Assembly (NCBI GenBank): GCA_024681875.1
Contig: JAILAA010000011.1
Span: 1 to 35,052 of the forward strand
Reading direction: 5' to 3'
Source of the DNA: Prevotella sp.
GTDB taxonomy: Bacteria > Bacteroidota > Bacteroidia > Bacteroidales > Bacteroidaceae
Length of the DNA stretch: 35,052 nucleotides
Shown here piece after piece: positions 1-35,052 of the stretch. The translations under genes were made by a program, and so were the position numbers. The notes under the pieces are model-generated. The model did not search any database. It saw nothing but the letters and a program-made list of their open reading frames with translations, and was not told the DNA's origin. How positions within the stretch are numbered: position 1 is the stretch's first letter; every line of letters starts with the position of its first letter.

Positions 1-2408
1 TTGGTGAACACACTGCGGAGAAAGTCAAGCAAAAATGGGCAGAACATAAGGAAAGAGTTGCAGCAAGAGAAGAACTCAAACCAGAGAATGCTTTTAAAGA
101 AGTTCAAGAGAATAATAATAAAGTTGCCGATGACTTCCTGTCAAAACTAGAAGATAATCAACAAGGAGATGATCAACCGCCTACCATAGAAAATAGCTTC
201 AGTAAGGTTCAAGAGAATAATAATAAAGTTGCCGATGATATATTAAATAAGGTTGAAGATAATGATGGATCGAATCCTCCGTCGTACCCACCGCCACCAA
301 CACCTGATCAGAAAAAGGACCAGGAGAAGAAGGACGAGGAAAAGAAGGACGAAGAGAAGAAGGATGAGGAGAAGAAGGACGAAGAAAAGAAGGACGAAGA
401 GAAGAAGGACGAAGAAAAGAAGGATGAGGAAAAGAAGGACGAAGAGAAGAAGGACGAGGAGAAGAAGGACGAGGAGAAGAAGGACGAAGAAAAGAAGGAT
501 GAGGAGAAGAAGGACGAGGAGAAGAAGGACGAAGAGAAGAAGGATGAGGAAAAGAAGGACGAAGAGAAGAAGGATGAGGAAAAGAAGGATGAGGAAAAGA
601 AGGACGAGGAGAAGAAGGACGAAGAGAAGAAGGATGAGGAAAAGAAGGACGAGGAGAAGAAGGACGAGGAGAAGAAGGAAGAAGAAAAGAAGGACGAAGA
701 GAAGAAGGACGAGGAAAAGAAAGAAGAGGAGAAGAAGGAGGACGAAAAGAAAGACGAAGAGAAGAAGGAAGAGGAGAAGAAGGAAGAGGAGAAGAAGGAA
801 GAGGAGAAGAAGGAGGACGAAAAGAAAGATGAGGAAAAGAAAGATGAGGAAAAGAAAGACGAAGAAAAGAAGGAGGACGAAAAGAAGGATGAGGAAAAGA
901 AGGAAGAGGAGAAGAAGGATGAAGAGAAGAAGGAGGACGAAAAGAAGGAAGAGGAAAAGAAGGAAGAGGAAAAGAAGGACGAAGAGAAAAAGGAAGAGGA
1001 AAAGAAGGAAGAGGAAAAGAAGGACGAAGAGAAAAAGGAAGAGGAAAAGAAGGAAGAGGAGAAGAAGGAGGACGAAAAGAAAGAAGAGGAAAAGAAGGAG
1101 GACGAGAAGAAAGAAGAGGAAAAGAAGGACGAAGAAAAGAAGGAGGACGAAAAGAAGGAGGACGAAAAGAAGGAGGACGAAAAGAAGGAAGACGAGAAGA
1201 AGGAAGATAAACAGGAAGACAAACAGAAACAGGACAACCAACAACAACAGAGCCAACAGCCTGAACAACAAGCTGCTGCTCCTGCTGCCGCTCCTGCTGC
1301 TGCCCCAACTGCTGCTCCTGTAGCCGCAGCCGCCGCTCCTGCTGCTGCTCCAGAAGCTGCTCCTGCTGCCGCTCCTGCTGCCGCTCCTGCCGCCGCTCCA
1401 GAAGCTGCCCCTGCCGCCGCTCCAGAAGCCGCTCCAGAAGCTGCCCCAGCCGCTGCTCCAGAAGCTGCTCCAAAAGCTGCTCCAGCTGCTGCTCCAGCCG
1501 CTGCCCCGACAGCCACTCAAGAAGTTACTCCACAACAAAACACTCAGCAACAGGCACAGGCTGCGGAGGACAAACCCGAAAACAAGTCATTCGGCGACAA
1601 AGTGAAGGACGGCACCCTAGGCTTCCTTGATGAGCAACGACAGACCATCGACCAAAGCCTCAAGAGCGACCTCGCCGGACTGACAACGTTTGCCTACGAA
1701 GGCATTAGGGACGGTATCAAGGAAGAAATCGATGCCGCGGGTCAGAGATTAAAGGAGAAAGCCCGGGAGAAAGCCAAACAGGCAGCGCTGAAAGAGGCCA
1801 ATGACTTGATGGCTGGCAGCGCTCCAGGCCTTAAAGGCTTGGACTGGGAAATGGAGATGCGCCGCAACGAAGGCCTCACCGAGATTGGATTGCAATATCT
1901 GCAGCCATACTCAGATAGTCCACTGTCGGCCGTCAAGAACGCCAACGATGCCTTCCACGGCAAGGTGACCATCAACGGAAAGAAATACGGCATCGTGGAA
2001 TGTCAGTACGAGTTCTCTCAGGAGTGTGACCCCAACACAGGAAAGCCAACAGGACGCGTGAAGGGCGGTCGCATACAGTTCACCATGCCTGCCACCAGCG
2101 ACGACGACCATTTCTTCTACCAGTGGATGTTCGACAAGACGAAGACCTACAGCGGAACCTTCTCTTTCGTTGTATGGGCCAGACAGAACAATCGCGTCTA
2201 CAAGAACTTCACCTTCCTTGACGCATACTGCGTTGGACTGCGCGACTACTTCAACGACAACGACTCGAAGCTCATGTACACCACTGTCACCATTGTGGCC
2301 AACTCCATCTTCATGGGCAACGATGGTGCAAGCGTCAATGTGGCTTGCTTCGACAACGAGTGGTCGGGCAAGAAGGTCAGCGAAGGATACCCCAAGCCCA
2401 AATCCTGA
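1..2408 (+). CDS. tssD: TssD (Hcp) fusion protein, C-terminal part, 5' end outside window
   Basis: One reading frame (codons starting at base 3) stays open from the left edge to a TGA at 2408, so the apparent GTG start at 1602 is internal. In order the 801 visible residues hold a polar helical stretch with a duplicated 35-residue unit, about 300 residues of KKDEE-type pentapeptides (306-1208), a Gln then Ala/Pro-rich linker (about 1225-1545), an amphipathic helical segment, and from about 1950 a domain that reads as Bacteroidota TssD: start [13 protein letters not shown], then [10 protein letters not shown], then [12 protein letters not shown]. TssD forms the hexameric rings of the T6SS inner tube. 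Known specialised Hcp fusions carry cargo at the C-terminus; here the Hcp domain is last and everything else precedes it. vgrG follows after 82 bases. The TssD assignment is firm; the role of the extension, such as cargo or spacer, is inference, and the true N-terminus is unseen. Confidence 0.85.
93..263 (+). repeat. Two tandem copies of a 35-residue unit inside the TssD fusion
   Basis: The 22-residue core beginning [14 protein letters not shown] at 93 recurs as [14 protein letters not shown] at 198, a spacing of 105 bases. A 32-base stretch (102-133 and 207-238) is identical between copies, which suggests a recent duplication. Only two copies are visible; more may lie upstream. Confidence 0.85.
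306..1208 (+). repeat. 15-bp purine-rich minisatellite encoding KKDEE repeats
   Basis: About 60 in-phase copies of a 15-base unit close to GAGAAGAAGGACGAG encode KKDEE, with KKEEE and KKEDE variants. The plus strand is almost entirely purine, with a pyrimidine mainly at the Asp codons. All frames on both strands are therefore open and give spurious Ser/Phe- and Arg/Lys-rich translations. Every unit keeps a multiple of three, so copy-number change would alter protein length without a frameshift. Confidence 0.95.
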
Positions 2409-2490
2409 CCAGACAGCCTGACGGCTAGCATGGCCTCAGAAAAGCGCGCATGAATACTCAAAGCATAACCCATAATAAAAGCTTTACAGC

Positions 2491-4797
2491 ATGTCAGTAT
2501 CCGTAAAAAGCATATCCGTCAGCATCAATGGCATCCTGTCGGAGCAATTCCATATCGAGATAAATGGTTCGGGCTTCACCATGGAGAGTTTCTCGCTGTC
2601 GCAGACTCTCCTGAACCCCTGCCGTCTGTCATTCGGTCTGCAGAAAGACACCGAAGAGAATGCCGAAGACGTGAACTTCAAAGTGTGTCAGGACATCATT
2701 GGGCAAAACGTGGCATTGATACTACAGACAGAGTCAATGGAAGCCGACTTAGAAGGCTACGAAGATGAAGGGCAGCAGAACGGCATCATCGAGTTCAAAG
2801 GCTTCATCATCTCAGCCAATGCTACTCGTAACGGCTCCGATTACTACATCGGTGTGGAGGCACTCTCTCACGATGCACGTATGCAGACCATGCCCCACTG
2901 CTACATGTACAACGACTACCTGCTGAAGGACATCATCAAGGAGCACCTCGCCGACTACGAGGGATTCCTCATCGAGCTGGAAGGCGAGGTGGAGACGAAA
3001 AGCAACATTCACTACACCGTGCAATACAACGAGAGTGACTACGAATTCATGCAGCGCTTGGCCATGCGACACCAGGAGTGGATGTTCAGCACCGGCACGA
3101 AGCTGCACTTCGGAAAGTTGGAAGACCAGGAAAGTATCAAGCTGACATACCCCAGTGAGAACCTGTCGGACTACAGCGTGGACTTGCACACACAGCATCA
3201 GAATTACTATCTGTATGCACATGTGTACAATACAGGTGGATATAATGTTTATCTCAATGGAAAGAAATTCAGTGAAGAAAATTCCCGCACCACTGAGAAC
3301 AATGGTAACGCCTTGAGCGATACTGCTTACGGAATGTCTGTCAACGACTATCCCAAGGAGACATATATGATGATAGCCGGACAACAAATAGAGAGCGACG
3401 GTGAACTGAAAGCCACACTTGAGAAAAAAGACACAGGTACATATTTTACAGTTGGCAATAGTTCATTGGTATTCCGTGACAGCATAAGGGCCAACTTGGT
3501 GCACTATCGCGGCAGATCTACCTGTGCGCGTCTGAAGATTGGCACGAAACTTACCATCATGGACGACTTCATCAGCGGTGAGGGGTCGCAGAAGAACGAG
3601 ATACAGCAAGACGAGATTCTCATCACAGAGGTATTCCACAGCTTCGGCGTCAATGGTGAATACTCCAATTCCTTTGAGGGCGTTCCCGCCACGTTTAACT
3701 TTCCTCCATACAGACACCCTCGCTCCTATCCCCGCTGCGACCATCCTGTACATGCTGTGGTAGTCGACACGGAGGATCCGGAGCACCTGGGGCGCATCAG
3801 AGTGAGATTCAATTGGCAGAAACATATATATGATGGCGAGAAAGGATACCGCGGTACCAAGGAGAAAAACGGCATGTCACCATGGATCCTTCTGGCACAG
3901 CCATACGTGGGTGGTCAAGAAATTTACGGCGGTATAGGTGGCGTTCACCTGATACCCGAAATATTCTCCCCCGTGATGGTGGAATTCGAGGAAGGAAACT
4001 TCGAGCGTCCTATCGCAATGTGTAGCTACCCTTCCATTCACTCTCCCATTGATTCGAAGTGGTATCCCGGCTGGAACAACGTGAAGGCTATACGTACTGC
4101 CAGCGGCCATACTATAGAGATACACGACACGGAAGATGAGAACACGATGGGCGAAAAAGGCTACATCAAGGTCTACGACCATAAATTGCACACCTACGAG
4201 CTGCTGCTCAGCACCGACCGGTCGCTCATCAAGCTGCGCTCTGCTGGCAACATTGAGTTGGATGCCAGCAAAGACATCATCATGACGGCTGGCGATAACA
4301 TCAAGATGACGGCCAAGAAAAAGACTATCAGCATGGAGGCACAGACGCAAATCAATGCCGTCTCGCACGGCTCTATTGCAGCATCGGCCGACAGCAACAT
4401 AGTTGTTGACACCAAGAGCGACATGAAGGTGACTGCCAAAGATGACATTAAGATGCGCAGCAAAGAAAAGAAGTTTGAAATCAGAGCCAAGGACGCCATC
4501 AGTGTGCGAAGTGAGCAAGCGTCGATTTTCATTAACGCTTGTACGGGAATGGGCAACAAGGGAGATGAAACAATACACCTCAAGTCGGCCGAAGGTATCA
4601 AGCTGGAAGGTGGCGAGAACTTTGTCGCTGACTTCCAAACGGGCAAATTCACTGTAGAAAGCAAAGACCTCACGCTCAATCCAAAGATGAATATGGAAAT
4701 CTATGGCACCCAGTTCAAGATGAGCATCTCGGGTACCGGCGGTGTATCGTTCAATGGCCCGCTCGACGTCACCGGTATGCCAGGCAGTTACCATTAA
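2491..4797 (+). CDS. tssI: VgrG / TssI spike protein of the T6SS
   Basis: This 768-residue protein has the VgrG layout. The N-terminal half is gp27-like, including a stretch reading YTVQYNESDYEFMQRLA typical of the family. An OB-fold (gp5-like) segment begins near residue 410 (HAVVVDTEDPEHLGRIRV). From about residue 570 to 725 alternating short strands such as NIELDASKDIIMTAG and NIVVDTKSDMKV form the triple-stranded beta-helix needle. The protein ends soon after the helix, so no C-terminal effector domain is fused. VgrG trimers cap the Hcp tube and carry PAAR-type tips and cargo. The gene lies directly after tssD and three bases before the next gene. The family assignment is secure. Confidence 0.95.
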   Translation: MSVSVKSISVSINGILSEQFHIEINGSGFTMESFSLSQTLLNPCRLSFGLQKDTEENAEDVNFKVCQDIIGQNVALILQTESMEADLEGYEDEGQQNGIIEFKGFIISANATRNGSDYYIGVEALSHDARMQTMPHCYMYNDYLLKDIIKEHLADYEGFLIELEGEVETKSNIHYTVQYNESDYEFMQRLAMRHQEWMFSTGTKLHFGKLEDQESIKLTYPSENLSDYSVDLHTQHQNYYLYAHVYNTGGYNVYLNGKKFSEENSRTTENNGNALSDTAYGMSVNDYPKETYMMIAGQQIESDGELKATLEKKDTGTYFTVGNSSLVFRDSIRANLVHYRGRSTCARLKIGTKLTIMDDFISGEGSQKNEIQQDEILITEVFHSFGVNGEYSNSFEGVPATFNFPPYRHPRSYPRCDHPVHAVVVDTEDPEHLGRIRVRFNWQKHIYDGEKGYRGTKEKNGMSPWILLAQPYVGGQEIYGGIGGVHLIPEIFSPVMVEFEEGNFERPIAMCSYPSIHSPIDSKWYPGWNNVKAIRTASGHTIEIHDTEDENTMGEKGYIKVYDHKLHTYELLLSTDRSLIKLRSAGNIELDASKDIIMTAGDNIKMTAKKKTISMEAQTQINAVSHGSIAASADSNIVVDTKSDMKVTAKDDIKMRSKEKKFEIRAKDAISVRSEQASIFINACTGMGNKGDETIHLKSAEGIKLEGGENFVADFQTGKFTVESKDLTLNPKMNMEIYGTQFKMSISGTGGVSFNGPLDVTGMPGSYH

Positions 4798-4800
4798 ACC

Positions 4801-5472
4801 ATGAGCAAGCAGGGAAAGGAACTGAAAGAGCTGCGCGTGGCCGTGGTCTCTGCCGCCACGTTTATGAACATGACGTGCGAGGGGCGGCGCAAGCCACGCG
4901 GCATTCGCATCACATTGCAACGCCTGAAGCAGACGGGCGATGTGCTGCGAGCTGCACGCGCCATCGAGGGTGTCTACGCCAAGCATGGCGGCAAGGCGGG
5001 GCAGAAACTGCTCAGCGAGGGTGACTATGCCTCTGCGCACAAGGATGCGGTGGAAAGCGTGCAGAACGAGCTGCAGGAAATGAACAAGCTCACGGTCATC
5101 CTCGACAAACAGCTCGCAGCAGCCGCCTCAGATCCGGAGAAAGAAGAAAAGCATAACCTGAAGGCCGACGAGACTTCACGCCAGATTCACGAGCGCGGCA
5201 TAACACTCGACAGCGCCAGCCACAACCTGGCCGAGGCTCTCTTCACGCTCGTCGACAACTACCCCGAGCGCGACGACCGCCTGTCGCTCTTCGCACACAT
5301 AGCCGAAAAGAACAATGAGGCCGTCATGAAGGCTATTGACGACACCATGCGTCTCACCGGCAAGCTTTCCGTACAAGTGGCCGACGCACCCGCATACCTC
5401 AAGGCCATGGCCGAGAACGACACTGCCACCATTGACACCATCATGAGAAGGGCATTCGACAGACTGCCATAG
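4801..5472 (+). CDS. Unrecognised helical protein downstream of vgrG
   Basis: This 223-residue protein has no family that I recognise. It starts three bases after the vgrG stop, so the two are probably translated from one mRNA. It has no signal peptide or membrane segment. Its N-terminus is basic (KELKELRVAVVSAATF... GRRKPRGIRI), and the rest is predicted mostly helical, with charged Lys/Glu heptad-like stretches around residues 75-140 and a second helical part to the C-terminus. Position immediately after vgrG is typical of T6SS adaptor/chaperones or effectors that load on the spike. An adaptor role is possible, but nothing in the sequence proves it. Confidence 0.7.
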   Translation: MSKQGKELKELRVAVVSAATFMNMTCEGRRKPRGIRITLQRLKQTGDVLRAARAIEGVYAKHGGKAGQKLLSEGDYASAHKDAVESVQNELQEMNKLTVILDKQLAAAASDPEKEEKHNLKADETSRQIHERGITLDSASHNLAEALFTLVDNYPERDDRLSLFAHIAEKNNEAVMKAIDDTMRLTGKLSVQVADAPAYLKAMAENDTATIDTIMRRAFDRLP

Positions 5473-5514
5473 AACAAAAACTCATTTCCGTCCAATCAAC
5501 AACACCTAACAACT

Positions 5515-6321
5515 ATGGGAAAGAACAAGGACAAGAAAAAAAGTGGTAGCACCGTTATGATGGATGAAAACGGCAACGTTTACGCCACCAACGAACGGGA
5601 AATGAGGGATAACTACGACAAAGCAGCAGCAGAACAAAGAGAAAAGCAAAACAAATATAACGCAGCTCATGCTAAAGCAGAAGCTGCCGAGGCTGACTGG
5701 GCCAAATTCGACGGCGATCCTGACGGAAAGAAAATGGAGCGAATGATGGCCGCATTCGAAGAGGAGAAACAGGCCAAGAAGGAATTGGATCAAGCAAAAT
5801 ACAATACCGACTTCGCTTTCGCAGCATTCCAGCATGACGGCAAAGGCGGCTGGCAGTTCAATGAAGAAGGCCAGAAAGCTTTTGTGGAAGAACAGAATGC
5901 AAAGAAAGAATGGAATGACACTTTTAACACATTGGAAGGCCAAAGAAAGGACGTCAGGCAAAAAGAGGCGGAACAAGCAAAACTGGGACAGGAAAAAGAA
6001 GATCTGAAGAATAAGTATTTTGAAGCCAAAGATGCCGGCAAAACAGAAGAGGCCGCAGACTACCGCCAACAATACTTGGACAAAAACAAGGAATACGAAA
6101 AGAAGGAAAAAGAGGTAGAAGATGCCAAGGCGGAGAGAACCAAGACAAACCAAGCATTAAAAGAAAAAACCTCTGCTTATTCCGCGGCACACGAAAAATC
6201 AAGAAAGACAAAACTGCCTCCAAAGAAGAAGACTGCTCTTGAAACGTTTAAAGAGCGAATCACCTCGTCGATCAGCAAGAGCACAAAGCCATTGGCAAAG
6301 TATTCCACTGATAACCTCTGA
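5515..6321 (+). CDS. Highly charged coiled-coil protein, unrecognised
   Basis: The 268-residue product is dominated by Lys, Glu, Ala, Gln and Asp and looks like one long coiled coil from about residue 30 to 235 (for example EEEKQAKKELDQAKY and EYEKKEKEVEDAKAERT). A short break near residues 100-125 contains GKGGWQFNEEGQKAF. The N-terminus (GKNKDKKKSG) and C-terminus (PPKKKTALETFKERI...) are basic. There is no signal peptide or membrane helix. Composition resembles the tail of the PAAR-like protein encoded just downstream, which hints at a common structural role within the T6SS tip module. Function unknown. Confidence 0.75.
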   Translation: MGKNKDKKKSGSTVMMDENGNVYATNEREMRDNYDKAAAEQREKQNKYNAAHAKAEAAEADWAKFDGDPDGKKMERMMAAFEEEKQAKKELDQAKYNTDFAFAAFQHDGKGGWQFNEEGQKAFVEEQNAKKEWNDTFNTLEGQRKDVRQKEAEQAKLGQEKEDLKNKYFEAKDAGKTEEAADYRQQYLDKNKEYEKKEKEVEDAKAERTKTNQALKEKTSAYSAAHEKSRKTKLPPKKKTALETFKERITSSISKSTKPLAKYSTDNL

Positions 6322-6385
6322 ATCCGCCATCACAGGAACTGAAAAGTAAAGGCATCAAACACCATATCTCAAACTTCAAGTTTAT

Positions 6386-8110
6386 ATGGGAGAGACATAC
6401 GTTTGCAATACTGCTATGATGACGTGCACCTTCGGTCTGGCACCCTCGTCGTTGGTGGTACTGCCGGGACGCATGGTACAGCTGGGCAAGATGACCATGG
6501 CCAACATCATGGATTTCAAGCCTTTGGTCAATATCATGCCCTTCGGCATGTGCAACACCCTGAGCAACCCTACCGTGGCATCGGCCACGTCGGCTGCCAT
6601 GGGCGTACTTACCCCCATGCCCTGCATCCCCGTCACCACCGCACCGTGGGCTCCTGGCAATCCGATGATGCTGGTCGACAACATGCCTGCGCTGACCAAC
6701 CAAAGCCAGTGCATCTGCACATGGGGCGGCGTCATCCGTTTCACCAACGACGGACAGATGCCGGCCATTCCAAATATAGCTCCGCCGCCCATACCCGGTA
6801 TGCCACAACCCATACCGCCACTCGACGAACTGGAATACAATGCGTTGGAGCCTTGGGAGCAGAAGCAGTACCAGCGTGACTTGGAAGATGCAAAGTATGC
6901 CGGCAGTGGCGACTTGATGGCCGCTGAGAGCCTCGAGCGTCAGGCTGCTGAATTTGAGGCAGCAGGCGACACCGAGAAAGCTGCCAAGGCCCGTGAAGCC
7001 GCCAATACCTACCGCGCAAGCGCACAGCAAAAGCAGAACGCTGCTGTGGAAGCCACGAACAACAAATACCGATTCTACACCGAGAAGACGCAGTTCTACC
7101 AAAACCAGCCGCAGGAGCTGAGCGACCAGGAGGTGCAGGATATGCTCGACCAATCACTTGCCGAGTCGAAGGCGAAAGACGAACAGATTGCATTGGTCGA
7201 CAAACAGATTGCGAAGCAGGACAAGAAAATGGCCAAGCAGTATCAGGAGGTAGCCAAGCAGGATCAGGCATTTTATGATAAATATGGCCCTTGGGAGGAA
7301 GCCCACGCAAAGAGCGAAGACCTGACCACACGACATAACAACCTGCAGACCGAAGCCGACAACTGGGGTGAATGGGCCAATAACGCCAAAACGCCGGAAG
7401 ACCGTGAGTACTGTCTGCAACAGCAGGAGAAATATCAGGGCTACGCCGACAAAATGGCCGAGCAGGAGCGTCAAGCCAAAGCCGACGAGGCAGCCAAGCA
7501 GGCAGAGCTGGACAAGGTGGTGAAGCCGCGTGCCGAGGCTCACAGGAAGTACAACGAGATGTCGCAAGACAAGAAAGCCATGGAGCAGACACGCGAGGGT
7601 CTGGTGGCCGACAAGCAAGAGGCTGACGAAACGGCACAGGCTGCCTATCATGTGCAGACAGCACGCACCAAGCAGGCCGAGCACGAACAGGCCATGAGCG
7701 AGTTGAAAGACGCCAAGGCCGATACCCGTGCAAAAGGTGAAGCGGCAGCCCAAATACGCGCTCAGCAGCAAGACTATTTCGATAAAAGCAGCGAGCAGGT
7801 GGGATATGCTCAAGATGCCGCAAAACGTGCCGAAGCCAACGACCCCACCGCGCTGGGCAGCGACGACCCGTTCTTCCAAATGCACATGAAAGCGGCGGTG
7901 GACATGAACCGGCAAGGCATTGCCATGAATGACCAGCGCTTTGCCGCCGAGGCTGATTACGAAGCCTCGAAGGTGGTGCTGCACGAGAAGCACGAAGCTG
8001 CACTCGGAGACGAAGCCATGTTCGACTACCACACCTCACAGACCGATGGCAAGAAAGGCATGGAGACACTTGTCAACAAGAAAAAAAGCCAGCAAGGCGG
8101 AAACAAATAA
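6386..8110 (+). CDS. DUF4280 (PAAR-like) protein with long helical extension
   Basis: Residues 1 to about 125 match DUF4280, the PAAR-like family that caps VgrG spikes: a start of MGETYVCNTAMMTCTFG, the phrase MANIMDFKPLVNIMPFG, LTPMPCIPVTTAPWAPG, then NQSQCICTWGGVIRF. Several Cys residues could bind the tip metal. A Pro-rich hinge (about 128-145) leads to roughly 430 residues of Ala/Gln/Lys/Glu-rich helix, including repeats of the type AKQDKKMAKQYQEVAKQDQ. The C-terminus (KKSQQGGNK) is short and basic. With vgrG upstream, the gene most likely encodes the sharp T6SS tip carrying an elongated appendage. No enzymatic domain is visible in the extension, so it may be a coiled-coil effector or a cargo scaffold. 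Confidence 0.85.
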   Translation: MGETYVCNTAMMTCTFGLAPSSLVVLPGRMVQLGKMTMANIMDFKPLVNIMPFGMCNTLSNPTVASATSAAMGVLTPMPCIPVTTAPWAPGNPMMLVDNMPALTNQSQCICTWGGVIRFTNDGQMPAIPNIAPPPIPGMPQPIPPLDELEYNALEPWEQKQYQRDLEDAKYAGSGDLMAAESLERQAAEFEAAGDTEKAAKAREAANTYRASAQQKQNAAVEATNNKYRFYTEKTQFYQNQPQELSDQEVQDMLDQSLAESKAKDEQIALVDKQIAKQDKKMAKQYQEVAKQDQAFYDKYGPWEEAHAKSEDLTTRHNNLQTEADNWGEWANNAKTPEDREYCLQQQEKYQGYADKMAEQERQAKADEAAKQAELDKVVKPRAEAHRKYNEMSQDKKAMEQTREGLVADKQEADETAQAAYHVQTARTKQAEHEQAMSELKDAKADTRAKGEAAAQIRAQQQDYFDKSSEQVGYAQDAAKRAEANDPTALGSDDPFFQMHMKAAVDMNRQGIAMNDQRFAAEADYEASKVVLHEKHEAALGDEAMFDYHTSQTDGKKGMETLVNKKKSQQGGNK

Positions 8111-8125
8111 CAGTATCTACCGGAT

Positions 8126-9403
8126 ATGGCAGGAAGAGGAGCAAAGACTACAAGCAAGCCTACAAAGGCGGAGCAAAAGAAGAATAAGTCGAAGAATAAA
8201 GCCACAGACTACTGGGTAAGCGTGTATTTCTGCGTCATCCCCTACGACTCGCTGAAAAGCTACAAGAAAGGGAAATTCCAGATTGGCAAGAAGAAGTTCG
8301 AGACGGTGTGCTATAAGCACTTGGGCAAGCCCGTGCTGGAGACTGGCAGCTACAAGAAGCGTAAGAAGTACGACTTGCCACTATATGTTGACTGCAGCGA
8401 CTTCAACATTGAAGAGAACGGATGGATAGACGAAGAGGACCTGTATCCGCACCTGACGCTCACACTTCTTGACTTCTATAATGCCACCAACGAACTCCTG
8501 AACAAGGACAAGAAGCTGAACGTACACTTCCACATAGGCAGTGACACCTTTAGCGACCCACTACGCAACGGTTTGCGACAGGTGCTCACGGGTGAAGGTT
8601 CCCGCGACATTCCTCAGGCGTACAAACGCTTTGCACAGTTCTCAAGAGACTACGAGGCATTCATGGAGCGCTTCAAGGAAAAGGAGTGGACGTTCAAGGT
8701 CGACTACTCGGCTTGCTACAACCTGTTCCTGTCGTTCTGTCCTGGCTTGGAGACGGAACACAATCCTTACGAGAAGAAGAAGCGGGAGGATGCAAAGAAA
8801 AAGAAACTGGAACTCGTTCCCCTTGACTCGGAGATGGAGGCAGAGCGCCAGAAGATGGCCGCACAACCACAGCAGCAGCAACAGCAGCAGCCGGCGGCAA
8901 AGACGGATACCAATGAGGATAGCGGAAAGCCGAAGCCAAAGTTGGAGCTGGTTCCTCTTGACTCGGAAATGAAGGCTGAAGAGGAGAAGAAGAACGCCGC
9001 AGCGGCATCGGCAAATACCGCACCAACGTCACCCGCCGCACCCAAGCAGGAAGAGCCTGCCCCCATCAAGCTGAAGCAGAAGGATAAAGACCCCAACGAA
9101 CCGAAGCCGAAAATCAAGGTTGCCGGTGAGCAGCAGCCTGACAAAAAGCCTGCCAGCAAAAACGACGAGGAGGAAGTGATCCTGTTAGGATCCGATAAGG
9201 AAATAGCAGCAGAACAACAGAAGCGGGCCAACAAACCGAAGCGTACATGGGATGACATAAATGCCGACATCGAAAGAGAAGGCAAGAAGGATCCGACAGC
9301 GAAGAAAGTCAGGGTGAAAGACCTCAACGGCGTGTATGGGCACTATAGCAACCCCTACTACAAAGGTCCAAAGGACGATAGTGAAAAGATCATGCTTTTG
9401 TAA
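8126..9403 (+). CDS. Unrecognised protein with NPYY/KLEL motifs and Lys-rich tail
   Basis: The 425-residue protein has a globular N-terminal part (about residues 25-210, containing DYWVSVYFCVIPYDSLKSY and LPLYVDCSDF) that I do not recognise. A long low-complexity tail follows, with a polyglutamine run near residue 252. The phrase KLELVPLDSEM occurs twice, about residues 228 and 272, the first preceded by HNPYEKK. The C-terminus reads YSNPYYKGPKDDSEKIMLL. The NPY...KLEL signature and Leu-Leu ending recur in the proteins at 9413-10822 and 11946-12803, so the three look like members of one module. There is no signal peptide or membrane helix. Role unknown; T6SS cargo or cargo partner is a guess from position. 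Confidence 0.75.
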   Translation: MAGRGAKTTSKPTKAEQKKNKSKNKATDYWVSVYFCVIPYDSLKSYKKGKFQIGKKKFETVCYKHLGKPVLETGSYKKRKKYDLPLYVDCSDFNIEENGWIDEEDLYPHLTLTLLDFYNATNELLNKDKKLNVHFHIGSDTFSDPLRNGLRQVLTGEGSRDIPQAYKRFAQFSRDYEAFMERFKEKEWTFKVDYSACYNLFLSFCPGLETEHNPYEKKKREDAKKKKLELVPLDSEMEAERQKMAAQPQQQQQQQPAAKTDTNEDSGKPKPKLELVPLDSEMKAEEEKKNAAAASANTAPTSPAAPKQEEPAPIKLKQKDKDPNEPKPKIKVAGEQQPDKKPASKNDEEEVILLGSDKEIAAEQQKRANKPKRTWDDINADIEREGKKDPTAKKVRVKDLNGVYGHYSNPYYKGPKDDSEKIMLL

Positions 9404-9412
9404 TTTGATAAT

Positions 9413-10822
9413 ATGGCAGACTACGACTGGAAGAACGGCGACCCGCTGACCAACTGGGTGGTGATGAGCGCCGTGGACGACGCAGAGCAACGCAGCTCAG
9501 ACATAGAGATTGATGGCTCTGTGTCACGCCCCAATGACCTCACCGAGATAGACACGGGTGTGAACAGCCGTCTGGCCGACCTAATGGGCGAAGGCGGCAT
9601 GAAATCGCCTACCAAGGGAACCATCGACGACGTGTACAAGAAGCTTGACGGCGTCGGCGATTGGAAGTCGTACCGTGCCCGTTACAAAATGCTGCAGCGA
9701 CAGGTACTCAACATCAATGGCGACCTAGCCACTGCCAATGTAGGAACCTACCATAGCCTCAACGGAGGCGGCAACGATGCCAAGGGTGCCGGTGGCATGG
9801 TGGCTTGCCTGCCCTTGGAGACACTGGTAAAGTCGATGAAGGCCTTCGGAATGTTTGAAGCTGAGGGACAGCGCGTTACCTTCGACGAGCTGCTCAATCT
9901 GGTCGAAACACCTGCTTTCCTGCACGACGCACAGAAATGGCAGGACATAGAAGGCGACGTCTATGCCGTGGCCATGGGCAGCGAAGAGCAGCTGCAGGCC
10001 GATGCCAAGGTGGAGAAGGAAGAGGAAGAGGAGAAGAAACCAGAGGAGAAGAAGTTCAACGGTCCGACGAAGGCCGACCCGCAGTTCGACCCGAACAACA
10101 CCACCGACAAATACAAGCTGGTCTACGATGAGGACAGCGGTTTCTTTGAGGGCGTGGAGAACCCCTACTACAAGGAGGACCCCAACAAGCCGAAACCGAA
10201 GCTCGAGCTGATAGACGTTGAGGAACCTAACAAATTCAACGGTCCGACGAAGGCTAACCCGCAGTTCGACCCGAACAACACCACCGACAAATACAAACTG
10301 GTCTACGATGAGGAGAGCGGTTTCTTTGAGGGTGTGGAGAACCCCTACTACAAGGAAGACCCCAACAAGCCAAAGCCAAAGCTTGAATTGATTGACTACG
10401 AAGAACCGTCTGCTAAGCCCGAATCAAAGCCAAAGAAAGGACTCACGCCTGCTGAAGTGGATGCTAAGTGCAAGGCAAATCCGGATAAGCACTATGTCTT
10501 GTATATTGACGAGGATGGTGAGCCCTCATCTATAGAGAACCCCTATTACAAGGTAGACCCCAACAAGCCGAAGCCGAAGCTGGAACTGATTGACTCCAAC
10601 AAGCCGACAACACCGCCAGCCAAGTCCGAGTCCGAACCCGAACCAAAGCCAGAGCCAAAGAAGAAAGGACTCACGCCAGCTGAGGTGGATGCCAAGTGCA
10701 AGGCTAACCCGAATAAGCATTTTATCACATACACTGACGAGAATGGCGAGCCCTCGTCGATAGAAAATCCCTACTACCAAGAAGACCCCGAAAAGCCGAA
10801 GCGGAAGTTAGAGCTTCTGTAG
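9413..10822 (+). CDS. Unrecognised protein with four NPYY-KPKPKLEL repeats
   Basis: The 469-residue product has an N-terminal region of about 195 residues with no family that I recognise (MADYDWKNGDPLTNWVV..., LPLETLVKSMKAFGMFE). An acidic/Lys linker (EKEEEEEKKPEEKK) leads into four repeats. Two near-identical 60-residue copies carry KYKLVYDEDSGFFEGVENPYY-type text followed by KPKPKLELID. Two more start GLTPAEVDAKCKANP and end in the same NPYY...KLEL block, the last at the C-terminus (KRKLELL). The gene starts nine bases after its neighbour. It appears cytosolic, with no signal peptide or membrane helix. The repeats could be short binding motifs displayed in series; this is inference. Confidence 0.75.
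   Translation: MADYDWKNGDPLTNWVVMSAVDDAEQRSSDIEIDGSVSRPNDLTEIDTGVNSRLADLMGEGGMKSPTKGTIDDVYKKLDGVGDWKSYRARYKMLQRQVLNINGDLATANVGTYHSLNGGGNDAKGAGGMVACLPLETLVKSMKAFGMFEAEGQRVTFDELLNLVETPAFLHDAQKWQDIEGDVYAVAMGSEEQLQADAKVEKEEEEEKKPEEKKFNGPTKADPQFDPNNTTDKYKLVYDEDSGFFEGVENPYYKEDPNKPKPKLELIDVEEPNKFNGPTKANPQFDPNNTTDKYKLVYDEESGFFEGVENPYYKEDPNKPKPKLELIDYEEPSAKPESKPKKGLTPAEVDAKCKANPDKHYVLYIDEDGEPSSIENPYYKVDPNKPKPKLELIDSNKPTTPPAKSESEPEPKPEPKKKGLTPAEVDAKCKANPNKHFITYTDENGEPSSIENPYYQEDPEKPKRKLELL
10055..10822 (+). repeat. Internal direct repeats of the NPYY/KLEL protein
   Basis: A 180-base unit starting TTCAACGGTCCGACGAAGGC at 10055 is repeated almost exactly from 10235. A second unit type beginning at about 10441 (ACTCACGCC) recurs 228 bases later at 10669. 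All copies stay in frame. Near-identity of the first pair points to recent duplication. Confidence 0.9.
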
Positions 10823-10847
10823 CCATAAAAGAAGAAAAGGAACAAGC

Positions 10848-11903
10848 ATGACATTTAAATACCAGACATCGGACTGTATGCCACGCCTCTATCCTGTGAT
10901 GACATTCAAGAAGTTGTTCATCACGAGCGGCGACAATCCCGAGCAACTGATTATCAAGCGCGGCAACTATCAGGAGAGCGAATGGGGTGAGGCCACGGCG
11001 CCCGTCATCGTGCAGAAGAAGACGTATGCCGCTCCCGCCCGCCTACAGTTGCAGTGGATGGCCATCACGGAGGGACGTGCCTACACGCTTGACCAGGAGC
11101 TTGACACGGCACGCCTTGAGAAGCTACTGGGCAAGAAAGCCTTGGAAGACGTGCCCCTTTACCGCTTCATTGTGGTAGGGATGGCTCCCTATGGGCACGT
11201 GGCATTGTGGTTGCGCGGCACGCTGAAGTCGAAACTCATCGGCTGGTATCAGGCCGAGCCTATGGACGCGAGGCAGCTTGCCGAGGCGATTAGTCCGCTC
11301 ACACCCGAACAATACTGTTCCGCCTGTCTGGTACAGGACGAGGCCGTCATGGCCAACCTTCAGCAGGTGGGGCTGCCGCAGCCAGACTACTATGAACGGC
11401 TGATGCGTCAGTTCCGCTACCGTTACCTTCCCCTTGAGGAGTACTGGAACGGCGAGGATTGGCAACGTTATGACGAGGAAGACCTCTACTACGACGACAT
11501 GACGATAAAACGCATTGAGGTGCAGCGCTACGACGGCACTTACCAACAGCGCGGCGACCTGAAGATGCTGCAGTACCACAAGGCGGGGCTGCCGCGCCGC
11601 ATGACCATAGAGTGGATGGAGGGCAGGAGCAACTTGCAGGCATACTATTGGCTCAACTTCGATTCTCTGTACCAGCTGATGGATCAGTTCCAAAGCGTCG
11701 CCCCTGACGAGAAACCCACTATCGTGATGCGTCTCGACAGCCGTGCCAACCGCTATGAGCTGGCACTTCAGGGCGGCCCGCTTGAGCAACCTGCCCCACT
11801 GCCTCAAGAATGCTACGAGATGCTCGTCTTCCGTAATGGCAACGAGTACTGGCGCAGCGACAACTTCTACAAAGAGGACGAGTCGGAATGGGAGTGGGAC
11901 TAA
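10848..11903 (+). CDS. DUF2931-like protein
   Basis: The 351-residue protein contains a stretch around residues 95-130 reading YRFIVVGMAPYGHVALWLRG. It is preceded by a basic/aromatic strand region with LQLQWMAITEGRAYTLDQEL. This pattern is what I recall of DUF2931, a family common in Bacteroidota. The C-terminal half (RLMRQFRYRYLPLEEYWNGE; KRIEVQRYDGTY) is rich in aromatic and charged residues and ends very acidic (EDESEWEWD). There is no signal peptide at the chosen start. The more GC-rich sequence and lack of low-complexity tails set it apart from its neighbours. It sits between two members of the NPYY-motif module, so an accessory or immunity-type role is possible but unproven. The family call is from memory of the motif only. 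Confidence 0.6.
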   Translation: MTFKYQTSDCMPRLYPVMTFKKLFITSGDNPEQLIIKRGNYQESEWGEATAPVIVQKKTYAAPARLQLQWMAITEGRAYTLDQELDTARLEKLLGKKALEDVPLYRFIVVGMAPYGHVALWLRGTLKSKLIGWYQAEPMDARQLAEAISPLTPEQYCSACLVQDEAVMANLQQVGLPQPDYYERLMRQFRYRYLPLEEYWNGEDWQRYDEEDLYYDDMTIKRIEVQRYDGTYQQRGDLKMLQYHKAGLPRRMTIEWMEGRSNLQAYYWLNFDSLYQLMDQFQSVAPDEKPTIVMRLDSRANRYELALQGGPLEQPAPLPQECYEMLVFRNGNEYWRSDNFYKEDESEWEWD

Positions 11904-11945
11904 TCAGAAATTAAATAAGAATACTAATCATAAAACAAAAAAAAC

Positions 11946-12803
11946 ATGGGAAATACAACATGGGATCCGGATACCGGGAAAATAACGAGGACACCCGATC
12001 CTAATGAACCGAAAAAGCCAAAGCCAGCTTTCGCTCTCTTGACCGAGGATGGCGCAGATTATTATCAGGATGGTGTCAAAGTGGGATCGGAAAAGTTTGG
12101 ACAAAAAGAAGAAAAGCCAACCGACCGCTATGAAGGGTGGAGCCCCGATGGACCACGCTACAAAGTAGAGTACGATGAGGAAACGGGAATGTTCGACACG
12201 CCCGTGAACCCCTATCATCAGGACGAGCAAGCCAAACGCAAGTTCAAGGGACGCATGGACGAAGACGGATTCATCGTCTTTGATGAGGTTGACGACAAGG
12301 GCAATGTTATCAGCGTGGCCCCCACCAGCCTGAATGACCCCCCGAAACCGCCAACGCCGACGATACCTGAGACACCGGCCGCTCCAGACCCCTACGAGGG
12401 CTGGAGTCCCGACGACCCGAAGTACAAGATGCGCATGGACGAGGAGACGGGCCTCTTCGTGTTCGACAAAAATCCATACGTAGAGGAACCAGAACACCAT
12501 TTCAAGGGACGCATTGACGAAGAGACCCAAATGGTAGTCTTCGATGAGGTGGACGAGAATGGTAATGTCATCAGGGAGGCGCCCACTAGCCTCGATGACG
12601 ATGATGATGACGATGATGACGACGAGGAAGAAGAGAAGGAAGAAGAGAAGGAAGAAGAAAAGAAAGAAGAGGAGGAAGAAGAAGCCCCCAAAGCTGACAG
12701 CGGCAACATCACTAAGAACAAAGACGGAATGCTCGAATTCAAACAAAACGAGCAAAAGAAAGAGCGCCCCTCAGACCACAGGCCTCCGTTGGAACTATTG
12801 TAG
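11946..12803 (+). CDS. Unrecognised acidic protein with two GWSPD/NPY repeats
   Basis: The 285-residue product consists largely of two repeats, about residues 60-130 and 148-217. Each reads EGWSPD..., then DEETG..., NPY, FKGR, VFDEVD and APTSL. An uninterrupted run of ten Asp and a Glu/Lys-rich stretch follow (about 217-246). The tail ends PPLELL, matching the KLELL end of the protein at 9413-10822. The NPY position within the repeat parallels the NPYY blocks of the two upstream relatives. There is no signal peptide or membrane helix. This is the last gene before the promoter at 12829. Function unknown; membership of the same NPY/LELL module is the main clue. Confidence 0.75.
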   Translation: MGNTTWDPDTGKITRTPDPNEPKKPKPAFALLTEDGADYYQDGVKVGSEKFGQKEEKPTDRYEGWSPDGPRYKVEYDEETGMFDTPVNPYHQDEQAKRKFKGRMDEDGFIVFDEVDDKGNVISVAPTSLNDPPKPPTPTIPETPAAPDPYEGWSPDDPKYKMRMDEETGLFVFDKNPYVEEPEHHFKGRIDEETQMVVFDEVDENGNVIREAPTSLDDDDDDDDDDEEEEKEEEKEEEKKEEEEEEAPKADSGNITKNKDGMLEFKQNEQKKERPSDHRPPLELL

Positions 12804-12828
12804 AGAAATGAAATAATCTGCGGAAAAG

Positions 12829-12859
12829 TTGCATAATATAATATTTTAGTTTACCTTTG
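12829..12859 (+). promoter_or_regulatory. Bacteroidota-type promoter for the ubiquitin-like operon
   Basis: TTGC at 12829 and TACCTTTG at 12852-12859, separated by 19 bases, fit the Bacteroidota primary sigma factor consensus (TTTG/TTG at about -33 and TAnnTTTG at about -7). Transcription would start near 12866, about 80 bases before the Ubl start codon. It lies in the largest gap (12804-12947) within the plus-strand gene block. No terminator is evident between the upstream stop and this promoter. Confidence 0.75.
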
Positions 12860-12947
12860 CAGGAAAATTGTGAATACTATAGCATGGGTATGCTGTGTAT
12901 ATGAAACCTTATTAGACTAGTAAAAAACAACTAAAATTATAAGAATT

Positions 12948-13274
12948 ATGACAGATCAGGAATTTTATCAGGAAGAGTTTATCGTCATGCTTACCATCGA
13001 CGGTACGTCGTATGACGAGATTGAGGTAAAAGTGACGGATCCCAACAAAACCATCCGTGACCAGATTAACAGCATCGTACAGGTATTCGAACTGCCGAAA
13101 ATGGACAATGGCGGTAACCCCATCCAGTACCTCTTAGGCAAACTGATGGAAGATGACGAGGAGCCTGTCATTCTGGAGTTCGAGGACGAGGAAGGTCGTG
13201 AGATGGCCCTCATCGACTATGAAATTGCGCCAATGGACCATCTGCACCTCATCAGCGTTCCCATCGCAGGATAG
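12948..13274 (+). CDS. Ubiquitin-like protein with C-terminal Ala-Gly
   Basis: This 108-residue protein has the spacing of a beta-grasp ubiquitin fold: two N-terminal strands (EFIVMLTIDGTSYDEIEVKV), a helix (TIRDQINSIVQVFEL) and a strand-rich second half. The C-terminal part reads LIDYEIAPMDHLHLI followed by SVPIAG. In ubiquitin the corresponding text is LSDYNIQKESTLHLV followed by LRLRGG, so the final Gly here falls where the conjugated Gly of ubiquitin lies, with no residues after it to be trimmed. An E2-like gene follows 75 bases later, and JAMM, RING-like and E1-like genes are in the same run. It is therefore most likely the modifier that the E1 adenylates. A YukD/EsaB-type non-conjugated Ubl is the alternative. 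Confidence 0.8.
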   Translation: MTDQEFYQEEFIVMLTIDGTSYDEIEVKVTDPNKTIRDQINSIVQVFELPKMDNGGNPIQYLLGKLMEDDEEPVILEFEDEEGREMALIDYEIAPMDHLHLISVPIAG

Positions 13275-13313
13275 CATTCTAATTTAGAATTATGATTTTT
13301 GAATTAAGAGGTA

Positions 13314-13326
13314 TGGCCTTCGGCCA
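13314..13326 (+). other. Short hairpin between Ubl and E2 genes
   Basis: TGGCC-TTC-GGCCA forms a five-base-pair stem with a three-base loop in the 75-base gap, flanked by two AATTAAGA-type direct repeats. There is no T-run, so it is not a clear terminator. It might reduce read-through or stabilise the Ubl message; evidence is weak. Confidence 0.3.
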
Positions 13327-13349
13327 ATAAAAATTAAGAATTTTACAAA

Positions 13350-14009
13350 ATGAATCCCGCAATAAACAACTTTAACCTGAAAGAACTGAAAGGGCGCGAC
13401 GCACGCCTGTTCCAGGAGTGGAAGGAGCTGGACGCACTGTGCAGCAAGCGCAAACAGGAAGGCCCCAATCCGCTGAAACCATCATTGTCGTATATCATCC
13501 GCCGCAAGAACGCCGTAGGACTGCCCACTGAATTCGAGATATGGTACCGCTGCAAGAGTATTGTTGGCGTCGAGGAAACAGAACCGCCACGCAAGCCAGT
13601 CTTCGGATATCTGCATAAGATGAGCGTAGTGCTGCCTAACAACTATCCATCAGCCGACGGCAACCCGGTATTTACTTTCATCAGCGACGTGTGGCATCCC
13701 AATATCCGTTACAGCGGTTCATTCAAGGGCCATGTATGCCTCACCATAAAAGAAATGGGCGTGCTGGCCAGTATCAAGGACTTAGTGCTACGTGTCGAGC
13801 GCTATCTGAAGTACCAGATGTATCACGCACAGAATACTTACCCCTATCCTGAGGATCAGACCGTAGCTGAGTGGGTGCGCGAGGAAGGCGAACCCAACGG
13901 ATGGGTAAAGTTCACACAGGAAATGCCCGAAGAGCCTGCGCCGAAGCCTGCTCCTGCTGCTCCCGCAGAGGGTGCCGAACCGAAAAAGAAAATCTCACTG
14001 AGCATCTGA
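13350..14009 (+). CDS. E2-like (UBC-fold) conjugating protein
   Basis: Residues 85-160 carry the E2 signature: MSVVLPNNYPSADGNPVFTF (strand and NYP-type motif), WHPNI with the HPN tripeptide at 116-118, and GHVCLTI placing Cys130 where the E2 catalytic Cys lies. The His-to-Cys spacing is 14, against 10 in typical eukaryotic E2s, so a small insertion (RYSGSFKG) is present. A helix-rich stretch follows (LASIKDLVLRVERYLKYQM). The C-terminus is a Pro/Ala tail (APKPAPAAPAEGAEP). E2 proteins receive the Ubl from E1 as a thioester and pass it to target lysines. Neighbours Ubl, JAMM, RING-like and E1-like support this reading. It is 219 residues long, cytosolic, with no signal peptide. Confidence 0.8.
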   Translation: MNPAINNFNLKELKGRDARLFQEWKELDALCSKRKQEGPNPLKPSLSYIIRRKNAVGLPTEFEIWYRCKSIVGVEETEPPRKPVFGYLHKMSVVLPNNYPSADGNPVFTFISDVWHPNIRYSGSFKGHVCLTIKEMGVLASIKDLVLRVERYLKYQMYHAQNTYPYPEDQTVAEWVREEGEPNGWVKFTQEMPEEPAPKPAPAAPAEGAEPKKKISLSI

Positions 14010-14067
14010 CGAAAGGACGTTATAACGGAAAAACGTTGTGACGGAATAACGAAAAAATTACAGAATT

Positions 14068-15153
14068 ATGAAAAAGATAGTATTGATGGCACTGCTCTGT
14101 CTTGCTGTCCTCTTTGGACGGGCCGACGAGCAAAAGAAAATAACACTGAGCAACGACAATACCAAGGAGACCGTCAACCTGTCATACTGCAACATCTTCG
14201 TCACACTGATGAATCCTGACAGCGATGACGAATTCGGACAGGTGCTCATTGAGATAGAAAACCTGGACGAGCAGAAGATACTCGCCCTCTTCCACCAGCC
14301 TTATAAAGAAAAAGAAGTTAAGAAGCTCAAGCCCTCATTCCAATACGACAAACTATTCGGCGGAACAAAGGGTAAACGCGTTATCGACCCCTACAATCTG
14401 GAAACAGGGCAGGATGTGTTCATCGAGCCTTCTAACAAGTACCAACTGGCAGCCTTTAACGCACCAGCCGACAAAGAGATGGCTGTGACGCTGCCAATCT
14501 ACCTAAGCAAACCGAAAGAGGGTATCGTACAAAAGATTTTGGGCAAGGAAAAGCTGCTGTTGCTGCGCAAACAGGTCATCGAACTCGACATTACTGTAGA
14601 GCTGAAGCCCAGTGCCGAATACCTCGGACTGCTTGACGAGTACAAGAAGCTGAAGAAGGACGTGGACAACGCCGTATTCTGCACCAACAAGAAACACCGT
14701 CCAGGCGTGGAGGGACAGAAGGAGCCCTACCAGAAGCGTATGGACGAGCTGACAGCAAAGATTGACGCAGCCATCAGTGCACACGGGTGGAGTGCAAATG
14801 ACGGCGGCTATCAGCGCTTCAATGCCATCAAGGAGGACATCACCAAGATTGACTTGAGCAAACAAGAAGGTATTTGTCGCACACACCGCCCCAACCAAGA
14901 TCGTCCCAAACACCAATGCGGATACTGCAGTCTGTCTTTACAGCAGATATATCACAAGCTGGACGACCTCTACAAAAAGATTTACACCAGTAACGACCGT
15001 GCAGCCACCAAGGCCAGCGTCATGGGACAAGTAAACGGTCTGTATAATTGCTGCGTTGACCCTAATTGTGAAAAGCACGCATCTGCTTGGAGCAACGGGG
15101 GTGATTATAAGAATAAGATTATTGAACGATACAATCGCATTCAAGGCCTATGA
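14068..15153 (+). CDS. Secreted protein with Cys/His-rich C-terminus, unrecognised
   Basis: A signal peptide (MKKIVLMALLCLAVLFGRA, cleavage before DEQ) directs this 361-residue protein to the periplasm. Residues about 25-175 look like a beta-sandwich-type domain ending in VTLPIYLSKPK ... VIELDITVELK. This resembles the corresponding region of the next protein (MSIPVYLTHYEKK ... LEFSTKVK). The middle is helical. The C-terminal 75 residues concentrate Cys and His (ICRTHRPNQ, HQCGYCSLS, NCCVDPNCEKH), suggesting disulphides or a metal site. The stop overlaps the next start (ATGA), so the two are coupled. A periplasmic sensor or partner of the membrane proteins that follow is plausible; no known family recognised. 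Confidence 0.7.
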   Translation: MKKIVLMALLCLAVLFGRADEQKKITLSNDNTKETVNLSYCNIFVTLMNPDSDDEFGQVLIEIENLDEQKILALFHQPYKEKEVKKLKPSFQYDKLFGGTKGKRVIDPYNLETGQDVFIEPSNKYQLAAFNAPADKEMAVTLPIYLSKPKEGIVQKILGKEKLLLLRKQVIELDITVELKPSAEYLGLLDEYKKLKKDVDNAVFCTNKKHRPGVEGQKEPYQKRMDELTAKIDAAISAHGWSANDGGYQRFNAIKEDITKIDLSKQEGICRTHRPNQDRPKHQCGYCSLSLQQIYHKLDDLYKKIYTSNDRAATKASVMGQVNGLYNCCVDPNCEKHASAWSNGGDYKNKIIERYNRIQGL

Positions 15154-16694
15154 GGAACAGAATGCTCACACGGCTGGCCATCATATCCGGAGCACTATTC
15201 TGGACAAGCTCTATTCAGGCTAAAGATGTCATCGACACGCTTTATTCTTCAGATGGCGACCGAATCATCCTCACCTACTCTATCAATCAGAATGGTGAGA
15301 AGACCACCGTGCTCTTCACCAATGTACAGAAGAAGCTGGGGTCGGCTAACCAGCGAAAATACCGCAAGTTGGACGAGGTAGCCGTGGCTATCTTCGACCG
15401 TACCGGTTCATACAACGAAACGAAGTTTGAAGGGATGACACCTTCGGCATTTATGATTCCTGCTGGCGTCAGTTACACCCCATCTGACGACGGGTTCTAT
15501 CTCTTAGGCGACAACCCACAGCTGACTTTCACTGCTGGCAGCGAAGCACAGATGTCCATCCCCGTCTACCTGACTCACTATGAGAAAAAACGTCACTACA
15601 AAGTTTTCAGCCAGTGTGGAAACCTTGAATTCTCGACAAAGGTGAAAGGCGGAGGCGGAAGTGGCGGTGGTGCCAGAGCCAGTCGAGGTGGCGGAGACAG
15701 AGCAGCCAATGCTGATGACATTATCGTCAGCGAAGAACTGACCGACGAAGGACTGACGCCAACCGACGATGCAATGATTACTATCGCCAACGTGAAGAAT
15801 CAACTTGCCGGCGTCACGAAACTCCCCTTCCCCGAGGACCTCACTTTCCAGGCCAACCACCTGCGTGAATTGCGTAGCAAAATAGCCGACATGGAAGTGC
15901 TACAAGACATCAATGATGTGCTGGCAGCCTACGACAGGAAGAAAGCAGAGTTGGAAGAAGGCGCTGCTGCCGAACAACAGGCTGCTGCCGCTGCGGCACA
16001 GCAAGCCGCCAAGGAAGAGGCAGCTGCACAACAGGCCAAGCAGGATTCCATTCAGGCTGCCCAAGAGAAGAAAGCCGACGAGGACAAGAAAGGCATGATG
16101 TGGCTCATCGGTGGCATCGCCGGTGCCGGCATGTTGCTTATGTTTGGCAAGCAAATCTTCCAGACCATCAAGAACAACAAGATGCAGCGCATGATGATGG
16201 ACAACATCAACAAAGCGCAGCAGCAGGCACTTAGTCAGGTGAACATCCCCGGCATGGAGAACAACCCGTTGGGCAAAGAGATGAACCAGATGGTGAAGAA
16301 AGAGGCGAACAAGAAAATGACAGCTGAGAGCAACGCCGCCAAGGAGAAGCTGGCCTCCATGATGAAAGGAGGCGGTACAGCAGCAATGGGTGGCCAGGCA
16401 AGTGCAGGTGCTCCTGCAGCAACCAGTGCCCCAGCTGCAGCCAGTGCCCCAGCAAACCCTGCAGCCACTTCTGGCACAGCCGCACCAGCCACTTCTGCCG
16501 CTCCTGGCACACCCGGCACACCCGGCAAGCGCCCACTAAGGAAGGCAAGCGAAGTGAGAGCTGCCGCAGGGCTGTCGCCACAAAGCTCTGGCCTCGACAT
16601 CACCGTGAAGCCACAACATCAGTCTATGAACGATGTCATCCCCGCTAAGTACAAGCGTTGGCGCAAGCCTGGAACCCCCGATAGCAACAAATAA
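15150..16694 (+). CDS. Single-pass membrane protein with periplasmic beta domain
   Basis: This 514-residue protein begins with a signal peptide (cleavage after SIQA, residue 24). A periplasmic beta-rich domain follows (25-165) that resembles its upstream neighbour. A Gly/Ser/Arg linker (167-186), a helical region with an Ala/Gln coiled coil (235-308), a transmembrane helix (about 315-333, MMWLIGGIAGAGMLLMF) and a cytoplasmic part follow. The latter has a basic helical stretch, an Ala/Pro linker (about 405-450) and a conserved-looking tail (DVIPAKYKRW). The topology puts a periplasmic domain and a cytosolic tail on one chain, consistent with signal transmission across the inner membrane. It overlaps the upstream gene by four bases. 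No family recognised. Confidence 0.7.
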   Translation: MRNRMLTRLAIISGALFWTSSIQAKDVIDTLYSSDGDRIILTYSINQNGEKTTVLFTNVQKKLGSANQRKYRKLDEVAVAIFDRTGSYNETKFEGMTPSAFMIPAGVSYTPSDDGFYLLGDNPQLTFTAGSEAQMSIPVYLTHYEKKRHYKVFSQCGNLEFSTKVKGGGGSGGGARASRGGGDRAANADDIIVSEELTDEGLTPTDDAMITIANVKNQLAGVTKLPFPEDLTFQANHLRELRSKIADMEVLQDINDVLAAYDRKKAELEEGAAAEQQAAAAAAQQAAKEEAAAQQAKQDSIQAAQEKKADEDKKGMMWLIGGIAGAGMLLMFGKQIFQTIKNNKMQRMMMDNINKAQQQALSQVNIPGMENNPLGKEMNQMVKKEANKKMTAESNAAKEKLASMMKGGGTAAMGGQASAGAPAATSAPAAASAPANPAATSGTAAPATSAAPGTPGTPGKRPLRKASEVRAAAGLSPQSSGLDITVKPQHQSMNDVIPAKYKRWRKPGTPDSNK

Positions 16695-16713
16695 AAACAC
16701 AATCATTACACTT

Positions 16714-18537
16714 ATGAGAAAGATTCAAGCATTAGCACTGTTCGCGGTGCTGCTCGTTATTCCGGCATTACAGCCGTGGGCAGACGCTGCAAGGCCAAGA
16801 AAGCAAGTGCAAGAGCCGCCAAAGCCTACTGTGATGGAAGCCTTCCAGCAGAAGCTGCAGGCTGATCCCTTCCTCGCAGATTCAAAGCTACAGACGCTGA
16901 ACGACGAGATAGAGAATCATATTGGCAACTTGCTGAATTGTAAGGACAAGGCCGAGTACGTGCAAAAAAACCAGCTGAATGAGTATGCTGAGGGATTGCA
17001 GTTACAGCTGCAAGAGGCAAGGGACAAGAAGGACATCTTCATGCAGGACATCCTCAAGGACTACACCGAGCTGGAGTCACAGGACATCGTGAATGCCCGC
17101 CAGCAGATGGAAGAAGTGCTTGACGGCAAATTAAACTTGCTGGAGAAGAACCTTACCCGACTGACCAGTACAATGGAAGAGAAAGAAGATACCGGGAAGG
17201 AACTGCCATGGCCACTTATCGGTGCCATCGCCGGTGGTCTGCTCTTGCTCATTATCATCATTGCCATTGTCAGCAAGAGCAAAGGAAAAAAGAAGGTTAA
17301 CACTTACAGACCATCGACGGCGGGACCTCGCACTCCCAAGCCAGGCTATCGTGCTCCTGGTAGCAATAGCCAGCAGGTATCTGCCGACGGCAATATCGTA
17401 GTACGCCGCAAGACGGCTACCATCCTGAAAAAGCAGAGTCTTGAGGACGTCATCGACAACCCCAATTACTTGAAGGTGGACGCTGTCGATTTCACTTATG
17501 AGAGTGCCGTCCGCCGCATGTATATCAAGAATCAGTGCATCATAGACATTTATAACATGTACGCAGAAGACCTGCGCAACCCCGAGAGTCCAAAGGAGGA
17601 CGGCTGCATGGTCTTAGGCCGCTGGGTACACGATACGGAGAGCAACGAATACTACGTCTCGCTAGAACAGATAGTGATGCCTGGCGACGATGCTGTATTC
17701 GAGGAATATGCCCTGAACTTCGGCGGCAAAATCAAGCTGAAGGTATTAGAGGAACTGCGTCGTCTGCGCCGCGAGACCAACCTACAGTACGACCTCACCT
17801 GCTGGGTGCACTCGCATCCTGGCTTGGGTGTGTTCTTCAGCAACAGCGACACATCGGTGCAGGATCAGCTGAAACATCCACAGCACCCGCTCTTCCTCAC
17901 TGCCCTCGTCGTCGACATCCTCACGCCGATGCAGGATGTGGGAGTCTTCACCTATCGCCGCGACCAGAACATCAACTCTAAGAGCGAGCTGAAAAAGATG
18001 TACTCTCTCATCGAATGGTACCAATGGGCACAGGAGAGTCTTAAGAATGCCGCACAGCGCCCCGTGGGTGCCGAGCAGAAAGAGCTGAGTGCAGACGAGT
18101 ACTTCAATACACTGGAGAAGGCAGAAAACCGTGATGACAGCTGTCATGACGTGCAAATCAACAAGAACGTTATCGTAGACATCTGCATGGACCTAGCCAC
18201 TGAGGGCGACGACGTTTTGGCAATGCTTCACGGCTTTGCCTCACAGCATGGGCAGAAGACAGAGTATGTGGCAGAGAAAATCTCGAACAACGAGAAAGAA
18301 AACAACCTCAGCCTCATCGGCTGTTTTGTGGCTGCCCCACACTGCAGCATACCTACCGTGCGCCGCGCCGTACAGGACTATCTCGACCGCATCCATTTCG
18401 TGTTGGTCTACACACCCAGCGACAGCCTGCTTACCACGATTCCCGTGGTCAATGGCGATTTAGTCGTTGAAAACGAATTCTACGGTGAACAGAGAATGGA
18501 AATCTTAAAAACATGGATCAAACAAGTCAGACAATAA
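16714..18537 (+). CDS. Membrane-anchored JAMM/JAB isopeptidase-like protein
   Basis: The ATG at 16714 is chosen because it gives a signal sequence (MRKIQALALFAVLLVIPAL); an upstream in-frame ATG adds only a non-hydrophobic leader. Residues 35-160 form a periplasmic coiled-coil region, 167-188 a transmembrane helix (LIGAIAGGLLLLIIIIAIV) followed by positive residues, then a cytosolic part. The JAMM motif is complete: E295 in KEDGCMVLG, H366 and H368 in HSHPGLGVFF, then S376 and D379 (H-x-H-x7-S-x2-D). JAMM enzymes are zinc metalloproteases that cleave ubiquitin-like tags. A further domain of about 170 residues follows. With Ubl, E2 and E1 genes alongside, removal of the Ubl from targets near the inner membrane is the likely role. 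607 residues. Confidence 0.85.
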   Translation: MRKIQALALFAVLLVIPALQPWADAARPRKQVQEPPKPTVMEAFQQKLQADPFLADSKLQTLNDEIENHIGNLLNCKDKAEYVQKNQLNEYAEGLQLQLQEARDKKDIFMQDILKDYTELESQDIVNARQQMEEVLDGKLNLLEKNLTRLTSTMEEKEDTGKELPWPLIGAIAGGLLLLIIIIAIVSKSKGKKKVNTYRPSTAGPRTPKPGYRAPGSNSQQVSADGNIVVRRKTATILKKQSLEDVIDNPNYLKVDAVDFTYESAVRRMYIKNQCIIDIYNMYAEDLRNPESPKEDGCMVLGRWVHDTESNEYYVSLEQIVMPGDDAVFEEYALNFGGKIKLKVLEELRRLRRETNLQYDLTCWVHSHPGLGVFFSNSDTSVQDQLKHPQHPLFLTALVVDILTPMQDVGVFTYRRDQNINSKSELKKMYSLIEWYQWAQESLKNAAQRPVGAEQKELSADEYFNTLEKAENRDDSCHDVQINKNVIVDICMDLATEGDDVLAMLHGFASQHGQKTEYVAEKISNNEKENNLSLIGCFVAAPHCSIPTVRRAVQDYLDRIHFVLVYTPSDSLLTTIPVVNGDLVVENEFYGEQRMEILKTWIKQVRQ

Positions 18538-20891
18538 TGAAGAAAATAATTTTAGGATGTGCCCTGCTGGCAAGCTTAGCACAGGTGAATGCGCAGGACG
18601 TTAAGAAGATAGAGTTCTGCGACAAGAAATACGAATATGCGGAAGGCAAGGACAGTATCACACTGTTCCTCAAGGTTCTGAACAGCAACGGCAAGTCGTG
18701 CGACGATGTCACCACGGCCAACCTGAACGACTACCTCGTCATCAAAGAGGATGACAACATCATTGCGCCAGACCGCTGCATGTACAGCTCCGTCAGTACA
18801 GGTCAGCGTATCCCTGCCGGTTTCACCTTCTCTGTGCTCGTCGACCTAAGTATTCCTGAGGAAGGCAAGGGACAGATTTTCGACGCCGTGGGTCAACTGG
18901 TGCAGAGTGCACCCGATAGCTGCGTTTTCCTGTCATTCTTCGGCGACGAGGTAACCACCACCCAGATGGTGACGAAGAAAAACTTCCAGGATTTTGAGCA
19001 AGAGTTCAAGAAACATTCCGAGAACAAGTTCTTCTATGGTGCACTCTACTCCAAATTGGTTGAATTTTCCAGTGACAAGGCGGAATTCGAGGATTCAGTG
19101 CGCACCGCTGCTGGCTATGAGCGCAATGCCGCTATCGCCCGTCGAGCCATTGCTGCAAAGGACAAGAATCTTCTCTTCGTGTTCACTGAAGGCAACAAGC
19201 GCCCTGCCGACGAAGTAATCTCCTTCATTGAGGTAGCTGACTATCAGACCAACACCGCACATCTGGTGCCGAAGGTATATGCCCTCTATTATACTGGCGA
19301 AGGCGTGGACGAGAACGTAGAGCTGACCCTCGACGCCGTCACCACGCCGCGCGATGACAATGGTCCCATCGAAGACCGTCAGGGTATGTATATGCCCAGC
19401 GACAATCTGGCCAGCGTGCTGAGCAATTTCCAGCAGGTTGTGAAGGATGCCATGTATGATTTTGCCTTCTCCTATCGCGCTACGAAAGGAAAGGTCTACA
19501 ATGGCCTCGTCAAATATACCGCTGAATGGAAAGGCGGAAATGTCGGAGAAGTAGATTACTCCATTGGCTCAGCGGAAACACCATGGCCCGTAAAGTCCGA
19601 GTCTACAGGTGACACTATCACGAAGGTGCTGGTGGCACTGCTCATCGCCCTGCTCACGTTTGCTATCTTCTTCCTCATTATGAAGGTACTGGTGCCCTCC
19701 ATCAAGTCTAAGCGTTTCGGCATGAAGTATTATAAGAAGTACGAGCCGGAGGCCAACGTCTCACGCCGCATCTGTACCTACTGTCGTCAGGACATCGAGC
19801 CTGGCCAGATGGTGGTGATGAAATGTAAGCATATCATGCACGTGGCCTGCTGGCAGCAGAACGGCTATAAGTGCGTGGAGTACGGACAGAACTGTAAGGA
19901 CGGCATACAGGACCACGTAGCATGGAAGGAGATGTTCTCAAAGGCTTCCCTACGCGACACCTACCAGACACTGGCCGGCATCCTCGCCGCACTGGTGAGC
20001 TGGATTGTCTTCGAGCTGACAGGACGCGGTTTATTCCAAGGGCTGGGCGAAGGCATTGCCAAAGCCTTTATCAGCAATGAAAACATGGTTGGCGAATGTG
20101 CAGTTAAAGTGTCAGCCCTACTTACCATTGGCCTCTTGTTGGGATTCTTCCTCTCGCTTGTCTTCCGCTACTTCGATGAATACCGTAAGAAAGACGCTAT
20201 GATCTACCTGAAAATTGTGGGCATGTCACTGCTCTCGGGCATCATCGGCATGGCAGCTATGGCCGTGGGCGGCATCATTTTCTGCTTGCTAGTATCAGCC
20301 ACAGGCACACCCTATTGGTATTGTTCACTACCCGCCTACATTCTCTTCGCTGTCTGTGTGCCCTTGAGCCTCACAATCAAGTCGTCCATCCCCATGAAGA
20401 GTGCCTTACTGGGCGGTCTCATCGCTGCTGCTATCGGCTTCCTTGTGCTTATGTTCGGCTCCATAGGCAATATTGAATGGATGCCCAACCTGCTTAACTT
20501 CATCATCTTCGGCGGTGGCCTGGGTGCTTCGCTCGTTACCGTGCGTATGCTGGCTGAGCGCTACTTCCTGCTCATCAAGAATGGCGTAAAGGCCGGTCAG
20601 AAGATACCTATCCACAAGTGGATGAACGCCACCGGTGGCGGCAACAAGGTAACCATCGGTGCTACCGGCGATTGCGAAGTACAGATGAACTGGGAGAAGA
20701 GCAACAAGGTGGCAAAGGAGCACGTACAGCTCTTCATCGACCAAGCCAAGACACTTCCTATGCTAAAGGCCCTCGTGCCTGGTGTGCTCTACAACATGCG
20801 TTCAGAGCTGCCCGCCAACAAGCCCACCGTGCTGTCGAATGGCGACACGTTCAAGATTGGCGACACCATTTTCGAATATGTTGAGTCTTAG
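18537..20891 (+). CDS. Membrane protein with VWA-like, RING-H2-like and FHA-like parts
   Basis: The ATG at 18537 overlaps the preceding stop (TAATG) and starts a signal peptide (MKKIILGCALLASLAQVNAQ). Residues about 95-225 resemble a VWA fold with a degenerate metal motif (VLVDLSIPEE; LLFVFTEGN). A transmembrane helix (363-386) leads to a cytosolic cluster C413-x2-C416-x13-C430-x-H432-x2-H435-x2-C438-x7-C446-x6-C453, which follows RING-H2 order except for the last spacing. Several more membrane helices occur between 477 and 670. The final 85 residues look FHA-like (KVTIGATGD; LSNGDTFKIGDTIFEY), but the usual Arg and Ser phosphate contacts are Ala (709, 726). An E3-like role with phospho-signalling input is plausible; all three domain calls come from reading motifs. 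Confidence 0.7.
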   Translation: MKKIILGCALLASLAQVNAQDVKKIEFCDKKYEYAEGKDSITLFLKVLNSNGKSCDDVTTANLNDYLVIKEDDNIIAPDRCMYSSVSTGQRIPAGFTFSVLVDLSIPEEGKGQIFDAVGQLVQSAPDSCVFLSFFGDEVTTTQMVTKKNFQDFEQEFKKHSENKFFYGALYSKLVEFSSDKAEFEDSVRTAAGYERNAAIARRAIAAKDKNLLFVFTEGNKRPADEVISFIEVADYQTNTAHLVPKVYALYYTGEGVDENVELTLDAVTTPRDDNGPIEDRQGMYMPSDNLASVLSNFQQVVKDAMYDFAFSYRATKGKVYNGLVKYTAEWKGGNVGEVDYSIGSAETPWPVKSESTGDTITKVLVALLIALLTFAIFFLIMKVLVPSIKSKRFGMKYYKKYEPEANVSRRICTYCRQDIEPGQMVVMKCKHIMHVACWQQNGYKCVEYGQNCKDGIQDHVAWKEMFSKASLRDTYQTLAGILAALVSWIVFELTGRGLFQGLGEGIAKAFISNENMVGECAVKVSALLTIGLLLGFFLSLVFRYFDEYRKKDAMIYLKIVGMSLLSGIIGMAAMAVGGIIFCLLVSATGTPYWYCSLPAYILFAVCVPLSLTIKSSIPMKSALLGGLIAAAIGFLVLMFGSIGNIEWMPNLLNFIIFGGGLGASLVTVRMLAERYFLLIKNGVKAGQKIPIHKWMNATGGGNKVTIGATGDCEVQMNWEKSNKVAKEHVQLFIDQAKTLPMLKALVPGVLYNMRSELPANKPTVLSNGDTFKIGDTIFEYVES

Positions 20892-20904
20892 ACAGCTAGC
20901 ATGA

Positions 20905-20976
20905 TGTACACAAAAATACAAAGCCTCTGTGCTCTTGTACATAGGCTTTGTACAGAGTGTACAGAGGCTCTGTACA
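20905..20976 (+). promoter_or_regulatory. Five TGTACA palindromes and competing hairpins upstream of E1
   Basis: The 98-base gap before the E1-like gene contains TGTACA at 20905, 20936, 20949, 20958 and 20971. TACAAAGCCT (20917-20926) pairs with AGGCTTTGTA (20943-20952). AGCCTCTGT (20922-20930) can instead pair with ACAGAGGCT (20961-20969). The two stems share bases and are mutually exclusive. There is no T-run. It could be an operator array or an RNA switch controlling E1 and the baseplate genes downstream. Confidence 0.6.
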
Positions 20977-20989
20977 TTTACTAAAAATC

Positions 20990-22294
20990 ATGGAAAAAGA
21001 AAAATACGAATGGGGCGAGGGTGTGTTCACACTGCTCTCATGGTTCAAGAAAGAGCGCGTGAAGAATGCACGCGTACTTGTGGCCGGTGCTGGTGCGCTA
21101 GGCAATGAGGTAGTAAAGAATCTGGCCCTCTTCGGCGTGGGACACATCTATGTGGCCGACTTCGACCGTATAGAGATTTCCAACCTCACACGCTCTATCC
21201 TCTTTCGCGAAGAGGATGCCTACAGTCACGCCTTCAAAGCTGACATAGTGGCAAAGCGCGCAAGGGAAATCAATCCACAGATTGAGGTGACACCTATTGT
21301 GGGTAATCTCTTCTCCGAAGTAGGCTTTGGTCTGTATCGCTCCGTCGATGTCATCATCGGCTGCCTCGACAGCCGTCTTGCCCGCTATCTGCTCAACCGC
21401 ATGGCCATGCGTGCCGGAAAGAGCTGGATTGACGGCAGCATCGAAAACCTGACGGGTGCCGTCAAGGTTTACAGTCCCGGTATTAGCTGCTACGAATGTG
21501 GCCTGTCTCGCGATGAGTTCAACAACATCATGCTGCGCACAGGTTGTGCCGACGTAGTGCGCACACAGACCGAGCATGGCCGCATCGCCACCACGCCTAT
21601 CAGCGCCAGCATCGTGGGTGCCCTACAGGTGCAGGAAGCTATGAAAATCATCCACAAGGATGAGGTCAATGAGCCCCAGAACACCCAAGAGGCCCAAAAG
21701 CCTCAGGAAGTTCAGGAAGTCGAAAAGCCCCTCATCCAGTTGGTAAAGCCCCTAAAGCCCATCACAGAGAAAAAGAAGTTGCAGGCCGGCCCACCATTCA
21801 AGACCTTAGAGGGCAAGATGCTACGCTACGAGGGTATGACCTGCACCACCAGTATCTATCGCATCGGTGCCTGGAAGAGTAATTGTCCGGCCCACGAGCG
21901 CTGGGAGAATGTTATAGAGTGCAAGGGACTATCGGCCAAAATGACTGTCGGTGAAGTGCTGGCAAAACTGAAAGAGATGCTTAACGCAGGATGGGTGGAA
22001 ATCAACATGGTGAACAACAAGTTCATCGATGTCATCGTCTCCGACCGTCCCGAGAAGGAGTTCCAGGTGATGATTCCCGAATCACAGCTTGACGACTATA
22101 TCAAGCAGGACAATGAGCTGCGCCAACTCAGCTATCGCACACTCATCCATAAACATTTCTTCGAGAACATCGATGACCGTTTCCCCTATCAGCAACTCAC
22201 ACTGCAACAGATAGGCATCCCGCCTTTCGACGTGCTAATGGTGTCATCAGACAAGGGTGTCAACTACATAGAACTATCCGCCGATGCCTTCTAG
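20990..22294 (+). CDS. E1-like (ThiF/MoeB fold) Ubl-activating enzyme
   Basis: The ATG at 20990 is preferred over a TTG at 20948, which would start within the repeat structure. The 434-residue protein has the nucleotide loop VLVAGAGALGNEVVKNL (29-45), acidic D57/D59 with ISNLTR (63-68), K83, and IIGCLDSRLARYLLNR (122-137). These are all hallmarks of E1/ThiF adenylyltransferases. Cys167 and Cys170 (SCYEC) may bind zinc. Cys186 in RTGC, ahead of ISASIVGALQVQEAMKII, is the best candidate for the thioester Cys. Residues 225-265 are a Gln/Pro/Lys linker, then a C-terminal domain ends IGIPPFDVLMV, reminiscent of a ubiquitin-fold (UFD-like) domain. Its end overlaps tssG by 11 bases. Confidence 0.85.
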   Translation: MEKEKYEWGEGVFTLLSWFKKERVKNARVLVAGAGALGNEVVKNLALFGVGHIYVADFDRIEISNLTRSILFREEDAYSHAFKADIVAKRAREINPQIEVTPIVGNLFSEVGFGLYRSVDVIIGCLDSRLARYLLNRMAMRAGKSWIDGSIENLTGAVKVYSPGISCYECGLSRDEFNNIMLRTGCADVVRTQTEHGRIATTPISASIVGALQVQEAMKIIHKDEVNEPQNTQEAQKPQEVQEVEKPLIQLVKPLKPITEKKKLQAGPPFKTLEGKMLRYEGMTCTTSIYRIGAWKSNCPAHERWENVIECKGLSAKMTVGEVLAKLKEMLNAGWVEINMVNNKFIDVIVSDRPEKEFQVMIPESQLDDYIKQDNELRQLSYRTLIHKHFFENIDDRFPYQQLTLQQIGIPPFDVLMVSSDKGVNYIELSADAF

Positions 22295-23159
22295 CCTTCC
22301 CAACGATATCAATATCGAACTTCTGTTGAAATACTATCCGCTTGGTACACTGCGGGTGGAATTGCAAGGATTGCACAAACGCAATACCTACAACGACATC
22401 ATCGAGACCGAGGAGAAGGACGATATACTGGAGGTGAAAGTGGGGCGTAACAGCATCTATAACGCCTTGCCGGAATATATGTTCCACCCCATCGACCGTT
22501 TCGACAACTTACCGGCCTATGAGGAGAAAGAGCATTTCGACGAACAATTAGAGCAACAGGAGGAGGAAATACGCAATGCCTATCTCTTCTTTGCTCCTAT
22601 TGATGTGCTGTTGCTGAAGCTTCGTGCCGATGTGCGCGAAAAACTAGAGCCGTTGGCATCGGAAAACATTGTGATGCAGCAAATCATCGGTGACGCCCTC
22701 ACTGACGAACAACAGCAAAACCGATTCATACGCCAACTCATTCCCTTTCTGCCCAACTGTAAACGCATCCGTGGCAACAGTACCCTTATTACACTCATGC
22801 TGCGAAAGGTATTCATGGAAGAGGGACTGAGTATCAGACGGAAAAACGAGACACGCAACTTTACCGACGAGGAGCCACGATACGAGAACTATGTCGACAT
22901 GGAACTTGGCAACGGCTACGTAGGCAGCACCTACAGCGAGACGATATGCAATTATGAGATACACTACTGGTCGGACGCGGAGTGCAACGAAGATTTCTTG
23001 AAACTCATCGACGAAGTAGAGATGCTAAGACAATTTGTGAAGGACTGGTTCCTCAGTATTGAGGAAGAACTAACCTTCGACATCCAACACGACGAGCCGC
23101 CATTACGACTCAACGACGATGTATTCTTCAACTATTTGAACTATAATACTAACATATAA
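22284..23159 (+). CDS. tssG: Probable T6SS baseplate protein TssG
   Basis: The 291-residue protein begins inside the last codons of the E1-like gene and ends seven bases before tssK, in a block with tssE and tssF. TssG is the expected missing member of the TssE-F-G-K baseplate. The sequence supports this moderately: a beta-rich opening (LRVELQGLHKRNTYNDII), then a helical stretch with an LxPFLP-type phrase (RQLIPFLPNCKRIRGN), a short basic segment and a C-terminal part around WFLSIEEELTF. The family diverges strongly in Bacteroidota, so the call rests on size, order and these general features. It acts in the cytosol at the base of the T6SS sheath. Confidence 0.65.
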   Translation: MPSSLPNDINIELLLKYYPLGTLRVELQGLHKRNTYNDIIETEEKDDILEVKVGRNSIYNALPEYMFHPIDRFDNLPAYEEKEHFDEQLEQQEEEIRNAYLFFAPIDVLLLKLRADVREKLEPLASENIVMQQIIGDALTDEQQQNRFIRQLIPFLPNCKRIRGNSTLITLMLRKVFMEEGLSIRRKNETRNFTDEEPRYENYVDMELGNGYVGSTYSETICNYEIHYWSDAECNEDFLKLIDEVEMLRQFVKDWFLSIEEELTFDIQHDEPPLRLNDDVFFNYLNYNTNI

Positions 23160-23166
23160 CAATACT

Positions 23167-24156
23167 ATGCCAAAAAGAATCAGCTGGAAAAAAGGCATGC
23201 GCCTTACCGACGAAGTACTCAAGGCGTCGGACGATTGTACTTCCGAGTACATCAGTCAGGCCATGACACTGGCAGCCAACGGGCGTTTCGGCCTTATTCC
23301 CACCATAAAGCCCTTCGAACTGCAACTAAGCATCACCAAGGGTTTTGTCGATGTAGAAGCCCTATCGTGTACAGCCATCACCCGTGGCGGGCTGCTCATT
23401 GACGTACATTTCGACACCAAGTTCACCAACACCTTCGATGGGCGCGTTCAAATACCGAAAGACGCCGAGGATCCGGAGCTGCTGCTCTGCATCAATGTAG
23501 ATCCTGACGAGTGGAGCGACACCAACGAAGGCTATCAGGAACCAGATTACTCCTTCTCACTGGTCAATCCGAAGAACGGTCTGCCTGGCTACGGCATACC
23601 TATCGCACGTATCATCTACGAGGACGGATGGCGTGAGGACAATGTCAACTTCGTGCCGCCTTGTCTCACACTGGCCGCCCATGGCAAGTTCATGCAACTG
23701 TTCCAACAATTCGTACAGATGCTGCAAGCCATTGACGAAACGGCACATGAGCAGTCGGCAACAGCGGCAACCACCGCTTTGGGCATCTTCTGGCCAGCTG
23801 TGCGCGAGCAGCTCATTAATGTATCCACAGGACAGAGCACCATGACGCCACAGCAATTTCAAGCCTGCGTGCAGAAAGTAGTGTCGGCATTTGCAATAGG
23901 CTGCGAACTCGACGAGCTTGTAGACCTAGAGGATGCTGAGCAGTTCCGCAGATACTCTACGCTGCCCTACAGTTTTCGCACAGCCTACACCCGCATCAAG
24001 CAGGGTATGAGTCTCTGCTACTCCATCAGCCAGAAGTTGGAAAAGTTCGGACAGCTGAAACGCGAAGAGCCAAAGCCCGTACCACCCCCAGAACCAGTGA
24101 AACCTACGCCACCGCCTGTGGATTCAAGACGCAGATGGGAGGGTAAGAACATATGA
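23167..24156 (+). CDS. tssK: T6SS baseplate protein TssK
   Basis: The 329-residue protein opens with KRISWKKGMRLTDEVLKASD, the W..GM.L pattern at the start of TssK. It continues with a beta-rich shell domain (FGLIPTIKPFELQLSITKGFVDVEALSC; ITRGGLLIDVHFDTKF). A central helical part (QLFQQFVQMLQAIDETA) and a Pro-rich C-terminus (KPVPPPEPVKPTPPP) follow. TssK trimers link the cytosolic baseplate to the membrane complex. The protein is shorter than proteobacterial TssK, as usual for subtype iii systems. Its stop overlaps the tssE start by four bases (ATGA). Confidence 0.85.
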   Translation: MPKRISWKKGMRLTDEVLKASDDCTSEYISQAMTLAANGRFGLIPTIKPFELQLSITKGFVDVEALSCTAITRGGLLIDVHFDTKFTNTFDGRVQIPKDAEDPELLLCINVDPDEWSDTNEGYQEPDYSFSLVNPKNGLPGYGIPIARIIYEDGWREDNVNFVPPCLTLAAHGKFMQLFQQFVQMLQAIDETAHEQSATAATTALGIFWPAVREQLINVSTGQSTMTPQQFQACVQKVVSAFAIGCELDELVDLEDAEQFRRYSTLPYSFRTAYTRIKQGMSLCYSISQKLEKFGQLKREEPKPVPPPEPVKPTPPPVDSRRRWEGKNI

Positions 24157-24659
24157 GTTTCATCAGCACACCTATCACCTACGAAGAGGGGTCACTCATT
24201 CTGCATCGTGACCTGCCCCATCGACTAGCCATGCTCGACAACTTGGTGGAGTTAATAGTGTTCACACCACGAGGCAGCTTTGACGGCGACCCCGATTTCG
24301 GTTTTGAATACTGGAACCATGAATACAGCAATGTAAACCAGCGTGAATTCAATGCAAGCCAAGGTGTCAGAGGAGGTTTTGGCATGGGGATGCTGCAAAA
24401 TGACATTACAAAGAAGGAGTGTGAAGACAGTATTCGCGACAGTCTGGCCACCTATGAGCCGATGCTGAAAAACGTCACCGTGAACATCGTCATGGAGGCA
24501 GCCTACGAGAAAGGAGCCCACCGCAAGAAGATACCGTCGAAGTATGAGCTGAACGTCGTTGTCGATGGTATGCTCGACGATGGCGTAGGCACTCGCCGTC
24601 CCTACCGCAAGATTGTCACCTTCTATGTAGAACCCGTAGTAAAGAAAGCATACAGGTAA
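24153..24659 (+). CDS. tssE: T6SS baseplate protein TssE (gp25-like)
   Basis: The 168-residue product has the gp25/TssE pattern. An N-terminal helix (HRLAMLDNLVELIVFTPRGS) is followed by DPDFGFEYW, the conserved segment at the end of the first helix region. Then come KKECEDSIRDSLATYEPMLKN and a final beta pair (ELNVVVDGMLDD; KIVTFYVEPV). The C-E-D-S-I arrangement with Glu in the EDSI position is typical of the family. TssE initiates sheath polymerisation on the baseplate. It is co-translated with tssK and lies 28 bases before tssF. Confidence 0.88.
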   Translation: MSFISTPITYEEGSLILHRDLPHRLAMLDNLVELIVFTPRGSFDGDPDFGFEYWNHEYSNVNQREFNASQGVRGGFGMGMLQNDITKKECEDSIRDSLATYEPMLKNVTVNIVMEAAYEKGAHRKKIPSKYELNVVVDGMLDDGVGTRRPYRKIVTFYVEPVVKKAYR

Positions 24660-24687
24660 TTATTTTAAGCATTGAGCATTAAGCATA

Positions 24688-26487
24688 ATGGACGTAGAAT
24701 TACAGAAAAGAGTAAACGAAGCCGTTCATGCATTAGGGCAATTATCATCACAGCCCATCGACTTCAATCAGATGGACTCTGTGACCAAAATGATGCTCGT
24801 GGCCCTGGTCAGCGAGTCTTTGAAAGTACAAGAATATACTGATAGTGCCGTAGAGCGCATAGTAGAACGCTTCTGCACAGACTTCATTCCCCGTCAGAAG
24901 GTTGAGGCCACCCCGGCGGTGTGCCTGCTGCAGCTACAGGCAAAGGCCGAGAGCGGAATGACCACTGTAAATGGAGGCACTGAGTTCTCTTACAAGGGTC
25001 CTGATGGCAAGGTGACACTGAACTATATACCTCTGTTCAACACGGCTATGCTACCGCACAAAGGCATTTTCCAGCTCAATTACCGTACCATGAGTCTGGG
25101 CGAGAATGCCATGGATATCGAGCTTGACAAGAACAACCCCAACCAGTTATGGATGGGCATCAGGACGAATGCCGAAGTAAACTCAATGAAGGGGCTGTCG
25201 ATACTCATACGTGGTACTGAAGGCATACAGCCGGAACATATCACCGTTGCCAACACTAATCATGAACTGGAGTTCTCATCCATGCACTCCATGGAGAACA
25301 TTGAGATGGCCGAGCCCTTCGACGCGCAACAGTCGTCGGCAGAGTTTTTCTCGCTCATAGACAACTGGAAGGACTGCTTGCTCAACATCACCGACGGTTG
25401 CCTGCTCTACATCACCGACACCAAAGTTGACCGCGACCTCTTCAAACCTCGACAATTCCCGAAAGTATTCCAACAGTGGTTAGAAAGCGAGGTGCTCGAC
25501 CTGTTCGACCCCTCCACCATCTGGCTGCGCCTTGACTTTCCCGAAGGCTATGTGGTGCCCGACGACGTGATGGTGGAACTCAACGTGCTGCCTGTTACCA
25601 ACATTGACATCAACTCGCTCATGCTTACTCAGGCACAACCCGTGGCAAAGCTCGAAAGCCAAGAGGGGGCATTCTTCCTGCGCATCCTCGAGACCAGCAC
25701 TACTGCCCATAACCAAGGTTTCAATATGAACGGCGAAGAGATTCTAATACGCGATTTCGATGCCCGCTGCTACAATAACGGCGACCTTTACCGCGACGTG
25801 CGCAACCTCTACAACCGCTTCATTGACGACTATTATGCTTTCATCGAATATAATGGAATCAAGGACGGCGAAGTGCTTAAAAACCTGCGCGAAACCATCA
25901 ACCGCGTAGGCAAGAGCGTAGGCATGCAGAACGATACGTTTAAGTATGACAGCGGCACCTTTGTGATGAAGACAATGAATCAAATGCAGTCCACATCCTC
26001 GACGAAAGTGACCTACATCACCACCATGGGACGCATTGGCAACGCACCGCGGTCCGGAGAGAAAATGGAATGTAAAGGCATGCCTGCACTGGAGCAGGAA
26101 GCCCAGGTGCTTGTCTCAGCCATGGGTGGCACCGACAAGGCCACAGCCGACGAGCGCTATGAACAGTTGCGCTACTACTCGCTGACCAACGACCGCCTAT
26201 ATACCCGTATGGACATCGATGCCTTCCTGCGCAAGGAGCTGATAAACGAGTTCGGCAGGGAGGAGTTCCGCCGCATCATAGTGGACATGAGAATCGAAGG
26301 AGCCGCTGGAGGCAGCCAGTTGCAGCGCGGACTCTACATCATGATTGAGTTCAAAGACCACAAAAACTATGACCATGCAGAGGACATTGCCCTCGACCGT
26401 ATGTTAGAGCAGCGCATCCGCAACCGCTCTTGCATCGCCATGCCCATCATCATCACCCTCAAAGACCTCGAGGAGGATAACAATTAA
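24688..26487 (+). CDS. tssF: T6SS baseplate protein TssF
   Basis: At 599 residues the length suits TssF. Supporting text includes CLLQLQAKAESGMTTVNGGT near residue 80 (the strand with a polished-edge motif), then WLRLDFPEGYVVPDDVMVEL, matching the LRFPE...L.LN-PV.N region of TssF near residue 270-300 (here LNVLPVTNIDIN). A C-terminal part with GGSQLQRGLYIMIEF and SCIAMPIIITLK follows. TssF with two TssG copies forms the baseplate wedge with TssE and TssK. The stop overlaps the next start (TAATG), so the following gene is coupled to the baseplate operon. Confidence 0.85.
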   Translation: MDVELQKRVNEAVHALGQLSSQPIDFNQMDSVTKMMLVALVSESLKVQEYTDSAVERIVERFCTDFIPRQKVEATPAVCLLQLQAKAESGMTTVNGGTEFSYKGPDGKVTLNYIPLFNTAMLPHKGIFQLNYRTMSLGENAMDIELDKNNPNQLWMGIRTNAEVNSMKGLSILIRGTEGIQPEHITVANTNHELEFSSMHSMENIEMAEPFDAQQSSAEFFSLIDNWKDCLLNITDGCLLYITDTKVDRDLFKPRQFPKVFQQWLESEVLDLFDPSTIWLRLDFPEGYVVPDDVMVELNVLPVTNIDINSLMLTQAQPVAKLESQEGAFFLRILETSTTAHNQGFNMNGEEILIRDFDARCYNNGDLYRDVRNLYNRFIDDYYAFIEYNGIKDGEVLKNLRETINRVGKSVGMQNDTFKYDSGTFVMKTMNQMQSTSSTKVTYITTMGRIGNAPRSGEKMECKGMPALEQEAQVLVSAMGGTDKATADERYEQLRYYSLTNDRLYTRMDIDAFLRKELINEFGREEFRRIIVDMRIEGAAGGSQLQRGLYIMIEFKDHKNYDHAEDIALDRMLEQRIRNRSCIAMPIIITLKDLEEDNN

Positions 26488-27593
26488 TGAACGATTTCCT
26501 CGACCAGCCCAATCATCCCACCACACTGTTCATCGTCAACCAGCTGAACAGGATTAGGCTCAACAGGCTGACCCCCCTATGGCCACAGCTAGTACCAGGC
26601 AGTAGCTGCGGCTCTGAGCTGCGCGATGCCCTACGTGAATTCCAGAAAGCACACGGTCTGTCGCCGACTGGTTTCTATGACTGGCAGACAGAGCGGATGC
26701 TATTCAACTATGTGCAGGACATCAGCTACGGCACCAACAACATTGAGAAGAAGCTCCTTGATGAGATGGAAGGTAAAGGTTATCTCAGGCAGGGCATGGA
26801 CGCTGACGAAATCTTCGTTCTTCAGCACAAAGATGAGTTTATCTCCATCGGCAGCGATATGGCATCCATCATCGAGGCGAGCACCAAGGCTATGGAAGAA
26901 TATGCTAAGCATACCAAAAAAGTGAATGCAGATACTGCCAAGGCCAAAGCTGCTCAGGCGTTGGCTCAGCGCGAGGCTGCCGCCAAGGCTACTCAGGCAC
27001 GCATGGACAAACTGATGAAATCCATGCGCGAATTCACACCGCCAGATGACAGCCCCATCTGGAAACAAGTTGACAGGTCGAATATAAAGCCTCGTACACG
27101 CCCCAATTCCGCCAACTTACAGAAAGATATTGCTGAATTGGGCAAGAAGGTGGGGAAAGGCGAAGTAGCTAAAACAGCATCAAGCGCTTCAAAGGGATCA
27201 AAGATTCTCGGCATACTAAAGCATGCCGGTGTTGCGGGCTATGTGCTCCAAGCAACAGGACTGGCCATCGACTATTCTATCTATGCTAATGCCGACCCCA
27301 TTAATAAGGATCAAGCTAAGCGAGACTTCATGGATGCCGTGGGTTCATGCATGTGCGGTATTATGGCCTCAGCAGCATTAGGAGCCATAGGCGGAGTGCC
27401 AGGCATCATTGCCGGCATCGTCTATGCCGTGGTCGACCTTGTGGTGCTGGGCATCACGGGCAAGTCTCTATCTGCTCATTTTTGGGATTTCTCCAACAAG
27501 TGCATTGAAAAGACCTTAAAGCCGCTGGCCTTCGACATCATCGACTGGAACAGCGGAGGCTTGTTCTCGCAACTGGGTCTGCCCTTGCCTTGA
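26487..27593 (+). CDS. Peptidoglycan-binding-domain protein with hydrophobic C-terminus
   Basis: The 368-residue product carries a PG_binding_1-type module near the N-terminus (about residues 37-80: LRDALREFQKAHGLSPTGFYDWQTERML). Residues 125-205 form a Lys/Ala-rich helical region. From about 245 the sequence is small-residue-rich and hydrophobic (MASAALGAIGGVPGIIAGIV, YAVVDLVVLGITGK), enough for one or two membrane-inserting hairpins. There is no signal peptide, so export would need the T6SS or another route. Gene position directly after tssF by TAATG overlap, and the sister gene that follows, suggest a system component or effector. A pore-forming or envelope-anchoring effector is an inference; a structural T6SS part is the alternative. 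Confidence 0.7.
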   Translation: MNDFLDQPNHPTTLFIVNQLNRIRLNRLTPLWPQLVPGSSCGSELRDALREFQKAHGLSPTGFYDWQTERMLFNYVQDISYGTNNIEKKLLDEMEGKGYLRQGMDADEIFVLQHKDEFISIGSDMASIIEASTKAMEEYAKHTKKVNADTAKAKAAQALAQREAAAKATQARMDKLMKSMREFTPPDDSPIWKQVDRSNIKPRTRPNSANLQKDIAELGKKVGKGEVAKTASSASKGSKILGILKHAGVAGYVLQATGLAIDYSIYANADPINKDQAKRDFMDAVGSCMCGIMASAALGAIGGVPGIIAGIVYAVVDLVVLGITGKSLSAHFWDFSNKCIEKTLKPLAFDIIDWNSGGLFSQLGLPLP

Positions 27594-27622
27594 CAATAGA
27601 AAAACATTTACAATTCTGACTA

Positions 27623-28873
27623 ATGGAAGAATATTTCTATAATGAGGGACATCGTCTGATGCAGAATGATTTCATCAGACAGTATCAGAGTCGCCTTAAC
27701 ATCATTCGTGAAGAGAGGAGTGAACCATGGCTGAAGCTCGCAACCGACGGCATTTATGGCCGTAACACCCGTGACGTCGTTAAAGAGTTTCAGAAAAAAT
27801 ACTGTCAACCCGCAAATGGCAGAATGGATGAAAGAACCCAGAGGGAGATAACAAACATTACCAATCAATGCGTCATACAGAGAGAAAAGAGTACGATGCG
27901 AAGAAGCAAGCCAAAGGTAGACCTGACAGTCAACTCAAAGCAATATAACTATTACGCCAACCCTTCTGTTGTGTGTCCCATGACGGCATGTGCCACCATT
28001 AAGCCTGTTTCGAGTCCACCGCCTGTCGCTGCTTCCATAGCCCCTGAAACGTATGAGGAAAAGGGTATTTGGGATAAGTTTAAAGAGATGGCTGAGCAGC
28101 AGTGGAACAGTATTGGCGCAGACATTCGCTCTTTATTAGACGTATTACGAAAGACAAGACCTTCGAAATTAGTTGGTGTATTAATTGACCGACTAAGGGT
28201 TTTAGTTCCTAAGATAGGAGTATTTGTTGAGAAAGCGAAATCATTGCTTAGTGATGGTTTGGGCAGACTTCTTAATAATAAACAACTACAAAGCATTATC
28301 CAGAAGGTTAAGGCTAAAGGAAAGGGATTTGTAACAGCCATAAAGAAAAATCCTAATGCTGCAGCAGGTTTAGCTAAAACCAAATCTTTTGTAAAATCCA
28401 ATGCAATAGGCATTGTATTTGCAATTGTGCCAATGATTATCAATCTTTTTAAGTGGATAACATGTGATGATTCTGAATCTGCTCAGTGCGAAAAGGAATT
28501 CTGGAAAAGCTTCAGGAGTTTCTTGGGTGCCCTTCTAATAATGGTTGGCATTGAAGTGGTTGCTGGAGCACTCGTGGCTGCTGGAATAGTGGGTGGATCT
28601 GCTATGATTGTTGCCGCAATTATTGGCCTGGTTGTAGCTATTATTGACATCATTGTGATGTGTTGTAACGATGAACATAAAGGGCTTGGCGACTACCTTG
28701 GTGATCTGATGAATTATATTTTTGAAGGTCTTACGGAGACAGGAGAGTCTTTAGGCGAATGGTTTTTCGAAGTTACTCATCCTAATGTACCAAAATCCTA
28801 CACCGTATACGAATTGGAGCTAATGGGAATGGGACCAGACGGTTTACCATCGGCATCAGGACATGCAAGATAG
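27623..28873 (+). CDS. Second peptidoglycan-binding-domain protein with hydrophobic segments
   Basis: The 416-residue product shares the plan of its upstream neighbour. A PG_binding_1-like module occupies residues 35-75 (LATDGIYGRNTRDVVKEFQKKY). A linker with a Pro run and a Cys pair (VCPMTACATI, PPPVAA) and a Lys-rich helical region follow. Two long hydrophobic stretches are near 259-277 (SNAIGIVFAIVPMIINLFKW) and 300-348 (ALLIMVGIEVVAGALVAAGI...). It has no signal peptide. From about 28060 to 28810 the DNA is visibly more A/T-rich, with T-ending codons, than the genes on either side, as expected if the C-terminal part came in by recombination. A membrane-active T6SS effector is plausible; proof is absent. 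Confidence 0.7.
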   Translation: MEEYFYNEGHRLMQNDFIRQYQSRLNIIREERSEPWLKLATDGIYGRNTRDVVKEFQKKYCQPANGRMDERTQREITNITNQCVIQREKSTMRRSKPKVDLTVNSKQYNYYANPSVVCPMTACATIKPVSSPPPVAASIAPETYEEKGIWDKFKEMAEQQWNSIGADIRSLLDVLRKTRPSKLVGVLIDRLRVLVPKIGVFVEKAKSLLSDGLGRLLNNKQLQSIIQKVKAKGKGFVTAIKKNPNAAAGLAKTKSFVKSNAIGIVFAIVPMIINLFKWITCDDSESAQCEKEFWKSFRSFLGALLIMVGIEVVAGALVAAGIVGGSAMIVAAIIGLVVAIIDIIVMCCNDEHKGLGDYLGDLMNYIFEGLTETGESLGEWFFEVTHPNVPKSYTVYELELMGMGPDGLPSASGHAR

Positions 28874-28919
28874 CATTTGCACCTTAACGACAAACTTTCC
28901 AGATTACAGGAGAAATAGA

Positions 28920-29909
28920 ATGACAAATAGTAAACGATATTCCTGCTTGCTGACAGCAGTGCTGCTGGCATGTACGACTATGTTGAGAGCCCAGTCTGCC
29001 AGCGACATCCTTGCTTATATTGAGAAATACAAGGGCATTGCCCTCGATCAGGAGCGCAAGCACGGCATCCCGGCCACTATCACACTGGCACAGGGCATCT
29101 TGGAGAGCGGTGCCGGCAAGAGCGGCCTGACACGCAACTCCAACAACCACTTCGGCGTAAAGGCACTCGGCGGCTGGAGCGGCGGTGTCTACAAAGCCTG
29201 GGACGATGAGCCGCAGAAGAGTTCGTTCCGCGTCTATGCCTCGGCTGCCGACTCGTTTGAAGACCACTCGAAGGTGCTGCTGGCTCCTCGCTATCGCTCA
29301 CTGTTCTCAAAGAGCATCTACGACTACCGCGGCTGGGCTATCGGCCTGCAGAAATGCGGCTATGCCACTGCAAAGAACTACGCCGTAGCCCTCATCGGCT
29401 TCATTGACACCTACAAGATCTACGCCGTCAACGGCGGCGTGAAGCTGCGCCCGGGAAAGACCGTCGTTATCACGCAGACCGCCGGTTCAGCGTCACCCAC
29501 CTTCGGTGCCGACTGCCAGATGGACGAAGACGAGCAGTCAGAAGAGGAGCAGACCGTGAAAGAGGCCGTCACACGCTATGTCGTCGACATCAACGATGTT
29601 GCCTGCACCATTCTCTATCCTGGCACCACGCTGTCCAACATCTCCATGCAGTATGACATCCCCAAGGACCAGTTGCTGGAATTCAACGAGGTTGTTGTTG
29701 AAGAAGAGCTGCACGAGGGTGACATCGTCTTCCTCGACAAGAAGAAGAAAAAGTATACCGGTCCCAAAGACTTCTACACTGTGCGTGAGGGCGACTCTCT
29801 CTACGGCATTTCACAGCAGTTCGGCATCAAGTTAACCAATCTGGCCAAGATGAACCGGATGGACGTGTCTGAGAAAGTGCATCCTGGTGACAAGCTGAAG
29901 TTGAAGTAG
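28920..29909 (+). CDS. Secreted GH73 glucosaminidase with LysM domains
   Basis: The ATG at 28920 begins a signal sequence (MTNSKRYSCLLTAVLLACTT...RAQ). LLAC at 14-17 could be a lipobox, so lipoprotein export is also possible. The alternative ATG at 28863 overlaps the previous gene and breaks the signal. Residues 27-175 match the GH73 family: ITLAQGILESGAGKSG with catalytic Glu62, then NNHFGVKA, SFRVYASAADSFEDHSKVL and GYATAKNYAVALIGFI. One weak (about 219-275) and one clear LysM module (about 286-329, YTVREGDSLYGISQQFGI, HPGDKLKLK) follow. It would cleave glycan strands and bind peptidoglycan; within a T6SS locus this could open the wall for the apparatus. 329 residues. Confidence 0.88.
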   Translation: MTNSKRYSCLLTAVLLACTTMLRAQSASDILAYIEKYKGIALDQERKHGIPATITLAQGILESGAGKSGLTRNSNNHFGVKALGGWSGGVYKAWDDEPQKSSFRVYASAADSFEDHSKVLLAPRYRSLFSKSIYDYRGWAIGLQKCGYATAKNYAVALIGFIDTYKIYAVNGGVKLRPGKTVVITQTAGSASPTFGADCQMDEDEQSEEEQTVKEAVTRYVVDINDVACTILYPGTTLSNISMQYDIPKDQLLEFNEVVVEEELHEGDIVFLDKKKKKYTGPKDFYTVREGDSLYGISQQFGIKLTNLAKMNRMDVSEKVHPGDKLKLK

Positions 29910-29950
29910 ATTGAACATTAACATTGAATCATCAATAATATTTCCAATAA

Positions 29951-31462
29951 ATGTTAAATTTAGAACAATACATTGCCAGCGGCAAGGCCTTCGACGGCCA
30001 CTACAAACTCATCCGACCACTCAGCACCAGCGGTGGTACTGCCGACGTGTGGCTCGCCTTAGACCTGAATACGGTCAACGACCCTACTGGCATCGGCGAC
30101 CTCAAGGGTCTTAGCGACGAGCAGATAGAATCACTTGGCCTTATTGTGGCCATTAAGGTGTACCGACCTCAGAACGCCCTCGACATTGAAGGCGAACAGC
30201 GTTTCCGCGAAGAGTACATGATTGTATTCAATTGCCACCACACCAACCTGATTCATCCTACACACTTCTCCATTTTCCACGAAGTTCCCTATCTCGTGCT
30301 CCCCTATTGTAAGAAAGGGTCTGCCGAAAGGCATATTGGCAAGCTGGAGGACGACGAGTCCAAGTGGAAGTTCGTCGCCGATGTGGCAGGCGGCCTGGCT
30401 TACCTGCACGCACTGGAGCCCCCCATCATCCATCAGGACATCAAACCCGGCAACGTGCTCATCGACGACAGTCTAAACTACTCCATCACCGACTTCGGTA
30501 TCAGTGCAAAGTCTGGCGGCAGCGATCGCGACACTTTCGAAGACGAAGAGCGCAGCGGCACCATGGCTTATATGTCGCCCGAGCGTTACCAGGAGAATGC
30601 CGAGCCCAGTCCTGCAGGCGACGTTTGGGCCCTTGGCGCCATGTTCTATGAAATGCTTACCGGCAAAGTTCCTTTTGGTGAAGAGGGAGGCTGGGCACAG
30701 GTTGAGAACCCCACCATCATGCCCGAGATGCCTGCCGATATGCCTGCCGACATGCAACGTCTCATCACAGCCTGCCTCGACCCAGACCCGGAGAAACGTC
30801 CCACGGCAGAATATGTGAGCAGCGCAGCTGCTGCACACCAGTATCCACTGAAGCCCAAGAAAACCGGGCTTATCATTGGCCTCAGCGTTCTCGCCGCACT
30901 GCTCGTCGGTGTCGCCCTCACCTTCTTCCTGCGCTCACCAGAGGTACAGATCGTCACAGAGGAAGCACCCTCGCGTCCTGCCGAGGAAGTATATGCTGAA
31001 GCGTTGAACCTGTTGGAGATAGAGGATGCCGACTCGCTGCAGGCCGGCCTGGCCATCATGGACAGCCTCAGTAACACCGCCACTCCTTATGTGCCTGCCA
31101 TCTACGAGATGGCCCGTACCTACGGATGGTATAGCGAGCAGTCCGACTCCGCCTCTGTAGCCAGAAAACGTCTCTTAGGCATTGAGATGGATAGCCAGTA
31201 CCTGCCAAAAGACAGGGAGAAGAGCAACGATGCCATGCGCTACTTCAACATGATCAAAAACATCGGCGATTCAGCCTATGCCGACATCAACGCCGAGTCG
31301 GCCTACCGTCTGGCCTGCTACTGGGTCATGCCCAACAACCTCTTCCAGCAAGACTTCAAGGAAGGCAAGGAGCTGCTCATCGTAGCTCGCGGATGGGCCG
31401 CGCTGGCTGGTAAGGACGAACTCGTTGAATACATTGACGATGTTCTGCCCACCTTCCAATGA
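29951..31462 (+). CDS. Transmembrane Ser/Thr protein kinase (PpkA/Hanks type)
   Basis: Residues 15-290 form a Hanks-type kinase: glycine loop STSGGTADVWLA (25-36), VAIK with K69, HQDIKPGN with catalytic D163 (HRD changed to HQD), DFG 181-183, and SPE at 209-211 in place of APE. An unusual insertion (about 38-64) lies between strands 2 and 3. A transmembrane helix (306-327) leads to a periplasmic helical domain of about 175 residues with TPR-like text. Kinase, PP2C phosphatase and FHA proteins form the threonine phosphorylation pathway that activates some T6SSs. The phosphatase gene is two genes downstream and an FHA-like domain occurs at 18537-20891. 503 residues. Confidence 0.9.
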   Translation: MLNLEQYIASGKAFDGHYKLIRPLSTSGGTADVWLALDLNTVNDPTGIGDLKGLSDEQIESLGLIVAIKVYRPQNALDIEGEQRFREEYMIVFNCHHTNLIHPTHFSIFHEVPYLVLPYCKKGSAERHIGKLEDDESKWKFVADVAGGLAYLHALEPPIIHQDIKPGNVLIDDSLNYSITDFGISAKSGGSDRDTFEDEERSGTMAYMSPERYQENAEPSPAGDVWALGAMFYEMLTGKVPFGEEGGWAQVENPTIMPEMPADMPADMQRLITACLDPDPEKRPTAEYVSSAAAAHQYPLKPKKTGLIIGLSVLAALLVGVALTFFLRSPEVQIVTEEAPSRPAEEVYAEALNLLEIEDADSLQAGLAIMDSLSNTATPYVPAIYEMARTYGWYSEQSDSASVARKRLLGIEMDSQYLPKDREKSNDAMRYFNMIKNIGDSAYADINAESAYRLACYWVMPNNLFQQDFKEGKELLIVARGWAALAGKDELVEYIDDVLPTFQ

Positions 31463-31497
31463 TGCTTGCCTAAGTTATGTAATAAAAGAAAAACACC

Positions 31498-33261
31498 ATG
31501 AAACATTTTGCTTGCATCCTTTCAGTGCTACTCTCTGTAAGCCATGCCAACGCCCAGGTGGCGCAATGGCTCGTACCGCCTGAATATGACGCTATCGAGG
31601 TGTCGCCAGAGAACAATGTCATCCTGGCACAGCAAGGCTTCAACCACCACATCTGGAACATGAACGGCAAATGCCTGGCAAAAGTCAGCGACGACATCTT
31701 CCCCTTCAGCGACGGATATGCCGTAAGCACTACGCCTGAGACGGCCGATATCACTGCTATCTATAACATAGAAGGCCAAAAGACGGCCATTGAAGACCAC
31801 GTACAGCTGGGTTGGGGCTACCCCTACTTCCACGACGGGTTCCTGTTAGTCCACGACGGAAGGTATTTCTATTACATGGACTACGAAGGCGGCATAGACC
31901 CCAAGCCCTACTATCGGGCCTATCCCTTCTCCCACGGCTATGCCTCATGCTTCACTTACGCCAATATGCGCAAGATGAAAGACCCCATGCACATGATTAT
32001 TGACACCAATCTGGAGGCAGTGCCCCTGAAATGGGCCAACAAGCCAATGGCACTTAACGACATAGAGTTCATCTCGACGGTCAGCGACGACGGCGTCAGC
32101 ATCATCATCTACAAGGCCAAGCTCTACTTCTTTGATGCCGCCACAGCCGAGCTGAGCCCCGTGCTGCCCTCTTCAGACACCAACATCAAGAATCAGGCAC
32201 ACATCGACAGCGACATCGACGAAGCACTCAAGCAGGTTGACGACAACACAAAGATGCTGACGGGCAAATGCGGGAAAGCACGCTTCAGTATCAACTTCGA
32301 CGCACTTACCCTCAAGCCCATCAACATGAAAATCGGAAACGAGGAGCGTTCATTCCAGAAAAGCAATCCTACACATAGCGATGGCCCCACCGTCCTGAAA
32401 GAAGTCAAAGACCTGACTACCGGCAAGTTTGGCCTCCACATGGGCAACACCGAGATACTGCCGCCACAACTCGACACAGTGGAGAAGCTGAAAGGCAACA
32501 CCGCCTTAGTAACCATGAACGACAAGTTAGGCCTGTTGCGCGTCAATGCCGACGACCACTTCACCTTCAGAATCAACGACAACGAGGACATCGGCTTCCG
32601 CCATAAGCACTTCAACACCACCATCCGCCTTAACATGCCCGCCTATATCAATGCCGAAGAAACCAGCATCGAGATTGACCCGCAATCAGGCTGCAACATC
32701 GACAAGAGGACAAAGGTGGCGAAAAACAACTCCGACGGCAGCTACGTGCAGTACGACTGCAAGCTGGTATGCCCGCAAAACGTTGGCGACGAAGCCATGG
32801 TCGTCAGCTACCCCGCATACATCGTCTATCAGGGACTGCGCACCCCCATGACGGCAGCCAGCGGCAAGGCATGGCACTCCAAATACTTCGCCGTCGACGT
32901 CAACGAGCAGGAAGTCAGTCTATCGGGCTCCACCCTCTCTTTCGTCGTCAATGTCGTTGCAGAGCGCCTGCCAGGCGAAGAAGTCTACCCCTTCATCCCC
33001 TCGCTGGCCACCGACAACCTAACATTCGAGATGGAGAAAGTAACCGACACACGCTATAAGTGCAAAGTGTTCAATCTGAAAAGAGGCCGCAACAACATCA
33101 TCGTCCGCGTCACCGAGGAAGGATGTCCGCCTGCCGACTATACCTTCGAGGTAGACTATTCGCCACAGGTGGAACAGGGAAAGAAGAACGTAACGATGAC
33201 AAAGAAGAAAGTGACCACCCCCACCCCTGCAACACCCACTAAACCTGTTCTACGAATTTAA
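31498..33261 (+). CDS. Secreted WG-repeat-like protein
   Basis: A signal peptide (MKHFACILSVLLSVSHANAQ) precedes a 560-residue exported protein. Residues 25-220 contain repeated short strands of the kind seen in WG/KWG repeat proteins (VILAQQGFNHHIWNMNG, IFPFSDGYAV, YPYFHDGFLLVHDGR, AYPFSHGYASCF). The C-terminal half holds one or two beta-sandwich-type domains (about 370-545) and a basic Thr/Pro tail (KKKVTTPTPATPTKP). It lies between the kinase and phosphatase genes, so it may be a periplasmic ligand-sensing partner of the kinase's extracytoplasmic domain. That pairing is inference from gene order. Its enzymatic activity, if any, is unknown. Confidence 0.7.
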   Translation: MKHFACILSVLLSVSHANAQVAQWLVPPEYDAIEVSPENNVILAQQGFNHHIWNMNGKCLAKVSDDIFPFSDGYAVSTTPETADITAIYNIEGQKTAIEDHVQLGWGYPYFHDGFLLVHDGRYFYYMDYEGGIDPKPYYRAYPFSHGYASCFTYANMRKMKDPMHMIIDTNLEAVPLKWANKPMALNDIEFISTVSDDGVSIIIYKAKLYFFDAATAELSPVLPSSDTNIKNQAHIDSDIDEALKQVDDNTKMLTGKCGKARFSINFDALTLKPINMKIGNEERSFQKSNPTHSDGPTVLKEVKDLTTGKFGLHMGNTEILPPQLDTVEKLKGNTALVTMNDKLGLLRVNADDHFTFRINDNEDIGFRHKHFNTTIRLNMPAYINAEETSIEIDPQSGCNIDKRTKVAKNNSDGSYVQYDCKLVCPQNVGDEAMVVSYPAYIVYQGLRTPMTAASGKAWHSKYFAVDVNEQEVSLSGSTLSFVVNVVAERLPGEEVYPFIPSLATDNLTFEMEKVTDTRYKCKVFNLKRGRNNIIVRVTEEGCPPADYTFEVDYSPQVEQGKKNVTMTKKKVTTPTPATPTKPVLRI

Positions 33262-33283
33262 CGACAACAGAGGAACAGCAGCC

Positions 33284-34153
33284 ATGAAAATCAACATCAC
33301 CGCAACAACCGACGTAGGACGCAACCGCGACAATAACGAAGACGCCTACACATTCTGTGCCGACCTGTCAAACCCCGAATGGCAAATGAGGCGCACGGGC
33401 GGCTACGTACCGCTCAACAAGCAAGGCGCCCTGCTCGTCGTAGCCGACGGTATGGGCGGCGCCAATGCCGGCGAGGTGGCCGCAGCCATAGCCATCAACA
33501 GCATCAGCACCACCTTTACACCGCAGGCCGCCGACGAAGCCGCTGCTGACGACAGCAAGACACGCTCACTGCTGGCCAAGTCCGTTAAAGACGCCGATAC
33601 GGCCGTCGCCCGGCGCATGGTCGACGACCCCAACACCGTCGGCATGGGCACCACCATCGTGCTCTGCTGGCTCAAAGAAGGCAAAGCCTATACCGCCTGG
33701 TGCGGCGACAGCCGTTGCTACCTGTACAACGACAAAGGCCTACAGCCGCTCACCAAAGACCACTCCTACGTGCAGGAGCTTGTCGACCGCGGAGAAATTA
33801 CCGAAGAAGAAGCCTTCACCCACCCCGACAACAACGTCATCACCCGCGGATTAGGCGACTTCGACACGGCAGGCATGGCCGACATCACCGTGGCCGACGT
33901 TAAGGCCGGCGACTTCATCCTGCTCTGCTCCGACGGCCTCTGCGGCTACTGCACCAACGAAATGATTGAAAAAGTCATGGCCGACAGCCAAGGCGACATC
34001 GACCTCTGTGCCGAGAAGCTGCAGCAGATGGCCCTTGACGTGCCCGGCGACGACAACATCTGCATCATCGTGGCCTCGCTGCTCAGCGACGACGACAACC
34101 GCGCCATAGCGCCTTCGCGCATCAGACAGTTCTTCAAGAAAGTGTTCGGCTGA
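33284..34153 (+). CDS. PP2C-type protein phosphatase (PppA-like)
   Basis: The 289-residue protein carries all main PP2C (PPM) motifs: TTDVGRNRDNNEDAY with D20, LLVVADGMGGANAGE with D55, GMGTTIVLCWL, WCGDSRCYLY, ITRGLGDF, LCSDGLCGYC and GDDNICIIVASL. It is soluble and cytosolic. It would reverse phosphorylation by the kinase encoded at 29951-31462, in line with the PpkA/PppA pairs of other T6SS loci. The gene is the last on the plus strand before the repeat-rich gap. Confidence 0.92.
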   Translation: MKINITATTDVGRNRDNNEDAYTFCADLSNPEWQMRRTGGYVPLNKQGALLVVADGMGGANAGEVAAAIAINSISTTFTPQAADEAAADDSKTRSLLAKSVKDADTAVARRMVDDPNTVGMGTTIVLCWLKEGKAYTAWCGDSRCYLYNDKGLQPLTKDHSYVQELVDRGEITEEEAFTHPDNNVITRGLGDFDTAGMADITVADVKAGDFILLCSDGLCGYCTNEMIEKVMADSQGDIDLCAEKLQQMALDVPGDDNICIIVASLLSDDDNRAIAPSRIRQFFKKVFG

Positions 34154-34200
34154 AGATACCACACGCCCTCTGCACGCTCTTTCTAACACATATAAGAAGA

Positions 34201-34283
34201 GGGGGGAGGAAGGGAGAAAATAATAAAAACGCCCAAAGGGGCGAGGGGGGGCAAAATAAACGCCCCAAAGGGGCGAAGGGGGG
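34201..34283 (+). repeat. G-rich direct repeats with small hairpins after the phosphatase gene
   Basis: Two similar units, roughly CGCCCAAAGGGGCGAGGGGG (from 34230) and CGCCCCAAAGGGGCGAAGGG (from 34261), each contain a palindromic CGCCC-AAA-GGGCG stem followed by a G-run. With the G6 run at 34201 the plus strand offers several tracts of three or more G. It may help stop transcription or form G-quadruplexes. No gene seen between 34154 and 34430. Confidence 0.6.
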
Positions 34284-34338
34284 CAAAAAATCTTAAAATA
34301 TCAAAAAAAGTGCCGAAATTGGGGCCTTAACGTTAACT

Positions 34339-34362
34339 GTGAACTTGTGAACTTGTGAATTT
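34339..34362 (+). repeat. Three tandem 8-bp repeats (GTGAACTT)
   Basis: GTGAACTT, GTGAACTT and GTGAATTT follow each other without gaps between the G-rich repeats and the terminator. No function is evident. Confidence 0.7.
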
Positions 34363-34377
34363 CATCTATATAAAAAA

Positions 34378-34416
34378 ACGGGCGCTTGCTATCACAGCAG
34401 GCGTCCGTTCTTTTTT
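34378..34416 (+). terminator. Bidirectional intrinsic terminator
   Basis: A 13-base-pair stem (34378-34390 with 34396-34408, two G-U pairs) with a five-base loop is followed by a T-rich run (34409-34416) and preceded by A7 (34372-34378). It therefore works as a terminator in both directions. It separates the convergent plus-strand block and the small minus-strand gene. Confidence 0.85.
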
Positions 34417-34430
34417 ACACTACACCCATT

Positions 34431-34712
34431 TTATGTCCAACTTATTGTGGCGGGCATACTCGGAAAGAGCTTGGCCGACAGTCTGTCCAGCTGTTCGTGC
34501 ATGTCCTCGATGGGGTCGGCGCAGTCGGCGGCACATTTCAGCTTGGCCACATAGTTCTTTTGTTGGCGTCCGGTGGTCAATTTTATCGATGAATTTCCAA
34601 ATTTTAACAAATTTTCATACACTGGCTCGCCTTTCCCCTGTGGCGAAAACTCGATGCTTTCATCATCATAGATGGTGGCCGTTTCTTTGGTTTTCTTTAC
34701 TAATTGTTTCAT
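34431..34712 (-). CDS. Small unrecognised cytosolic protein
   Basis: This 93-residue minus-strand reading frame starts MKQLVKKTKETATIYDDESI and ends just before the bidirectional terminator, whose T-run suits it. The composition (mixed charged and hydrophobic, FSPQGKGEPVYENLLKFGNS, then CAADCADPIEDMHEQLDRLSA) looks like a real protein rather than a shadow; the overlapping plus-strand frame is Ser/Arg/Trp-rich and unlikely. It has no signal peptide or membrane helix. Function unknown, and no clear tie to the T6SS block. Confidence 0.65.
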   Translation of the reverse strand: MKQLVKKTKETATIYDDESIEFSPQGKGEPVYENLLKFGNSSIKLTTGRQQKNYVAKLKCAADCADPIEDMHEQLDRLSAKLFPSMPATISWT

Positions 34713-34747
34713 AATCTGATAGTTATTGATTATTCTTTCTTCTTGTT

Positions 34748-34784
34748 CAAATTAACAATTAACAAATTAACAAATTAACATTAA
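34748..34784 (-). repeat. Tandem CAAATTAA repeats upstream of the small gene
   Basis: CAAATTAA, CAATTAA, CAAATTAA, CAAATTAA and CATTAA occur in series. On the minus strand each reads close to TTAATTTG, one base off the TAnnTTTG promoter element, so the array may contain or vary the promoter of the minus-strand gene. Confidence 0.55.
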
Positions 34785-34858
34785 GCCCCAGATTTCAGGG
34801 CAATATTACTATAATATACTATTACTGTCCGCTAAACTTTTCACATTAGGATATAATT

Positions 34859-34892
34859 AGGGCTGATACCGGATTCAGTGTCAGCCCTTTTT
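34859..34892 (+). terminator. Hairpin plus T-run before the transposase gene
   Basis: AGGGCTGATAC (34859-34869) pairs with GTGTCAGCCCT (34878-34888), with one G-U pair and an eight-base loop, followed by five T. It has the form of an intrinsic terminator and probably shields the insertion sequence from outside transcription. Confidence 0.65.
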
Positions 34893-34895
34893 GGT

Positions 34896-34903
34896 TACCT
34901 TTG
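34896..34903 (+). promoter_or_regulatory. TACCTTTG -7 element for the transposase gene
   Basis: TACCTTTG matches the Bacteroidota -7 consensus exactly and lies 28 bases before the transposase ATG. No good -33 element is visible, as expected of a weak insertion-sequence promoter. Confidence 0.5.
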
Positions 34904-34931
34904 TAGTCGCGAAACAGAATCAAACGTAACC

Positions 34932-35052
34932 ATGGGCAAAAGTACACATTTTTTCGGACAGCCGGTGTATGGTCAGCTGATAAAATCACTCGACCATGAT
35001 AAAATTGTTGAAATGAGCCGCAAAAACGGCGGTGAAAAGTATGTAAAGAGCT
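34932..35052 (+). CDS. IS4-family-like transposase N-terminus (DUF4372), partial
   Basis: The 40 visible residues (MGKSTHFFGQPVYGQLIKSL, then a segment ending NGGEKYVKS) match the DUF4372 start of IS4-type transposases common in Bacteroidota. The DDE catalytic domain lies beyond the window. Confidence 0.8.
   Translation, partial: MGKSTHFFGQPVYGQLIKSLDHDKIVEMSRKNGGEKYVKS

Follow-up and report, generated by a model that had tools for sequence, protein, structure and literature searches.

Why should a type VI secretion system (T6SS) locus of a Prevotella carry what appears to be an entire ubiquitin-like (Ubl) conjugation pathway? The window, by which we mean the whole 35,052-nt stretch of DNA analysed here, contains a single plus-strand run of genes for a Ubl, an E2, two further proteins (p3 and p4), a JAMM peptidase, a RING protein and an E1, with tip genes before the run and baseplate genes after it. 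The preliminary description of this DNA had reported Ubl, E2, JAMM, RING and E1 genes in one plus-strand run with tip genes on one side and baseplate genes on the other, and we found all five as placed, preceded by Hcp, VgrG-like and DUF4280 genes and followed by TssG, TssK, TssE and TssF. We lean towards the view that the module encodes a complete predicted Ubl-conjugation pathway that acts at the inner membrane, tagging the injection machine and controlling its assembly or firing.

The gene set and its T6SS surroundings

All features described here lie on the plus strand. The window begins at Hcp and lacks TssC. The Hcp/TssD domain (1602..2408; Pfam TssD, 5.1e-27) sits in frame 3, which upstream continues without a stop through a linker of KDEEK repeats as far as the window edge, and a 15-bp repeat is present in 59 copies at 315-1204. 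The VgrG/TssI spike (2491..4797; Phage_GPD 5.4e-12, Phage_base_V 3e-8) and a DUF4280 protein with a C-terminal extension (6386..8110; Pfam DUF4280, 1.8e-33), which we take to be a PAAR-like tip, complete the tip side. On the baseplate side, neither TssG (22284..23159) nor TssF (24688..26487) matches a Pfam or NCBIfam model; the former is named by position and homology and the latter by position, size and homology. The TssG family profile matches a protein encoded next to TssK or TssN in 8/8 control T6SS loci (E 2.6e-21 to 1.3e-10), and that of TssF a protein of roughly 600 aa in 8/8. TssK (23167..24156; NCBIfam 3.6e-8, Pfam 2.7e-4) and TssE (gp25; 24153..24659; GPW_gp25 1.5e-4) are called from matches below cut-off. 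A Ser/Thr kinase with one transmembrane segment (TM) by hydropathy (29951..31462; Pkinase 1.2e-40) and a PP2C phosphatase (33284..34153; PP2C_2 1.7e-14) follow; genes for both occur in the window and three long loci, with no match in the stretches examined of genomes G357 and G487.

The Ubl (12948..13274; 108 aa, C-terminus SVPIAG) is modelled by AlphaFold2 as a single beta-grasp domain (pLDDT 87.8, pTM 0.79), provided that distant Ubls are included in a diverse alignment; a narrow alignment gave an unusable model (pLDDT 42). The model matches ubiquitins (Foldseek, VIA), with Caldiarchaeum ubiquitin among the top structural matches, and the structure search also found a resemblance to an ESX-5 inner-membrane chain, presumably EccD. 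Neither Pfam nor NCBIfam names this Ubl, and Pfam ubiquitin matches just 2/39 members, at best with 0.05; strong-looking E-values against polyubiquitin chains were set aside as sums over repeats of one short stretch. A PIAG C-terminus was found in 39/39 aligned rows, one of which continues with GSKK, and an AG or PG end also occurs in 13 distant Ubls, six of them with 1-4 extra residues after it.

The E2 (UBC; 13350..14009) falls slightly short of the Pfam UQ_con threshold (1.6e-5; 24.9 bits, cut-off 27) and has a profile match to UBE2K (6.5e-4). Its HPN motif (116-118) and catalytic Cys130 are invariant in 38/38 T6SS-type rows and in 8/8 rows of a mixed alignment; positions +6, +8 and +13 from Cys130 are M, V and K, the CEHH motif being absent. 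The E1 (20990..22294 from the likely ATG; a TTG ORF opens at 20948) has a single ThiF stretch at residues 35-245 of 448 (Pfam ThiF, 8e-48) and a C-terminal domain besides, with profile matches to UBA7 (9.7e-23) and also to ThiF, MoeB and MccB. Numbered from the TTG, C181, C184 and C200 are invariant in 27/27 rows; C200, which we judge against other E1s to be suitably placed for a catalytic cysteine, may be the one used in transthiolation. The folds that the preliminary description had led us to expect were thus obtained, the beta-grasp of the Ubl by prediction and the UBC and ThiF folds of E2 and E1 by profile.

The remaining products appear to be secreted or tied to the membrane. By hydropathy, the JAMM peptidase (16714..18537 from the likelier start; ORF opening at 16633) has a signal-like N-terminus, a TM at 190-218 of the 634-aa ORF and then the JAMM domain, for which a cytosolic location is predicted. 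Its match to Pfam Prok-JAB (0.0045) is below cut-off, and it has a profile match to Rpn11 (5.6e-4), archaeal Rpn11-like chains being its best profile matches. The zinc-site residues E322, H393, H395, S403 and D406 are invariant in 22/22 rows; four of them had been described earlier as E295/H366/H368/D379 and are the same residues (E322/H393/H395/D406) when counted from the first ORF start. The RING protein (18537..20891; ORF opening at 18513; zf-RING_16) comprises an N-terminal domain, a TM at 365-399, the RING at 421-461, further TMs and a weakly FHA-like C-terminus. To the eye, its N-terminal domain looks vWA-like. The window copy matches zf-RING_16 below cut-off (7.2e-4), and 22/28 members match, the best with 1.3e-5. 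All eight zinc ligands (C421, C424, C438, H440, H443, C446, C454 and C461, the last pair six residues apart rather than two) are invariant in 28/28 T6SS-type rows and also present in G357, G487, G551 and G327. An FHA domain at the C-terminus was matched by just 2/28 members, and the phosphothreonine-binding residues that we would expect of one are not all present; we therefore build no argument on phosphorylation. The p3 protein (14068..15153), with a hydrophobic, signal-like N-terminal stretch, and p4 (15150..16694), with one central TM at 315-333 (both by hydropathy), are predicted to be secreted or membrane proteins; counting only loci with enough flank, p3 is present in 41/41 loci and p4 in 37/38 with room.

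The genes from Ubl to E1 are separated by -4 to +98 nt, the E1 end shares 11 nt with the tssG start, and the GC content of the module (0.514) is close to that of the rest (0.518). Together with the invariance of active-site and zinc residues, this spacing, overlap and matching composition argue that the module is not a chance assembly.

Distribution among contractile injection machines

The module was found in 41 genome loci, in Prevotella and related gut and rumen bacteria and reaching distant Bacteroidales. Commensal carriers of the locus include Xylanibacter muris, Palleniella intestinalis and Barnesiella An22. In the protein searches, the best 120 of 534 and the best 120 of 576 matches were considered, and among the best 120 of 534 listed, all but one carry PF00179. 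From the 41 loci, a length and start filter left 38 full-length Ubl, 40 E2, 21 JAMM, 28 RING and 27 E1 ORFs, of which 38/38, 37/40, 21/21, 27/28 and 26/27, respectively, were aligned, each set plus the window. Trees of 19 TssC rows and 16 E1 rows, drawn from a subset of loci (the window, having no TssC, is absent from the TssC tree), indicate that the module is co-inherited with one T6SS lineage, inside whose same-strand run it lies. With 41 loci and an old, conserved tie to T6SS, the neighbourhood is not the one-off insertion that would have counted against the preliminary description. No E2 was found in viruses, phages or plasmids.

A TssC sheath of the Bacteroidota family was found in 14/16 module genomes and not in G009 (locus L020) or G014 (L036). 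The association is not obligatory in either direction. Most sampled T6SSs (13/18 TssC genomes) lack the module, and one related T6SS, that of G567, is found in a genome with neither an E2 nor a RING match anywhere. Some T6SSs of this kind therefore persist without the module. In L036, the module lies near kinase and WG genes in a 2.0-Mb genome (G014) in which we found neither TssC nor a phage-type sheath; FHA-like genes were also noticed there by eye. In G551, Ubl, E2 and p4 lie at one contig edge and JAMM and RING on another short contig, E1 was not seen, and the stops inside the E2 match fall beyond the end of an open frame.

Other Bacteroidota harbour distant relatives of the module, with an enrichment among genomes that encode an extracellular contractile injection system (eCIS). 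Within the eCIS order, a sheath was found in 9/14 E2-positive against 5/60 E2-negative genomes, a contrast that may be inflated because the positives are mostly larger. Four genomes have a module relative and a sheath on the same contig; of the 14 E2-positive genomes, 5 more have the sheath on another contig and 5 have none that we could find. The E2 match is weak in 6/14, and in four of these six neither an E1 nor a RING match was found on the E2 stretch examined. The RING zinc ligands are largely substituted in six aligned proteins from this order. Relatives of the module thus accompany both T6SS and eCIS. The link between a Ubl pathway and the T6SS proposed in the preliminary description is borne out by folds, active sites and conserved association, but a T6SS-only reading is too narrow.

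Proposed role and alternatives

On our best reading, the module is a reversible pathway of Ubl conjugation that is dedicated to, and acts on, contractile injection machines; conjugation, substrate and control are what we infer. JAMM would trim any residues past the terminal AG of the Ubl; E1 would adenylate the Ubl and hand it on to be carried by E2 Cys130; and the multi-pass RING protein would bring charged E2 to its substrate on the cytosolic membrane face, at the site of T6SS assembly, where the C-terminal glycine of the Ubl would link it to a component of the machine at the inner membrane. Removal of the tag by the membrane-tethered JAMM could then provide a reversible switch. The likeliest substrates would be tip and baseplate (VgrG/DUF4280, TssG/TssK), because the module lies between their genes and because its relatives accompany another contractile injector. 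Until its removal at the membrane, the tag may restrain assembly, by analogy with Bil, a bacterial system that tags the phage tail tip and blocks assembly. The T6SS without a module in G567 and the module without a T6SS in L036/G014 weigh against an obligatory role.

Alternatively, the pathway could tag secreted cargo or tip-borne effectors rather than the machine, for sorting, loading or inactivity before firing. The ubl gene comes directly after the variable cargo-side genes, and PAAR-like genes, recognised by motif, neighbour the module in three eCIS-order loci (G080, G174 and G837). However, cargo-side genes differ strongly between loci, whereas Ubl and E2 are nearly unchanged and are the most constrained of the genes measured, and no cargo feature is common to all loci (a C-terminal LELL-type motif occurs in few), which makes cargo tagging rather unlikely. 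It is unlikely, too, that this is an anti-phage or stress module of the Bil or Bub type, aimed at phage tails and merely housed in a T6SS locus, although phage tails and injectors are alike and, according to PMC10097602, PMC12687455 and PMC13373217, bacterial Ubl cascades of known role serve mostly in phage defence. Against this stand the co-inheritance with one T6SS lineage inside its same-strand run, the large, membrane-anchored JAMM and RING proteins, and the lack of the tandem Ubl, CEHH E2 and two-adenylation-domain E1 specific to Bil. Scanning the seven module proteins with PADLOC, moreover, gave good matches only to E1-E2 models, on the ThiF domain; weak ones were ZorA for the segment of the JAMM protein that precedes its TM (0.0021) and two for the RING protein (0.067, 0.59). 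A ThiS/MoaD/MccB-type system, either sulfur-carrying or peptide-adenylating, would account for the ThiF fold of the E1 and its matches to ThiF, MoeB and MccB, but a dedicated E2 with an intact active site, a RING protein and a JAMM in the same run, and the absence of recognised cofactor genes in the window, make it very improbable that the module does not conjugate.

One could also envision the module taking over the docking function of TssN, a covalently attached Ubl connecting baseplate and membrane in place of the Ubl domain built into TssN. TssN exceeded the cut-off in 0/17 module-bearing TssC genomes versus 7/13 TssC genomes without the module. In 16 module genomes, none was over the cut-off, with four weak matches on contigs other than that of TssC; TssN was not found in G357, G487 or G551, and TssR was present in 1/16 (G006), again away from the TssC contig. 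The Ubl model resembles the ESX-5 chain, presumably EccD. In PMC10781749, the TssN Ubl domain is proposed to dock the baseplate and TssN is likened to EccD. On the other hand, G556, G640 and G567 have neither TssN nor the module, which weakens any account of TssN loss through the module, and free-floating injectors need no membrane dock. No homology of module proteins to TssN, O, P, Q or R was detected, all 11 HH-suite comparisons (six with TssN; O, P, Q and R as single sequences from one locus) giving <2% probability. Replacement of TssN as the whole explanation is quite unlikely. A wider proposal, in which T6SS and eCIS of Bacteroidota have a dedicated Ubl pathway, tethered to the membrane and comprising E1, E2, JAMM and a RING/U-box-like ligase, to tag the machine itself and gate its assembly, and in which a detachable tag replaces the TssN docking domain in a T6SS branch that has lost TssN, is doubtful in that full form.

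Known systems and implications

All five kinds of component are found together in the Caldiarchaeum cascade (ubiquitin, E1, E2, RING and Rpn11), which is archaeal and soluble and is not known to be associated with a secretion machine. Burroughs, Iyer and Aravind (2011) reportedly predicted bacterial operons with RING fingers beside E1, E2, JAB and YukD-like Ubls; we know of no T6SS or eCIS link for them. The T6SS itself shares its TssC and Hcp families with T6SSiii (GA1-GA3, TssNQOPR) and has homologues of its TssG, TssK, TssF and VgrG, but it differs in missing TssN, in lacking TssR on the locus contig, in a Ubl module between spike and baseplate genes and, in part of the lineage, in a kinase and PP2C in the cluster. 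Type II CBASS (Cap2/Cap3) shares E1/E2/JAB chemistry and conjugation through a terminal Gly or Ala, but there a single protein, Cap2, comprises both E1 and E2, and it is cGAS that becomes conjugated (PMC10097602); here E1 and E2 are separate genes, a Ubl is present, and no cGAS-like enzyme was found among the window proteins scanned with Pfam. Bil (BilABCD, ISG15-like; PMC11354881) likewise encodes Ubl, E1, E2 and JAB/JAMM as separate genes of a single operon, with a JAMM that processes the Ubl C-terminus, but it has two Ubl domains, a CEHH-type E2 and an E1 with inactive and active adenylation domains, unlike the one Ubl domain, HPN E2, single ThiF domain, RING, membrane anchors and T6SS locus described here. 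Type 6d operons (Iyer, Burroughs and Aravind, 2006; PMC1779556), among them one from Bacteroides thetaiotaomicron, also bring Ubl, JAB, E1-like and E2-like genes together, but their E2-like protein lacks the classical histidine, and the row listing them names no RING or secretion genes. Bub operons, bacterial and ubiquitination-like, number 544 in PMC13373217, a paper that does not use the word secretion.

In the open-access literature, which includes few subscription journals and preprints, none of the papers listed by our searches links Ubl conjugation to T6SS or eCIS. Bacterial Ubl pathways of known role serve mostly in phage defence or in cofactor synthesis. What is new here includes the relatives of the module in other Bacteroidota and their enrichment in eCIS genomes. 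If our reading is true, a pathway dedicated to a secretion machine, with its own ligase and a membrane-fixed remover, would add a new form of T6SS control. It would also provide a bacterial E1-E2-E3-DUB set that is amenable to genetics and whose output, sheath assembly, can be seen, and would suggest phage-tail-like machines as a setting in which protein tagging originated or diversified. The findings also point, in gut and rumen Bacteroidales, to a T6SS branch whose membrane complex may differ from the known one.

Setting of the module within the T6SS cluster

The 35-kb window is a single plus-strand run of a Bacteroidota type VI secretion system (T6SS) cluster, in which genes for Hcp, VgrG and a DUF4280 tip protein are followed by variable cargo-side genes and then by the module (12948..22294), ordered Ubl, E2, p3, p4 (the last two predicted secreted or membrane proteins), JAMM, RING and E1. 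On its 3' side come TssG, TssK, TssE and TssF and, after them, genes for peptidoglycan-binding and glucosaminidase proteins, for a Ser/Thr kinase, for a WG-repeat protein and for a PP2C. Neither TssH nor the sheath genes fall within the window limits, but relatives carry them. The preliminary description had placed a Ubl/E2/JAMM/RING/E1 set between tip and baseplate genes, and this is borne out both by the gene order here and by the same placement in relatives. Neighbouring genes in the Ubl-to-TssF stretch overlap by at most 11 nt or are separated by at most 98 nt, and its GC content equals that of the remainder, so there is no sign of recent insertion.

The Hcp frame is open to the 5' window edge (1-2408) and carries ∼59 KDEEK repeats (a Lys/Glu linker) and an Ala/Pro tract ahead of the Hcp domain, which makes this Hcp a long fusion; one relative has an Hcp of 1084 aa. 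The cargo-side proteins (8126-12803) have in common a KPKLEL-type motif and C-terminal ends ...LELL or ...MLL, also seen in three fetched loci (L020, L025 and L031) and absent from most.

Distribution, descent and exceptions

Scanning 84,980 species genomes once yielded 41 module loci, mostly in rumen Prevotella/Prevotellaceae and also in Xylanibacter, Palleniella, Barnesiella, Muribaculaceae and Tidjanibacter. Where enough flank was available, Ubl (36/36), JAMM (37/37), RING (36/36) and E1 (36/36) were always present, together with VgrG (30/32), Hcp (26/32) and TssG and TssK (35/36, the sole exception being locus L036 of genome G014). The preliminary description had proposed a search for co-occurrence of these families with T6SS in Bacteroidota, and they do occur together: in a 393-genome draw from the window's order, E2 was found in 6, TssC (the sheath protein) in 18 and both in 5, ∼5 to 10 kb apart (Fisher 6.6e-7; 2.2e-4 once two previously known genomes are removed). 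Three of these five (G357, G487 and G551) are distant from the Prevotella group. The full TssH-to-TssF order, with the module at the same place, is present in G357 and G487, where p3 and p4 were missed by profiles, while in G551 a partial order is spread over two contigs and E1 was not seen. With 41 loci and this order kept in distant genomes, the neighbourhood is not a one-off insertion, and the association of module and T6SS is conserved and old.

In a TssC tree (19 rows), ten module T6SSs group together with G567 nested among them, and eight other T6SSs, some with and some without TssN, lie past a 100/100 branch; the E1 tree (16 rows) has the matching order G357, G487 (81/86), Prevotella group. 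If the root falls between, a single origin with loss in G567 would follow, a point beyond proof by these trees. In all comparisons of the window with five relatives, every other gene measured (a set exclusive of TssK, TssE and TssF) had a higher dN/dS than Ubl (0.017-0.038) and E2 (0.031-0.056).

At the module's place, the same-branch T6SS of G567 (L078-L079) has nothing more than two genes, of 107 and 259 aa. Conversely, L036 holds a whole module, p4 unrecognised, beside kinase, WG, LysM-like and, judged by eye, FHA-like genes; the stretches fetched contained no T6SS gene, and its genome yielded no TssC. A phage-type integrase (L052:2787-3983) lies immediately upstream of the Barnesiella T6SS locus, and Palleniella, G567 and G014 have look-alikes, judged by N-terminus; possibly the cluster moves as an island. 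An extra 248-285-aa protein with a signal-like N-terminus lies between RING and E1 in L034, L039, L036 and G357 (equated in the last by position alone), and not in the window.

Relatives with extracellular contractile injectors

In a phylum draw of 296 genomes, apart from the centre, distant E2s were found in two, G080 and G174, where E1-Ubl-E2-JAMM-RING lies close to a PAAR-like gene (by motif), with an extracellular contractile injection system (eCIS) on the same contig ∼20 kb and ∼43 kb off, respectively; sheath, gp25 and spike in G080 are Pfam assignments and its tube-like genes look-alikes, as are all the genes in G174. An nSTAND1 NTPase (L074:13837-15561; 8e-38) lies directly 5' of E1 in G080, with a look-alike in G174.

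A draw of 248 genomes from their order gave E2 in 14, six of them weak matches. A sheath was present in 9/14 E2-positive vs 5/60 E2-negative genomes (p 2.5e-5), the latter being the first by handle, assigned to this draw by their numbers, and the contrast is perhaps inflated by the tendency of E2-positives to larger genomes; the figures were 5/8 for strong E2s alone (p 1.1e-3) and 8/14 vs 4/60 for sheaths above the curated cut-off. Four weak-E2 genomes (G711, G737, G808 and G814) had no E1 or RING match on the fetched stretch and may thus hold another kind of E2 locus. Injector genes begin 7 kb from the module in G853, and the sheath is 45 kb away on one contig in G837; in the remaining five sheath-bearing E2-positive genomes the two are on separate contigs. 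G327 likewise holds module and injector on different contigs. RING zinc ligands are intact in G327 and the T6SS types, whereas the six aligned proteins from the eCIS order have mostly other residues at these positions, in a stretch that looks rather like a U-box.

The Ubls of eCIS-type relatives end in AG or PG, and 6/13 distant Ubls have one to four extra residues past this point, consistent with predicted trimming by JAMM. One Ubl (L018:9641-9976) has GSKK after PIAG and is a likely precursor requiring trimming, and a 161-aa database Ubl, P0147, reads as a tandem of two Ubls after an AG, shortened.

Precedent, membrane complex and possible role

Bacterial Ubl operons are an already known kind: RING-bearing sets were reportedly predicted in 2011, and Bil, Bub and CBASS were described after the operon types of 2006. 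The module differs from Bil in lacking three Bil features. Those earlier operon types comprised Ubl, E1, E2 and JAB (PMC1779556). The word ubiquitin is absent from the main text of two T6SS surveys and occurs twice in a third, at least once in a passage on TssN (PMC10781749). Among the matches listed in searches of the open literature, with most subscription journals outside its coverage, no publication connected T6SS or contractile injectors with Ubl conjugation, and within that coverage the link is apparently new.

In the Bacteroidota T6SSs of a published survey, the TssN gene is systematically between tssK and tssG (PMC10781749); in the window cluster, tssG adjoins tssK directly. TssN exceeded the cut-off in none of 16 module genomes (four weak matches, all on other contigs), none was found in G357, G487 or G551, and TssR occurred in one of the 16, on another contig. 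The contrast with sampled TssC genomes without the module (0/17 vs 7/13, p 8.4e-4) is uncorrected for kinship or incomplete assemblies. Yet G556, G640 and G567 have neither TssN nor module, and the 11 pairs compared showed no resemblance of a module protein to TssN, O, P, Q or R. The membrane complex of this branch thus appears unlike the TssN type, and it may include the module or be distinct from it.

Judged from sequence, a full set of Ubl-pathway parts is certainly encoded, and these very probably work together as a cascade. The module's place in the cluster, its co-inheritance with the T6SS and the link of its relatives to a second kind of injector point to the T6SS as the target, and to this extent the proposal that Ubl conjugation controls the T6SS is partly supported; an obligatory role is disfavoured by a T6SS without the module (G567) and a module without a T6SS (L036). 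Any single named substrate is an unlikely choice, while a role for the module in controlling an injection machine is, by a modest measure, the reading we favour.
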